Notes under the pieces: generated by a model
The model's input: the letters and a program-made list of their open reading frames with translations, nothing else
What the model was told of the DNA's origin: nothing
The model's database searches: none
DNA from: Mogibacterium sp.
GTDB lineage: Bacteria; Bacillota; Clostridia; Peptostreptococcales; Anaerovoracaceae
DNA length: 64,000 nucleotides
Direction: 5' to 3'
NCBI GenBank assembly: GCA_012840975.1
Contig: DUVP01000007.1
Coordinates: 1-64,000, forward strand
Position numbers and translations under genes: made by a program
Shown: piece after piece, positions 1 to 64,000 of the stretch
Numbering within the stretch: the stretch's first letter is position 1
Layout: each line of letters begins with the position of its first letter

Positions 1-1608
1 CTCAGGCTCAGGCAGGAATATCTGATGGTTGCGGCAGGTATTGAGAATATTATAAGAGATTATAAGGCTCTTTACGGAACCGACCAGTGGTTGAAGTTTC
101 CGGAACGGATCAGTATTCATATCAACGATACCCACCCGACACTCTGTATTCCGGAACTTATACGGGTGTTGCTTGATCAGGAAAATCTGGACTGGGACGA
201 CGCATGGAAAATTACCCTGCAAACCGTTTCATTCACAAATCATACTGTTCTGCCGGAAGCTATGGAAAGCTGGCCGATTAATCACTTCAAGAAACTGCTG
301 CCCCGTGTCTATATGATAATTGAGGAAATTGATCGCCGTTTCCGGGAAAAAATGGAAAAGTCCGGCTGTGCGGATTACGAAACATTACGCAGAACATCCA
401 TTTTATGGGATAACACGATTCGTATGACAAACCTTTCGATTATAGGCAGCCACTCTGTAAACGGTGTTGCCGCCCTGCATACCGATATTTTAAAGAAGGA
501 CGTGTTCTGCGATTTTCATACAATCTATCCGGACCGTTTCAACAATAAGACTAACGGAGTCAGTCACAGAAGATTTATGATTCAATCTAACCCGGCTCTT
601 GCAAGACTTATCACTGATGTAATCGGGGACGAATGGCTCCGCGACTTCAATCAGATTGAAAAGCTTCTGGATTATAAAAACGACTCTTATATGGCAGCAC
701 GCCTCAGGCAGGTTAAAAAAGAAAATAAGCATAGACTTGCGGAATATGTGAAAAAGACCTCCGGAATATCCGTAGATCCGGACTCCGTTTTTGATATTCA
801 AGTTAAACGTATTCACGCATATAAACGCCAGCTTTTGAATGTATTTAAGATTTTGGATCTTTATAATCGAATTAAACAAAACCCGGATCTTGATATCCGT
901 CCTTATACATTTTTCTTTGCCGGAAAGGCTGCACAGGGATATGCTTTTGCGAAAGAAGTCGTTCATCTGATCAATATAGTGGCAAGCCTGGTCAACAACG
1001 ATCCCGTTGTCAGCAAAAAAATCAAGGTGGTATTTGTGGAGAACTTCTGTGTTTCCAATGCTCAGCTGATTTATCCGGCCGCTGATATTTCCGAACAGAT
1101 TTCTACCGCCGGAAAAGAAGCCAGCGGAACCGGAAATATGAAATTTATGATGAACGGTGCTATCACGCTGGGCACACTGGACGGTGCCAACGTGGAAATC
1201 CTTATGCAGGTCGGAAAGGAAAACATGGAAATTTTCGGGCTCACTTCCGAAGAAACATCGCGTTTTACAATGTGTGGAGGATATAACGCCAAAGAAACCG
1301 CTGAAGCGGACTTCAGACTGAAACGGATTACTTCACAACTGGTTGACGGAACTTTGAAGGATAAACACAGAGAATCCATAGGGTTCTGGGGCATTTATGA
1401 TAATCTTCTGAGTAGGGGAGATGAGTATTTTGTATTAAAAGATTTTGACGCTTATATCAAAGCGTTTGAAAATTTAGATCGAATTTACGGAGATGAGGGC
1501 AGATGGGGTGCCATGTCTCTGACCAATATTGCTAAATCCGCTTTTTTCTCAAGCGACCGTACGGTTCGTGAATATGCGGATGAAATCTGGCATGTGGAGC
1601 ATCGATAA
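1..1608 (+). CDS. glgP: Glycogen/starch/maltodextrin phosphorylase, C-terminal part (5' truncated by window edge)
   Basis: Frame open from base 1 (LRLRQEYLMVAAG...); conserved phosphorylase segments incl. IHINDTHPTL, KRIHAYKRQLLN and PLP-site region EASGTGNMKFMMNGA. Confidence 0.97.
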   Translation, partial: LRLRQEYLMVAAGIENIIRDYKALYGTDQWLKFPERISIHINDTHPTLCIPELIRVLLDQENLDWDDAWKITLQTVSFTNHTVLPEAMESWPINHFKKLLPRVYMIIEEIDRRFREKMEKSGCADYETLRRTSILWDNTIRMTNLSIIGSHSVNGVAALHTDILKKDVFCDFHTIYPDRFNNKTNGVSHRRFMIQSNPALARLITDVIGDEWLRDFNQIEKLLDYKNDSYMAARLRQVKKENKHRLAEYVKKTSGISVDPDSVFDIQVKRIHAYKRQLLNVFKILDLYNRIKQNPDLDIRPYTFFFAGKAAQGYAFAKEVVHLINIVASLVNNDPVVSKKIKVVFVENFCVSNAQLIYPAADISEQISTAGKEASGTGNMKFMMNGAITLGTLDGANVEILMQVGKENMEIFGLTSEETSRFTMCGGYNAKETAEADFRLKRITSQLVDGTLKDKHRESIGFWGIYDNLLSRGDEYFVLKDFDAYIKAFENLDRIYGDEGRWGAMSLTNIAKSAFFSSDRTVREYADEIWHVEHR

Positions 1609-1633
1609 CATGCAGTAAAGGGAGGTGCAGCAA

Positions 1634-2767
1634 ATGTCTGGAAAGAAATGTATTGCAATGCTTCTTGCAGGTGGACAGGGCAGCCGTCTCGGCGCTCTGA
1701 CAAAAAATATTGCCAAACCGGCGGTTTCTTTCGCCGGAAAGTACCGGATTATAGATTTCAGTCTTTCCAATTGTGTTAATTCGGCAATCGATACCGTCGG
1801 TGTTTTAACACAGTACAAACCGCTAGTGCTTAATCATTACATCGGAACCGGTGAGGCCTGGGATCTCGACTCTGCGCACGGAGGAGCTCATATTCTTCCG
1901 CCGTACGCGACGGAAACCGGCGGCAGCTGGTATCTGGGAACGGCCAACGCTATTTACAACAATATAGATTTTGTGGATATTTATGATCCTGAACATGTGC
2001 TGATACTTTCCGGAGATCATCTTTACAAAATGAACTACGCAGACATGCTTGAAGAGCATATCGAGCATGACGCGGATCTTACGATTTCCGTATATAATGT
2101 TTCTCTCAAAGAAGCAAGTCGATTCGGCATTATGTCTGTAAACGAGGAGGGTCGTATCTATAAATTTTCGGAAAAACCGAAGAAACCGGACAGCACTCTG
2201 GCCTCAATGGGAATTTATATTTTCAAGTGGTCGATTCTTCGCGAGGCACTGCTGAAAGATCATGAAACAGAAGGGTCCGATCACGATTTCGGAAAAAATA
2301 TTATTCCTGCATTACTGAAAGAAAAAAAGCGTCTGTTTCCATATTATTTTGAGGGTTACTGGAAAGATATCGGAACAATAGAAAGCTATTATGAGGCGCA
2401 AATGGAAATGATTACCAAGGATATCGGACGTCTGATGTTCCGGGAAGGAAGTCAGATTTACTCCAATTCCAACCTATATCCTGCCCACTATATCGGGAAA
2501 AAAGGAAAGGTCAAAACATCCCTGGTCTGTAACGGGTGTGTAGTCGACGGAACTGTGACCCAGTCCAGTCTGGCTTTGTCCGTAATTATCGGAGAGGGAT
2601 CCGTAATCAAAGATTCCGTGCTTCTGCCGGGCGTGCAGATCGGAAAAAACTGCAAAATTACAAAAGCGATTGTTAACGAAGGCGTATCTGTCAAAGACGG
2701 TTCTGTAATCAAAGATCCGGACGGTGGAATTGTAGTAGTAAGCGCCGACAGTGAATGGGCGAGGTGA
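1634..2767 (+). CDS. glgC: Glucose-1-phosphate adenylyltransferase
   Basis: [16 protein letters not shown] nucleotidyltransferase motif, C-terminal left-handed beta-helix hexapeptides; start moved to ATG 1634 because GGAGG lies at 1621-1625 and overlaps the predicted GTG. Confidence 0.95.
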
Positions 2768-2772
2768 TAATT

Positions 2773-3795
2773 ATGAAAAAAACCATTGGACTTATTTCCG
2801 CAAATTATGTCATCGAAGAAATCAATTCGAATATACAGGAGCGTGGTCTGGCAGCCCTGCCTTTCGGTAGTAGGTACCGGTTAATCGATTTTCCGCTTTC
2901 GAACCTGAAAAATTCCGGTGTCGGCTGTGTCGGCATCATTATGCCATTTAACAACCGTGCGCTGATTGACCATATCGGAGCCGGAAAAGCATGGGGATTC
3001 GGACGCAAAACAAACAGCCTGTTTATGCTGCCGGGAAGTGTTTACGGCAGAAAAAACAACGCAGATAAGTTTCTTTTAAGAGATATTATTTTAAATTTCC
3101 GTTTTATCGATTACGATAACGCGGACTATGTAATCCTGTGCGGAGTAAATAAAATCTTTAACATGAATTTTCAGCCTATGATCAAGCAGCATGAACAAAG
3201 CGGTAACGATCTGACTGTTGCTTATACGGTCAAGGACGGAAAGGATATTCCTCTCGATTGTGCAATCATCAATCAGTCTTTTCTGATAGACATTGCCTCC
3301 TGGTACGGAAATCTGGATTTTCTCGGACTCATGAAAATCATTGAAGATTATCTAGACGATGCGGACATCGGCAGATATGAATTTGACAGTGAAGTAATCA
3401 TCATCGAGAATATGCACGACTATCTGAAAGGTAATCTTTCTTTGCTGGAGAACGATGTTCGGGAGAATATCTTCAACCCGGACAACCAGATCTACACAAA
3501 TGTACAAGACAGAGCGCCGACATTTTACGCTCCTTCTTCGAAGGTTCATAACTCACTGATTGCAGCAGGCTGCATGATCGAAGGGGAAGTGGAAAACAGC
3601 GTGATCTTCAGAAGCTCACACATTCATAAAGGCGCGAAGGTAAAAAACTCCGTGCTGATGCAAGACTGCAACGTCAGCGAGGGAGCTTATCTGAATAACT
3701 TTATTTGTGATAAAAGAGTACATGTTATGAAAAATGTACGTGTGGAAGGCACGATGGAGACTCCATACTATGTGCAGAAAGGACAGATTATTTGA
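2773..3795 (+). CDS. glgD: Glucose-1-phosphate adenylyltransferase regulatory subunit GlgD
   Basis: GlgC-like paralogue with degenerate N-terminal motif directly following glgC; ATG 2773 preceded by GAGGTGATAATT. Confidence 0.93.
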   Translation: MKKTIGLISANYVIEEINSNIQERGLAALPFGSRYRLIDFPLSNLKNSGVGCVGIIMPFNNRALIDHIGAGKAWGFGRKTNSLFMLPGSVYGRKNNADKFLLRDIILNFRFIDYDNADYVILCGVNKIFNMNFQPMIKQHEQSGNDLTVAYTVKDGKDIPLDCAIINQSFLIDIASWYGNLDFLGLMKIIEDYLDDADIGRYEFDSEVIIIENMHDYLKGNLSLLENDVRENIFNPDNQIYTNVQDRAPTFYAPSSKVHNSLIAAGCMIEGEVENSVIFRSSHIHKGAKVKNSVLMQDCNVSEGAYLNNFICDKRVHVMKNVRVEGTMETPYYVQKGQII

Positions 3796-5210
3796 CAAAA
3801 ATATTATTTACAGCCTTTGAGGCAGCTCCTTTTGTAAAAACCGGCGGTTTAGGGGATGTGGCAGGATCGCTTCCTGCAGCAGTTTCCTCTTCAGTTTTTG
3901 ATGTCCGGGTTGTATTGCCGAAGCTTTCCGCTATTCCTGAAAGATATGTGAAGAAGATGGAATTTGTAACCACTTTTTCAGTACCTTTAGGATGGCGTAA
4001 TCAGTACTGCGGTCTGTTTCGTTTAAAGCATAAAGGCATTTTATATTACTTTTTAGATAACGAATATTACTTTAAGCGGGATAAGGTATACGGGGAGTTC
4101 GATGATGGTGAACGAGTCGCCTTTTTCTCCAAAGCCGTTCTGGAATTCATCCTGTCTGCAGAAGAATTTATTCCGGATATTATACACTGCAATGACTGGC
4201 ACACCGCACTTGTTCCTGTCCTGTTAAGAGAACAGTATATGAAAATTCCGGAATTTACACGAATCAAAACTGTATTTACGATCCATAACCTGAAATTTCA
4301 GGGGAAATTTTCAAAATTTGTGATCGGAGACATTTGTGGTCTTGCCAAAACACCGGCAGCCGCTCAACTTTTAAGTGATAAGCATACGGCAAACTATCTT
4401 CAGGGTGCGGTAATTTATTGCGATCGGATTACAACAGTCAGTCCGACCTATGCGGAAGAAATCCGTATGCCGTATTACGGAGAAGGCTTAGATAGACTCT
4501 TTAACAGGCGAAAAGATGATTTGTCCGGAATTTTAAACGGAATAGATTACAGAGTCTGGAATCCGGCAAAAGATAAGAAAATACCGGTGAACTATGATGC
4601 TTCGACTCTTGCAAAAAAGCATGAGAACAAGCTTGTTTTGCAAAAGGAACTGGGACTTGAGGTCAAAAAAGAGATTCCGCTTTTTATAATCATCAGTCGT
4701 CTGACTGAGCAAAAAGGCCTGGATCTGGTCAACTACCTGCTGCCGAAATTTCAGCAGCGTTCCATGCAGCTTGCTGTTTTAGGCACCGGTGATAAAAAAT
4801 ATGAGAACACCTTTTTACATTACGCCGGTATTGATTCAAAAAAATTTTCCGCAACTATTAGCTTTAATAACGACCTTGCTCATCGTATGTATGCCGGTGC
4901 TGACGTGCTCCTGATGCCTTCCAGATTTGAGCCGTGCGGTCTTACACAGATGATCGCTATGCGTTACGGAACTCTTCCTCTTGTGCGTGAGACGGGAGGA
5001 CTGAAGGATACTGTTCATGTAAATAACGGCTTCTCTTTCCTTACCTTTAATGCACAGGATATGCTCTATGCTGTTGATTGTGCTTTAGACATATGGTTCA
5101 ATCGTAAACGTCGATGGAGAACCATGCAAAAAGAAGCGATGGCAGAAGATTTTTCCTGGAAAGCCTCTGCCAGAGAATACCGAAAGTTATATAGTGAACT
5201 CATGACATAA
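3792..5210 (+). CDS. glgA: Glycogen synthase (ADP-glucose type, GT5)
   Basis: N-terminal KTGGLGDVAGSLP motif, C-terminal PSRFEPCGLTQMIAMRYG; TTG start overlaps glgD stop by 4 nt. Confidence 0.95.
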   Translation: MTKILFTAFEAAPFVKTGGLGDVAGSLPAAVSSSVFDVRVVLPKLSAIPERYVKKMEFVTTFSVPLGWRNQYCGLFRLKHKGILYYFLDNEYYFKRDKVYGEFDDGERVAFFSKAVLEFILSAEEFIPDIIHCNDWHTALVPVLLREQYMKIPEFTRIKTVFTIHNLKFQGKFSKFVIGDICGLAKTPAAAQLLSDKHTANYLQGAVIYCDRITTVSPTYAEEIRMPYYGEGLDRLFNRRKDDLSGILNGIDYRVWNPAKDKKIPVNYDASTLAKKHENKLVLQKELGLEVKKEIPLFIIISRLTEQKGLDLVNYLLPKFQQRSMQLAVLGTGDKKYENTFLHYAGIDSKKFSATISFNNDLAHRMYAGADVLLMPSRFEPCGLTQMIAMRYGTLPLVRETGGLKDTVHVNNGFSFLTFNAQDMLYAVDCALDIWFNRKRRWRTMQKEAMAEDFSWKASAREYRKLYSELMT

Positions 5211-5251
5211 GCTGTTCTGATCACATAACACTTTGAAAAGAGGTAATCAGT

Positions 5252-8200
5252 ATGCAGATTTATCATAATTCTCAAAATCTCAGATATCGTCAACCGTTCG
5301 GTGCGGTGACCTGTGGAGAAACAGTTACATTAAATATATATGCGCCGGGATGTGAGGGGGCTTCTGTCCGTTTCTGGCAGGATCAAAGCGGTGAAACCAT
5401 GATTCCGATGAACAGAAGTGCTGCCCTGTTTTCGGCAAAGATTAAGATGCCGGAGAATCCTTGTATTCTCTGGTATTTTTTTGTTTTAAATTACGGTAAT
5501 AAGGTGGTCTGCTATGGAAACAACCCGGAATCCTTAGGAGGCGAAGGTTGTGTATATGAAGGCAGTCAGCCTCCGTCATTTCAAATTACGGTACACAATT
5601 CTTTTAAGACACCTTCCTGGTACAAGAACGGATTAGTCTATCAGATCTTTCCGGATCGATTTGCCCGGGGTGCGGATTTCGGAGAAAGAAAAGCCGCAGC
5701 ACAGCTTCCTGAAGGATGGCAGGGAGCTTCCCGTTTTTTCGAGGAAGACTGGCATACTCTTCCGTATTACATAAAAAATGATGACGGAGCAGTCACGGAT
5801 TGGCAGTTTTTCGGTGGAACGTTAAACGGCATTCGGGAAAAAATTCCTTATCTGAAATCATTGGGCGTTACCGCTCTTTACTTGAATCCGATTTTCCGGG
5901 CCTCATCAAATCATCGTTATGATACTGCTGACTACATGCAGGTGGATCCTCTCTTAGGAGATAACGAAATATTTCAAAGGCTGGCCGAAGAATGCCGCAA
6001 ACACGATATTCGTATTATTCTTGATGGCGTCTTCAGTCATACCGGAGCGGACAGCCTGTACTTTGATAAATTTGAAAATTATAAAAACTTTGTAATAAAA
6101 AAGCCGGAGGATCCTAAAGAAACCGGAGCCTGGCTTAGTGAAGACTCCAAATACAGAAACTGGTATCGTTTCAAGGAGGAGGCTCCCGGCTACGAGTGCT
6201 GGTGGGGTGTAACGGATCTTCCGAATGTCGAAGAGATGGATCCTTCTTATGACAGGTATATCTGTGGTCCGGAAGGAGTTTTGGAAAACTGGATGGATCT
6301 GGGAGCTTCCGGATTCCGCCTGGATGTCGCGGATGAACTGCCGGATTCCTTCATCAGAAATATTCGTGACACGTTAAAGAGAAAAGATTCCGATAATCTT
6401 TTGATCGGAGAAGTCTGGGAAGATGCCAGCAACAAATACAGCTACGGCCAACTGCGTCGTTACTTTGCGGGTGACGAGCTTGACGGAACCATGAACTATC
6501 CGTTCCGAGACAATGCAATCAACTATTGCATCGGAAAAGAAAGTGCGGAAATGTTCTGCAGAAAAATGCGCAGTCTGCAGGAAAATTATCCTGCCGAGGC
6601 ATTTTACGGTTCTTTGAATATTGTCGGCGGGCATGATTGCGAACGGATACTGTCCGTGCTGGGAAGCTATACTCGTGCAAAAGAAGACCATTATAGACAT
6701 GACGGACGTTTTATACCACAAGGTGCAGCAATTGATCTGAATGGTGATCAGTATGCACAGGCAAAAGCCAGATTGAAAATGCTCTCCTCTCTGCAGTATA
6801 CAATGCCGGGTGTTCCTTGCGTCTATTATGGAGATGAAGTCGGTGTGCAGGGAAGCAAAGATCCGGATAACCGCCGTACCTATCCATGGGAACGGGAGGA
6901 TCAGGACCTCCTCTACCATTACCGGATGCTGGGCCTAATCTATCAATCGCATCCTGTGTTAAAGGACGGAGCCTTTGAAATACTGGATAAGGAAGGTTGT
7001 CTCTTTGTGATCCGTGCAAACGAAGAAGAAACAATTCTTACCATCGTGAATCCGACCTTTGAGAAAAAGGTTTTTTCCGAAACATTTAAAACGCTGTTCA
7101 GCAGCACTTATAAAAACAGAAAATTCGTATACGGATTGGAACTTCTGAAGTCGGAAGAAATCACGATAACGGAAACTGCACTGGAAACGTCCGTAGAACC
7201 GTTATCCTCTCAAATTATTCTGTTAAAAGAAGAAATCCCTGAGCGGCTTGTTCTGCCGGCAGCTTCCGGAATTTTATGCCACTTGAGCTCCCTGCCTGAA
7301 ATTGAAAACAAAGAGAATCCGAACCAAACGGACAAGACCGACAAACCGGACAATCAGATTCGTTTCGCCGGTGCTCTCGGCAAGCGCGGCCGTGCCTTTG
7401 TCGACTGGCTTGCGGAAAGCGGCTTTAAACTTTGGCAGATTCTTCCTGTCAATCCGGCAGGTGCCGGTAATTCGCCTTACTTCAGTCCTTGTGTTTTTGC
7501 CGGAGAAACACGCTATATTGATCCTGATGAACTGCCGGATGAGAACGGTTTTGATGAATTTTGCTTTGACAATCAATATTGGCTTTCCGACTGGGCCGAA
7601 TATGTTATTGAAAACAACTACATGAACTATGTAACCTGCCATAAAAACGGCTTGAAAGAAACAATGCTTCATGATATCCGGTATGATCAGTATGTATTCT
7701 TCACTCAGTTAAAGAAGCTGAAAGAATACGCGAACAGCAAAGGCATTGCGCTTATCGGAGATCTGGCGATTTATGCTACTCCGCAGAGTGCGGATTTAAA
7801 AGCTCATCCTGAATATTTTCAGGTAGATGAAAATGGCCGACTGCTGAATACAGGAGGAGTTCCGCCGGATTATTTTTCCGAAACAGGACAGAATTGGTCG
7901 AATCCTTTATATAACTGGAAAGCAATGGAAAAAGATGACTATGAATGGTGGTATCAAAGATTCCGCCTGGCAATAAAATGTTTTGATTATATCCGGTTGG
8001 ATCATTTCCGCAGCTTTTCCGCATACTACGCAATTCCGGAGGGAGAGCTCCCTAAAGAGGGATCCTGGCAACAGGGTCCGGGCATGAAGTTCTTTTACCG
8101 TATGAAAGAACGGCTCAAAGATCTCCCGATTATTGCCGAAGACCTGGGACTGTTGGACAGCGATGTTTTCAATCTTCTGAAACTAAGCGGTTTTCCCGGA

Positions 8201-8524
8201 ATGAATATCTGGCAGTTCAGTGCGGAAGAAATGAAAGCAATGAATAAAAAGGAGGCACAAAGCCGCGTGTTCTATTCCGGAACTCACGATAACCAAACGC
8301 TTGTCGGATGGTGTGCTGATAATTATCCGGAAGCGGATCCGAAAGAAAAAGCTCATGCAATTATAGAAGAGCTTATGAATTCCGAAGCTCCCTGGGTTAT
8401 CTTCCAGCTACAGGATATTCTTCTTCTGGATGATTCCGCACGAATTAATATTCCGGGCACAGTCGGTAACAACTGGCTTTGGCATTGCACAGAGCCTCTG
8501 CCGGAGATTCGGATGTTCCGTTGA
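5252..8524 (+). CDS. Fused GH13 alpha-amylase/glycogen-debranching-type domain + GH77 4-alpha-glucanotransferase (MalQ-like)
   Basis: N-terminal GH13 motifs (DGVFSHTG, GFRLDVADELP, GGHDCERI) followed in the same ORF by MalQ motifs (FKLWQILPVNPAGAGNSPY, FDYIRLDHFRSFSAYYAIP, IIAEDLGLL). Confidence 0.93.
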   Translation: MQIYHNSQNLRYRQPFGAVTCGETVTLNIYAPGCEGASVRFWQDQSGETMIPMNRSAALFSAKIKMPENPCILWYFFVLNYGNKVVCYGNNPESLGGEGCVYEGSQPPSFQITVHNSFKTPSWYKNGLVYQIFPDRFARGADFGERKAAAQLPEGWQGASRFFEEDWHTLPYYIKNDDGAVTDWQFFGGTLNGIREKIPYLKSLGVTALYLNPIFRASSNHRYDTADYMQVDPLLGDNEIFQRLAEECRKHDIRIILDGVFSHTGADSLYFDKFENYKNFVIKKPEDPKETGAWLSEDSKYRNWYRFKEEAPGYECWWGVTDLPNVEEMDPSYDRYICGPEGVLENWMDLGASGFRLDVADELPDSFIRNIRDTLKRKDSDNLLIGEVWEDASNKYSYGQLRRYFAGDELDGTMNYPFRDNAINYCIGKESAEMFCRKMRSLQENYPAEAFYGSLNIVGGHDCERILSVLGSYTRAKEDHYRHDGRFIPQGAAIDLNGDQYAQAKARLKMLSSLQYTMPGVPCVYYGDEVGVQGSKDPDNRRTYPWEREDQDLLYHYRMLGLIYQSHPVLKDGAFEILDKEGCLFVIRANEEETILTIVNPTFEKKVFSETFKTLFSSTYKNRKFVYGLELLKSEEITITETALETSVEPLSSQIILLKEEIPERLVLPAASGILCHLSSLPEIENKENPNQTDKTDKPDNQIRFAGALGKRGRAFVDWLAESGFKLWQILPVNPAGAGNSPYFSPCVFAGETRYIDPDELPDENGFDEFCFDNQYWLSDWAEYVIENNYMNYVTCHKNGLKETMLHDIRYDQYVFFTQLKKLKEYANSKGIALIGDLAIYATPQSADLKAHPEYFQVDENGRLLNTGGVPPDYFSETGQNWSNPLYNWKAMEKDDYEWWYQRFRLAIKCFDYIRLDHFRSFSAYYAIPEGELPKEGSWQQGPGMKFFYRMKERLKDLPIIAEDLGLLDSDVFNLLKLSGFPGMNIWQFSAEEMKAMNKKEAQSRVFYSGTHDNQTLVGWCADNYPEADPKEKAHAIIEELMNSEAPWVIFQLQDILLLDDSARINIPGTVGNNWLWHCTEPLPEIRMFR

Positions 8525-8525
8525 T

Positions 8526-8565
8526 CCCGCAAAATATTCACTTTTGTATACTTCATTTTTGCGGG
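8526..8565. other. Inverted repeat/hairpin after glycogen operon (possible transcription stop)
   Basis: CCCGCAAAA ... TTTTTGCGGG arms; no T-tract after the right arm. Confidence 0.4.
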
Positions 8566-8691
8566 AAGAAAAACCCGTGGCTTTCTCAAGGATATAATAT
8601 CTTTACAAGTCTTTATAAATATTTTATGTATAAATAAACATGTTATTGGCAGTTGTAAACAACGATTAAAAAGAATGATATTAGGTGAAAA

Positions 8692-10236
8692 GTGTTTAAA
8701 AATGATAATGCGCCACCAAAGGCGAGGTTGAAAATAATACCGGTTCTCTTCATAGCCGGCTTTTTTATAGTTCAAATACTGGCTTATTTTCTGATTTTTA
8801 TAAGAAGTTTTGAATTTACAGAGATAACTATTACTTCATGGTTGTTAGTGTCTTTGCTGTTTGCTATCTATATAGTAAATACCGAGGAGGATTCAAATAT
8901 TAAAATTTCCTGGGTATTACTTGCTCTGATATTTCCGGTATTTGGATTGCTGTTATATATTTATCTGCATCTATTACCCGGACGGAGAACAGTTTCGAAG
9001 CTTATAAGAAATCGAAAAGAAATTGCAAAACCTTACAATCTGCAAAATGAAGACGTCTTATACAACCTGGGGCAGCTGGATAAAAGAAAAAAACAGACTG
9101 CGGATTATCTTTACAAATTAGGTTTTCCTGTGTTTTCAAATACTGAAGTTAAATATTATGAGCTGGGAGAAGACTTATTTCAAGATTTGTTTGAAGATTT
9201 GAAAAAGGCTGAAGACTTTATTTTTATGGAGTTTTTTATACTGTCTCCCGGACAAGTTTTAGATAAGGTCATTGAAATTTTATCTGTAAAAGTCAAAGAA
9301 GGAGTAAAAGTAAAACTTCTCTATGATGGCACAAATATGTTTTTCCTGCCAAAAAAAGTGATTAAAAGATTACAGGAAGCGGGGGTTGAATGCAAGGCCT
9401 ATTCTCCTTTAAATGCAATTTTATCGACAGTACACAATAACAGGGATCACAGAAAAATATTGGTGATAGATAATAAGGTAGCCTATACCGGCGGTATAAA
9501 CTTGGCGGATGAATATGCCAATATATATGAAAAGCACGGTCACTGGGTGGATACAGGGGTCAGACTGGAAGGGGAAGCGGTTAAATCCTTCACCTTGATG
9601 GTAATAGAGCTTTGGAATCTGACAAATACCGGTGACAGCCATCCGGAGTATTTGAGGACAAATCATTCTGTGAAAATCGACAGACCTTCTTTTTGTATAC
9701 CATTTTCGGAAAATCCACATGACAAGGATTTTGTGGGAGAAACATTATATATCGATATAATTAATAAGGCGAAAGATTATGTTTATATAACATCTCCTTA
9801 TTTGACTATCTCTGAAAGGATGGCAAGTGCTTTGAAAATGGCTGCTGAAATGGGTGCAGACGTAAAATTAATCTTTCCTCGCATAGGAGATAAAATGGGT
9901 GTTCCCTTGATGGTAGGTAGAAGCTATTATGAGGAGCTTTCTAAAAGAGGGGTTAAAATTTATGAGTATGAGCCGGGATTTGTCCACGCCAAAACTTTGG
10001 TGTCCGATAACACTACCAGCTTAGTTGGAACTATAAACATGGACTACAGAAGCTTTTATCTACATTATGAGAATGCAGTTCTGTTCTATGATGAAAAGTT
10101 AGCCGGACAAATAAAGAGCCATTGGGATAGAATTTTGGAAAAATGCATACTGATTACAAAAGAAGAATATAGAAATTTCAGTTTGCCTAGCAGAATCATA
10201 GGCAGAGTTTTGAGGCTTTTTGCCCCTTTAATGTAG
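8692..10236 (+). CDS. cls: Cardiolipin synthase (two PLD domains)
   Basis: Two HKD-type motifs (HRKILVIDNKVAYTGGINLADEY; HAKTLVSDNTTSLVGTINMDYRS), N-terminal TM segments; GTG start. Confidence 0.94.
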   Translation: MFKNDNAPPKARLKIIPVLFIAGFFIVQILAYFLIFIRSFEFTEITITSWLLVSLLFAIYIVNTEEDSNIKISWVLLALIFPVFGLLLYIYLHLLPGRRTVSKLIRNRKEIAKPYNLQNEDVLYNLGQLDKRKKQTADYLYKLGFPVFSNTEVKYYELGEDLFQDLFEDLKKAEDFIFMEFFILSPGQVLDKVIEILSVKVKEGVKVKLLYDGTNMFFLPKKVIKRLQEAGVECKAYSPLNAILSTVHNNRDHRKILVIDNKVAYTGGINLADEYANIYEKHGHWVDTGVRLEGEAVKSFTLMVIELWNLTNTGDSHPEYLRTNHSVKIDRPSFCIPFSENPHDKDFVGETLYIDIINKAKDYVYITSPYLTISERMASALKMAAEMGADVKLIFPRIGDKMGVPLMVGRSYYEELSKRGVKIYEYEPGFVHAKTLVSDNTTSLVGTINMDYRSFYLHYENAVLFYDEKLAGQIKSHWDRILEKCILITKEEYRNFSLPSRIIGRVLRLFAPLM

Positions 10237-10251
10237 ACGCAGGAGATTCTA

Positions 10252-11379
10252 ATTAAGAAAATAACAGCAACAATATCGATAATAATTGTACTTGCATTGA
10301 TTCCGATGAGTGCTTTTGCAGAGACCGGAATAGGAACGCAAATCGGGGAAGAAGGTAATACAGGTATATATAGTACTGTAAACACAGCAGAGGATTCTGA
10401 GGCGGGAAATTACGATGTTTCGGATCCAAGCACGGATTCAAGTCAGGGAGAAAAAAACCGGGAAGAGAACGATCCTGAAAACCCGGAAAATCCGGGCGAT
10501 CCTGAAAATCCGACCGAGCCTGAACCCCCCGAGGAGCCTGGTGAATCGGAAGAATCGGATTTTAGAGAAATAGTTCCGGTATCAAAAGCTGCTGTAAGAG
10601 GGGAAGGAATAAGAGTTAGATGGGATCCTGTTGAGGATGCGACGAGATATTTTGTGTACAGAAGCTATTCTGCAAAAGGTAAGAAAGTACTGATTGCCGG
10701 AACAATTTCAACCTATTATACAGACAAGAAGGTTAAGTCCGGCAGGAATGCTTATTATTTTGTCCGAGGGGTTAAAGATAAAATTTATACTGAATATACT
10801 CAATATTCAAAACCTGCAAAATCAAAAATAATACGCATTTATATTGAAACCGGACATGGAATTGACAGCAAAGGCAAATGGGATCCGGGGTGTACATGGA
10901 AATACAGAGGAAGAAGATACCAGGAAGCTAAACTTATGATTCCTATTGCAAAGGCAATGACAAAATATATGAGAAGAAGCGGGGTATATGTTTATACCGA
11001 TGCTTATTCCGGAAACAATACTAACCTGGATTATATGATAAAATTCGCAAACAATCACAGCGTCAGTGCAGTTATAAGCCTGCACTGTGACTATTACAAG
11101 GCGAAACCGGGAACATTGCCATTATATAGGACAGCAGAGCAAAAGAAGCTGGCAATCGCTCTTAACAAAGGGGTGCACAACACTATCAAAATCAGGAACA
11201 GAGGTCTTATGAAGAGAAAAGATCTGCGTGCTCTTAACAAGGTAAAAGCCCCATCCTGCATCTTTGAAACCGGCAGTATAAAAGGAGACAATAAACTTCT
11301 AAGAACTAAGTATGATTCATACGGCAAAGGTCTGGCCAAAGGTCTGTGTAAATATCTGAATGTGAATTTCACACCTTAG
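10252..11379 (+). CDS. Secreted N-acetylmuramoyl-L-alanine amidase (Amidase_3-like) with Pro/Glu-rich linker and FnIII-like domain; apparent ATT start
   Basis: From ATT 10252: (M)KKITATISIIIVLALIPMSAFAETG signal peptide; catalytic-type motifs IETGHG, SLHCDYYKAK, IFETGSIKGDNKLL; GGAG at 10242-10245. Confidence 0.8.
   Translation: MKKITATISIIIVLALIPMSAFAETGIGTQIGEEGNTGIYSTVNTAEDSEAGNYDVSDPSTDSSQGEKNREENDPENPENPGDPENPTEPEPPEEPGESEESDFREIVPVSKAAVRGEGIRVRWDPVEDATRYFVYRSYSAKGKKVLIAGTISTYYTDKKVKSGRNAYYFVRGVKDKIYTEYTQYSKPAKSKIIRIYIETGHGIDSKGKWDPGCTWKYRGRRYQEAKLMIPIAKAMTKYMRRSGVYVYTDAYSGNNTNLDYMIKFANNHSVSAVISLHCDYYKAKPGTLPLYRTAEQKKLAIALNKGVHNTIKIRNRGLMKRKDLRALNKVKAPSCIFETGSIKGDNKLLRTKYDSYGKGLAKGLCKYLNVNFTP
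10462..10560 (+). repeat. Low-complexity DPENP/EPEPP-encoding segment
   Basis: Translates to NDPENPENPGDPENPTEPEPPEEPGESEES. Confidence 0.8.
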
Positions 11380-11425
11380 CAGAGTGCAGTTTGTCACAAT
11401 AGACTTTTCAAATGAAGGATATTGA
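11380..11425 (+). pseudogene. 3'-end remnant of a paralogue of the downstream lipoprotein gene
   Basis: gtgcagtttgtcacaatagacttttcaaatgaaggatattga encodes VQFVTIDFSNEGY*, nearly identical to the C-terminus VQFVTIEFSDESF* of the lipoprotein at 11459-12070. Confidence 0.8.
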
Positions 11426-11458
11426 TATCAGGCAAAATAAATTACGAGGAGGCTTAAT

Positions 11459-12070
11459 ATGAGATCAAAAAAACTGTTTGTAGCTGCATTACTAATTATA
11501 ATGATAATGATGCTGGGTGCATGCACAAATATGTCATCTTCTCATTTTACTTTATCTAAAGAAGGGATTGCCCCTTACGAATTATCAGAAAGCGAAAAGT
11601 ATATATTGGAATCTTTCGCCATAGATGATACATCACAAATACTTGCTTTTAAGGCACCTAAGGAGGCGAAGAGCCTGCAGGTAAATATTTACCGGCTTGA
11701 TGATAAGGGAAAATGGAGCAATACCGGCGGTGGAGGCGTTCCTCTGAATCCGGAACAATTAAGCGGAACCTTCACAATACACCTAAAAGAAGACTATGGG
11801 ATTGATTTTAATATCAATACTGACGGACTGGCTTCAATTAAGACGGAGGGAGTTTCGCTTGAGTCCGAGTCGACATCATGGACACAGGGATTTTTGGAGG
11901 AGTTTCAGAATATTGAAATGAATAAAGAAATCCCGGTTGCTTTTAAGGTAGTTGACAGCGGCCCAAGCATGGAAGGTTACTCGCTTCAAGATTACTTCAA
12001 GCCATCAGGATTCAAGGGAATGGATTTAGTGCAGTTTGTCACAATAGAGTTTTCAGATGAAAGTTTTTGA
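11459..12070 (+). CDS. Putative lipoprotein of unknown function
   Basis: Signal peptide with lipobox (MLGAC); ribosome-binding site GAGGAGG upstream. Confidence 0.8.
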   Translation: MRSKKLFVAALLIIMIMMLGACTNMSSSHFTLSKEGIAPYELSESEKYILESFAIDDTSQILAFKAPKEAKSLQVNIYRLDDKGKWSNTGGGGVPLNPEQLSGTFTIHLKEDYGIDFNINTDGLASIKTEGVSLESESTSWTQGFLEEFQNIEMNKEIPVAFKVVDSGPSMEGYSLQDYFKPSGFKGMDLVQFVTIEFSDESF

Positions 12071-12095
12071 TAGCTGTTTTATCGATACCACAGAA

Positions 12096-12139
12096 AAACC
12101 TCCGCACTATACTTTTTGACGTATAATGCGGAGGTTTTG
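12096..12139. terminator. Bidirectional rho-independent terminator
   Basis: AAAACCTCCGCA ... TGCGGAGGTTTT arms between convergent genes. Confidence 0.85.
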
Positions 12140-12160
12140 TTTTCAGGTTAAAAATATATT

Positions 12161-12835
12161 TTATCTGAGAGTAACAACCTTTTGGAAATGACCTTTCCAA
12201 TCGCTTTTGCAAGGTTTTTCGCCACCATCGGTAATCCAGTTCGGGCTCTCTCCGTCGGTAATCAGGTCATATTCTTGAGGTAAAACCATTCCGCGGAGAA
12301 ATGTGCAGTGCTCATCATTCATTACCGTAGATATAAGCGGGTATGCACCTTCTTCATACCAGACAGCTCCGCAGCCGCGATTATCGGAAGATTCTCCGAT
12401 GTTCGATTCTACTTTCATATGGCCTTTTTTCATGGATCTGATTCCTGAACCCGGATGAGAATGAAGTCCTGTGCAGCCTTCAAAATTTATTATCTCATCC
12501 AGTCTGAATAACCATTTTGAAGTTGGAACCATGTTGAACATGTCGACAACCCTTGCCATTTTCATCAATGAAGAAACTCCTTCACCTTCAGCCACATTAT
12601 ACGGTGCAATTGTTCTTTCCAGCTCCCATCTCCAGACAACAGCGCCATTTTTGCCGGCACTTATGTCGACATAGTCCTGACAATAGACTGCCTCATCTTC
12701 CGTTAATTCTTGTCCATTTAATAGGATTGATCCGCGAAGACAATAGACAGCTGTATGCTGACAGTAGACAGTTGCTGCTTTTGAATTCGATTCATATGTG
12801 TCGTGATAAAGCCTTAATGAGTATTGAGATGCCAT
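12161..12835 (-). CDS. Cupin-like hypothetical protein
   Basis: ATG (MASQYSLRLYHDTYES...) with AGGAGT upstream; LHSHPGSGIR cupin-type histidine motif. Confidence 0.6.
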   Translation of the reverse strand: MASQYSLRLYHDTYESNSKAATVYCQHTAVYCLRGSILLNGQELTEDEAVYCQDYVDISAGKNGAVVWRWELERTIAPYNVAEGEGVSSLMKMARVVDMFNMVPTSKWLFRLDEIINFEGCTGLHSHPGSGIRSMKKGHMKVESNIGESSDNRGCGAVWYEEGAYPLISTVMNDEHCTFLRGMVLPQEYDLITDGESPNWITDGGEKPCKSDWKGHFQKVVTLR

Positions 12836-12932
12836 AATGAACTCCTTTCTTTTCTCTTTTCCGTTAAAGTTATATATAATTATAATCACAAAACGAGCAA
12901 AAATGGAAATAAAAAGAAATCAATTCAATTGC

Positions 12933-13197
12933 CTAAGAGTTGCAACGCGAAAGTTTAAATTTTATTGCTGCCTCCGCCATAATCCGATGTCCCTCAACGG
13001 AAGGATGTATTCCGTCCGGAAGATATAGGGAAGAGGAGTCGTATTCGGTAAGATAAGCCTCAAAAGCTTTGCCGAAGTCCAGTATACGTAACTGCAGATC
13101 TGTGCAAAAAAAGCGGAGCCAGTCGGAATAAGCCAGTATCTCTTCGGCAGACACCATATCCCGCGGTCAGGCTATCCCTTAAGCATACAATCTTCAT
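12933..13197 (-). pseudogene. Decayed SGNH/GDSL-family hydrolase (internal deletion and frameshift)
   Basis: N-terminus MKIVCLRDSLTAGYGV from ATG 13197 (with SD) and, in another frame, C-terminus DGIHPSVEGHRIMAEAAIKF; the middle of the protein is missing. Confidence 0.85.
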
Positions 13198-13326
13198 GTT
13201 TTTACCTCCTCGATAAATCGGGTGAAATTTCTTTTTCCATAATTTTACATAATCTTGTTATATATTTTATTTATAGTCAGGCATATTGATAGCCGTCAAT
13301 TTTATTATACTTGTTTATAAGTGGAG

Positions 13327-13355
13327 TTTACAAAAATAATTATTTATTTTATAAT
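13327..13355 (+). promoter_or_regulatory. Predicted sigma-A promoter for the fhs-gcv operon
   Basis: TTTACA (13327-13332), exactly 17 bp, TATAAT (13350-13355). Confidence 0.7.
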
Positions 13356-13564
13356 GATAAATAAGAAGAGTGGTGTGTATAAGCATCGGTCTTGAAATCA
13401 GTAAAAATCGGAAGATTCATTCTTAATTGTAAAGCACAATTTCTTTTGGAGGGAGTCGTGTTTCGGGAAATAATTGAAATTAAGATTTTTTTATCGCAAA
13501 AAAAATGCAGAGGCACTCGACGACCTCTCCATCCGGGGGTTGCTCATTTCATATGTACTTTGAG

Positions 13565-13592
13565 ATAACAAGCATGACTTGTTATTTTTTTT
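13565..13592 (+). terminator. Intrinsic terminator/attenuator-like hairpin in the fhs leader
   Basis: ATAACAAG-CATGA-CTTGTTAT followed by TTTTTTT, ~60 nt upstream of fhs. Confidence 0.7.
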
Positions 13593-13599
13593 ACATTCT

Positions 13600-13626
13600 A
13601 TAACTAACATAACTAACATAACTAAA
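13600..13626 (+). repeat. 9-bp tandem repeat ATAACTAAC x3 (last copy degenerate)
   Basis: ataactaac ataactaac ataactaaa read directly. Confidence 0.85.
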
Positions 13627-13654
13627 CTATAACTGTATAAGAGGGGGTAATAAT

Positions 13655-15328
13655 ATGAGTTTTAAAACCGATATCGAAATTGCACAAGAGGCGGAATCGC
13701 TACACATAACCAAGATTGCCGAAAAATGCGGCATAGATCAAAAATATGTAGAGCAGTATGGAAACTTTAAGGCAAAGATTGATTATGGATTGTTGAAAGA
13801 AATCGACCGCCCCGACGGGAAGTTGGTTTTAGTTACCGCTATTACACCTACTCCTGCAGGAGAAGGAAAGACGACAACGACAGTGGGGCTGGCAGATGGT
13901 CTGAGGAAGATTGGGAAGAATTCGGTTGTAGCATTGCGCGAACCTTCTTTGGGACCTGTGTTCGGAGTGAAAGGCGGGGCAGCCGGAGGCGGATATGCCC
14001 AGGTAGTTCCTATGGAAGAAATCAACCTTCATTTCACAGGAGATTTTCATGCAATAGGGGCTGCAAACAACCTTCTGGCGGCTATGCTGGACAACCATAT
14101 TCAGCAGGGAAATTCGTTGGGAATAGATGTTAAAAAGATTACATGGAGACGTGTAGTTGACATGAATGACAGGCAGTTGCGTAATATTGTAAACGGTCTG
14201 GGAGGAAGAGCACAGGGAGTGCCACGTGAGGATGGATATGACATTACAGTGGCATCGGAGATTATGGCTGTTTTATGTCTTGCCGCAGATATTCTCGATC
14301 TTAAGAAACGTCTCGGGCGTATTATTGTGGGATATACATACGATGACAAACCGGTTACTGCGAATGATTTGAAAGCTGCCGGAGCTATGGCCGCATTATT
14401 GAAGGATGCTTTAAAACCTAACCTGGTTCAAACGCTTGAACACACTCCGGCCTTTATCCATGGCGGACCTTTTGCCAATATTGCACATGGCTGTAACTCC
14501 ATTATAGCTACCCGGATGGCAATGAAGCTGGGTGATTACGCTATTACCGAAGCGGGCTTTGCCGCCGACCTTGGAGCCGAAAAATTCTTTGACATTAAAT
14601 GTCGTATGGCAAATCTTAAACCGGATGCTGTGGTCATAGTAGCGACAGTTCGCGCACTTAAGCATCACGGTGGTGTTAGCAAGAGCGATTTGAACAACGA
14701 AAACCTGGATGCTCTGGAAAAAGGATTGCCGAACTTACTGCAGCATGTTGATAACATTAAAAATGTGTTCGGGTTACCTTGCGTGGTAGCTATCAATGCG
14801 TTCCCGACCGATACGAAAGCGGAACTGGATCTTATTGAGAGTAAGTGCAATGCACTGGGAGTAAACGTAGCTTTGTCTGAAGTCTGGGCAAAGGGCGGAG
14901 AAGGAGGAAAAGTTCTGGCTGAGGAAGTGGTCCGTCTCTGTGAACAGCAGAATAGTTTTAACCAGAGTTACGACTTGGATCTTTCTATTGAAGAAAAGTT
15001 GGATGTTATTTGCAAACGAATCTATCATGCGGATGGCGTGGAATTGACTCCAAATGCTAAGAAGCAGGCAGCACGTTTAACAGAACTCGGATTCGGCAAT
15101 ATGCCGGTCTGCATGGCGAAGACACAATATTCCTTCTCGGATGATCCTGCTCAATTAGGCGCTCCGAAAGGATTCACAGTTACTGTGCGTAATTTGAAGG
15201 TTAGTGCAGGAGCCGGATTTATTGTTGCCCTTACGGGAGAAATCATGACGATGCCGGGACTTCCGAGAGTGCCTGCTGCTGAAAAGATAGATGTAGATGA
15301 AAACGGAAAAATTTCCGGATTGTTCTGA
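13655..15328 (+). CDS. fhs: Formate--tetrahydrofolate ligase
   Basis: [21 protein letters not shown] and [22 protein letters not shown] motifs; full length 557 aa. Confidence 0.98.
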
Positions 15329-15349
15329 AAATTAAAAAAGGAGAAAGCA

Positions 15350-15973
15350 GTGAGTGAAAAATTGACTGACAAAAGTTGTATAGAGTTTGCAGCAGCATTA
15401 GCTTCCAAGGAACCTGTTCCCGGAGGCGGTGGTGCCGCAGCCATGTGTGGTGCATTGGGAGTCGCACTTTGTTCAATGGTAGGTAATTTCACGGTGGGGA
15501 AAAAGAAATATGCCGCCGTTGAAAGTGATGTGAAGCGTATGCTGGAAAAAGCAGAAGACTTGCGTTCATCTCTGCTGGACCTGGTGGAAAAAGATGCTGT
15601 TGCATTTTTCCCTTTATCACAGGCTTACTCTATCCCGAAAGATGATCCGAAGCGGGATGAGGTCCTGGAAAAAGCAACGACGGATGCCTGTAAGGCACCT
15701 TTGGAAATAATGCATCGCGTTTGCGAGGTTATCGATCTTCTGGAAGAGATGCTGGAGAAGGGCAGTACTATGTTCGTTTCAGACGTGGGCTGTGGAGCAC
15801 TGTTTTGTGAGGCGGCATTGGAGAGTGCAGCAATCAATATATTTGTGAATACAAGGACATTGAAAAACAGGACAAATGCAGAGAAACTGGAACATGAAGC
15901 TGATAGCTGCTTACGTGAATATGTTGCGAAAGCCCGTAAAATATCCGATGAAGTTTTTAATCGTTTACGATAA
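15350..15973 (+). CDS. fchA: Methenyltetrahydrofolate cyclohydrolase (formiminotransferase-cyclodeaminase family)
   Basis: FAAALASKEPVPGGGGAAAMCGALGVAL motif; GTG start; located between fhs and folD. Confidence 0.92.
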   Translation: MSEKLTDKSCIEFAAALASKEPVPGGGGAAAMCGALGVALCSMVGNFTVGKKKYAAVESDVKRMLEKAEDLRSSLLDLVEKDAVAFFPLSQAYSIPKDDPKRDEVLEKATTDACKAPLEIMHRVCEVIDLLEEMLEKGSTMFVSDVGCGALFCEAALESAAINIFVNTRTLKNRTNAEKLEHEADSCLREYVAKARKISDEVFNRLR

Positions 15974-16063
15974 TGATACAAAAAAGCTTTAAGTAAGATT
16001 TTATCCTATATTGAGGAGAAAGGTGATGAGGTCGTTTCAGATGTCATTATATGAGGTGTAATT

Positions 16064-16912
16064 ATGGCGGAAATATTAAAAGGTGCGCCGGTCGCAAATG
16101 CATTGACGGATAAATTGATAGAACGTGTAAATTCACTTAAGGCCAAGGGCGTAGCGCCAAATCTGGCCCTTGTGAGGGTAGGAGAACGGGGAGATGACTT
16201 GGCTTATGAAAGAGGCCTCATGAAACGTTGCGAAAAAATAGGTGTTAAAGTGGAGAATTTTGTTTTGCCGGCTGACTGCAGACAAGAGGAATTGTTGGAC
16301 ACCATTCGCAAGATCAATGAGGATGACGGGATCCATGGATGTCTTATGTTTCGTCCTTTGCGAAATAAAGAAGATGAACAGGCCGCCTGTGCGTTGTTGT
16401 CTCCCGAAAAGGATGTGGATTGCATTACAACAGGCTCTCTTGCTGCCGTTTTCACCGGAAGCGGTGCAGGATTCCCACCATGTACTGCACAAGCGTGTAT
16501 GGAAATTTTAGATTACTATGGCTACAACCTTCAAGGCAAGCGTGTGACTGTCATCGGTCGGAGTTTGGTTATCGGAAAGCCGCTCTCCATGATGCTGCAA
16601 GGCAAAAATGCAACTGTCACTATGTGCCATACAAAGACAGTGGATCTGCCCGGGACTTGTCGTAACGCGGAAATTCTGATTGTTGCTGCCGGAAAAGCCA
16701 ATGTGGTGGATGAAACCTATACAAACCCGAATCAGGTTGTTATAGATGTGGGTATTAATGTAGATAGCGAGGGCAAACTTTGCGGCGATGTGAAGTTTGA
16801 TTCTGTGGAATCCGAAGTTGCAGCTGTTACACCTGTTCCGGGAGGCGTGGGAACTGTTACTTCTACAGTTTTGGCAAAGCATGTTATTGATGCAGCGGAA
16901 AAAACTTTGTAA
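16064..16912 (+). CDS. folD: Bifunctional methylenetetrahydrofolate dehydrogenase/methenyltetrahydrofolate cyclohydrolase
   Basis: VIGRSLVIGKPLSMMLQGKNATVTMCHTKT and VTPVPGGVGTVTSTVL motifs. Confidence 0.95.
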   Translation: MAEILKGAPVANALTDKLIERVNSLKAKGVAPNLALVRVGERGDDLAYERGLMKRCEKIGVKVENFVLPADCRQEELLDTIRKINEDDGIHGCLMFRPLRNKEDEQAACALLSPEKDVDCITTGSLAAVFTGSGAGFPPCTAQACMEILDYYGYNLQGKRVTVIGRSLVIGKPLSMMLQGKNATVTMCHTKTVDLPGTCRNAEILIVAAGKANVVDETYTNPNQVVIDVGINVDSEGKLCGDVKFDSVESEVAAVTPVPGGVGTVTSTVLAKHVIDAAEKTL

Positions 16913-16949
16913 CTGAATTTCTAAATTCATATGAAAGGATGAATGCGAC

Positions 16950-17729
16950 ATGTACCGTGAAGAAATTGAGACAATAAGCAAAACTTCTTTGGCAAAGTTG
17001 GATTTGCTTGAAAACAATCCGAAAGGCTACATTCTATCTGCAATGCTGGCAGGACTATATGTAGGGATTGGTGTAATGTTTGCATTTACGGCAGGGGGAT
17101 ATCTATCGGCAGCAGGTTCTCCCGCAACAAAAATTATGATGGGAATAGCTTTCGGAGTAGCCCTGAGCCTTGTAATTATCGCCGGAGCCGAGTTGTTTAC
17201 AGGTAACAATCTTGTATTAGCTATCGGCTCACTTAACGGGGCATTGCCATGGCATAAAACCCTGCTGGCTTTTCTTGTCTGTTTTCTTGGTAATTGGCTG
17301 GGATCGATTTTAGCCGGAGGGGCATTCTATCTTACAGGACTGGCAACCGGGCCTGTAAGTGAATTTATGGTTTCATCGGCAGCAATTAAAATGAGTTTGC
17401 CGCCTTTACAGTTATTCATGCGTGCAGCATTATGTAATGTGCTTGTCTGTCTGGCAGTATGGTGCGGCTACAGATCTAAAAGTGAGAGTGGAAAGCTCAT
17501 TATGATATTCTGGTGCTTATTTGCTTTTATTACGACAGGCTTTGAACATAGTATCGCAAACATGACGCTATTCACAATTGCATTGTTTGTACCGCATGGA
17601 GCGGATGTAAGCATTGCCGGGTGTTTGTATAATATAATAGTTGCCGCTATCGGTAATGTGGCCGGAGCAATTATTGTTTTGGCGATTCCGTATTTTATTA
17701 TAAGCGGAGGTGCACGAAAAAAGCAGTAA
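16950..17729 (+). CDS. Formate/nitrite transporter family channel (FocA/FNT)
   Basis: Hydrophobic ~6-TM protein with AELFTGNNLVL and FEHSIANM motifs typical of FNT channels. Confidence 0.92.
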   Translation: MYREEIETISKTSLAKLDLLENNPKGYILSAMLAGLYVGIGVMFAFTAGGYLSAAGSPATKIMMGIAFGVALSLVIIAGAELFTGNNLVLAIGSLNGALPWHKTLLAFLVCFLGNWLGSILAGGAFYLTGLATGPVSEFMVSSAAIKMSLPPLQLFMRAALCNVLVCLAVWCGYRSKSESGKLIMIFWCLFAFITTGFEHSIANMTLFTIALFVPHGADVSIAGCLYNIIVAAIGNVAGAIIVLAIPYFIISGGARKKQ

Positions 17730-17848
17730 AATGCCCAGGAACGATTGTGTCAAAAGATAAAACAATTTAAAGAGAAGGGAATAAATTATTTCAGATGGTG
17801 TCTCCGACACGTATAACAATTAAATCACAGAAAAAAGGAGGGAAAACT

Positions 17849-18937
17849 ATGGAAAAGAAAACTGCACTTTACGACCGGCACGTTGAGCTGGGAGGAAAAA
17901 TGGTTCCCTTTGCCGGGTATTTGATGCCTGTCCAATTCAAGAAAGGCATTAAGGAAGAACATATTATTGTTCGTGAGCATGCGGGTATGTTTGACTGCAG
18001 CCACATGGGTTTGGCTCGTGTGGATGGTCCCGATGCTCTTGCCAATTTGAATTACCTGCTTACCAATCGGTTTGACAATATGAAAGACGGTGACTGCAGT
18101 TACGCTCTCATGTTGTATGAAGACGGAGGGTGCGTCGATGACTTACTTGTATATCGCCGCAATCAAAACAGCTATTACTTGATTTTGAATGCCAGCAACA
18201 CTGCAAAAGACATTGACTGGATTTGCAGGCACCTCAAAGGAGATGTCGAATTTCTTATGTGCGAATCCTATTCACTGCTTGCCGTGCAAGGTCCTGCTGT
18301 CCTGAAAATAATGTCTGAAATGGCTACCGGCACATTGCCTACAAAATATTATACGTTTACCGATAACGTGGATATTGCCGGTGTTAAATGCCTTGTTTCA
18401 CGCACAGGATATACGGGTTCTTTCGGTTATGAGATTTTCATACCGAACGACGAAGGCGCAGTCATCGTTTGGAATGCTCTCCTGGATAAAGGAGTAGAGC
18501 CTTGTGGATTGGGTTCACGTGATACGTTGCGTACTGAAGCGGGGCTTCCTTTATACGGCCATGAGACATCCGAAGAAATCGATCCTGTTACTGCAGGATT
18601 AGGCTTTTTTGTCAAAATGGACAAAGATGACTTTATCGGAAAAGCCGGGCTAATTAAACGGGGAACGCCTACCAAAAAACGTGTAGGTGTAAAAGTTACC
18701 GGACGCGGTATCATTCGTGAACTTCAGGATGTCTATGATGGTGATAAAAAGGTAGGAGTTGTTTCTTCCGGAACATTTATGGCATGGATCAATGCAAGCG
18801 CAGGTATGGCCTTTGTGGATCCAGAATTTGCAGAAATCGGAAAACAACTTGAGGTAGATGTCCGCGGGAGACGTGTGCCTATAGAAATTGTTAAATTGCC
18901 TTTCTATAATGTTTCCCGTGAAGATCCTGCGCTATAA
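17849..18937 (+). CDS. gcvT: Glycine cleavage system aminomethyltransferase (T-protein)
   Basis: MEKKTALYDRHVELGGKMVPFAGYLMPVQF...GMFDCSHMG; GGAGGG RBS upstream of ATG 17849. Confidence 0.96.
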   Translation: MEKKTALYDRHVELGGKMVPFAGYLMPVQFKKGIKEEHIIVREHAGMFDCSHMGLARVDGPDALANLNYLLTNRFDNMKDGDCSYALMLYEDGGCVDDLLVYRRNQNSYYLILNASNTAKDIDWICRHLKGDVEFLMCESYSLLAVQGPAVLKIMSEMATGTLPTKYYTFTDNVDIAGVKCLVSRTGYTGSFGYEIFIPNDEGAVIVWNALLDKGVEPCGLGSRDTLRTEAGLPLYGHETSEEIDPVTAGLGFFVKMDKDDFIGKAGLIKRGTPTKKRVGVKVTGRGIIRELQDVYDGDKKVGVVSSGTFMAWINASAGMAFVDPEFAEIGKQLEVDVRGRRVPIEIVKLPFYNVSREDPAL

Positions 18938-19006
18938 TAGCGAATAGCTAAATTTGTTATATAAATTTTTTAATCAAAGAATTATTTTTTAAAGGAGGAT
19001 ATTAGT

Positions 19007-19384
19007 ATGAACATTAAGAGTAATCTCAAATACAGCAAAACTCATGAGTGGGTTGAAGAACTGGACAATAATTGTGCTCTCATGGGACTGGATGACTATT
19101 CCCAGGATCAGCTTGGAGAACTGGTCTACATTACTTTGCCTGAGGTTGGAGATGCTGTTACAGTCGGAGAATCCTATGCGGATGTAGAGAGTGTTAAGGC
19201 TGTTTCAGATGTCTTTTCCTGTGTTACAGGCACGGTGGCAGAGATAAATGAAGAATTGGTCGACAGTCCGGAGAAAGTAAATGAAGATCCTTACGGTGCT
19301 TGGCTTGTAAAAGTTGAAGAGATCTCTGCTTACGGAGAACTGATGGATGCTGACGAGTACAAAGAATACTTGTCCACTCTATAA
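19007..19384 (+). CDS. gcvH: Glycine cleavage system H protein
   Basis: YSKTHEWVEE ... ESVKAVSDVFS lipoyl-lysine motif. Confidence 0.97.
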   Translation: MNIKSNLKYSKTHEWVEELDNNCALMGLDDYSQDQLGELVYITLPEVGDAVTVGESYADVESVKAVSDVFSCVTGTVAEINEELVDSPEKVNEDPYGAWLVKVEEISAYGELMDADEYKEYLSTL

Positions 19385-19420
19385 TTTTTCTTGTTACTAA
19401 CGCAGAAAGGAGGGATTTTT

Positions 19421-20743
19421 ATGAGTAGCTACGTCCCATCTACAGAGGAACAACGGCTTGAAATGCTCAAAGCTGTCGGAGTATCTTCTTTTGAGGATTT
19501 GTATGCTGATGTTCCCGAGGGTATGCGCCTGAAGGAAGGTGACTTGAAATTACCTGACGGAATGTCTGAGATGGAAATGCTTGCAAAAATGAAAGAACTA
19601 GCGGCAGAAAACAAAATATTCTCCAGTATCTTTCGCGGAGCAGGTGCCTATAACCACTACATTCCTTCTGTGGTTAAACGTGTGACTGCAAAGGAAGAAT
19701 TTGTTACTGCCTATACACCATATCAGGCAGAAATAAGCCAGGGGGTTCTGCAATCGATTTTTGAGTATCAGACAATGATTTGTGAGCTCACCGGCATGGA
19801 AGCTTCCAATGCTTCCGTTTATGACGGAGCCTCTGCTGCAGCTGAAGCCGTAGCAATGTGCCGTGACCGTAGGCGCAATAAGGTGCTGATCTCCGGTGCA
19901 TCCAATCCGGAGGTTATCAAAGTCGTAAAAACTTATTGTTTCGGTTCCGGTGTGGAATGCGTGATAATTCCAGCAAAAGAAGGGAAAACCGATATTGCGG
20001 CATTGAAAGATGCCCTGGACGAAACTGTAGCCGGTGTCTATGTTCACCAGCCAAGCTTCTATGGTGTTCTTGAAGACTGTTCCGCCATTGCAGATGTGAC
20101 CCATGAAGCCGGTGCATTATTTATTATGGGTATCAACCCGATCGTTGCATCTGTTGTGAAGTCACCAGCTGAATGCGGAGCAGACATTGCTGTGGGCGAA
20201 GGACAGCCTCTTGGAATGCCGATGGCATTCGGAGGTCCATATCTTGGGTTTATGGCTTGTAGAGAGAAACTACAGCGTAAGCTTCCCGGACGTATTGTCG
20301 GCCAAACTACCGACGATGCCGGAAGGCGTTGCTTTGTCTTAACTTTACAGGCACGTGAACAGCATATTCGCCGTGAAAAAGCATCATCAAATATTTGTTC
20401 AAACGAGGCATTATGCGCTCTGACCGCAGCTGTTTATATGGGAACCATGGGGCCAAACGGTTTACGTGAAGTTGCAAACCAGTGCTATGCTAAAGCGCAT
20501 TATCTGGCTACGCAGATTACTGAGATTCCGGGCTTTTCCCTTGTTTATCCAGGCAGCTTTTTCAATGAGTTTGTAACCACTTGCCCGGGATGCACCGATG
20601 AACTTCTTTCCGCACTTGAAGAGAAAGATATTCTCGGTGGATTGCCTGTAGAGGAGGGCATCCTGTGGTGTGCCACCGAACTCAACAGTAAAGAGCAGAT
20701 AGATGGTCTGGTGTCTGCCATAAAGGAGGTGTTCGGTAAATGA
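19421..20743 (+). CDS. gcvPA: Glycine dehydrogenase (decarboxylating) subunit 1
   Basis: MSSYVPSTEEQRLEMLKAVGV... P-protein N-terminal subunit; RBS AGGAGGG before ATG 19421. Confidence 0.96.
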   Translation: MSSYVPSTEEQRLEMLKAVGVSSFEDLYADVPEGMRLKEGDLKLPDGMSEMEMLAKMKELAAENKIFSSIFRGAGAYNHYIPSVVKRVTAKEEFVTAYTPYQAEISQGVLQSIFEYQTMICELTGMEASNASVYDGASAAAEAVAMCRDRRRNKVLISGASNPEVIKVVKTYCFGSGVECVIIPAKEGKTDIAALKDALDETVAGVYVHQPSFYGVLEDCSAIADVTHEAGALFIMGINPIVASVVKSPAECGADIAVGEGQPLGMPMAFGGPYLGFMACREKLQRKLPGRIVGQTTDDAGRRCFVLTLQAREQHIRREKASSNICSNEALCALTAAVYMGTMGPNGLREVANQCYAKAHYLATQITEIPGFSLVYPGSFFNEFVTTCPGCTDELLSALEEKDILGGLPVEEGILWCATELNSKEQIDGLVSAIKEVFGK

Positions 20744-22179
20744 AACTGATTTTTGAAAGAAGTGTTCCGGGACGCAGATGTTATATTTTGCCTAAATGTG
20801 ATGTGCCGTTTGAAGATATTCCTGACGACATGAAACGCCAAAAAGCGCTTCGCTTACCGGAATTGTCGGAAGTAGATATCAGCCGTCATTACACTACTTT
20901 GAACAAGCAGGTTTTCGGTGTTAACTGCGGCTTTTATCCTTTGGGTTCCTGTACAATGAAGTATAACCCCGCTGTGCATGAAGAAATCGTGGGATTTCCG
21001 GGTTTCCAAGCGATCCATCCGTTGCAGCCTGACCATACTGTTCAAGGTTGCCTGAAAGCAATAGAACTTTTGAAAGTCCGCTTATGCGAACTTCTCGGTA
21101 TGGATTCCATGACATTTCAACCGGCTGCCGGTGCACATGGTGAGTTCACAGGAATACTGTTGATCAAAGCATATTTACGTGATCATGGCGGTGAGGCACG
21201 TGACAAGATTATTGTTCCCGACTCTGCACACGGAACAAACCCTGCTACAGCCAATATGTGCGGATATAAAGTTGTTAATATTCCATCCGCACCGGATGGC
21301 AGTGTGGATCTGGACGCATTGCGTGCTGCAGTCGGTCCGGATACAGCAGGATTAATGTTGACGAATCCTAATACGCTTGGCATGTTTGATAAGAATATTT
21401 TAGAAATTACTAATATTGTTCACGAAGCCGGTGGTCTTTGTTACTATGACGGGGCCAATATGAATGCTATTATGGGAACGGTTCGCCCGGGCGATATGGG
21501 ATTTGATGTTATCCATCTAAACCTGCACAAAACATTTTCCACTCCGCATGGAGGCGGAGGTCCGGGATCCGGTGCGGTAGGCGTTAAAGAAATACTGGTG
21601 GATTACTTGCCGGGGAAGGATACCGTAAAAGAAAATGGCGAGTTTGTACTGAAGGAACCTCCGAAATCCATCGGTTCGGTTCGTTCTTTCAATGGTAATT
21701 TCCTGGTATATCTTCGTGCACTGGCATACGTATTATCCCTTGGAGGAAAAGGATTGCATGAAGCTTCGCAAAATGCTGTGCTGAATGCAAATTATCTGCG
21801 TGTCCTGTTGAAACCGCATTGCAGAACTTCCAATGAAGGTATATGTATGCATGAATTTGTTCTGACCATAGAAGATCTTCACAAAAAATACGGAGTTTCT
21901 GCCAGTGATATCGCTAAAGGTATGCTGGACTGCGGTGTACATCCACCTACAATGTACTTCCCGTTGATTGTAGACGAAGCATTGATGTTTGAGCCTACTG
22001 AAACAGAGACAAAAGAAGTTCTGGATGAATCCGCGGAGGCAATTATCGGGCTGCTGAAACAAGCAGCAACGGATCCGGAAGCTCTTCACAAAGCTCCGGT
22101 TACTACACCGGTCGGGCGTCCTGATGAAGTCACCGCTGCTCGAAGCCCGATTATTCGCTATATGGATTTTGATGCATGA
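20740..22179 (+). CDS. gcvPB: Glycine dehydrogenase (decarboxylating) subunit 2
   Basis: PLP-lysine region HLNLHKTFSTPHGGGGPGSGAVGVK; 4-nt overlap with gcvPA. Confidence 0.97.
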   Translation: MKLIFERSVPGRRCYILPKCDVPFEDIPDDMKRQKALRLPELSEVDISRHYTTLNKQVFGVNCGFYPLGSCTMKYNPAVHEEIVGFPGFQAIHPLQPDHTVQGCLKAIELLKVRLCELLGMDSMTFQPAAGAHGEFTGILLIKAYLRDHGGEARDKIIVPDSAHGTNPATANMCGYKVVNIPSAPDGSVDLDALRAAVGPDTAGLMLTNPNTLGMFDKNILEITNIVHEAGGLCYYDGANMNAIMGTVRPGDMGFDVIHLNLHKTFSTPHGGGGPGSGAVGVKEILVDYLPGKDTVKENGEFVLKEPPKSIGSVRSFNGNFLVYLRALAYVLSLGGKGLHEASQNAVLNANYLRVLLKPHCRTSNEGICMHEFVLTIEDLHKKYGVSASDIAKGMLDCGVHPPTMYFPLIVDEALMFEPTETETKEVLDESAEAIIGLLKQAATDPEALHKAPVTTPVGRPDEVTAARSPIIRYMDFDA

Positions 22180-22194
22180 TAATGGAGAGCAGTA

Positions 22195-23601
22195 ATGAAT
22201 GAGTATGATTTGATTATTATAGGCGCCGGTCCCGGCGGTTATGTGGGTGCTATCAGAGCGGCACAATTGGGATTAAGTGTTTGTGTGATTGAACGTCGAG
22301 AAGTTGGCGGTACTTGCCTGAATCGTGGCTGCATCCCGACAAAATCTCTTCTCTATACCTCTGAATTGTATGCTAAAGCGCAGCGCGATTTTGAACTGCT
22401 CGGCTTACACATAGATAATATTACTTATGATTCCGCAAAAATGTACGCACGCAAGGATCAGGTTGTGAAACGCCTTAGAGGTGGAGTAGAGCAGCTTCTT
22501 AAATCTCACGGAGTAAAACTTCTGTTCGGAACAGGCTCTGTATCGGGACCGGGAAAAGTGAAATTTACTTCTCCTGAGAAAGAAGAGACTATGCTTTCCG
22601 CAAAAAATATTTTAATTGCCAGCGGTTCCAAGCCTTTCCTCACGCAATTCCCGGGCTGCGATCTTCCCGGCGTCATTACCAGTGATGAATTACTAAGCCA
22701 GAGTGATATTGTCAAGAAAAAATTAATAGTATTCGGTGCAGGCGTTATTGCAGTAGAATTTGCCACAGTGTTTGCAAACCTGGGGTGTGAGGTTTCTCTT
22801 ATAGTCCGTAGTCGTTTAATGCGTATTTGGGATACTGATATCTCCAAGAATTTCGGGGCTGTTCTCAAAAAACGCGGAGTCAAAGTTTACGGGTTATCCA
22901 CGATAAAAGAGGTTGTTAAGGATGGCTCCGGACTTCTCTGCCGTTTTACTTCTGCCGACAAGGATTATGAATTGGAGGCAGACTCCATACTGGTCGCTAC
23001 CGGTCGCCAGACGGATACGGACGGACTGTTCTGCGATGGCTTTACCTTGCCGATGGAGAAGGGGTGCATCGTAGTAAATGATCGTTTTGAAACATCTGTT
23101 CCGGGGATTTATGCCATCGGAGACGTAATCGGAGGCATGCAACTGGCTCACCTGGCATCGGCTCAAGCCATCACAGTTTGTGAACGATTGGCAGGAAAGG
23201 AACCGAGTGTATGTCTGGACTTTGTTCCTAATTGTGTTTATACAGACCCTGAGATTGCTGCTGTTGGCATAACAGAGGCTAAAGCTGAAGAAGAGGGGAG
23301 AAAAGTCGTAATCGGTAAGTATTCAATGATGGGTAACGGTAAGACAATCATTGAAAACGGAGAGAGAGGTTTCATTAAACTTATATTTGACGCTGAAACT
23401 GATATTATTTTGGGAGCACAGCTTATGTGTCAGCGTGCTACAGATATAATTGCAGAACTCGCTAATGCATGTGTGAACCGTATGACATCAAAGCAGTTGA
23501 TCAATGTCATGCGTCCTCATCCTACTTTTTGCGAAGCAGTCACTGAAGCGGTAGAGGCAGCTCATGGTATGTCAATTCACAGTGCACCGCCCAGAAGGTA
23601 A
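22195..23601 (+). CDS. lpdA: Dihydrolipoyl dehydrogenase (L-protein)
   Basis: FAD motif IIGAGPGGYVGAIRAAQLG, redox disulfide GGTCLNRGCIPTK, C-terminal HPHPTFCEAVTEA-like motif (MRPHPTFCEAVTEAVEAAHG). Confidence 0.96.
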   Translation: MNEYDLIIIGAGPGGYVGAIRAAQLGLSVCVIERREVGGTCLNRGCIPTKSLLYTSELYAKAQRDFELLGLHIDNITYDSAKMYARKDQVVKRLRGGVEQLLKSHGVKLLFGTGSVSGPGKVKFTSPEKEETMLSAKNILIASGSKPFLTQFPGCDLPGVITSDELLSQSDIVKKKLIVFGAGVIAVEFATVFANLGCEVSLIVRSRLMRIWDTDISKNFGAVLKKRGVKVYGLSTIKEVVKDGSGLLCRFTSADKDYELEADSILVATGRQTDTDGLFCDGFTLPMEKGCIVVNDRFETSVPGIYAIGDVIGGMQLAHLASAQAITVCERLAGKEPSVCLDFVPNCVYTDPEIAAVGITEAKAEEEGRKVVIGKYSMMGNGKTIIENGERGFIKLIFDAETDIILGAQLMCQRATDIIAELANACVNRMTSKQLINVMRPHPTFCEAVTEAVEAAHGMSIHSAPPRR

Positions 23602-23641
23602 ATAACTATATATTCTTGAAGCGGGATAGTTTAAAGCACGG

Positions 23642-23692
23642 AAAAACCCTTGAAGTTTAGAGGTCAGAGACACTTCATTTCAAGGGTTTTTA
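23642..23692. terminator. Rho-independent terminator (gcv operon / convergent arsA)
   Basis: AAAAACCCTTGAAGT ... ACTTCATTTCAAGGGTTTTT. Confidence 0.8.
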
Positions 23693-23715
23693 ATTTTATC
23701 GCTGTGCTTGCGCAT

Positions 23716-24636
23716 CTATTCATCCATAAACGAACGGGCGATTTCCTCTATCTGGGCTTCTTTCATATCTGTTGAAAGAAGCGGGATTTTATAAATCGTG
23801 GTCCCTTTAAATTCACGTTCTATAAATGCGAGGTATTTTGCCTCATCCTGTTTCTTATGCGTCCAGAAATCGCTTGTGACTTCCTCCGGAAGAAGTCTGT
23901 TGACTACATATGCGGCTATCGGGATGTTGTTATCCTTTAGTGTGCGTGTAGCCTTTATCGTTTCATCTATAGCTAATTTTTCCGCATTTAAGACAAAGAC
24001 AAAACCTAATTTTCCGGAATCGATCAGGATCTCTCTTGCCTTGGTGAGATTCTTTTTTCTTTTCATCAAGATCTCTATTATTTCGTCATTTTTTACCAGA
24101 GTACGATCTCCGGTAAGCATTTCTTTGTACTGCATAGTCTTGCGTCTTTTGGACAGAAGGACATCAACCCAGCTGCTTAACAGCTGAGGGAGTGTCAGGA
24201 GCCTGAGCGTATGTCCTGTAGGCGCTGTATCAAATACTATGAAGTCATAGTCCTCGGAAGTTTCGTTTATTATTTCGACCATCCTATCGAAAAGTGCGGA
24301 CTCGTTCGTCCCGGGACTGAGTTTTGCAGCGTCCAGTTGTTTGTTGATTTCCTCTATTATGACAACGGAATAAACTTTTCTGATAGATGATCTTATCTTG
24401 GAAAAATATTTTTCGCTTTCCTCTTCGGGATTTATCTCTGTTGCATAGAGATTCGGCTTTAACTGAACTATGTCGCTGCCTATTTTTCTCTCAAATAAAT
24501 CTGATACGGAGTGTGCAGGGTCGGTAGAAATAAGGAGAACTTTGTGACCCTCACTTGCCCTTGCATAGGCAAATGCACTGGAGCAGCTCGTTTTTCCTAC
24601 TCCTCCCTTTCCTCCAAAAAATAAAATTTTGCTCAA
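23716..24636 (-). CDS. ArsA/GET3-family ATPase
   Basis: Deviant Walker A GGKGGVGKTSCS, ISTDPAHSVSDLF, FDTAPTGHTLRLL motifs. Confidence 0.93.
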   Translation of the reverse strand: MSKILFFGGKGGVGKTSCSSAFAYARASEGHKVLLISTDPAHSVSDLFERKIGSDIVQLKPNLYATEINPEEESEKYFSKIRSSIRKVYSVVIIEEINKQLDAAKLSPGTNESALFDRMVEIINETSEDYDFIVFDTAPTGHTLRLLTLPQLLSSWVDVLLSKRRKTMQYKEMLTGDRTLVKNDEIIEILMKRKKNLTKAREILIDSGKLGFVFVLNAEKLAIDETIKATRTLKDNNIPIAAYVVNRLLPEEVTSDFWTHKKQDEAKYLAFIEREFKGTTIYKIPLLSTDMKEAQIEEIARSFMDE

Positions 24637-24655
24637 ATTTTTACTCCTTTAAAAA

Positions 24656-24931
24656 TCATGGATCCATATCCATTTTGCTGAATTTGTCTTCCCAGACAGA
24701 TTTTCTGTTTACGGACATCTTTTGCCATGCTCCGATTTCAGAGTACAAGTATGGATACATCTCTAATGCGTAGTAGGTGGTCGGCATGTCAATACCTATG
24801 ATATCGCTGAAAGCGAGTATCATAAACTCCTCCATCTCTTCTTCATATGCAAGCTCCAGTTTGGAAGTTGCTCTGCTGTTGAAATCCAAAGCACCCTCAA
24901 AAAAGAGCTTTATATTATTTAAAAATCCCAT
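24656..24931 (-). CDS. Hypothetical protein, operonic with ArsA-like ATPase
   Basis: Short acidic ORF immediately upstream of arsA-like gene, same strand. Confidence 0.6.
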   Translation of the reverse strand: MGFLNNIKLFFEGALDFNSRATSKLELAYEEEMEEFMILAFSDIIGIDMPTTYYALEMYPYLYSEIGAWQKMSVNRKSVWEDKFSKMDMDP

Positions 24932-24978
24932 ACAATACCTCTTTATTCCTTTACTGCAGCTTGTTATCTTTAAAATAA

Positions 24979-25010
24979 GAGCCGGTACTATTGTAGCACC
25001 GGCTCTGTTT
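24979..25010 (-). terminator. Rho-independent terminator downstream of cstA
   Basis: AGAGCCGGT ... ACCGGCTCT with T-rich tract on the minus strand. Confidence 0.7.
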
Positions 25011-25028
25011 TATAAGCAACTTAAAACT

Positions 25029-26645
25029 TTATTTCTCTGCTTCAATTTCTCCAAGCGGTTTATCACTTTGGAATGCCTTATAAGCCATGAAGGCGAGTAT
25101 TATGGCAAGTACCATAAGTGCAATTGCGAAGAAGAGCATTATGAAGTTGCCACTTGACAAGTGCTGCTTGATCAGGAATCCAAGAGCTGTGATAGTAACT
25201 ACAAACATGAATACCATAGGAATAACTATCATCTGGTAAGCTTTACCCATAAATTTCAGAGCGACAGCAAGTGCTATAAGTGCGAGAGCCGCAAGCAGCT
25301 GGTTCGCTGAACCGAAGATAGGCCAGATTGCAGCGTAGCCGCCGAATCCGAGCCAGCCGGCTATAACAACGGTTACTCCTGTTGATACGTAACGGTTGGT
25401 AAGGATGTTGGCTTTTTCATCTTTACCGTCTTTGCTGAAGGCTTCCTGGAAGATAAATCTTGCAAGCCTTGTTGCAGTATCAAGAGAAGTAAGAGCAAAT
25501 GCTGAAATTGCGAGAGATGTGAAGTTTACACCGAATTCCATAGGAACGCCGAACGAAGTCATGAAAGTACCAAGACCGTTTGCGAAAATCTGAACCGGAG
25601 TACCCTCTCCTTTTGCAATGTAAGCGACAGTTATTATGGAAACAACAGCGAGCAAACCTTCAATAAGCATGGAACCGTAACCGACAAGTTTCATGTCTTT
25701 TTCATTATCGAGCTGCTTTGATGTGGTACCGGATCCTACAAGTGAGTGGAAACCGGAAATAGCACCGCATGCAACTGTAACGAAGAGCATCGGGAACATG
25801 TACTGTACGGCCGGAGCTTCGCCAACGGCAAAAGCTGTTACGGCAGGTGCTACGAGCTTCGGATTGTAAATTACGATACCGATGAGTCCACCAATAATCA
25901 TACCATACAACAGGAATGAGTTGAGGTAGTCTCTAGGCTGCAGTAGTATCCATACCGGTGTTACTGATGCAATAAAGATATAGATAAGAAGTACGATCAT
26001 CCAGGTTTCAAAAGAAAGCACCAGAGGGAACTTATTACCTATCGCTATGGAAGCTATCATACCGATTACACCTATAATAGTACCGACTAACAAGCTACCG
26101 CCACCTCTGTATACGAAGAGACCGAAAGCTACAGCCAGTATCATGAATAACATCGATGCCGTTGCAGCCGAAGGGGATGCGACAAATGTATTGGCAACGA
26201 TATTTGCGAATGCGGCAACAACCAGAAGCAGAGTCAGCCATGAGAAGGCGGAGAAAAGGATTCTGCCCATTCTACCGAGATTGATGCCTATTGATTCACC
26301 GAGAGATCTACCTTTGTTACGGACTGACAGGAAGAGAGCCCCCATGTCGTGGACACCGCCAAAGAAGATAGAACCTACGACAACCCACAGGAAAACAGGA
26401 AGCCAGCCGAAAACTGCGGCCTGAATAGGTCCTGCGATAGGTCCTGCTCCTGCAATTGAGGAGAAGTGGTGACCTAAGAGAACCGGCGCCTTTGCAGGTG
26501 CGTAGTCGACGCCGTCGTATAATTCATGCGCAGGAGTTTTCTTGCTTGGATCAAATCCCCATTTCTTTGCCAACCAAGAACCGTAAAACAAATATGCGCA
26601 TAAAAACAGAACGCCGGCAATAACTAATAAAACTATTGCACTCAT
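25029..26645 (-). CDS. cstA: Carbon starvation protein CstA family transporter
   Basis: YELYDGVDYAPAKAPVLLGHHFSSIAGAGPIAGPIQA-type motif, multiple TM. Confidence 0.95.
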   Translation of the reverse strand: MSAIVLLVIAGVLFLCAYLFYGSWLAKKWGFDPSKKTPAHELYDGVDYAPAKAPVLLGHHFSSIAGAGPIAGPIQAAVFGWLPVFLWVVVGSIFFGGVHDMGALFLSVRNKGRSLGESIGINLGRMGRILFSAFSWLTLLLVVAAFANIVANTFVASPSAATASMLFMILAVAFGLFVYRGGGSLLVGTIIGVIGMIASIAIGNKFPLVLSFETWMIVLLIYIFIASVTPVWILLQPRDYLNSFLLYGMIIGGLIGIVIYNPKLVAPAVTAFAVGEAPAVQYMFPMLFVTVACGAISGFHSLVGSGTTSKQLDNEKDMKLVGYGSMLIEGLLAVVSIITVAYIAKGEGTPVQIFANGLGTFMTSFGVPMEFGVNFTSLAISAFALTSLDTATRLARFIFQEAFSKDGKDEKANILTNRYVSTGVTVVIAGWLGFGGYAAIWPIFGSANQLLAALALIALAVALKFMGKAYQMIVIPMVFMFVVTITALGFLIKQHLSSGNFIMLFFAIALMVLAIILAFMAYKAFQSDKPLGEIEAEK

Positions 26646-26714
26646 TTTATGCTCCTTTCTTTTTCTTTTGACGCTTAAGTTATATAATTTCGCGTCATTT
26701 TAAAATGATATGTT

Positions 26715-27206
26715 TTATTGGAGGAGCTTTAGTTTCTCAGAGTCACCTTTTGCTAATTTGCTTTCATAAGCGACATTGGCACCTCTATCCAAAACTATAA
26801 GCTTGATATCCAACCAGCCTCTGAGCCCGAATTTAAATGTCTTTTTGAATTTGTATTTCTTGATTTTAGACTTTAAATTCTCTGCGACATAGGGAGCTTC
26901 CACTATGAGCGTGATAAGAGAAGACATGTGTTCTTCATCGATTTCCAGAATATCATCTAAGTTATCGATGATAGCTTTCTCCAATTTTTCAAAATCTTCC
27001 GGCAGAAACTCTCCTTCATGTTTGAAATACAGGATATGCTCAAATATTGTGCTGGCATAGATCTCTAATTTTTTTGATGCAATATATCTGGAATTTCTCA
27101 TGTAATACTTGCCGTACAGAGGGAAGACAATATCCCCCAGCGTATAGCCTTCTGTAAAATCAAACAAAGACTTCAGATTATTTTGTAAAATTTCATCAAT
27201 TTGCAT
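26715..27206 (-). CDS. Hypothetical protein
   Basis: 163-aa ORF, upstream of cstA on the same strand, plausible RBS (GGAGGT on minus strand). Confidence 0.65.
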   Translation of the reverse strand: MQIDEILQNNLKSLFDFTEGYTLGDIVFPLYGKYYMRNSRYIASKKLEIYASTIFEHILYFKHEGEFLPEDFEKLEKAIIDNLDDILEIDEEHMSSLITLIVEAPYVAENLKSKIKKYKFKKTFKFGLRGWLDIKLIVLDRGANVAYESKLAKGDSEKLKLLQ

Positions 27207-27455
27207 CGCAACCTCCTTTATGACATTATAAAACTACTCTGAATTGAAAACAAGTATAATTGTTAAAACAAAGGGGTAAAATCCAAAAAAACGACAAGTT
27301 TCAGACCCTTTTTTGTGAATTGAATACAAAATCTTACAGTTTTAGCATATTAAAGAAATATTTTGACAATTTAAGGGAAGATTGAGAGAATAAGAATCGA
27401 AGGAAATCATAAAAAATTCAGGAAATTACGTATGAAATTACGGAAGGGGAATGTT

Positions 27456-28505
27456 TTGAAAAGAATATATATTGTAACAGGAGCAGCCGGATTTCTGGGG
27501 AATAATATCATAAGGAAACTAACGGAAAACAAGGAGAACGAAGTGCGGGCTTTGATTCTGCCTGGAGAAAACATCAGCTTTCTTGAAGGTTTGAACTGCA
27601 AGTTTTTCACAGGAAACGTTACAGATCCGGATTCCCTTAACGATTTATTTGAGATCGATGAAAGCAACACGGAAACAATGGGAATATATGTGATACACTG
27701 TGCCGGCATTGTATATATCAAATCCAAATACAATCCCGCAGTATATGAAGTCAATGTCAACGGCACAAAAAATATCATTGAAAAGGTTCTTGAAAAAAAC
27801 GCCAGATTGGTTTATGTAAGCAGTGTTCACGCTATTAACGAAAAACCGGCCGGCGAGACGATAACCGAAATAAAAGATTTTGATGCTGACCAGGTTGTGG
27901 GGCAGTATGCCAAAACAAAAGTGGAAGCCGCAAAATATATTTTGGAAGCGGTAGAAAAGAAAGGCCTGGATGCTTGCATTGTTCATCCCTCAGGAATGCT
28001 CGGACCGAACGATTTTACCAACGGACATGTAACTCAGCTGATAGCTGATGTAGCAAACAGAAGATTAAGAGCATGTGTGAGAGGCGGATATGATTTTGCG
28101 GATGTCAGAGACGTTGCGGACGGAATCATAAGTGCCTGTGACAAGGGGAGAAAAGGAGAGTGCTATATTCTTTCAAACAGATATATAGCAGTTAAAGAAC
28201 TCTTAGATATCGTCAGCGAAGTCATCAATATCAAAAAGATTAAAACAGTATTGCCGATGTGGCTGGCAAAATTTACAGCCCCTCTATCGGAACTGTACTA
28301 TGCCATTCTGAAGCAGCCGCCTCTGTTTACAAAATATTCCCTTTACACATTGACCTCCAACTCCAAATTTTCAAAACTGAAAGCGGAGAGAGAATTAGGT
28401 TACACAAACAGAGATATAAGAGAAACAGTAACAGACACTATAAAATGGCTGAAAGAACAGGGGAGAATCAGATTCAGACAGAAGAGAAAGAGCGGAAAAA
28501 TGTAG
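27456..28505 (+). CDS. NAD-dependent epimerase/dehydratase (extended SDR)
   Basis: IYIVTGAAGFLGNNIIRKL Rossmann motif; YAKTKVEAAKYIL active-site type YxxxK; TTG start with GGAAGGGG upstream. Confidence 0.88.
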   Translation: MKRIYIVTGAAGFLGNNIIRKLTENKENEVRALILPGENISFLEGLNCKFFTGNVTDPDSLNDLFEIDESNTETMGIYVIHCAGIVYIKSKYNPAVYEVNVNGTKNIIEKVLEKNARLVYVSSVHAINEKPAGETITEIKDFDADQVVGQYAKTKVEAAKYILEAVEKKGLDACIVHPSGMLGPNDFTNGHVTQLIADVANRRLRACVRGGYDFADVRDVADGIISACDKGRKGECYILSNRYIAVKELLDIVSEVINIKKIKTVLPMWLAKFTAPLSELYYAILKQPPLFTKYSLYTLTSNSKFSKLKAERELGYTNRDIRETVTDTIKWLKEQGRIRFRQKRKSGKM

Positions 28506-28535
28506 GAAAGTAATAATAATATGTAATATAAGTTA

Positions 28536-28570
28536 TACAGCTGATATCGCAAATTGCGATATCAGCTGTA
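28536..28570. terminator. Perfect 17-bp-arm inverted repeat between convergent genes, likely bidirectional terminator
   Basis: TACAGCTGATATCGCAA-A-TTGCGATATCAGCTGTA. Confidence 0.75.
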
Positions 28571-28612
28571 TTTATTTCATATGAGAAAGTGATTATAAAA
28601 AGAAATTTACAT

Positions 28613-30148
28613 CTAATTGTTTTCATATACTGAACATCCGGCGATATAGGTTTCCAGAATTGGAATATCCGCAATTTCCTCAGTAGGCGTGATATACGGA
28701 TTTTCTGCAAGCACTACGAAATCCGCGTCCATCCCCGGAACCAATCTTCCTTTTCGATTCTCCATGAAACCCAGCTTTGCCGCATCGCAGGTGAACATTT
28801 TGAGACCTTCTGTGAGGGTAAACCGTTCTCCCGGCATCGGATGCTGCATTCCGATCATAATTGCACGAAGAGGCTTCATTTCCGTTACGGAAAAGTCCGA
28901 ACCTCCGCCAACAAGAATCCCCATATCAAGAATCGAACGGAAAGGACTGCATTTTTCAACGCGGTCACCTATAAAGCAGCGGTATCCTTCCATATCCATA
29001 CCTTCGCAGACTTCCAGCAGCAGCGGCTGCATTCCCAGAGCCACACCAAGTTCCGCCGCTTTTACTATAGCGCGTCCGGTAGGACATTCAAAGTGCTCGA
29101 TTCTGTGGCGGTGATCCGCACGTGGATACTTTGTAAGAACCTTTTCATATACCCGAAGGACCTGATCGATTGCGTTGTCTCCGATTGCATGGACAGATGC
29201 CTGCAATCCTTCCAGATGGACACGCTCAACGAAAGAATACATTTCTTCGTCGGTGTAATAAAGCATGCCGAACGAATACGGTCTGCCTTCATAAGGATCG
29301 ATCACGGATGCGGACCAGCCGTCAAAAGCACCGTCGGCAAAGATGCACATCGTAGCCCGTTTCGCAAAATCCGGATCTTCAACGACACTGAGAATATCCT
29401 CTTCGCTGGTACAGTCACTGACTCTGACCATAGGGTGTGTTGTGGTCTTGAACTGATCCCGATTTTCCCACAGAATACGCTGGATAGGATAATAATCCTT
29501 CGTAAATACTGTTGTGACACCGTTTGATACCGCATATTCGTCGATTTTTCGATAACCGTCAACCAGCTCTTCTTTCGATACCGTCTGAATGATTTTTTCC
29601 ATCAGCGGCATACAATACGGATCGACGATCATGCCGGTCGGTTTATTGTTTTCGTCGGTTACCACCCCGTCTATATCCGGATCAAGCTGCAGCTGTTCAA
29701 CGGCACAGGTATTGCACATGTAAGGGTGGAGGTCGTTGTGAACGATCATAATAGGATTGGAGGTAGTTATCCGGTCCAGTTCCTCGAGATTCGGGAACCT
29801 CTTCTCTTTCATGTTTTTATCCTGGAAACCCGCAACAAAGATCCATTGCCCCTCCGGTTCGGTCTTGGCACGTTTCTCAATTGCTTCCAGCACGCCTGCA
29901 ACCGTTGTTTCCTTATGTACCTGGACACCCTTCATCAATATGCCGCAAGGGCAGGTATGAATATGGGTATCTATAAAGCCCGGGAAAATAAACTGCCCGG
30001 AATAATCCAGCACCTGATCTATATCCTGATCAGCAAACTGATTACGGCTCCCGATTGCTTTGACCGTACCGTCTTCTATATACATTGCCTCCGCAAACGG
30101 CTGCAAATTGTCCATGGTGTAGATATTGCCATATACTAATGTTTTCAC
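28613..30148 (-). CDS. Amidohydrolase family protein (YtcJ-type)
   Basis: FPGFIDTHIHTCPCG metal-binding motif, SVHAIGDNAIDQVL, RIEHFE, GGGSDFSV motifs. Confidence 0.9.
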   Translation of the reverse strand: MKTLVYGNIYTMDNLQPFAEAMYIEDGTVKAIGSRNQFADQDIDQVLDYSGQFIFPGFIDTHIHTCPCGILMKGVQVHKETTVAGVLEAIEKRAKTEPEGQWIFVAGFQDKNMKEKRFPNLEELDRITTSNPIMIVHNDLHPYMCNTCAVEQLQLDPDIDGVVTDENNKPTGMIVDPYCMPLMEKIIQTVSKEELVDGYRKIDEYAVSNGVTTVFTKDYYPIQRILWENRDQFKTTTHPMVRVSDCTSEEDILSVVEDPDFAKRATMCIFADGAFDGWSASVIDPYEGRPYSFGMLYYTDEEMYSFVERVHLEGLQASVHAIGDNAIDQVLRVYEKVLTKYPRADHRHRIEHFECPTGRAIVKAAELGVALGMQPLLLEVCEGMDMEGYRCFIGDRVEKCSPFRSILDMGILVGGGSDFSVTEMKPLRAIMIGMQHPMPGERFTLTEGLKMFTCDAAKLGFMENRKGRLVPGMDADFVVLAENPYITPTEEIADIPILETYIAGCSVYENN

Positions 30149-30169
30149 AATACACTCCTTCCTGCCGCT

Positions 30170-31594
30170 TTAGGCTTCAAGCAAACTCTCATCGTACGGC
30201 AGCCCGGCTTCTTTGTTCTCAACTGCCTTGCTGTAAAGTTCGTATTTCTTCTGAACCATCGTGTACTTAACCGCAGGAATCACAGCGATTGCCAGCGCCA
30301 GAACAGGACCGAAAGCAAACAGATAGCGAATGCCGGACAGGACAGAAGCAGACTGGACAGCCATCGACGCGTCGAATCCGACCAGTTGCAATCCAATCCC
30401 GAGAACAAAAGTACCCAGTGCATTTCCGAACTTCATAAACAAACCGATCAGAGAGGTGTAAAGCCCGTCAGGACGCTCGCCGGTTTTCAGCTGTTCAACA
30501 ATAGCCGTGTCATAGGACATAGCATAGATCATAGTCCAGTAAGCTGCGTTGCCAAAGTAAGCAAGAGGGTAAACTACAAACATCAGGAAATCGCTCTGAG
30601 GCAGGAGACCTACGATCAAAAATCCGGATCCCCACAGGAGCAGACCGCCGACCATTACAGCTTTTTTTCCTACCTTGCTTGCCAGATAACCCACAGGCAA
30701 TACTGCTATGATAACAGCAATACCGGACACCAGATATAACAGAGATGCTTTTGCCTCATTGTATCCGTAAACGTAAGTCATAAAATAGACCTTTATTCCC
30801 GAACCCAGAGTGACAACGATATTAAAGAAGAACGTAACGGCCACCAGACGAGCCAGATCTTTGTTCTTGAATGCGGCTACTGCAGCGCGCCAGAATTCAC
30901 CTACCCAGCCCTTGGTCGTCTTTCCGCTCGCATCATCCAGATTAGGATTTCGCGGCTCCATTCCTTTTGTTGCAATGTAGCAAATATTATAGACCAGTGC
31001 CACAATACATCCGTAAATAATACCTGTCGCCATCCAGCCCTTGTCAGCACTGCCGGTCACTTTAGAAACGTAAGCGACTATCAGCAGAGGAAGAGAGGTG
31101 GAGATAAGCGTGCCTGTATTCATGAAAATAACGGCAACAGAACGCAGCTTGCTTCTTTCATTAAAATCACTGGTTAGTTCCGAACCCAATGCGGTGTGTG
31201 GAATAACGCAGCTGGTCATAGCGATCCAGTAGAACAAATTGATAAAGATATAGTAAATCGTTTTAATATTTTGGGGAAGATTCACGTTGATGAACAGCAG
31301 CGCAATGGAGAAACCGAATATCAGAGAACCGACACGGATAAACGGACGACGCCGGCCGTTCTTATTCCTGGTTCTGTCGGACCACACGCCGATCATAGGG
31401 TCAGTGACAGCGTCCCACAAAACCGCAATCGTAGAAACTGTACCTGCAACTGCAGGAGCAATGCCCGCGATCGTGGTCAAAAAGAAAATGAAGAAGGAGA
31501 AAAATACATTATATCCGATGCCTTCTCCCAACGTACCGACACCATAGCCTATCATGGTGCGTAAACTTAATTTTTCATTATTATTATTCTGCAT
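30170..31594 (-). CDS. MFS transporter, glycoside-pentoside-hexuronide (GPH):cation symporter-like
   Basis: YGVGTLGEGIGYNVFFSFFIFFLT, WDAVTDPMIGVWSDRTRNKNGRRRPFI motif typical of GPH family. Confidence 0.9.
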   Translation of the reverse strand: MQNNNNEKLSLRTMIGYGVGTLGEGIGYNVFFSFFIFFLTTIAGIAPAVAGTVSTIAVLWDAVTDPMIGVWSDRTRNKNGRRRPFIRVGSLIFGFSIALLFINVNLPQNIKTIYYIFINLFYWIAMTSCVIPHTALGSELTSDFNERSKLRSVAVIFMNTGTLISTSLPLLIVAYVSKVTGSADKGWMATGIIYGCIVALVYNICYIATKGMEPRNPNLDDASGKTTKGWVGEFWRAAVAAFKNKDLARLVAVTFFFNIVVTLGSGIKVYFMTYVYGYNEAKASLLYLVSGIAVIIAVLPVGYLASKVGKKAVMVGGLLLWGSGFLIVGLLPQSDFLMFVVYPLAYFGNAAYWTMIYAMSYDTAIVEQLKTGERPDGLYTSLIGLFMKFGNALGTFVLGIGLQLVGFDASMAVQSASVLSGIRYLFAFGPVLALAIAVIPAVKYTMVQKKYELYSKAVENKEAGLPYDESLLEA

Positions 31595-31665
31595 TTATAA
31601 TCACCTCATTAATTTGCATTTAACTTAAGTAGAAATATATTTAATCAGGAAACGGATCAGTTTTA

Positions 31666-32931
31666 TTACAGGAGGTCCATACGGATCTCTGCAGCCTTAG
31701 CATGGGCAATCAGTCCTTCAGCACGAGCCATGCGTGCTGTCTGAGGAGCAACTGCGTGCATTGCCTCAGCCCGGTAACGCTGGAAAGAACAGACCTTCAG
31801 GAATGTTCCTACCCAGAGACCGCCGGTATAACGGGCAGCGCGGGCAGTAGGCAGTGTGTGGTTGGGACCGGACAGGTAGTCGCCGAAGACTTCGCCTGTC
31901 TCCTGACCGATAAACATAGAACCGAAGTTTATCAGTTTTGGCAGTATACTTTCGTCTTTCACGATAACTTCCAGATGCTCGGGAGCATATTCGTTGGCGA
32001 TCCTTACAGCTTCGTCCATATCATCTGCCAGAATCACCTCACCGTAGTCCGCCCAGGAGACGGAAGCAATGTCGGCAGTCTCCAGTGCTCTCAACTGTTC
32101 CTCAACAGAAGCAATTACGGCTTCTCCCAGCTCACGACTGGTAGTAACAACAATACCCCTGGCCAGCCTGTCGTGCTCGGATTGAGCCAACATATCGGCT
32201 GCCAGGATACGATGGTCTGCGGTTGTATCCGCCAGAGCCAGCACCTCACTGGGACCTGCCACAAAGTCAATGCCGACCTGTCCGTAGCACTGACGTTTGG
32301 CTTCTGCAACGTATTGATTACCGGGACCGACTATCACATCCACAGGAGGGATCTGAGCCGTACCGTATGATAAAGCTGCAATTGCCTGAGCACCGCCAAC
32401 AGCGTAAATCTCGTCCGCACCGGCAATATCCATAGCCACCAGAGTTTTGTAGTCTATGGAGCCGGTTCCCTTGACTGTAGGAGAACAGACGACGACCCGC
32501 TTCACACCGGCGACTTTGGCCGGGATAATCAGCATTAACGCTGTGGAAAACAGTGAATAAGAGCCGCCCGGAACATAACAGCTGCAGGACTCTACAGGAA
32601 TTACGCGGTGTCCCAGCTCGGAGCCGGGGAGTACCGAGAAATTCTTCAGCTCGCTTATACAAGTCAGTTGTGCTTCTGCAAAAGCACGGATGTTGTAAGC
32701 GGCCTGATTCAGATCGGCCAGGTCCTGTTCTGTCATTTTGGTGTAAGCCGCATCAAGTTCCTCTCTGCCGACACGGAACAAGGTACGGGCATTGCCGTCA
32801 AAGAGGGTATTGTACTCCAGCAATGCCTCATCTCCCCGCTCCCGGACATTTTGAATTATTTCGGCAACATTCTTCCTGCATTCAGTCAGTGCTTCAGCAG
32901 GACGTACAGCAGCTTTTTTCAAAAATTCCAT
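31666..32931 (-). CDS. Histidinol dehydrogenase family protein (probably catabolic paralogue)
   Basis: PGGSYSLFSTALMLIIPAKVAGV, GPGNQYVAEAKR, DMLAQSEHD, SGPNHTLPTARAARYTGGLWVGTFLK. Confidence 0.92.
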   Translation of the reverse strand: MEFLKKAAVRPAEALTECRKNVAEIIQNVRERGDEALLEYNTLFDGNARTLFRVGREELDAAYTKMTEQDLADLNQAAYNIRAFAEAQLTCISELKNFSVLPGSELGHRVIPVESCSCYVPGGSYSLFSTALMLIIPAKVAGVKRVVVCSPTVKGTGSIDYKTLVAMDIAGADEIYAVGGAQAIAALSYGTAQIPPVDVIVGPGNQYVAEAKRQCYGQVGIDFVAGPSEVLALADTTADHRILAADMLAQSEHDRLARGIVVTTSRELGEAVIASVEEQLRALETADIASVSWADYGEVILADDMDEAVRIANEYAPEHLEVIVKDESILPKLINFGSMFIGQETGEVFGDYLSGPNHTLPTARAARYTGGLWVGTFLKVCSFQRYRAEAMHAVAPQTARMARAEGLIAHAKAAEIRMDLL

Positions 32932-32954
32932 ACGTGCACTCTTCCTTTGTTAAT

Positions 32955-33060
32955 TTAGTGCAACACATCAATACAAACATATTAGTTGCACTTTAGCACT
33001 TTAATACTTTAGCACGCTAACACTCTAATGTGCTAACCAAGGTCAATGTCAAGAGAGATG
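32955..33060. promoter_or_regulatory. Repeat-rich divergent intergenic region, candidate operators
   Basis: TAGTGCAAC/GTTGCACT and TTAGCAC...GTGCTAA inverted repeats; CTTTAGCAC directly repeated at 32991 and 33007. Confidence 0.55.
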
Positions 33061-33083
33061 TTTTTAAATATTTTGACATTTTC

Positions 33084-33112
33084 TTGACCATGGTATAGAT
33101 TTTGTGTTATAA
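33084..33112 (+). promoter_or_regulatory. Predicted promoter of the MerR-like regulator
   Basis: TTGACC, 17 bp, TTATAA. Confidence 0.55.
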
Positions 33113-33144
33113 GTAAAAAACTCAAAAAAAGGGAGGGATACGCC

Positions 33145-34374
33145 GTGAAAATTGGAAAAGTGGTAAAGAAATACGGCATTCCCGTAAGCAGCCTGTATTT
33201 CTACATTAAAAACGGCCTTCTGGTTCCGCCAAGGCGAAATAATCAGTACATCTTTGACGAGCGAACACAATCGGATTTAGAATTGATTCAGGAGCTTAAG
33301 GAAATGGATTTTCCTCTGAAGACGATCCATCGCTTGCTTTCTTTGCGCCGAATTTCCAATTTTTATTCTGAAGAAGACCGTATTGAACGCAGGGATATTT
33401 TCCTGGCTCACGAGAGGGAGCTTGAAAAAAAAGAAGCTGCGCTATCCGACATGCGCGAAAAAGTGCGCCGCTATATAGCGGAGTTCGACGATCATAAACA
33501 GTCAGGCAACCGATCCGGAGTTCCGGTGGAAATGCTTAGGCTTCTTTGCTGTCCGCACTGCAACAGTGAACTGATGATGGACGGCGTGTCCATGAGCCAG
33601 CAATATATTTTCCATGCCAACCTGAGCTGCAGCTGCGGTTATAAAGCCGCTATTACGGACGGGATTTTATGTACAAAAAATATCAACACAAGTCTATATG
33701 ACAAACCCGATACAACACGGGAGCTGTACAGGGATCTTCCGTCCAGAACATTGAGTCTGTTTGAGAATTCATATAACTGGCTGACGTACTACCTGAAAAA
33801 GCATGTTTCTCCGGGAAAGGTATGGCTTGAAGCATATCCGACGGCCTGGTTTTTCTTCCACAATCACCTGGAGCTCTTATCCAAGGAAGACTGTCTGATC
33901 GTAATCGATAAATTTCCCGAGACTTTGCTTGCGTACAAAGAAGTCATCGATGAGCAGAACCCGAAGTGTAAAATCCTGTATATCGCAGATGCAAGCACTT
34001 CTCTTCCTCTTAAAAAGGAGTCCATCGACTGCTGCATGGATTTTTTCGCGGTCAACGAATATAATTTTTATCACGAGGGTCTGTTCCTGTCGGAAATGAT
34101 CCCGTATTTCAAACAAAATGTTGAATTGTTCGGCGTGTATTTCTTTTTCCGGAACGGAAGAAAATCAGTCGCAAAATACTTAGATTCCTACCCGGAAGGA
34201 ACTTCTTCCAATTTCAATATCAACTGGTTTATGAGCGAAATGAAAAAAGAGTTTCGCATTCTGGAAACCGTAGACTGCGGATCTTCCCTGGATTCGGGAC
34301 AGAATTTGGGTCTCGGTTTCCATGTCCCGGGAGAGGAGCTGCACCTGCAGCCGTATCATGCAAAACTAAAATAA
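33145..34374 (+). CDS. MerR-type HTH regulator fused to Zn-ribbon and methyltransferase-like domain
   Basis: N-term MKIGKVVKKYGIPVSSLYFYIKNGLLVPPRR (MerR HTH); LLCCPHCNSEL...LSCSCGYKAAITDGIL Zn ribbon as in RlmA/UbiE-like MTases; C-terminal Rossmann-like segment. Confidence 0.75.
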   Translation: MKIGKVVKKYGIPVSSLYFYIKNGLLVPPRRNNQYIFDERTQSDLELIQELKEMDFPLKTIHRLLSLRRISNFYSEEDRIERRDIFLAHERELEKKEAALSDMREKVRRYIAEFDDHKQSGNRSGVPVEMLRLLCCPHCNSELMMDGVSMSQQYIFHANLSCSCGYKAAITDGILCTKNINTSLYDKPDTTRELYRDLPSRTLSLFENSYNWLTYYLKKHVSPGKVWLEAYPTAWFFFHNHLELLSKEDCLIVIDKFPETLLAYKEVIDEQNPKCKILYIADASTSLPLKKESIDCCMDFFAVNEYNFYHEGLFLSEMIPYFKQNVELFGVYFFFRNGRKSVAKYLDSYPEGTSSNFNINWFMSEMKKEFRILETVDCGSSLDSGQNLGLGFHVPGEELHLQPYHAKLK

Positions 34375-34472
34375 GCCCGTCACAATAAGCCGCTATATTA
34401 AAAACACCTGTCAATATACAGGTCTGCATGCCGAACCTTGTACGTAAATCACAAAACTTCCGGAGGCAAAAT

Positions 34473-35159
34473 ATGAAAACTATAGGACTGATCGGCGGAA
34501 TGAGCTGGGAAAGCACAGTTTCCTACTATCAAATCATCAACGAAACAATCAAAGAACAATTAGGGGGATTACATTCCGCCAAAATAATATTATACAGTGT
34601 TGATTTTGCGGAGATCGAGGAGCAACAATCCGAAGGAGAATGGGACAAAGTCGCAGTCATACTTGCTGATGCCGCGATGTGCCTTGAACAGGCCGGTGCA
34701 GACTATATTGTTATATGCTCAAATACAGTACACAAAGTAGTCCCTTACATTCAGAAAGAAATCAAAATCCCCGTTATCCACATCGCTGAAACGACTGCTG
34801 AAGTGCTTAAGAAAAACAAAGTAAAAAAAGCAGGACTTCTGGGGACTAAATATACGATGACAGAGGATTTTCTAAAGGAGAAAATCGAGTTAAGCGGAAT
34901 CGAAGTAATAATTCCCGATGAAAAAGATATCGAAACAGTAAATGATATTATTTTCGATGAGCTTTGCCTCGGCAAAATAAGAGATGAATCCCGAAGAGAA
35001 TGTATCCGCATCATCGATTCACTCAAAGCCGCCGGTGCAGAAGGAGTGATTTTAGGATGTACCGAGATCGGATTACTGATCAGCCAAGAGGATTCACCAA
35101 TACCGATATATGATACAACACAAATCCATGCAAATGCAGTAGCTATGAGAGCTATATAG
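34473..35159 (+). CDS. Aspartate/glutamate racemase family protein
   Basis: MKTIGLIGGMSWESTVSYY; both catalytic cysteines in ICSNTVHK and LGCTEIGLL. Confidence 0.93.
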   Translation: MKTIGLIGGMSWESTVSYYQIINETIKEQLGGLHSAKIILYSVDFAEIEEQQSEGEWDKVAVILADAAMCLEQAGADYIVICSNTVHKVVPYIQKEIKIPVIHIAETTAEVLKKNKVKKAGLLGTKYTMTEDFLKEKIELSGIEVIIPDEKDIETVNDIIFDELCLGKIRDESRRECIRIIDSLKAAGAEGVILGCTEIGLLISQEDSPIPIYDTTQIHANAVAMRAI

Positions 35160-35548
35160 TAAGGCAGAGCAATTGGAGGAAGTCAAGCTGCAGATATGAA
35201 ATAGACAGCGGTAAATTTGAAAATTGTACGAATTTTGACGGAAAAGCGTAAAAGAAGACCGGAAATAATTGCCAAAAGCTTGAAGCCTTACAACATAAAG
35301 GTTACAGGCTTTATTTTTATAAAAAAAAGAACGAATGTTCTTGATAATAGGCTGCTTAAAATGTTAATATTAATTGAAATCAATAATGTTATAATACTTC
35401 CTTGAAAGAACTCTGTTCGATATAATTATAGAGAATAGAAAACAGAGGAATAATGAAGTTGTGAGAAATGAGACGTTGGAAAGTATTTGCGGGAAAATAT
35501 ATTTAGTATAGTAGAGAAGATATATTGAATAAAACAAAGGATGAATAA

Positions 35549-36586
35549 ATGTTTAAGTCGATTGATTTATTTGCCGGGATAGGCGGTATCAGGCTTGGCT
35601 TTGATCAGGCTTTTAAAGATGAAATAGAGACTGTTTTTATAAGCGAGTGGGATAAAAAAGCTCAAGAAACTTATCGTGCTAATTTCAATGATGAAATAGA
35701 AATTATGGGTGATATTACTAAAATTGATGAAAAAGATATTCCCGATCATGATATTTTACTTGCAGGTTTCCCATGCCAAGCTTTTTCTCTTGCAGGCCAA
35801 AAAAAAGGATTTGAAGATGCCAGAGGAACTTTGTTTTTTGATGTTGCAAGAATAGTTAAATATCATAAGCCGAAAGTTGTATTTGCCGAAAATGTCAAAA
35901 ACCTGGTTAACCATGACAGAGGACGAACTTTTAAAGTTATAAGAGGTATTTTGAAAGATTTGGGCTATGAAGTTTTTTACAAAGTGCTTAACAGCAAGGA
36001 TTTCGGAGTTCCTCAAAACAGGGAAAGAATATATATTGTTGCTTTTCGAAACGATATCGCACCTTGCAGCTTTAAATTTCCCGAAAAAACAGACGATACT
36101 AAAGTGATTAGAGATATTATTGAAGAAGGAGAAGTGTCGTCTAAATACTATCTGTCCACGGTATATTTAGATTCTCTAAGAAAACATAAAAGAAGGCATG
36201 AATCAAAAGGTAACGGTTTTGGATATGAAATAAGAGATTACGAATCAATTGCAGGGGCTATCGTTTGTGGCGGAATGGGAAGAGAAAGAAATTTGATTAT
36301 AGATGAAAGATTGACAGACTTTACACCGGTAACTCATATTCAGGGTGAGGTGAATAGAGAATATATAAGAAAAATGACACCGAGAGAATGGGCAAGGTTG
36401 CAAGGGTTTCCGGATGATTTTAAGCTTGTAGTGGCTGACACACATCTATATAAGCAGTTCGGTAATTCGGTAACCGTTCCTGCAATAAAAATAATTGCCG
36501 AACAGATAAAAAATCGGCTTGAAAGTAAGAAAATTGACGTAAAAAGAATGCGAAAATACGGACAAGTATCTTCGGATTGGAGGTAA
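35549..36586 (+). CDS. DNA (cytosine-5-)-methyltransferase, HpaII-type R-M partner
   Basis: FAGIGGIRLGF, GFPCQAFSLAG (PCQ), FAENVKNL (ENV), QNRERIYIVAF. Confidence 0.95.
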   Translation: MFKSIDLFAGIGGIRLGFDQAFKDEIETVFISEWDKKAQETYRANFNDEIEIMGDITKIDEKDIPDHDILLAGFPCQAFSLAGQKKGFEDARGTLFFDVARIVKYHKPKVVFAENVKNLVNHDRGRTFKVIRGILKDLGYEVFYKVLNSKDFGVPQNRERIYIVAFRNDIAPCSFKFPEKTDDTKVIRDIIEEGEVSSKYYLSTVYLDSLRKHKRRHESKGNGFGYEIRDYESIAGAIVCGGMGRERNLIIDERLTDFTPVTHIQGEVNREYIRKMTPREWARLQGFPDDFKLVVADTHLYKQFGNSVTVPAIKIIAEQIKNRLESKKIDVKRMRKYGQVSSDWR

Positions 36587-36588
36587 TT

Positions 36589-37674
36589 ATGCTTAGCGGA
36601 AATAAGGGTGAATGGTCTGAAATATATGTCCTCTTAAGACTTTTGGCAGACGGGAAAATTTATGCAGCAGACAGCGAATTAAAAAAAATGGAAGATATTT
36701 ATTTTCCCATCATAAAAATAATAAGAGAAGAGATAAAAGGAGAAATTAAGGAGTATCATACAGGAGAAACAATAACAATATATGTTAACGGAGTAAAAGT
36801 AAAAGAATTATCAGCTACCGAATTTGAGAGTGAGTCTGAGTTCTTGTTGAGTGAAATAACTAATGAACAATCCAGAGGAGCTTTTTCAGTAGAAAATACG
36901 CAAAGCTTTATGGATAAAATTCTTTGTTATAAGTTATCTGCACCTTCAACCGATAAACGCGATATTACGATAGGAATACTGGATATAAATACAGGATATA
37001 GTCCTACGGTAGGCTTTTCAATTAAATCCGAATTGGGATCTCCTCCGACATTGTTAAATGCCGGAAGAACTACTAATTTTGTTTATAAAATCATCCACAA
37101 TTATCCGAATTTGCTTGGGGAAACAAATGAAATTAATAGAATGTTTGGAGACAGACAACGTACGGATGTTAGAGGTCGTATAGACAAAATAATTGAAAAA
37201 AACGGACAATTGAAATATTGCGGAATGGATAACAAGATCTTCAGTGATAATTTATTATTAATAGACAGCAAAATGGATAAAATTATTGCAGAAACTCTTT
37301 TATATTTTTATAAAGACGGTATTAGCAGCTGTCATGAAATGGTTGAAAAATTAGAACGGGAAAACCCTATGAATTATGGAAATGTAAATGCTTACAGATA
37401 TAAGTTTAAAAAGTTTTTGACCGCTGTGGCATTGGGAATGAAACCTGCTACAGTTTGGGATGGTGTGGATGAAGCAACAGGGGGATATATTGTAGTTACA
37501 GAAGAAGGTAATGTCCTTGCATATCATATCTATAACAGGAACTATTTTGAAGAATATTTACTTAATAATACGAAGTATGAAACTGCTTCTACTTCAAGAC
37601 ACGGATTTGGAGAAGTTTACCGAAAAAACGGTGAAGATTTTATAAAACTTAATCTTCAAGTGAGATTCAAATGA
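36589..37674 (+). CDS. HpaII-family type II restriction endonuclease
   Basis: MLSGNKGEWSEIYVLLRLLADGKIYAAD... N-terminus characteristic of the HpaII family; directly follows the C5-MTase; start at ATG 36589 after GGAGGTAATT. Confidence 0.88.
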   Translation: MLSGNKGEWSEIYVLLRLLADGKIYAADSELKKMEDIYFPIIKIIREEIKGEIKEYHTGETITIYVNGVKVKELSATEFESESEFLLSEITNEQSRGAFSVENTQSFMDKILCYKLSAPSTDKRDITIGILDINTGYSPTVGFSIKSELGSPPTLLNAGRTTNFVYKIIHNYPNLLGETNEINRMFGDRQRTDVRGRIDKIIEKNGQLKYCGMDNKIFSDNLLLIDSKMDKIIAETLLYFYKDGISSCHEMVEKLERENPMNYGNVNAYRYKFKKFLTAVALGMKPATVWDGVDEATGGYIVVTEEGNVLAYHIYNRNYFEEYLLNNTKYETASTSRHGFGEVYRKNGEDFIKLNLQVRFK

Positions 37675-38120
37675 CAAAGAAAAAGAAGCCTATGTCCAGA
37701 AGTGAAAATATGTCAAGGGTTAAGAGTAAAAACACAAAACCTGAAGTATATTTAAGGAAACTTTTGTGGCATGAGGGTTTCAGATACAGAATTAACTATA
37801 AAGATTTACCCGGAAGCCCTGATATTTATATACCTAAATATAAAACAGCCATATTTGTTAATGGCTGTTTTTGGCATATGCATGAAGGATGTAATCTTTC
37901 AACTATTCCAAAAACCAATTATGATTTTTGGAAAGAAAAACTTGAAAGAAATGTAGTAAGAGATAAAAATAACTATAGAGAGTTAGAATATATGGGTATT
38001 AAAGTAATAGTTGTTTGGGGTTGTGAGATTAAAGATATGGAAAAAAATGAAACAACAAAGAAAAGGATTCTTTCAAAACTAACAGACTCTATAATGGAGA
38101 TATCAAATACATATAAATAG
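37671..38120 (+). CDS. vsr: Very short patch repair endonuclease (Vsr)
   Basis: MSRSENMSRVKSKNTKPEVYLRKLLWHEGFRYR ... AIFVNGCFWHMHEGC; 4-nt overlap with REase gene. Confidence 0.95.
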   Translation: MTKKKKPMSRSENMSRVKSKNTKPEVYLRKLLWHEGFRYRINYKDLPGSPDIYIPKYKTAIFVNGCFWHMHEGCNLSTIPKTNYDFWKEKLERNVVRDKNNYRELEYMGIKVIVVWGCEIKDMEKNETTKKRILSKLTDSIMEISNTYK

Positions 38121-38247
38121 TTTAGAATCAAATCAGACATCGAGAAAAAAATATTATTTCATCTTGAAACTTGATTTGCAATTTTTCATAAAATTACATG
38201 CATTAGATTTAGATATGATTTAGAATTAATTATAGAAGGGAAACAAA

Positions 38248-40815
38248 ATGGAAAGAGAAAAAACAATTCGTGCCTATATAGACTTTTCAGAATGGTTAAT
38301 TGAGCAGCCATACTGGTTGCAGGATGCAGCATGGAATATTTATAATGGCAAAGATATAGATAATAATAAAATTAATAAATATGTAGACTTTTGCATTGAT
38401 CAAATATTAGGGGAAAAAATAGATTTCAAAAGTTTAAAACAGTCAGATTTTGTAACAGAGGATTTACCCATTAAAATTTCGGTTGCTAAACTCTCGGATA
38501 TAAAAAATGTTAATGATTTAGGCGAAGATGCAAAACTGGAATTTGACGAGAATGGAATCAATCTCATATATGGATTGAATGGCTCTGGGAAATCGAGCTA
38601 TATGAGGATATTTAAACATGTAAGCAGGACTCCTTATAAAGAAATCATTCAAACTAATGTATTTAAAAAAAAATCAAATGCAAAACAAACTTGCAAGTTT
38701 GAAATCACTGAAAATGAAGAAAAAAGAAAAATAGAAATTGATTTAAAAAAGTCTTTTAATGATTCTTCTCTACAGTTAATGGATGTTTTTGATACCAGAA
38801 TTTCACATAAATATTTAACAAGTGAAAACAATGCAACTTATCAGCCTTTTGTCTTTTCTGCTTTAGAAGAGTTAGCTAAAATCGCGGATAAAATCAAAGA
38901 CAAGATTAATGAAAAAATTGAACTTATCAATCCGACTAAAATTGAAATACCAGAGGAATATAAAAAGCATAAGGTTAGTGATTGGTTGTTAAAATTGAAG
39001 TCTGGAGATCAAATACCAAAAAACTACTTGAAATGGTCAGAGGAAGAAGAGGGACAATTAAATGATATCATTATAGAATTGGATGAAGAAAAACGAAAAC
39101 AAACTTTAGAAAATATAGAAGCACGAATTAAAATCTTGGATCCTATTATAAAAGATTTAGAAGAAATTGAGGGATTATTCATTAATGACAATATAAAAAC
39201 GCTCAAAAAACATTATTTTAAGGCAAAAGCGGACTTAAAATTAACAGAAGGCTTGTTTAAAGAAACAACCACAGAAATAGATACTATAAGTGTAAACTCT
39301 TCAGAATGGAAAAGTATGTGGAGTTCTGCTAGACAATATTATGAAGAATATATTTTTAAAGAAAATTAGCCGCATTTTGCTGAAGAAGGCTCTATTTGTC
39401 CATTGTGCCACCAAAAAATTTCAGGAGACATTCAAAAAAGATTATTAAGTGTTGATAGTTACATAAATGGAAGATTTAACACAGAATATAGCAAAATTGA
39501 AAGTAAGATTTTTAATCTCTCTATTAAAATCGCGAGCAGGAGCTATACTAAAGAACAATTAAAATCACAACTTAAAGATATATTGGAAGAAGATGTACAA
39601 GAAGAAATAATTTCTTTATACATAACTTTCCAAAGTTTAAAGGATGAAAAAGATGCGGAAAAGTGTTTAATCAAACTTGATAATTTAGACTATAAACCAA
39701 GCTTGAGCTTTTTGAGAGAAAAAATAGAGTCTCTTAAAGATCAGAAGAATACAATAATAGAATCCACAAATGATGAGATAAGATTAAAAAGAGAAGAGCA
39801 ATTAATAGAATTAAAATTTCATAAATGGATTTATGACAATATTAACATTATTGAAAAAACAATTCAAAATTTATATTTAATTGAAGTATATAATGAAGCG
39901 ATAAAATTAGTGAGAACTAACGGAATTACACGACAAACCAATATACTAGCTGATGAACTTCTTACAGATGCATATATTGAAAGGTTTGATTATGAAATTG
40001 AACAAATGGCTCCTAAACTTAAGGTAAAATTACAGAAAGCAAAATCCAGTAAGGGGAAAACACCTTTTAAAGTAATAATTGACAATGAGAATGGTGTAGA
40101 ATGCAAAATTGAAGATATTCTAAGTGAAGGAGAGCAAAGAATCGTAGCATTAGCTATATTCTTTGCTGATGCTACTGGGAGTTATGACTTTGCCCCTATT
40201 GTGATTGACGATCCTATCTCTTCATTGGATATAGACTATGAACGAGCAGCGACTATAAGAATAGTAGACCTTGCAAAAAACAGACAGGTAATTGTTTTTA
40301 CTCATAGGATTTCTTTACTGAGGGAGCTAGAGTCTACATGCGAAAAACATAGCATAAAATTTAAAAGAATTTATATTAAGAGTTCAAATAAAGGAAAAGG
40401 CATTTTATCTTATGAGAGTTTTTATACAGGCAATTTGAAGAAGAGGCTTAATGAACTGTTGGGCGATATATCTTCTATCAGAAAGTTGGATGAAAATTCA
40501 CGTGCATATCAAAGTGCTAAAGATGAAATTTGTCAGAAGTTTAGAATATGTGTGGAGTACTCGGTTGAGGAGGTTTTAATTAATGGAGTTGTGAGAAGAT
40601 TTGATAGAGAAATAAAGACGAAAAATAAGTTGGACAAATTAGCTAATATTACAAAAGAAGATTGTAAATTAATTGATGATATGATGACAAAGTATTCATT
40701 TATAGAGCATTCTCAACCTATTGACTCTCCAAGAATAGATTTAAGTATAGACGATATAGAGAAAGATATAAAGAATTATAAAGATTGGAATGAAGATTTT
40801 GCAGGAAGAAAATGA
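38248..40815 (+). pseudogene. Rad50/RloC-like (AAA_13-type) ABC ATPase, interrupted by an in-frame TAG at 39367-39369
   Basis: Two ORFs in the same frame. Walker A GLNGSGKSS, CPLCHQ hook after the stop, ABC signature LSEGEQRIVAL, Walker B FAPIVIDDPISSLD, H-loop FTHR. Confidence 0.85.
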
Positions 40816-41090
40816 AATTCATATATATTTGCAAGAACACGTTTTATTTGTTGTAATCTAATATTTCTATATCAATTATGTTAAAAGAACTATCATTGAT
40901 GAAGAAACCAAGGGATTGCTAATTAATGCACCAATAAAATTAAATACGCTTCTACTTGTTTGAATAGTGAGAACCTTTGAGACGATACATGTTGCAAAGC
41001 TTTGTAATCCTGATATTGCATGTGTAAATTAAATAGTAGGTTATATTGTAAACTTAAAAAAGACCACCTATAACAACCGAGGTATCTCTT

Positions 41091-41678
41091 ATGGATCATC
41101 GTGAACTTGAAGCCTATTTTCATTCGTTGGATCGCTCATTTTTTGTTGAAGACGAAATGAAAAGATATGCCGGATATGATCAGCCTTTGCCGATCGGTTT
41201 CGATCAGACGATTTCGCAGCCGAGTCTTGTGCTGGAAATGACACGGATTCTGGAGCCGGAGAAGGACAGCAGGGTGCTGGAGATCGGAACCGGTTCGGGT
41301 TTTCAGACGGCTATTCTTGCAAAGATGTCGACTGAAGTTTATACGGTTGAAAGGATTGAACCGCTGATGACAAAAGCCAGAGAAAGGCTGGAGGCGTTAA
41401 AATTTTCGAATATTTATTATAAGGTCGGGGACGGGAGCAGCGGATGGAAAGAACATGCTCCTTATGACAGAATCATGGTGACCGCTGCGGCCGGTAGTTT
41501 GCCGGACGAACTGATTGATCAGATGGCAAACGGCGGCAGGATGGTTATTCCAATCGGTCCGCCTGATTTACAGGAACTTAAGCTGATCACGAAGACGAAT
41601 CGAGGTGAAATAAACATGCAAACAGTAACAATGGTTAGATTTGTAGAGTTTAAAGGTCAGTACGGATGGACTGAATGA
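41091..41678 (+). CDS. pcm: Protein-L-isoaspartate O-methyltransferase
   Basis: Motif I VLEIGTGSGFQTAILAKM, VGDGSSGW, MVTAAAGSLPDELIDQMANGGRMVIPIG. Confidence 0.93.
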   Translation: MDHRELEAYFHSLDRSFFVEDEMKRYAGYDQPLPIGFDQTISQPSLVLEMTRILEPEKDSRVLEIGTGSGFQTAILAKMSTEVYTVERIEPLMTKARERLEALKFSNIYYKVGDGSSGWKEHAPYDRIMVTAAAGSLPDELIDQMANGGRMVIPIGPPDLQELKLITKTNRGEINMQTVTMVRFVEFKGQYGWTE

Positions 41679-44109
41679 CCTCTTCGGCATAACGGACCGA
41701 TTCCATGGCGTCCTTTGCGTATTTGTCCGCACCGATTTTCATAGCGTATTCCGGTGTCAGCACTGCACCGCCGACAACGATTTTGCACCATGGGGCTTGC
41801 TCACGAAGCAGGCCTATTGTTTTCTCCATGGCAGGGACTGTGGTAGTCATAAGCGCTGAAAGTCCGGCAATCGGAGCTTTGTGTTCAACGACCGCATCGA
41901 CTACTGTCTGACAAGGCACATCTCTGCCGAGGTCGATAACGTTGAATCCGTAATTTGAAAGCAGAAGCTTCACGATGTTTTTCCCGATATCGTGTATATC
42001 GCCTTCTACGGTAGCAATGACAAAATCCCCTTTGGTAGCAGGTGCGCTGCCGGAAAGGGTCGTAAATTCTTTTATTTTCTCAAAGGCGCTTTTTGCCGCT
42101 TCGGCACTCATCAGAAGCTGCGGCAGATAAAGCGTTTTGTTTTCAAATCGCACTCCTACAGTGTTGAGTGCCGGGATGATCTCATTGTTGACGATTTCCA
42201 GATAAGGTGTGGTTTTGAGCAGATCCTTGGTGTATTCACCAGCCTTTTCCTTAAGCCCCTTGATTATTGAGTGTTGAAGTTCGGAAGCAATTTCCGTTTC
42301 GTCTGTTGCGGCAGTTGCTTTTTTTGCGGTCGAAGGTGCGGCTGTAACGGTGAACGAATCGGTCGCGGCAATGTATTCTTCGCAGTTTTCGTCAAAACCG
42401 GCAAGGGCTTTATAGCTGTAATAAATTTTCATCATCTCAGCGGAAAACGGGTTCATAATTGCCGCACTGAGACCTTGTGCCAGGCTGAGTGCAAAGAATG
42501 TGCTGTTCACCGCGTCCCTGTTAGGCAGTCCGAAGGAAACGTTGGAAATGCCCAAAGAAGTGTGACAGCCCAATTCGTTCCTGATCCGGCTGAGTGCTTC
42601 AAGCGTCACTATTGCGGCTGAACTTTCTGCACTTATCGTCATTACGAGCGTGTCGAAAATAATATCTTTTTTATCTATTCCGTAAGTCTCGGCGGTTTTA
42701 AGGATTTTCTCTGCGATTTCAACTCTGCCGGAAGCTGTGTCCGGTATGCCGTTTTCATCAAGGGTCAAAGCGACCGCCACGCCGCCGTATTTCTTCATGA
42801 GGGGAAATACCGCTTTCATGCTTTCTTCTTTACCGTTGACGGAATTTATCAGTGCTTTGCCGTTATATTTGCGGAGAGCCGCTTCCATTGCATCCGTGTC
42901 CGATGTGTCTATTTGCAGCGGAAGATCAGTAACCGACTGAAGCTCCGAAACGGTGTTTTCTAACATTTTCACCTCGTCGATATCGGGTATGCCAACGTTG
43001 ACATCCAGTATGTCCACGCCTTTGTCCTGCTGCTTTATACCTTCGGTCAGGATATAGTCCATATCGTTTTCAAGAAGAGCCTGTTTGAAACGCTTCTTTC
43101 CGGTAGGGTTTATACGCTCGCCGATAAGGATAGGTGCATCGCCGAAAGTGACAGCGTGTGAGTATGATGAAACGACAGTCAGATTTTTTTCGGTTACAGG
43201 CACAACAGGCAGAGCGTCGGTCTTTGAAACGAGTTCCTCTATAAATTCAGGTGTCGTGCCGCAGCAGCCGCCGAAGACGCGGAGTCCTTTTTTGACGAGT
43301 GCCGATATATCTTCGGCGAATTCCTCTTTGCCCACGTCAAAAACAGTATTGCCGTTAATCAGTTTAGGAAGCCCGGCATTCGGTTTCAGAACTACGGGAA
43401 CGGAAGCATATTTAAGAAGTTCTTCGGTAACGCCTGTCAGCTGTTTGGGTCCTAAAGAACAGTTGGCACCGATGGCATCTGCTCCCATGCTTTCAAGCAA
43501 AGCGACCATTGCAGCAGGGGAGGCGCCTGTCATCAGGTTTCCGTCCTCGCTGTAAGCGTTTGTGACTATGACCGGAAGGTCGCAGTTTTCCTTTACAGCA
43601 AGCAAAGCGGCCTTTGTCTCGTAGGAATCGTTCATCGTTTCGACCAGAACAAGATCGGCTCCGTACTTAACGCCGAACTTTACAGTCTGTGCGAAAACAG
43701 CGACGGCATCCTCGAAATCAAGGTCTCCAAGCGGCTTCAACATCTTGCCGGAAGGTCCGATATCTAAAGCGACAAACTTGTTCTTCGGCGATTTGCACAG
43801 CTTTCTTGCCGCCTGAGCATTTTCCATGGCGGCTTTTATGACAGCTTCTAATTCTTCCACGTCGAATTTGAATAAATTTGCTCCGAAAGTGTTTGTTATA
43901 ACCACGTCGCTGCCGGCATCAAAATACTGCCGGTGAATATCCGTGATGATGTCGGAATGGGTGATATTCCATATTTCCGGTTTTTCTCCGGGGTTTAAAC
44001 CCAGACTCTGTAAATACGTACCCATTGCTCCGTCAAGGCAGACATTATTCGTTCTTAAGAAATCTGAAAAATTCAATTTATCATTCCTTTCTATCTTCAT
44101 TACAAACAT
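41650..44109 (-). CDS. metH: Cobalamin-dependent methionine synthase core (Hcy, pterin and B12 domains, no activation domain)
   Basis: DGAMGTYLQSLG, FGGCCGTTPEFI, IGERINPTGKKRF, B12 motif EGDIHDIGKNIV; exact start uncertain. Confidence 0.93.
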   Translation of the reverse strand: MFVMKIERNDKLNFSDFLRTNNVCLDGAMGTYLQSLGLNPGEKPEIWNITHSDIITDIHRQYFDAGSDVVITNTFGANLFKFDVEELEAVIKAAMENAQAARKLCKSPKNKFVALDIGPSGKMLKPLGDLDFEDAVAVFAQTVKFGVKYGADLVLVETMNDSYETKAALLAVKENCDLPVIVTNAYSEDGNLMTGASPAAMVALLESMGADAIGANCSLGPKQLTGVTEELLKYASVPVVLKPNAGLPKLINGNTVFDVGKEEFAEDISALVKKGLRVFGGCCGTTPEFIEELVSKTDALPVVPVTEKNLTVVSSYSHAVTFGDAPILIGERINPTGKKRFKQALLENDMDYILTEGIKQQDKGVDILDVNVGIPDIDEVKMLENTVSELQSVTDLPLQIDTSDTDAMEAALRKYNGKALINSVNGKEESMKAVFPLMKKYGGVAVALTLDENGIPDTASGRVEIAEKILKTAETYGIDKKDIIFDTLVMTISAESSAAIVTLEALSRIRNELGCHTSLGISNVSFGLPNRDAVNSTFFALSLAQGLSAAIMNPFSAEMMKIYYSYKALAGFDENCEEYIAATDSFTVTAAPSTAKKATAATDETEIASELQHSIIKGLKEKAGEYTKDLLKTTPYLEIVNNEIIPALNTVGVRFENKTLYLPQLLMSAEAAKSAFEKIKEFTTLSGSAPATKGDFVIATVEGDIHDIGKNIVKLLLSNYGFNVIDLGRDVPCQTVVDAVVEHKAPIAGLSALMTTTVPAMEKTIGLLREQAPWCKIVVGGAVLTPEYAMKIGADKYAKDAMESVRYAEEVIQSIRTDL

Positions 44110-44154
44110 TCTCGTTGAATCACAAATCCGAGATTTAAAAGTCGGTTTTCAAAT

Positions 44155-44763
44155 TCATTCTTTTCTAAGAATACCTGCGAATGCGGTAACTGACTTTGTA
44201 GGGGACATAAGCAGGCTGTTGTTAAGGCTTAGACCGATTTTGCGTGAACAGTCTAAAACCGAAAAAATATCCTTCTGTGTTTTCAGTGGCAAATCGCCGT
44301 ATCCGGGACTGAAACGCGGTCTTAACTTTACATCGTTCTCAAGTGCAAAATCTTTGCAGAATTTGTCGCATAGTGCTTCTACGCGTTCGCTCCCTATGGC
44401 ATCCATCATCACTGATCTTGCCGGAGAAATTCTGCCGTATTTTGAAATAAGCCTGTCGATTCCGACGCCCGTTGTTGCGGCAAATATGATTACACTGTCG
44501 CAAGGGCTGAGATTTTTTGCAAGCGTGGATGACTGCACGGAAAATACGCCGAAATCGCATAAGTCATCGTTTATGTTGAGAGGAAATTTTCCGTAACATA
44601 AACTATAAGTCAGCTTGTCTTCCGCTTCTTCAATGCAGGAATTAAGCAGATTTATAGTTTTTTCATCCGGTTCTTTGTATGGGGCTTTGCAGCCTGCATA
44701 TCGCAAAGCCTCTTTTGCTCGGAACGGCAGGGCTTTATATGTCTTTGTAATTATAGTGATCAT
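44155..44763 (-). CDS. Stand-alone methionine synthase activation-domain protein
   Basis: ATTGVGIDRLISKYGR, DAIGSERVEALCDKF, RFSPGYGDLPLKTQKDIF motifs of MetH activation domain. Confidence 0.88.
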   Translation of the reverse strand: MITIITKTYKALPFRAKEALRYAGCKAPYKEPDEKTINLLNSCIEEAEDKLTYSLCYGKFPLNINDDLCDFGVFSVQSSTLAKNLSPCDSVIIFAATTGVGIDRLISKYGRISPARSVMMDAIGSERVEALCDKFCKDFALENDVKLRPRFSPGYGDLPLKTQKDIFSVLDCSRKIGLSLNNSLLMSPTKSVTAFAGILRKE

Positions 44764-45638
44764 TTTCCAAGAATATTCGAGAGGTTGCTTTGAATCTTTT
44801 CCGCAACGTCCGGTTTGTTCATGGTATAAACGTGTACGTTGGTGATTCCGTTTGCGTAAAGATCGATGATCTGGTCTGTTGCATAGGCAATGCCGGCCTG
44901 TTTCATTGCATCAGGGTTGCTTCCGAATTTATCGACGAGGCTCTTAAAACGCTGAGGCATGAAAGATCCGGACATGTTTATAGCAGCTTCAACCTGTTTT
45001 GCATTTGTTATCGGCATGATTCCCGGAATGATAGGGACGGTGATGCCGGCTTCACGTATTTTATAAAGGAAATTGTAAAGCAGGTTGTTGTCAAAAAACA
45101 TCTGTGTTGTCAGAAACTCGCATCCGGCATCAACTTTCTGTTTAAGATGGAGGATGTCTTCTTTCTGATTTAAGCTTTCAGGATGAACTTCAGGATAGCA
45201 GGCACCGCCGATGCAGAAATCTATTCCGGTAGATTTGATTTCACGTACAAGTTCCACAGCGTAATTATAGTCCCAGTTCGATCTGTCCATACCCTGCATT
45301 TCCTCGGGAATATCACCGCGGAGCGCCAGTACATTCTCTATTCCGGCTGCCTGTATCTCCTTGATTCTTTCCTTGACTGTTTCCTTGCTTGAGGAGACAC
45401 AGGTGAGATGTGCCAGAGACGGCACTCCAAAGCGGTCTTTGATGTTCTTTGCAATATCCAGAGTGTATTTGCTGGTACCTCCGCCGGCACCATATGTAAC
45501 GCTCATAAAAGAAGGTCGCAGCTCGGCGATTTCTTCCGTGGCCTTTTTCACACTCTCAAAGGCGGTTTCGTATTTTGGCGGAAATACCTCGAAAGAGAGC
45601 AACGGCGTATTTTGTTTCAACAACTCGCTTATTTTCAT
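44760..45638 (-). CDS. metF: 5,10-methylenetetrahydrofolate reductase
   Basis: SFEVFPPKYE, SVTYGAGG, HLTCVSSSKE, LALRGDIP motifs. Confidence 0.96.
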   Translation of the reverse strand: MKISELLKQNTPLLSFEVFPPKYETAFESVKKATEEIAELRPSFMSVTYGAGGGTSKYTLDIAKNIKDRFGVPSLAHLTCVSSSKETVKERIKEIQAAGIENVLALRGDIPEEMQGMDRSNWDYNYAVELVREIKSTGIDFCIGGACYPEVHPESLNQKEDILHLKQKVDAGCEFLTTQMFFDNNLLYNFLYKIREAGITVPIIPGIMPITNAKQVEAAINMSGSFMPQRFKSLVDKFGSNPDAMKQAGIAYATDQIIDLYANGITNVHVYTMNKPDVAEKIQSNLSNILGK

Positions 45639-46165
45639 AAATCTTTCCTTCCTTGTTTTATCTGTAACTTAATTTTTATAACTTAATCTTCCGATTTCAG
45701 GCCGAGTCTTGAAGCCATATATGAATCTTTCAAATATAAAGCTATAGCGGGATTATGACCTGTAGCTCTGTCCTTTGCAATTAAAGTCGTACACAGTGCC
45801 TCTGAACTTGCTGCAGCCGGCACTGTATTCAGTCAAAGAGAGTCTCCTTTCTGTAACTTTCCAATTAAAACTCCTCATTTTTTCTACAAAAATTCTTTTT
45901 CATAACCTTGTTTTTATTGATTAATGGTAACAAAGAAAGCTGTATATTTCAAATGTAATTATAAAATTGAAAAACGGGTTGCTTTGGATTTTTAAAGTAC
46001 TTGAGCTGTGTAATTGCAAGGAATACAATGTAGTCGAGTATAGAGGCTGTTTTGTTTGTTAGTAGTTGAAATATAAGCTATTGGATATGATGGAAAGCAT
46101 CATTTTCCTGAACTTATTTTTGATACTGCAGTAATTTATACTCATGGGATCATGAACTTACATAA

Positions 46166-46336
46166 ATGTCAAAAGCAAAAACGATAACTGTCAAAGGGTA
46201 TAAGAGCACCTCAAGGAAGATAAGCAATTTGGCCAGGAACAGGAATTACTACGTTCAGGTCAGAACGTATAAAGTAGTAAACGGCAGGACATTTTACTCA
46301 CCTTGGAGTGCAAAGAAGAGAGTTAGAACCAGGTAA
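46166..46336 (+). pseudogene. C-terminal remnant of a FnIII-repeat surface/cell-wall protein
   Basis: 56-aa ORF MSKAKTITVKGYKSTSRKISNLARNRNYYVQVRTYKVVNGRTFYSPWSAKKRVRTR*, typical last FnIII strands with no upstream protein. Confidence 0.7.
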
Positions 46337-46395
46337 GAACAGACAGCATCTGATATATACTTATTATTGTAGTTAAAACTGAAATTTAAAAAGTC

Positions 46396-46429
46396 AAAAA
46401 TCGCTGTGACAATAAGTTGCAGCGATTTT
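46396..46429 (+). terminator. Rho-independent terminator
   Basis: AAAAATCGCTG ... CAGCGATTTT. Confidence 0.65.
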
Positions 46430-46533
46430 CATTAAGATACTGTGGTTTTTTGATATAATAACCCGGTAACAAATAGAGCAGGAAATTTATTGGTTAGGAA
46501 TAATAAAATATTTAGTTTTAAAGAGATAAAGCA

Positions 46534-47868
46534 GTGGGAAAACAGAAGGATCTGACAAAGGGGAATATAGGAAAGACTTTGATTTTTTTCAGCCTGCCTA
46601 TGATTGCAGGCAATATTCTTCAGCAAATGTATAATATCGCTGATACGGTAATAGTTGGACATATCCTGGGAGAGGAAGCCTTATCCGCAGTAGGGTCTTC
46701 TTACAGCCTTATGGTATTTTTGACTTCTATAATTTTAGGTCTGACTATGGGAAGCGGGGCGGTATTTGCTCAGTTTTTCGGTGGAGGAAATATCGACAAT
46801 CTCAAAAAGGGGATGGTAAACTCCTTTGCTTTCATGTTTGTCTTTTCCCTTGTCATCAATATTATTTCACTGCTTTTAGTCGATAATCTGATAATATGGC
46901 TGAATATACCGGCAGAAGTTGAAAAGTATGCGAAAATTTATATGACTATTGTCTTATACGGTGTCATTCCTATATATATCACCAATTTTTTTTCGGCAGT
47001 ATTAAGAAGTGTAGGGAATTCCGTAGTACCTCTGATATTTGTAGGATTATCGGCTGTTACCAATATAGTTCTGGATCTGGTTTTTATCTTAAAGCTTGAT
47101 ATGGGCGTAGGAGGAGCGGCATGGGCGACAGTTATTTCACAGATTCTGTCCGCTCTCGGAACTGCAATTTACTTTTTGGTAAAATTTAAAAATCTCCTGC
47201 CGGCCGGAAATGATTTTGTCTATGCTCCGAAGATTTTAAAATATATAGTCTCCAGCTCTGTTCTGACTTCAGTACAGCAGTCGATAATGAATCTGGGGAT
47301 TCTTATGATCCAGGGACTGGTAAATTCTTTCGGCCTGGTTGTAAGTGCGGCTTTTACTATAGTTGTGAAGATAGATGCTTTTGCGTATTTTCCGGCTCAG
47401 GATTTCGGCAATGCTTTTTCGATTTTCGTCTCTCAGAATTTCGGGGGCAAAAAGCATGAAAGGATAAAGATCGGGTTCATGCAGGCGCTGCTTATTTCAA
47501 GCGGATTTTGTTTAACTGCATCAGTTTTTGTCAATGTTTTTGCGGAAGAATTGATAGGGCTCTTTATAGATGCGTCTGCCCACAGAAGTGTTATTGAGAC
47601 AGGTATACAGTATCTGAGGATTGAAGGAGCTTTCTATATAGGAATTGGAGTATTATTCCTGTTATATGGTATCTATCGTGGGCTTGCAAAACCTGCTATG
47701 TCTGTGGTGCTGACAATTATATCTCTCGGTACAAGGGTCGTTCTCGCCTATATTCTGTCAGCATTTCCGGCAATAGGTGTCACAGGAATTTGGTGGGCCA
47801 TACCTATAGGCTGGTTCCTGGCGGATATGACGGGTTTAATTTACTATAAAAAGAAAATGCTGCAATGA
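46534..47868 (+). CDS. MATE family efflux transporter
   Basis: FFSLPMIAGNILQQMYNIADTVIVGHILGEEALSAVG; 12-TM profile; GTG start. Confidence 0.93.
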   Translation: MGKQKDLTKGNIGKTLIFFSLPMIAGNILQQMYNIADTVIVGHILGEEALSAVGSSYSLMVFLTSIILGLTMGSGAVFAQFFGGGNIDNLKKGMVNSFAFMFVFSLVINIISLLLVDNLIIWLNIPAEVEKYAKIYMTIVLYGVIPIYITNFFSAVLRSVGNSVVPLIFVGLSAVTNIVLDLVFILKLDMGVGGAAWATVISQILSALGTAIYFLVKFKNLLPAGNDFVYAPKILKYIVSSSVLTSVQQSIMNLGILMIQGLVNSFGLVVSAAFTIVVKIDAFAYFPAQDFGNAFSIFVSQNFGGKKHERIKIGFMQALLISSGFCLTASVFVNVFAEELIGLFIDASAHRSVIETGIQYLRIEGAFYIGIGVLFLLYGIYRGLAKPAMSVVLTIISLGTRVVLAYILSAFPAIGVTGIWWAIPIGWFLADMTGLIYYKKKMLQ

Positions 47869-47990
47869 ATTTAAAAAGAAATTGATAATTTCTGTTTCTA
47901 ATTGCAATGCATGTGATATACTCTATCGTAAGTTTTACGGGAAAAGGTTAGTATATGGCTGTTTGACGAAAGATTTAAAAAGAAAGTCCC

Positions 47991-49085
47991 ATGAAAGAAA
48001 CCTCGATAAGAAAAAAACTGGAAGAAATATTATATAAGCACATACCGAGCCAGGAACTAAGCGATGATGAAAAATATTTGTATCTTATTTCGATTATTGC
48101 TTGTAGTTTTGCAATGTCTATGCAGTTGCTCCTTTGGGTTTTTTATCTTTTCGCTGGAATTTCACCTTTAGTTAATATCTATTTTTCCGGGTTGCTGTTT
48201 TTGGTATTGCTTGTGTGGCTGGTTCTAAAACACCGTTACCAACTGTTCGGACTTTTGCTTTCCGGAATAGTTATAATTGAAACCTTGGTATCAGCAGTCT
48301 TTATCGGCACTAACAATTTCGTAATAGTTTACCTGTTTGTTGCGCTTATGATGCAGATGATAATCCCCTATACAAGCGTTCGTATTCGCACTTTTGTAGT
48401 AATTTTGCTGGGGATCAGCATGTATATTCTCGTTATTATTAATCATAATATGATACCGACTTGGAACCTTGGAGAAGCCAATACTACACTTGCTTTTTTT
48501 AATATTAATATAGCGTTTTTCGGTACTATCATCCAGCTTACTGTAGGAAACTTTATCCGGGATGTTATTGTAAAAGCCAACCGAAAGAAATTGGAAGAAA
48601 GCAAAAATGAGGCTAACACAGATCCTTTGACCGGTCTTTTCAACCGCAGATATGCGAACGCATTTTTTAAACAGCTGAGCATCAATAAGGTTGAGCAGGA
48701 CTGGTGCGTCTCAATGATGGATATTGATGATTTTAAAGTGTTGAATGATACTTACGGACATAAGGTCGGTGATGAAGTATTGATCTTTATTAGCGATTTT
48801 ATTAGAAAAAACCTGCGCAAAAGAGACCTTGTGTTTCGCTGGGGCGGGGAAGAGTTTTTAATTTTGCTAAAAGATGTCGAAGTGCCTATCGCCTTTCGTA
48901 TATTAGACAAGCTGCGCAGCAGACTTGAACTGGAGAATATTGAAACACATGATAAAATTTTAAATGTGACTGTAACAATAGGTGTCTGTTCTCTGGATAT
49001 TCAACATGTGGAACAGAGTATAGATACATCTGATCAACTTATGTACAAGGGAAAAGCTTTAGGAAAGAATATGGTAGTTATGTAA
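47991..49085 (+). CDS. Membrane diguanylate cyclase (GGEEF, with I-site)
   Basis: DPLTGLFNRRYA; RKRD-LVFRW-GGEEF (RxxD I-site five residues before the active-site motif). Confidence 0.93.
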   Translation: MKETSIRKKLEEILYKHIPSQELSDDEKYLYLISIIACSFAMSMQLLLWVFYLFAGISPLVNIYFSGLLFLVLLVWLVLKHRYQLFGLLLSGIVIIETLVSAVFIGTNNFVIVYLFVALMMQMIIPYTSVRIRTFVVILLGISMYILVIINHNMIPTWNLGEANTTLAFFNINIAFFGTIIQLTVGNFIRDVIVKANRKKLEESKNEANTDPLTGLFNRRYANAFFKQLSINKVEQDWCVSMMDIDDFKVLNDTYGHKVGDEVLIFISDFIRKNLRKRDLVFRWGGEEFLILLKDVEVPIAFRILDKLRSRLELENIETHDKILNVTVTIGVCSLDIQHVEQSIDTSDQLMYKGKALGKNMVVM

Positions 49086-49187
49086 ATATCAAAACAGGTT
49101 TTCTCTTTACCAAATACCTTTGATCTCTGCACGTATTTCTCGAAGATTTTAGATATTCTGTTTGTAAGCTGAATGGAGGATAAAAAC

Positions 49188-52100
49188 ATGAAATATGACA
49201 CCATCATATCATTAATATTTTATATTTGCGGTTGTTTTTATCTGATTTATGGCTCAGCTATAGTAGTTACCAGTGCAAGAAACGATATTTCCAAGCTGTT
49301 TTTGTTTTTAACAAGCTCGCTGGCAATCTGGTCATTTGCGTATTCCATTTCAAACTCAGTATCCACGGCGGAAGCCAGTGCTTTCTGGAGGTCTTTTTCT
49401 GTTTTGGGCTGGGGGAGTTTCAATAGCTTTTTGCTTCATTTCATAACGCTCCTCACAAAAACTGAAACTCGATTAAGTTTGAGAAGTAAACTTGTGGTAT
49501 TTTATTTACCCTCAGTTATTAATGTAATTTTATTCGGACCGTTTGGCGTCTTCCTGGAAAAACAATATGTCATGGTGCAGACCGACTTCGGCTGGATAAA
49601 CATTGCCCCTATGTATCCTGCGAAAATATGGCTCATCTTATATTTCATAGTATTTTCTGTTGCAAGTCTTATATTCCTCGTTAAATGGTGGAAAAAGATT
49701 AGATTTTACACCTCTCTTGAGAAACGGGAGGCAAAATTCTTTTTAGCATCTATATTGGTTTTTTTCTTAATAGAGATTGTAGTAGATTTCCTGCCTGATA
49801 TCTCAAGAAAAATACCATTTCCTAAAATGCCTGTTGTGTTGCTTTTAATTCCGACAATATTGCTCTTTTCATTATTGAAAAAATCCGAGCTTATTAAAAG
49901 AACCAGGGATATAAATTTCTTTCCTGAGAGCTCAAAAAGCATAACGACTGAAGTTCGGTTGCGTTTGTTCAATACGGCAGCAACTATATTTGTAATAGGT
50001 AGTGCACTATACTTTTTAATAGGGTATTTTGGCATGAAAAAAGCATTAGGTTATGAACTTCTTTTCTCCGCAGCTTTATTGCTGATGGGAATAACGTTAA
50101 GAGTATTACCTCGCATAACGCAGAATCAAACTATTCAGAATACCGCATTTGCGATAATATCCACCTTTGGTTTTATGCTTTTTATGATAAAAGATTCCGA
50201 TACAGGTGCATTAACAGTATGGGCTTCATATATTCTGTTTTTTATCCTTACTGTTGTTATGGGCAACCCGATCCATATTTATGGCTTTGCTACAATAAGT
50301 ATCATCGCCCAGGTAGTTTTATGGATAGTTCGTCCGCAGGTCTCTGTCATCATCGATATAAATGAGTATATAGGAAGAATATTTATTATTATTCTCTCTT
50401 TTATTGCAGTGCGTTATCTGACAGACGAATATGCCTCAAAGATAGATGGATATCAAGGGCTTTTAAGTGAACAGGAAGCTCTTGAGAGGATTTCTTCCAG
50501 CTTTATTTCAATCGATAGCGAAAACGCTAAAGAGAAAATCGATGAAATGATGGAAATGGCTGCCGAAATACTTAAGTTTAAGAATGCAATTTTAGTGAGA
50601 TTCAGTGAAGAATATGAAAATGCTACAATTCTTAATATGTATGCAAAAGATATTGAGAACGTGCCATCTATATATCAATCCGGCAATAAAATGAAGATAT
50701 CGGATTTCCCTTTGTTTAAGTTTTTGATCGATCGAAACACATTTGTAATATGTGAAGACATCGCAAATATTTCTTTTGATGAAGATGGGCGGCAAAAAGA
50801 ATTTTTTATGGATAGAGGAGTAAAATCTTTTTTTGCAATGCCGATAATCGCTGATAATAAAATAGATGGAGTATTTATAGTTGAATACAATGACAGACTT
50901 GATACAGGACTCGCACAGAGTCGATTAAACCTTTTGCAGATTATTGCAAATATGCTGGGAGATGCAAATAAAAAGCTTTTTTATGAAGAAAAGCTATATA
51001 ATTTCGCCTATTTTGATGAAGCTACAAAACTGGCGAACAGGAATATGCTTAAGAAAAAGCTGGGAGAAATTATAAAAAACGGAAAAGGAAGAGAGAAAAT
51101 AGCAATTATTGACTTTGAACTTGAGAATCTGAGAATGATCAATGATACATTCGGTCAAAGCGTAGGAGATAAGATCGTGATGAGATCAGTGGAGATTCTC
51201 AAAAATCAGTTTGATGAATGCTGTTATATTTCACGGCCGGGCATAAGGGAGTTTATCGTTGTTATGCCTGATGTGAAAAACAGGCAACAGATAGAACATG
51301 CCCTGAAGAGACTGATGAATTCTTTTTCCCGTCCTTTACTAACCGATAATAGGAGGAATAGAAGCATTATTCGTTACTGTCTGTATGGGCATATCCATGT
51401 ATCCGGATGATGGGAGAGACGTTGACACTCTTTTAAAGAAGGCCGATATGGCAAGATTTGAAGCGAAAAATACTTATGAGAAGATTGTATTCTTTACAGA
51501 ACAAATGGAAAGTTATATTGCGGAAAATACTTTGTTTACAAACCGGCTCTTTAACTCGCTGGAAAATGAAGAGTTTTTCTTAGAATTTCAGCCCCAAATC
51601 AGCTGTGATACAGGCAAAACCATCGGCATTGAAGCTTTACTGAGATGGACCAGCGACGGTGAGCGGAGAGTCTCACCTGATAGATTTATTCCTATACTTG
51701 AGCAAACAGGGTTAATTTGCGATGTGGGTCTTTGGGTGTTGAAACAGGCAATCCAAGAGCATATCAGGCTTGTTGCAAAGGGATTACCACCTCTGCGTAT
51801 TGCTGTGAACTTATCGATTGTACAATTACAGAGAGAAAATTTTGTTTACGATTTTGTAAAAATCATAGAAGAAAGCGGAATATCTCCGAAATATATCGAG
51901 TTGGAAATTACAGAAAGCTCGTTCTTTGAAAATCCCAAGGATATAATTGAGAAAATTCGCAAATTGAAGAAGTTAGGAGTAACTATTGCTATAGATGATT
52001 TCGGCAAAGGTTATTCATCGCTAAATCGATTGAAGAGTGTGCCTTTTGATAGAATAAAAATTGACAAAGAAATCATAGACTATATGGATTTTGAAGGAAA

Positions 52101-52314
52101 AGAAGCTCCAATAACTAAAAGCATTATTTTATTAGCGAAGGCTTATAGTGCGAATATTACAGTTGAAGGTGTGGAAACAAAAGAGCAGGCGGATTTTTTG
52201 AAAAGCATGTCCTGCAATGAGATACAAGGGTTTTATTTTTCAAAGCCGCTATCATCGAAACTGCTGGAAGATTTTCTCAAAAATGAATCATGCAGATATT
52301 GTCCGGTGAATTAG
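49188..52314 (+). pseudogene. 7TM/GAF-degenerate GGDEF-EAL phosphodiesterase, split by +1 frameshift near 51351-51356
   Basis: ORF 49188-51410 (TM, GAF-like, degenerate GGDEF ISRPGIREF) and ORF 51385-52314 (end of GGDEF + full EAL) join as GGIEALFVTVCMGISMYPDDGRDVDTLLKKAD in the +1 frame; EAL motifs EALLRW, ELEITES, DDFGKGYSSL, EGVET intact. Confidence 0.8.
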
Positions 52315-52325
52315 GAGAGAAAGTA

Positions 52326-53213
52326 TTGATTAGTAAGTATTCATATGGGCATACTGTAACCAAGCAAATTATTAATGCTTTAAAGGCACATGTAGTACGA
52401 TCCAGGACTGCAATTGCAGCAGTTTTCCTGGGTGTTTATAATGAATCTGAATTTGATGTAGAGAGACTGCCGGAGACATTAGAGAAAATAACTGTATTTT
52501 TGAAGAATGAAACCAGAAATACTGATATGGTTTTCAGTTTTGCCGGTAAGCTTAAATGGCTTATTATTTTATCTCAAAGCGGTGAAAGAGAGGCTACTGC
52601 ATTTCTTCGACGCTTGTACGTATCGGTAAAAAATAATGATATCCTTGATTTGGAAAATCAAGAAATTCTATTTTCCGCCAGTGTAGCGGAAATAGGCAAC
52701 GATGAGGGATCTTTTGAAAAACTGGTAACTGAAGGCACCCTGGCTTTGACAGAAAGTTTAAGTAAAGGACCTGAACAGATAGAATACGTGACTACCTTTA
52801 AAAAAAGACCCCTGGAAACAGTTAAGGTCAGTATTCTGGAAGAAAATGATGTTTTCCGCAAGGTGCTATATAGAACAATAGAGAATTTAAACCTGAATAA
52901 TTTTGAAACGGAAATAAAAGAATTTCAGGACGGTTATGAATTTCTGGAATCCGACTGGTATTTTTCAAGCCATACTCATCTGATTATCATGAATGATATC
53001 CTCCCAAGACAAAGCGGCTTAGATGTGTTACATAAAATTCGCATGTTACCTAATAATAAAAAGTTTATTGTCTTTATGATGACTAAAAGAAGCTCGGAAG
53101 AAGACATGATTTATGCGTATGAAAGCGGTGCGGATAATTATTTTATTAAACCATTTAATCTGCGTCTGTTGGAAGTGGAAATTAAAAGGACCCTTGAAAG
53201 ATTATGGACATAA
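52326..53213 (+). CDS. Degenerate GGDEF domain (I-site retained) fused to C-terminal receiver-like domain; candidate c-di-GMP receptor
   Basis: RNTD-MVFSF-AGKLKW aligns with RxxD-x5-GGDEF; receiver fold VSILEEND...LIIMNDILPRQSG...FMMTKRSSEED...GADNYFIKPF; TTG start with AGGAGA upstream. Confidence 0.75.
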   Translation: MISKYSYGHTVTKQIINALKAHVVRSRTAIAAVFLGVYNESEFDVERLPETLEKITVFLKNETRNTDMVFSFAGKLKWLIILSQSGEREATAFLRRLYVSVKNNDILDLENQEILFSASVAEIGNDEGSFEKLVTEGTLALTESLSKGPEQIEYVTTFKKRPLETVKVSILEENDVFRKVLYRTIENLNLNNFETEIKEFQDGYEFLESDWYFSSHTHLIIMNDILPRQSGLDVLHKIRMLPNNKKFIVFMMTKRSSEEDMIYAYESGADNYFIKPFNLRLLEVEIKRTLERLWT

Positions 53214-54250
53214 TAAAGATATCAATTGACACTTTAATCAAAGGCATTGGAGTTTTATCTTTTATACTCATACTTTTAAGTGTTCATATAGTAATTAAAA
53301 GCAGTAAAGAAAAAGCTGAGGCCGGAAAAATAAAGGCATATATACAAAACAAACAAGATCTCTGGTATCAGTATTTCAATGATGAAATCGTCTTACCCGT
53401 GGAGCTTATCCCCAATAACGATATTGAAATTAAAGCTACAGAGGAGATTTTTCTTGCCTATATAAAAAACATATCTAATTCAACCATAGAAGAGAAGATC
53501 CGGAAGTTTTCCAATCAGTATTTAAGACAATATTATTCGGGTTTCCTTTTGAGCAGAAAATGGAGCTTAAGAATGAATGCCCTGTACCGGATCATTGATT
53601 TTAAAATAGATTCCTTAGCTCCTGAATGCAAGAAACTGGAAAAAAGAACTAAATTATCTCCGGAGGAGCATTTTCAGCTGATGATAATTTATTCTATGTT
53701 TAATGAAACAGATTTTATAAAAGAATTTGCGAATTTATCAGTCAGGCTCTCCGAATATGAATATAAAAAATTATTAGTCGGGTTTAAGTCGGAAATTCTT
53801 GAACATCTGATGCATCAGATGAAAGAACTTCCTATGATATACAGGCATTATTTTATTGATATTTTAGGAATCAGACGAGAACTGGGTTTTTTGCCGTTTT
53901 TAGAGAAGAATCTCAGCCATAATAATACGGAAATCCGTATTCGCTCCTTAAAAGCCATTAATGAAATAGGTATTGTCTCTAACCTGGATAAGTATAAACC
54001 TTTTTTAAAAGCCTCCCAATGGGAAGAACGCTTAATGCTGGCTAAGATTTTAGGAGCTTTTCCTTTAGAACAGGTATATACGTATTTAGAGGAATTGTTA
54101 CAGGATGAAAACTGGTGGGTCAGATCCCAAGCTGCACAAACTATTGGAAAGAGTAAAGACGGCAAGTCCAGGCTGAAGACATTCATTGCAACCGCTCAAG
54201 ATCAATATGCCATTGACATGGCTCGCGAAGTACTGGGAGGAGAGTATTGA
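53204..54250 (+). CDS. Membrane-anchored HEAT-repeat protein
   Basis: N-terminal TM; HEAT-like repeats NTEIRIRSLKAINEIG..., NWWVRSQAAQTIGK. Confidence 0.7.
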   Translation: MDIIKISIDTLIKGIGVLSFILILLSVHIVIKSSKEKAEAGKIKAYIQNKQDLWYQYFNDEIVLPVELIPNNDIEIKATEEIFLAYIKNISNSTIEEKIRKFSNQYLRQYYSGFLLSRKWSLRMNALYRIIDFKIDSLAPECKKLEKRTKLSPEEHFQLMIIYSMFNETDFIKEFANLSVRLSEYEYKKLLVGFKSEILEHLMHQMKELPMIYRHYFIDILGIRRELGFLPFLEKNLSHNNTEIRIRSLKAINEIGIVSNLDKYKPFLKASQWEERLMLAKILGAFPLEQVYTYLEELLQDENWWVRSQAAQTIGKSKDGKSRLKTFIATAQDQYAIDMAREVLGGEY

Positions 54251-54253
54251 TTA

Positions 54254-55697
54254 ATGAGTACAGTAGTAAATTATCTTATAATGTTTTTGCGGCTTTATAT
54301 TGTTATACATGCTGGTTATCATTACAACTTATACCGGTATGCTGATATTCGCATTTGTTGAACTGCGCAAGCAATATAAACTGGATAAGAACGCATCTGA
54401 CGATGATTATATAGATGCATTTTATTATAAACCTCTTTCTGTCATAATACCTGCATACAATGAGGAAGTCGGCATTGTGGACAGTGTTCGGTCTGCACTG
54501 AACCTGAAGTATCCTCAAACCGAGCTGATTATAGTCAACGATGGCTCTAAAGACCGGACTCAAGAGGTTGTAATAGAGCAATTTCAGATGAAAAAGATTC
54601 CAAAGGTAATCAAAAAACAAATCCGATGCAAACCGATTCTCCAGGTTTACCAATCTGAAATACATCACAATTTATATTTGATAGAAAAAGAGAATGGCGG
54701 AAAAGCCGATGCCCTGAATGCGGGTATTAACTTTGCCAGATATCCTTATTTTTGTTCTATTGACGGTGACTCTATTTTAGACGAAAAATCTCTGTTGCGA
54801 GTCATGAAACCGATCATTATGTCAAACGAAGAGGTTATTGCCGCAGGCGGAAATGTTCGTATAGCCAACGGGCTTGATGTCCACTGGGGTTCAGTATATC
54901 AGAAAGACTTACCTGACCGCCCTTTGATTTTAATGCAAATAATTGAATATACAAGAGCTTTCATGATGGGCAGAATCTCTTTAGCTAAATTTAATTTGAT
55001 TCTCGTTATCTCCGGAGCTTTCAGTGTGTTTGCAAAAAAATGGGTTGTCGAAGCGGGAGGATATTCTGTTCAGACGATAGGTGAAGATATGGAATTAATT
55101 GTTAAGCTTCACCGGTTTCTGTACGATAATAAATTAAATAAAAGAATTGAATTTGTTCCTGATCCGGTATGCTGGACGGAAGCTCCGGAAACTTTTAGTG
55201 TATTAAGAAAACAACGTAGAAGATGGCATCAGGGGTTAATAGAGAGCTTGCTAAAGCACAAAAAAATGACTCTAAACCCAAGATACGGCAAAATCGGCAT
55301 GATTTCTTTTCCTTACTTCTGGGTGGTAGAATGTTTCGGGCCGCTTATTGAACTGGGCGGTTATATATATATTGTTGTGGCATTCTTTTTAGGTAAATTA
55401 TATTTCGAATTTGCCATAATGCTAGCCTTGCTGTTTATTCTGTATGGCTCTGTTCTTTCCGCTTTTGCCATCCTGATGGAGACCTGGAGTGTGAATGTTT
55501 ATGCGGGGATAAGGAATTTTTTCAGATTGATTATTGTATCTTTAACGGAAGTTTTCTGGTTCAGGCCTCTGACCCTTGTGTGGAGATGTGAGGCATTTAT
55601 ACATGTTATTTTGGGACGAAAAAGCTGGGGCAGTATGGATAGGGTGGGTCTCTCAAAAAAACCTGCTCAGGATGAAAGGAGCAATCAATCCAAATGA
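54254..55697 (+). CDS. Membrane processive GT2 glycosyltransferase (apparent N-terminal +1 frameshift near 54299)
   Basis: Main ORF 54300-55697: VIIPAYNEE, VNDGSKDRT, SIDGDSILD, GEDMEL, QRRRWHQG (QxxRW). SD-preceded ATG 54254 encodes MSTVVNYLIMFLRLY in the other frame. Confidence 0.85.
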
Positions 55698-58600
55698 AAC
55701 GTATTTATACAATACTCTTATGCCTGTTAATATTGATATCCTTGCCTGTTGTTATCTGGTATCTGGAACCCGGCAAGGAATGCCGCATGGCGATAATCGA
55801 CAAAACCGTGCCTGATGAAACCTATCGCGGACATAACGGCATTGTTTTTCTGTTAAATCATTTAAAGTATAAAAAACAATCAAAAGATTTATATGATTTA
55901 AGAGAGGATTATTTTGGTTTTTCCCCGAATGAAAAAGAAAAAAGCTACAAGTTAAAACCTCTGCCGGCAAATTATGATGATTACGATATTATTTACTTAG
56001 CGGATAGCTACGGTGTTTATGAAGGGGATTTACCGTGGAAAGTGAAAGAAAACGAGGGGTCTGTGCCGAGAAAAATCTATGGAGGTCTGGAAAAGGAAGA
56101 GTGGCTTAATATCCATAATAGACTGGCTAAGGAAAACAGAAGCCTGTTCATTGCGGAACACAATGCATTTGCCACTCCCACCAAAAAAGAAGTAAGAGAA
56201 AGTATTACGAATTATCTGGGTGTTAACTGGTCCGGATGGAAAGGACGATATTTTGATGAGCTGGATTTTAATAAGAATAAAAAAATTCCGCAATGGATAA
56301 AAAACAAGTTTGGCGAATCATGGGACTATAAAGGATATGGGTTTATTCTGGTAAATGATATAGATTCCCGAGTCCTTGTTCTGGAAAAATCCGAACATGT
56401 TTCAGATAAAAATATCAGTCTGTCATTTACCCGGGAGGGAGAAGATTTCTTCGGGCTTAAAAAAAGCTCTCATTACAATCACTGGTTTGATATTATAACT
56501 CCGAAACAAGGCTCAACCGTGTTGGCCAACTATAATTTGAATTTAACCGAAAGAGGAAAAGAGCTTTTGCTGGAAAACGGGATTACTACCGAGTTTGCCG
56601 CAGTTGTAAAAACGGAACAGGGATCTTCTTCCAGCTATTATTTTGCAGGAGATTACAACAGTATAGACAAAGTACCGGCCCTGTATAAATTTAAAGGATT
56701 GCAAAAATTATACAGTTTTGTAGAAATGAATTCAGACAGTGCTTTTTACTGGTCGGCATATTTTCCTATGATGGAAAAAATTCTGGATAATTACTATAAT
56801 CCTTCGGAGAAAGATATGGGCTTAGAAGAAAAAGAAAAAAATCCGTATGATGCCAGAATAAAGGGTAATAGTTTCGAAATCTTAATAGACGGCAAATGGG
56901 AACCTATAGCAATAAAAGGCGTCAATATGGGTATGGGGAAACCGGGAGCTTTTCCGGGAGAGGCGGCAATAACTGAAGATGAATATTATCGCTGGTTTGA
57001 GCAAATCGGTGAAATGAATGCCAACGTTATACGTGTATATACGCTTCATCCGCCTGGATTCTATAATTCACTGCTCAGATATAACGAAACTCATGATAAA
57101 AAAATATATGTGATGCACGGCGTCTGGATAAACGAAGAGGAGCTGGAGGCTTCACAGGATGTTTTTGATAAAAAAACTCTGGCGGATTTTCAGCAGGAAA
57201 TGAAAACCATAACTGATGTAATACATGGAAATAAAGTTGTTGATGCCAGACCGGGGCATGCATCGGGAGCTTATAAAGCAGATGTCTCACAGTATGTAAT
57301 CGCTTGGATTTTAGGCATAGAGTGGGATCCTTATATGGTGGAGAATACAAATCATATTCATTTCTCTATCGGAGAATACAAAGGTACTTTCTTTGAAACA
57401 AGAGGTGCAAATCCTTTTGAGTACTGGCTTGCACAGCAGATGGATACCATAGTTAAATATGAGAAAAAACATTATGACTACCTAAGGCCTGTCAGCTTTA
57501 CTAATTGGCCTACAACAGATATTCTGGAGCATCCTGCTAATTTCCAGGATAATGAGGATCTGGTTGGTGTAGATCCTAATGTTATATACACAAAAGGTGA
57601 AATGGATTCGGTCGGGCAATTTGCCTCATACCATATTTATCCGTATTATCCGGATTTTCTCAATTTTGAAAAAAAATATTTAGATTATGTTGACCATAGA
57701 GGGCAGAAAAATAATTATGCAGGTTATTTAAATCATTTGAAAAGTGTTCATAGACTGCCTATTTTAGTAGCTGAGTTCGGAATACCGGCTTCACGAGGTC
57801 TCACACATGAAAATCCTTTTGGATGGAATCAGGGCTTCAAATCTGAAAAAGAACAGGGAGAAATTGTGAGTCGTCTTTATGAGGATATTTTAGAGGAAGA
57901 TATGCTCGGCGGGTTAATATTTACATGGCAAGATGAGTGGTTTAAAAGAACATGGAACACAATGGACTATGATAATCCGGACAGAAGACCTTTCTGGTCC
58001 AACGCTCAGACAAACGAACAGCAATACGGATTGTTGAGTTTTGACAGACATAAAATAAAGGTCGACGGAGACATAAAAGATTGGGAAACGGAACCTCTGT
58101 ATAAAAAGAACGGAAAAGCCATGAAGGGTTTATATGTGGATCATGATGAGAGATATTTATACATCAGATTGGATTATTCCGGTACAGACAAAGCTTATCC
58201 GCTTATTTTGCTGGATGTTGTGCCTGATCAAGGGAATTCTTTTATAAAAGAAAAAAAGAAGTTGAAGTTTTCCAACGGAGTGGATTTTATCATAAAATTA
58301 AACAAAAAAAATCCTAAGATCCTTATTGATCAATACTATGACTTTTATACGTATATGTATGCTTATCATTTAAAACTGATAGAAAAACCGAAGAAGGATC
58401 CGCATAAGAACAGCGGGGTATTTTCACAGATCCATTATGTGATCAGCAGAGAATATAGATCGGAAAACGGTAAAATACTGATGCCGTTCAGCAGTTATGA
58501 AGCAGGAAAGCTGAGAAAAGGAAATGCTGATCCGGACTCAAAAAATTATGATTCCCTTGCTGATTTTTATATAAACGATGATGGTGGACTGGAATTAAGG

Positions 58601-58879
58601 ATTCCTTGGTTGTTGATTCAGTCTAGAGATCCGAGTAAGAAAGAATTTATCGGAAATATCTACAAAGATGGTATTGAAGCAAGTAAACTTATCGATGAAA
58701 TCTATATTGGTGTTTTGTATGTAGATGATAATGGCACTGTATTAGATTCATTCCCGGGTATAGAAAACAACGTTTTAAATCCTTTGAAAGCATATACCTG
58801 GGATGAGTGGGATATACCTAAATCCAAAGAACGATTGAAGCAATCCTACTATATAATACAGGACTTGTTTGCCGATTAA
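55694..58879 (+). CDS. Large membrane-anchored TIM-barrel (GH-like) protein with C-terminal CBM9-like domain
   Basis: N-terminal TM; central WEPIAIKGVNMGMGKPGAFPGE...NVIRVYTLHPPGFY...PILVAEFGIPASRG; C-terminal KVDGDIKDWE...GLYVDHDERYLYIRLDY. Confidence 0.7.
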   Translation: MKRIYTILLCLLILISLPVVIWYLEPGKECRMAIIDKTVPDETYRGHNGIVFLLNHLKYKKQSKDLYDLREDYFGFSPNEKEKSYKLKPLPANYDDYDIIYLADSYGVYEGDLPWKVKENEGSVPRKIYGGLEKEEWLNIHNRLAKENRSLFIAEHNAFATPTKKEVRESITNYLGVNWSGWKGRYFDELDFNKNKKIPQWIKNKFGESWDYKGYGFILVNDIDSRVLVLEKSEHVSDKNISLSFTREGEDFFGLKKSSHYNHWFDIITPKQGSTVLANYNLNLTERGKELLLENGITTEFAAVVKTEQGSSSSYYFAGDYNSIDKVPALYKFKGLQKLYSFVEMNSDSAFYWSAYFPMMEKILDNYYNPSEKDMGLEEKEKNPYDARIKGNSFEILIDGKWEPIAIKGVNMGMGKPGAFPGEAAITEDEYYRWFEQIGEMNANVIRVYTLHPPGFYNSLLRYNETHDKKIYVMHGVWINEEELEASQDVFDKKTLADFQQEMKTITDVIHGNKVVDARPGHASGAYKADVSQYVIAWILGIEWDPYMVENTNHIHFSIGEYKGTFFETRGANPFEYWLAQQMDTIVKYEKKHYDYLRPVSFTNWPTTDILEHPANFQDNEDLVGVDPNVIYTKGEMDSVGQFASYHIYPYYPDFLNFEKKYLDYVDHRGQKNNYAGYLNHLKSVHRLPILVAEFGIPASRGLTHENPFGWNQGFKSEKEQGEIVSRLYEDILEEDMLGGLIFTWQDEWFKRTWNTMDYDNPDRRPFWSNAQTNEQQYGLLSFDRHKIKVDGDIKDWETEPLYKKNGKAMKGLYVDHDERYLYIRLDYSGTDKAYPLILLDVVPDQGNSFIKEKKKLKFSNGVDFIIKLNKKNPKILIDQYYDFYTYMYAYHLKLIEKPKKDPHKNSGVFSQIHYVISREYRSENGKILMPFSSYEAGKLRKGNADPDSKNYDSLADFYINDDGGLELRIPWLLIQSRDPSKKEFIGNIYKDGIEASKLIDEIYIGVLYVDDNGTVLDSFPGIENNVLNPLKAYTWDEWDIPKSKERLKQSYYIIQDLFAD

Positions 58880-58902
58880 ACAATAAACAATTTTGATGAC
58901 AT

Positions 58903-58940
58903 AAAAGGCCTCCGATTTTTGTGACCGGAGGCCTTTTATA
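58903..58940 (+). terminator. Rho-independent terminator ending the c-di-GMP/EPS operon
   Basis: AAAAGGCCTCCG ... CGGAGGCCTTTT. Confidence 0.85.
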
Positions 58941-59083
58941 TCCGAAAATTTCAAATTCTGTAAATTGTTTGTAAAATAACACAAAAAATATTGTATTTTT
59001 TGTTAATTATATAGCAATTTTATTTTTTTGAGGTATAATCTATAAATTATAGAAGTGTTTTAATTTCAAGGGGGTGAAGGTGC

Positions 59084-59920
59084 ATGAAGTTCTGGAAGAT
59101 GCACGGTGCAGGCAATGATTTCATCATCATAAATAACATATTGGAGAAAATCGATATCGGAAAATTTCCATATCTGGCTGAAAAGCTTTGCACTCCTCGT
59201 TTATCATTGGGTGCTGACGGATTGATGGTGATAGAAGATAGCGATAAGGCGGATTTTAAAATGCTTTTCTATAATTCAGACGGTTCTGTCGGTGAGATGT
59301 GCGGAAACGGTGCAAGATGTATATGCAGATACGCCTATGAGAATAATCTCAGCTCTGAAACACAAATTATAGAAACGGCTGCGGGAACAGTAAAGGGAGA
59401 GAGAATAGATAAAAGAAACTACAAGGTAAGACTCAACGACCCGCAAGAAGTTATTCTGAACGGTAAGGCGGAAATATCAGGAGACGTTTACGATTATTCT
59501 TACGTGGAACTCGGTAATCCCGGATTGCCTCATGTGGTCGTTCCGATGAAAAATTTGAAAGATATCGACGAAGATTTTCTTTTTAATCTTGGTAAAAAGT
59601 TCAGATATTACAAGGCATTCCCTAAGGGTGCAAATGTCAACTTTTATGAAATTACAGGAGAGGATGAAATCTTCGAAAGAACCTGGGAGAGAGGTGTCGA
59701 AGGATTTACACTTGCCTGCGGTACGGGTACGGGCTCTGTTGTAGCCGTCCTCAGCTTATTGAATAAAGTCTCAGGCAAAAATGTGAAAGTAGATATGCGT
59801 GGAGGCACACTGATAATAGATATCAATATTCAGAACGAAAAAATTTCAGATATATTCCTGACCGGTCCTACCAATATAGTAGCAAAAGGTGAGATTACGG
59901 ACGAGGATATTTCAATATAG
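59084..59920 (+). CDS. dapF: Diaminopimelate epimerase
   Basis: MKFWKMHGAGNDFIIIN, GEMCGNGARCICRYA, LACGTGTGSVVAVL (both catalytic Cys). Confidence 0.97.
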   Translation: MKFWKMHGAGNDFIIINNILEKIDIGKFPYLAEKLCTPRLSLGADGLMVIEDSDKADFKMLFYNSDGSVGEMCGNGARCICRYAYENNLSSETQIIETAAGTVKGERIDKRNYKVRLNDPQEVILNGKAEISGDVYDYSYVELGNPGLPHVVVPMKNLKDIDEDFLFNLGKKFRYYKAFPKGANVNFYEITGEDEIFERTWERGVEGFTLACGTGTGSVVAVLSLLNKVSGKNVKVDMRGGTLIIDINIQNEKISDIFLTGPTNIVAKGEITDEDISI

Positions 59921-59966
59921 GTTTTAATAAATTTTTAATATTTTTATGTTTTTGGAGGAAGGTATT

Positions 59967-61217
59967 ATGGAAAAGAAGTCGGTTTTAAACAATTACAGGT
60001 TTTTGAGCCTAATGATAGGTGCAATGATCGTGGGCGGAATAGTTGGATGGGTAGCGCCGGAATTTGCTCAGAACCTGAAACCGTTCGGCACGGTGTTTAT
60101 CAATATGATGTTTTGCGTGGTTGTACCTCTCGTATTTGCATCTATCTCAAGCTCTATAGCTACCATGAAGAGCAGAAAGAGAGCCGGCAAAATTATGACT
60201 ACCACAGTTATCACTTTTGTCGCAACGGGTATTATAGCAGCTCTGATAATGTTCTTTATAATGAAGGTTTATCCACCTGTGCTTGAGGCCTGGACAGAAG
60301 TACCTAAGGAGGAAATCGGCGAGTATGCATCACTCAGTGATTTACTTGTAAACTTCTTCACTTCGAACGACTTTGTAGGCTTGCTTTCAAGACGTGCAAT
60401 GCTTCCGCTCATAGTATTTTCGATTCTTTTCGGATTTGCGACCAATTTGTCCGGCGGAGCAGACGGAATCATAGCAAAAGGTCTTACCGCTCTCAGCGAT
60501 GTGATGATGAAATTTGTTCAGATGATTACATACTATGCTCCTATAGCATTCTTTGCTATATTTGCAGGACTTGTCTCTGACTATGGCAGCCAGATAACAT
60601 CTTCATACGGCAGAGCGATGATAGTATATTATCCGCTGTGCTTTATTTATCTGTTTACGGCTTTTCCTTTCTTTGCATGGCTGGGTGGAGGGAAAAACGG
60701 ACCTAAGACTATGTTCAAGTATATAGCAAGGCCTGCTATAGTATCTCTCGGCACTTGTTCATCTGTTGCTACTATTCCTACAAATATGGCTGTAGCGGCT
60801 GAAACAGGTATATCGAAAGACGTCAGCGAGATAGTTCTTCCTCTCGGAGCTACTATGCATATGGACGGTTCATGCTTCTCATGCGTACTGAAAATTGCTT
60901 TTGTGCTCGGAGTATTCGGCCAGGATATGGGTTGGGGTATGTTGATTCCTGTAGTGCTTGTAGCGGTGCTTTCATCTGTTGGAATGTCGGGAGTACCGGG
61001 TGGTGGATATATAGGTGAGTATATTATCTGTTCAATTTTCTTCCCTAATCAGATGGAGCTTGCTTTCCCTATCCTGATAGCTATAGGCAATATGGTAGAC
61101 CCTCCTGCAACAATGATCAACTCGTCGGGAGACTATGTTGTATCCTATATCGTTTCAAGATTTGTAGACGGAAAAGACTGGCTGGACAAAGCTCTTGCAA
61201 AAAAAGAAGCAGCATAA
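59967..61217 (+). CDS. Dicarboxylate/amino acid:cation symporter (DAACS family)
   Basis: SISSSIATMKSRKRAGK, SLGTCSSVATIPTNM, GATMHMDGSC motifs. Confidence 0.93.
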   Translation: MEKKSVLNNYRFLSLMIGAMIVGGIVGWVAPEFAQNLKPFGTVFINMMFCVVVPLVFASISSSIATMKSRKRAGKIMTTTVITFVATGIIAALIMFFIMKVYPPVLEAWTEVPKEEIGEYASLSDLLVNFFTSNDFVGLLSRRAMLPLIVFSILFGFATNLSGGADGIIAKGLTALSDVMMKFVQMITYYAPIAFFAIFAGLVSDYGSQITSSYGRAMIVYYPLCFIYLFTAFPFFAWLGGGKNGPKTMFKYIARPAIVSLGTCSSVATIPTNMAVAAETGISKDVSEIVLPLGATMHMDGSCFSCVLKIAFVLGVFGQDMGWGMLIPVVLVAVLSSVGMSGVPGGGYIGEYIICSIFFPNQMELAFPILIAIGNMVDPPATMINSSGDYVVSYIVSRFVDGKDWLDKALAKKEAA

Positions 61218-61293
61218 CTCAGCGATAGAAAATTAAACCTGATAAAAAAGATGCACCGGATTAGAGAAGCTTTAATTTAGGAGAAAAGAAGTT

Positions 61294-62592
61294 ATGATAG
61301 AAAAAAACATTACAGTAAAAGACGGTACTCTGTATTTTGCCGGACAAAATACGCTTGAGCTTGCTGAAAAATACGGCACACCTCTCTATCTTCTGGATGA
61401 AGATCTGATACGGGAGAATTGCAGAACGTACAAAAATGCCGTAAAAAAATACTTCCCTGAAGGTTCGGAAGCATTATATGCAAGTAAAGCAAACTCTTTT
61501 AAAAGAATATACGAAATAATGACGGAAGAGGGTATAGGTGTAGATGTAGCATCTTCAGGGGAGATATATACAGCATTAAAATCCGGCTATGACTTGAGTC
61601 AAGCTTATTTCAACAGTAACAACAAGACTGAAGAAGATGTGAAATATGCCATTGAAAACGGTATCGGCTATTTCGTAGTGGATAATAAGGAAGAGATAGA
61701 CATGATTCAGGAGGAGGCGGAGAGACAGGACTTAAAGCAAAAGGTGTTTTTAAGGCTCACTCCCGGCGTAGATCCTCACACATATGAAGCAATATCCACA
61801 GGCAAAGTCGACAGTAAATTCGGCAGTGCTATAGAGACGGGTCAGGCGGAAGAAATAACGAAATATACTTTGACGAAAGAAAATGTTATTCTATCAGGAT
61901 TTCATTGTCACGTAGGTTCACAGGTATTTGAAGAGGACGTCTTTGAAAAATGTGCAGTAGTAATGCTCAACTTTATATCGCTTATAGAAAAGTCATACGG
62001 TCATAAAACAGAAATTTTAGACCTCGGTGGTGGTTACGGAGTCAGATACACCGAAGAAGATGGATACCTCGACATAGAAGAAAAAATTAAATCTGTAGGC
62101 GACACGGTAAAATCTACTTGTGAAGAGTTGGGCATTACTCCGCCTAAGGTTTATCTTGAGCCCGGCAGAAGTATCGTAGGGAATGCAGGTATGACTCTCT
62201 ACACGGTGGGCAGTGTCAAGATAATTCCTGAATATAAAAATTATGTGTCGGTAGACGGCGGCATGACGGACAATCCGCGCTTTGCTTTATACGGTGCCAG
62301 GTATACGGTGCTTCTTGCAAATAAAATGGATGAAGAAAAAGACTTTGTAGCATCGGTAGTCGGCAGGCTCTGCGAGAGTGGAGATAAAATTCAGGAAAAT
62401 GTGTCACTTCCTTCAAGCGTATGTAAAGGCGATATTCTGGCGGTTTGTACGACGGGGGCATATAATTACTCTATGGCGTCAAATTACAACAGACTTCAGA
62501 GACCTCCTATAGTGATGCTTAAGAATAAAACGGAGAGCTATATAGCGGTTAAGAGAGAAAGTCTTGAAGATATAGTCAGAAATGACGTTTAG
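61294..62592 (+). CDS. lysA: Diaminopimelate decarboxylase
   Basis: YGTPLYLLDEDLIREN, ALYASKANSF, GFHCHVGSQ, EPGRSIVGNAG, VVGRLCESGD. Confidence 0.96.
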   Translation: MIEKNITVKDGTLYFAGQNTLELAEKYGTPLYLLDEDLIRENCRTYKNAVKKYFPEGSEALYASKANSFKRIYEIMTEEGIGVDVASSGEIYTALKSGYDLSQAYFNSNNKTEEDVKYAIENGIGYFVVDNKEEIDMIQEEAERQDLKQKVFLRLTPGVDPHTYEAISTGKVDSKFGSAIETGQAEEITKYTLTKENVILSGFHCHVGSQVFEEDVFEKCAVVMLNFISLIEKSYGHKTEILDLGGGYGVRYTEEDGYLDIEEKIKSVGDTVKSTCEELGITPPKVYLEPGRSIVGNAGMTLYTVGSVKIIPEYKNYVSVDGGMTDNPRFALYGARYTVLLANKMDEEKDFVASVVGRLCESGDKIQENVSLPSSVCKGDILAVCTTGAYNYSMASNYNRLQRPPIVMLKNKTESYIAVKRESLEDIVRNDV

Positions 62593-62601
62593 GAGATAAA
62601 A

Positions 62602-63627
62602 ATGGCACTCGGATATAAAAAATTAAATTTTGTCGATAAGACTCCTTTAAATTTTCTGCCTACACTTTCCAGGGAGTTGGGAATTAATCTCTACTTGAAA
62701 AGAGATGACCTTACTCCTTGGGGAGGCGGCGGGAATAAGCTCAGAAAACTCGAGTATCTGGTAAAAGACGCTATAAATACCGGCCATACCGCACTTCTTA
62801 CAGTTGGCGGAGCACAGACCAATCATGGCAGGCTGACGGCGGCTGTAGGTGCAAAATACGGTCTGAAAACTACCATAGTGGCAATAGACGATTACCCGGG
62901 TGAAATCTCGGCAAACATACTCCTTGATGCCATAATGGACTCAAATATTATACTCAAAAAGAGCGACGGCAGAGAAGAAGGTGTTCAGTTTGACGAACTT
63001 TGTGCGGAAATTACCGGTAAATATGAAAAAGAAGGCGAGAAAGTCTATTTTATTCCTATGGGCGGCAGCAATGCTTTGGGTACACTCGGATATTATGATT
63101 GCGCTCTCGAACTGATAGAACAGTCTGAAGAGTTCAATATCCCTGATGCAAGAGTAATAACCGCTGTAGGTTCTATGGGGACATACATGGGTCTGCTTAT
63201 GGGACTCGTAAACGAAAAATCATCTTTAAGTTTAACAGGTGTAGCCATATCTCCTTTCGGAGAAGCCAAGGAAAAGAGAATCATGGAATATCTCGAAGAG
63301 GTAAAGGAGAAATTCAATCTCGATATCGATGTCAAAAGAGAAGAGATGGATATACAGAAAGACTATACAAAAGGAGCGTATAATAATGCCGACAAAGATG
63401 TAAGAAATGCTGTGCTTTTAATGGCGAGAAAAGAGGCTGTTATGCTTGACCCTTGCTATACAGGCAAAGCATTCGCAGGTATAGTCGAAATGATAAAAGA
63501 AAATAAAATCAAGCAAGGTGAAGATGTAATATTTATTCACACGGGTGGCTTCCCCGGACTTTATACGAAACATCATAGAGTCGAGTTTGAAAAAGAATTA
63601 CAGGAAAAGGTAAAAATTATTTTATAA
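62602..63627 (+). CDS. PLP-dependent D-cysteine desulfhydrase / ACC-deaminase family enzyme
   Basis: LYLKRDDLTPWGGGGNKLRKLEYLV, GGAQTNHGRLTAAVGAKYG motifs. Confidence 0.88.
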   Translation: MALGYKKLNFVDKTPLNFLPTLSRELGINLYLKRDDLTPWGGGGNKLRKLEYLVKDAINTGHTALLTVGGAQTNHGRLTAAVGAKYGLKTTIVAIDDYPGEISANILLDAIMDSNIILKKSDGREEGVQFDELCAEITGKYEKEGEKVYFIPMGGSNALGTLGYYDCALELIEQSEEFNIPDARVITAVGSMGTYMGLLMGLVNEKSSLSLTGVAISPFGEAKEKRIMEYLEEVKEKFNLDIDVKREEMDIQKDYTKGAYNNADKDVRNAVLLMARKEAVMLDPCYTGKAFAGIVEMIKENKIKQGEDVIFIHTGGFPGLYTKHHRVEFEKELQEKVKIIL

Positions 63628-63665
63628 AAATTAAAAAGGGAGCAATCCCGAGTACTCCATAAAAT

Positions 63666-63704
63666 GTGCGAAAGCCTCAATCATAAAGATTGGGGCTTTT
63701 GCAC
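63666..63704. terminator. Rho-independent terminator
   Basis: GTGCGAAAGCCTCAATC ... GATTGGGGCTTTTGCAC. Confidence 0.75.
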
Positions 63705-63752
63705 TAAGAACTATATAGCATAGTGTTGGAACAGATTCAGAAATCTGATGAA

Positions 63753-64000
63753 TTACAGTAGCTCTTTGAGTTTGGCAAGGCGGCGAAGAGACTCATCAAG
63801 AGTGCCTTCCTCCCGTGCAAAGTGCAGTCGAATTAAATGGTTTACTTCTTCATTGAAGAAACTGGAGCCCGGAACGGCAGCCTCCTGTAAAGGTGCCGGG
63901 GCTCCTACAGTGAGGAAGTCATGAACCTTTTTCGCTCCTTCTATTACTTCAGGAGGACCTATAAGGTATCCTAAACGCCATCCGGTAATGGAGAAGGTCT
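63753..64000 (-). pseudogene. Class I/II aminotransferase, internally deleted (continues beyond window)
   Basis: Minus-strand translation TFSITGWRLGYLIGPPEVIEGAKKVHDFLTVGAPAPLQEAAVPGSSFFNEEVNHLIRLHFAREEGTLDESLRRLAKLKELL*; ~100 residues expected between QEAAV and PGSSFF are absent. Confidence 0.85.

Follow-up and report, generated by a model that had tools for sequence, protein, structure and literature searches.

The cellulose secretion regulator BcsE of Escherichia coli, an accessory to a GT2 synthase, carries a degenerate receiver and a degenerate GGDEF domain in tandem, and the I-site of this tandem binds dimeric c-di-GMP (PMC7439463). PelD, also in Gram-positive Pel systems, likewise places a degenerate-GGDEF I-site receptor on an exopolysaccharide (EPS) machine without PilZ, with R367, D370, and R402 as its I-site residues (PMC8461298). 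The Firmicute EPS operons pssA-E of Listeria and ydaJKLMN of Bacillus subtilis also combine a polysaccharide synthase with a receptor of the pseudo-GGDEF kind (PssE and YdaK, respectively); PssE binds c-di-GMP with a Kd of 0.79 µM and is essential for EPS. Among Clostridia, the cellulose synthase operon ccsZABHI pairs a GT2 with a glycoside hydrolase (PMC7710045), and a TIM-HEAT-GT2 core has previously been tabulated, without explanation, in Clostridium perfringens NELoc-2. Here, we compare with these systems a locus found in a 64,000-nucleotide stretch of a Mogibacterium sp. genome (the window).

Results

The locus comprises seven open reading frames (ORFs) on the forward strand, which encode, in order, a diguanylate cyclase (DGC), a GGDEF-EAL protein (two ORFs), a pseudo-GGDEF/receiver protein, a HEAT-repeat protein, a GT2 synthase, and a TIM-barrel protein (Table 1). 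Successive ORFs, from the DGC gene through the TIM-barrel gene, are spaced by 87, −26, −25, −10, 49, and −4 nt. A sequence-only reading had described six co-directional, tightly spaced or overlapping genes ahead of a strong terminator; the orientation, the spacing, and the terminator hold, but the GGDEF-EAL gene is split in two. The terminator, whose T run lies in the 3′ arm of the hairpin, was identified by reading the sequence, as its 11-nt loop is above the limit of the automatic hairpin scan, which did not list it. Neither the window nor six related loci showed a c-di-GMP riboswitch; genome-wide searches also gave no match, yet their controls gave no signal either. A second operon copy at positions 25 to 8524, suspected from gene sizes, was ruled out because the sequences there read as a glycogen gene set.

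Table 1. Positions in the window of the genes, candidate binding residues, and terminator of the locus
Feature	Position	Strand	Basis
Membrane DGC, 364 aa	47991..49085	+	Intact GGEEF and I-site; PF00990, E = 3.9e-38
GGDEF-EAL phosphodiesterase gene, 5′ part (7TM-like, GAF, degenerate GGDEF)	49173..51410	+	PF16927, PF01590, PF00990
GGDEF-EAL gene, 3′ part (EAL domain)	51385..52314	+	PF00563, E = 5.4e-69
Candidate c-di-GMP receptor, pseudo-GGDEF then pseudo-receiver, 307 aa, no TM segment	52290..53213	+	Homologue profile, model, Foldseek
R37 of receptor candidate, possible secondary I-site arginine	52398..52400	+	30/30 representatives
R76-N-T-D79, primary I-site RxxD of receptor candidate	52515..52526	+	R 30/30, D 28/30
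R108, third I-site residue of receptor candidate	52611..52613	+	30/30
N235 at receiver phosphoacceptor Asp position	52992..52994	+	N in 28/30 representatives
Membrane-anchored HEAT-repeat protein, proposed coupler	53204..54250	+	PF13646, E = 1.5e-10; HEAT-GT2 fusions
Processive-type GT2 polysaccharide synthase, no PilZ	54300..55697	+	PF00535, PF13641, PF13632; QRRRW
Membrane-anchored extracytoplasmic TIM-barrel protein, 1061 aa	55694..58879	+	Predicted model, fold match, conserved E543/E694
Intrinsic terminator, 12-bp hairpin, T run	58903..58937	+	Read from sequence

The DGC has several hydrophobic segments and carries RKRDLVFRWGGEEF at residue 276. Its RKRD-LVFRW-GGEEF motifs are intact and the DIDDF metal motif is present, in line with the active-looking GGEEF enzyme first described. 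DGC-like genes occupy the equivalent position at two related loci, L067 and L096. For the GGDEF-EAL gene, tblastn with intact homologues of 1032 to 1033 aa revealed a frame switch at about positions 51350 to 51355, which indicates either that the gene is broken or that the assembly, a draft of 37 contigs, contains an error; uninterrupted homologues of 1032 to 1038 aa are found at L067, L093, and L096. The GGDEF domain of this protein is degenerate (PGIREF). The EAL domain, earlier described as intact, retains all catalytic motifs (EALLR, VNLS, ELEITE, IDDFG, IKIDK, and EGVE) in an ORF of its own with its own ATG, although the gene as a whole is not one reading frame.

Pfam gave no match for the pseudo-GGDEF domain of the receptor candidate; a profile built from homologues matches solved GGDEF domains (best E = 6.4e-11), and Foldseek matched the predicted model (pLDDT 87.7) to CheY and the GGDEF domain of DosC. 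The I-site and the former GGDEF motif read RNTD-MVFSF-AGKLK, with the RxxD five residues ahead of the motif. Across orthologues the GGDEF motif is scrambled, and its columns are among the most variable of the 155 aligned in 30 divergent representatives, which were clustered at 70% identity with no further phylogeny correction. In the same ranking, the invariant residues R37, R76, and R108 take places 1, 2, and 3, and D79 takes place 6. R37, R76, D79, and R108 correspond to R313, R359, D362, and R390 of PleD, respectively, the equivalence of R37 being by position, and R390 of PleD has an I-site role (PMC7288161). The RxxD is retained in 45 of 51 aligned regulators; the orthologues from Kurthia lack D79. 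The protein probably binds c-di-GMP at its I-site, a reading strengthened by the conservation of all four I-site positions while the active site has decayed, in line with the degenerate GGDEF with a receptor-type I-site that the sequence-only reading had proposed.

That reading had also recognized the receiver fusion but missed that the phosphoacceptor Asp is absent from it. Asn takes its place here (Asn235), as it does in 44 of the 57 regulators overall and in 42 of the 45 I-site-bearing regulators of the window type; all 10 Hpt- or Rossellomorea-type relatives have Asp. Relatives without a window-type receptor either keep the phosphoacceptor Asp or have no regulator at all. Judged by their motifs, both domains are catalytically dead, a pseudo-GGDEF and a pseudo-receiver.

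The HEAT protein has a single N-terminal hydrophobic segment and is fused to the GT2 at three loci (L041, L054, and L056), which suggests that it couples the receptor to the synthase. The GT2 carries the motifs NDGSKD, DGDS, GEDM, and QRRRW, and its nearest relatives are the PgaC/IcaA enzymes and the cellulose synthases. Its closest curated family is PgaC/IcaA, but assignment as a PNAG synthase fails (TIGR03937, 141 bits against a cut-off of 422). Identity with the BcsA/CcsA cellulose synthases was rejected for want of PilZ: Pfam shows no such domain on the GT2, and none was found in the host genome. Pfam also finds no BcsB-like subunit in the seven ORFs. Both results agree with the earlier description of a processive-type GT2 without PilZ and of a HEAT protein in place of BcsB-like parts.

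The TIM-barrel protein matched nothing in Pfam, in NCBIfam, or among the sequences of solved structures, and no family is assigned to the large domain at its N terminus. The predicted model (pLDDT 83.4; low confidence at residues 745 to 778) comprises this domain, a GH-A-type TIM barrel containing E543 and E694, and a C-terminal β-sandwich. The best fold match of the barrel is GH157 (E = 1.6e-10), with GH2 and GH5 also matched, and the two glutamates, conserved among homologues, may be catalytic. The protein may be a glycoside hydrolase of clan GH-A, consistent with the membrane-anchored, GH-like protein first proposed. Orphan long TIM genes at L083, L122, L124, and L137 have no common partner among their neighbors.

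The order receptor-HEAT-GT2-TIM on one strand is conserved in 44 related loci, mainly in Bacilli, and more than 40 of the genomes sampled carry the four-gene set. Conservation thus extends to the last four of the genes first grouped together, whereas the DGC and GGDEF-EAL genes accompany them only in close clostridial relatives; the closest, L067 and L096, carry a DGC gene and an intact GGDEF-EAL gene. Most Bacilli loci have no adjoining DGC, and all 20 related Bacilli genomes tested contain GGDEF genes (5 to 31 matches each). Planococcus relatives keep HEAT-GT2 with no regulator alongside; these loci and the loss of D79 in Kurthia indicate that the receptor is not universal. Other related loci, with the order VTC-DUF4956-CotH-TIM-HEAT-GT2, contain a homologous core of adjacent TIM, HEAT, and GT2 genes; VTC, DUF4956, and CotH were confirmed by Pfam at L050, and genes of matching size and order are present at other short-TIM loci.

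In a GT2 tree, the window's synthase nests in a Bacilli clade. A search of the host family, covering 198 other genomes, turned up ordinary receivers only and no full-length receptor. Together, these observations make it likely that the four-gene core was gained by horizontal transfer from a Bacilli-type donor. The literature searched held no exact match to a characterized EPS operon; neither this result nor the gene neighborhoods refuted the first interpretation.

Discussion

We read the locus, with a probability of about 0.72, as a synthase-dependent EPS operon switched on by c-di-GMP, with a Bacilli-type four-gene core acquired horizontally. The evidence is the gene order, the conservation of the operon, the I-site kept with both catalytic sites lost, the phylogenetic nesting, and the HEAT-GT2 fusion; from these we infer c-di-GMP binding, receptor-HEAT contact, synthase activation, and polymer export. 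The dedicated DGC would make c-di-GMP, and the GGDEF-EAL protein, of which the window copy may be broken, would remove it. The 307-aa protein would bind c-di-GMP via its I-site and relay this state to the HEAT protein. Anchored in the membrane, the HEAT protein would touch the cytoplasmic face of the GT2 and permit polymerization and export. Outside the cell, the TIM-barrel protein may trim or hold the polymer, as BcsZ, CcsZ, and YdaJ are thought to do. The c-di-GMP logic with a different accessory set, as first proposed, gains support from the conservation of both operon and I-site.

Dead GGDEF and receiver domains can serve as protein adaptors, and the receptor, dead in both domains and without D79 in Kurthia, could instead be a scaffold whose arginines contact a kinase, the DGC, or the HEAT partner rather than c-di-GMP. 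We consider this unlikely, since the residues kept are precisely the four contacts known for the I-site, with the separately spaced R390 counterpart among them, while the rest of the domain drifts. Slightly less probable still is that the operon makes or modifies a cell wall- or S-layer-linked glycan, with the TIM-barrel protein as its transferase or hydrolase: the donors are thick-walled Gram-positives and the protein is membrane anchored with an unassigned N-terminal domain, but the GT2 has a processive QRRRW motif and PgaC/IcaA and cellulose synthases as its nearest relatives, and the set contains no lipid-carrier or ligase gene. The frame switch, and the absence of the operon from nine congeners, could also mark a decaying island in which the GGDEF-EAL gene is the first to go and the system no longer functions. 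This, too, is improbable, for every other gene is intact and has its conserved motifs, the EAL part still has a start codon and frame, and a draft assembly may contain such an error.

We tentatively propose, at somewhat less than even odds for the proposal as a whole, that the HEAT-GT2-TIM core has repeatedly exchanged its inputs. These would be an Hpt-REC-GGDEF-REC phosphorelay, a plain phosphorylatable receiver, ODP-GGDEF-REC, VTC-DUF4956-CotH, or none, with HEAT as the shared adaptor by which any of them gates the GT2. In one clade, a phosphorelay protein would have become a pure c-di-GMP receptor, its cyclase and phosphoacceptor killed and only the I-site kept. The Evansella protein, which has an N-terminal extension, a degenerate GGDEF with an I-site, and a receiver still with Asp, might be a surviving intermediate.

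To our knowledge, c-di-GMP outputs are not known in most of these Bacilli genera. The operon offers a specific candidate receptor and output in cultivable genera (Lysinibacillus, Psychrobacillus, and Siminovitchia), a naturally occurring contrast between inputs of the phosphorylation-ready and the c-di-GMP type acting on one synthase, and a clue to what the unexplained genes of NELoc-2 may do.

NELoc-2 (CP4_0460-0468) shares the core of TIM-like (685 aa), HEAT (377 aa), and GT2 (466 aa) genes, judged by order, size, and annotation. There and in the related loci, however, CotH, VTC, and DUF4956, all missing from the window, replace the c-di-GMP parts, and the TIM protein is shorter, lacking the N-terminal 400 aa of ours. 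The locus was rejected as a ccsZABHI operon because it has none of the PilZ of CcsA, the CBM11-like CcsB, or the MBOAT/DHHW acetylation genes. The Pss system includes a BcsB-like subunit, and YdaK sits in the membrane, whereas here there are a HEAT protein and a soluble receptor with a pseudo-receiver. PelD has four TM segments and a GAF domain and works with a GT4 polymerase, PelF; our receptor has neither TM nor GAF, and its synthase is a GT2. None of the BcsE, PelD, PssE, and YdaK systems shares the window's set of parts, and the four-gene set is undescribed as a c-di-GMP-type operon, although the general kind, an I-site receptor with a synthase, is already known. BcsE has the opposite domain order, with the receiver ahead of the GGDEF domain, as well as an N-terminal RecA-like domain and BcsR, BcsQ, and BcsF partners that have no counterpart beside our PilZ-less synthase, and Pfam found no BcsE-family match among the window ORFs. 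The I-site logic of the PelD and YdaK analogy first drawn is supported, but by analogy of design BcsE is the closer of these systems.

Organization of the operon

Seven co-directional open reading frames (ORFs) fill positions 47991 to 58879, with successive gaps of 87, -26, -25, -10, 49, and -4 nucleotides (nt); the 10-nt overlap joins the receptor and HEAT genes. The sequence-only reading of six tightly spaced genes on one strand before a terminator stands as to strand, spacing, and hairpin; there are seven ORFs, however, with the GGDEF-EAL gene split. Promoter and terminator scans gave output near chance level. The EAL domain, previously called intact, does keep its full motif set, but a frame switch breaks its gene: homologs of 1,032 to 1,033 aa in two clostridial loci (L093 and L096) align to two window frames, switching at about 51350 to 51355, and the gene in a third close relative (L067) is unbroken (1,038 aa). 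The switch could be either a real lesion or an assembly error.

Features of the window
Feature	Coordinates	Observation
Glycogen gene set	25-8524	By reading of sequences
1,090-aa ORF	5252-8524	Alpha-amylase-type domain joined to 4-alpha-glucanotransferase-type domain, by appearance
DGC	47991-49085	Pfam GGDEF; GGEEF, RKRD I-site, and metal motifs all intact
GGDEF-EAL, ORF 1	49173-51410	Pfam 7TM/GAF/GGDEF
Frame switch	51340-51390	Breaks GGDEF-EAL gene; unbroken in three close relatives
GGDEF-EAL, ORF 2	51385-52314	Pfam EAL
Candidate receptor (regulator)	52290-53213	Pfam receiver
HEAT	53204-54250	Pfam HEAT
GT2 synthase	54300-55697	Pfam GT2; NDGSKD, DGDS, GEDM, QRRRW
TIM protein	55694-58879	No Pfam or NCBIfam family found
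Terminator	58903-58937	12-bp hairpin, T run; closes operon; read from sequence

The putative receptor retains an I-site in a degenerate GGDEF domain

The N-terminal domain of the 307-aa receptor has no Pfam match. A profile of 32 orthologs nevertheless matched solved GGDEF domains (Escherichia coli DosC, E = 6.4e-11), and the AlphaFold model (pLDDT 87.7) matched CheY receivers and a GGDEF domain. We ranked 155 columns across 30 orthologs sharing <70% identity, with kinship otherwise ignored; R37, R76, and R108 were invariant and D79 was present in 28 of 30, ranking 1, 2, 3, and 6 without phylogenetic correction. The former GGDEF motif columns were among the most variable, which bears out the earlier claim of a degenerate GGDEF domain with a receptor-type I-site. 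R37, which terminates the first helix, is presumably the counterpart of PleD R313, by position only. The PleD I-site comprises R359, D362, and R390, plus R313 from a partner (PMC7288161). R76 and R108 lie 32 residues apart versus 31 in PleD, which fits a one-residue insertion in the decayed hairpin. Loss of the catalytic site with retention of the product-binding site is as expected for a putative c-di-GMP receptor.

In 28 of 30 representatives, Asn occupies position 235 of the receiver domain, four residues before a conserved proline. The 45 RxxD-bearing regulators of this type comprise 42 with Asn, two with Ser, and one, from Evansella (L095), with Asp. Asp is also kept in all seven Hpt-type regulators, several with a full GGDEF motif and I-site, and in all three Rossellomorea-type regulators, which have no I-site. 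The clade in which the I-site is all that is left of the cyclase domain mostly has Asn; therefore, phosphorylation was abandoned there. L095, the first branch of the receptor clade in the GT2 tree, has an intact I-site and a GGDEF domain that scores in Pfam, and its regulator is an intermediate form.

The last four genes form a conserved unit

Related loci were picked by similarity to the TIM protein. A species-genome scan yielded 80, mostly from Bacilli (Siminovitchia, Lysinibacillus, Psychrobacillus, Paenibacillus, Sporosarcina, Planococcus, and others); nearest to the window were three clostridial MAGs (74 to 77% identity). Within the order, 30 of 297 genomes yielded the TIM-like protein, but none of nine congeners did. 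The genes had been proposed to form one system. Conservation as a group holds for the last four, found as regulator-HEAT-GT2-TIM on a single strand in 44 loci, but only the clostridial L067 and L096 have the DGC and GGDEF-EAL genes upstream as in the window. In L093, a different GGDEF protein precedes GGDEF-EAL; in five Bacilli loci (L061, L068, and L071 to L073), a GGDEF gene lies immediately upstream of the regulator instead. Because neighborhoods share the last four genes while the upstream c-di-GMP genes vary, we consider these four the conserved unit, of which we found no description in open-access literature. These five Bacilli GGDEF genes encode proteins of about 300 aa and either overlap the receptor gene or directly adjoin it; those inspected carry SGDEF. 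Nine Planococcus-group loci (L105, L106, L114, L115, L117, L118, L120, L126, and L134) have HEAT-GT2 and a convergent TIM gene; no regulator adjoins HEAT-GT2 in these nine, and in some, GDSL-like or secreted proteins are encoded in the vicinity instead.

In a tree of 78 GT2 sequences, the window groups with L093 and L096 (support, 100/100), and these nest within a 47-row clade of pseudo-GGDEF/receiver operons (100/97), otherwise comprising Bacilli and one record named Arthrobacter. Two rows were tagged regulator-less: L065 is a truncated locus, and the L096 regulator, visible in neighborhood and alignment, was missed on spacing. Another 198 genomes of the host family yielded no full-length receptor. 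The simplest reading of these comparisons is that a few clostridia acquired the four-gene unit from a Bacilli-type donor.

Proposed signaling

HEAT very likely rests on the GT2 synthase, since the two are fused in L041, L054, and L056 and HEAT has a single N-terminal hydrophobic segment. Signaling would thus pass from receptor to HEAT to GT2. Within L041:1235-9361, L054:3276-11011, and L056:3189-10941, the fusions (966 to 1,004 aa) lie beside TIM and a 633- to 674-aa protein, which in L041 combines ODP-type beta-lactamase, GGDEF, and receiver domains (Pfam); those of L054 and L056 look alike, and no I-site was seen in any of the three. Oxygen sensing may be a further input, to judge from the ODP domain. 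In the TIM model, an N-terminal domain is followed by a barrel, whose closest matches are GH157, GH2, and GH5 enzymes, and then by a beta-sandwich; E543 and E694 are conserved, and the protein may trim or hold the polymer. The host assembly (81% complete) yielded no PilZ domain.

Comparison with known systems

By its gene order, sizes, and annotations, the TIM-HEAT-GT2 core occurs in Clostridium perfringens NELoc-2, where its function was left unexplained (PMC2879425) and VTC, DUF4956-like, and CotH genes stand where the window has the receptor. CotH, polyphosphate-polymerase, and DUF4956 genes also occur with Gram-positive Pel clusters (PMC7112168). CotH-type loci (ten, with TIM upstream of HEAT) form their own group in the GT2 tree (100/100). 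In L046 to L051, L053, L055, L057, and L058, TIM-HEAT-GT2 follows genes that resemble VTC-DUF4956-CotH in size and order (an identity that Pfam confirms in L050), as in NELoc-2; L046, L047, and L057 have an EAL protein downstream.

PelD, PssE, and YdaK are c-di-GMP receptors, each of another exopolysaccharide system. BcsE, a degenerate receiver-GGDEF I-site receptor, acts in E. coli cellulose secretion (PMC7439463); the candidate receptor of the window embodies the same idea, but with reversed domain order and different partners.
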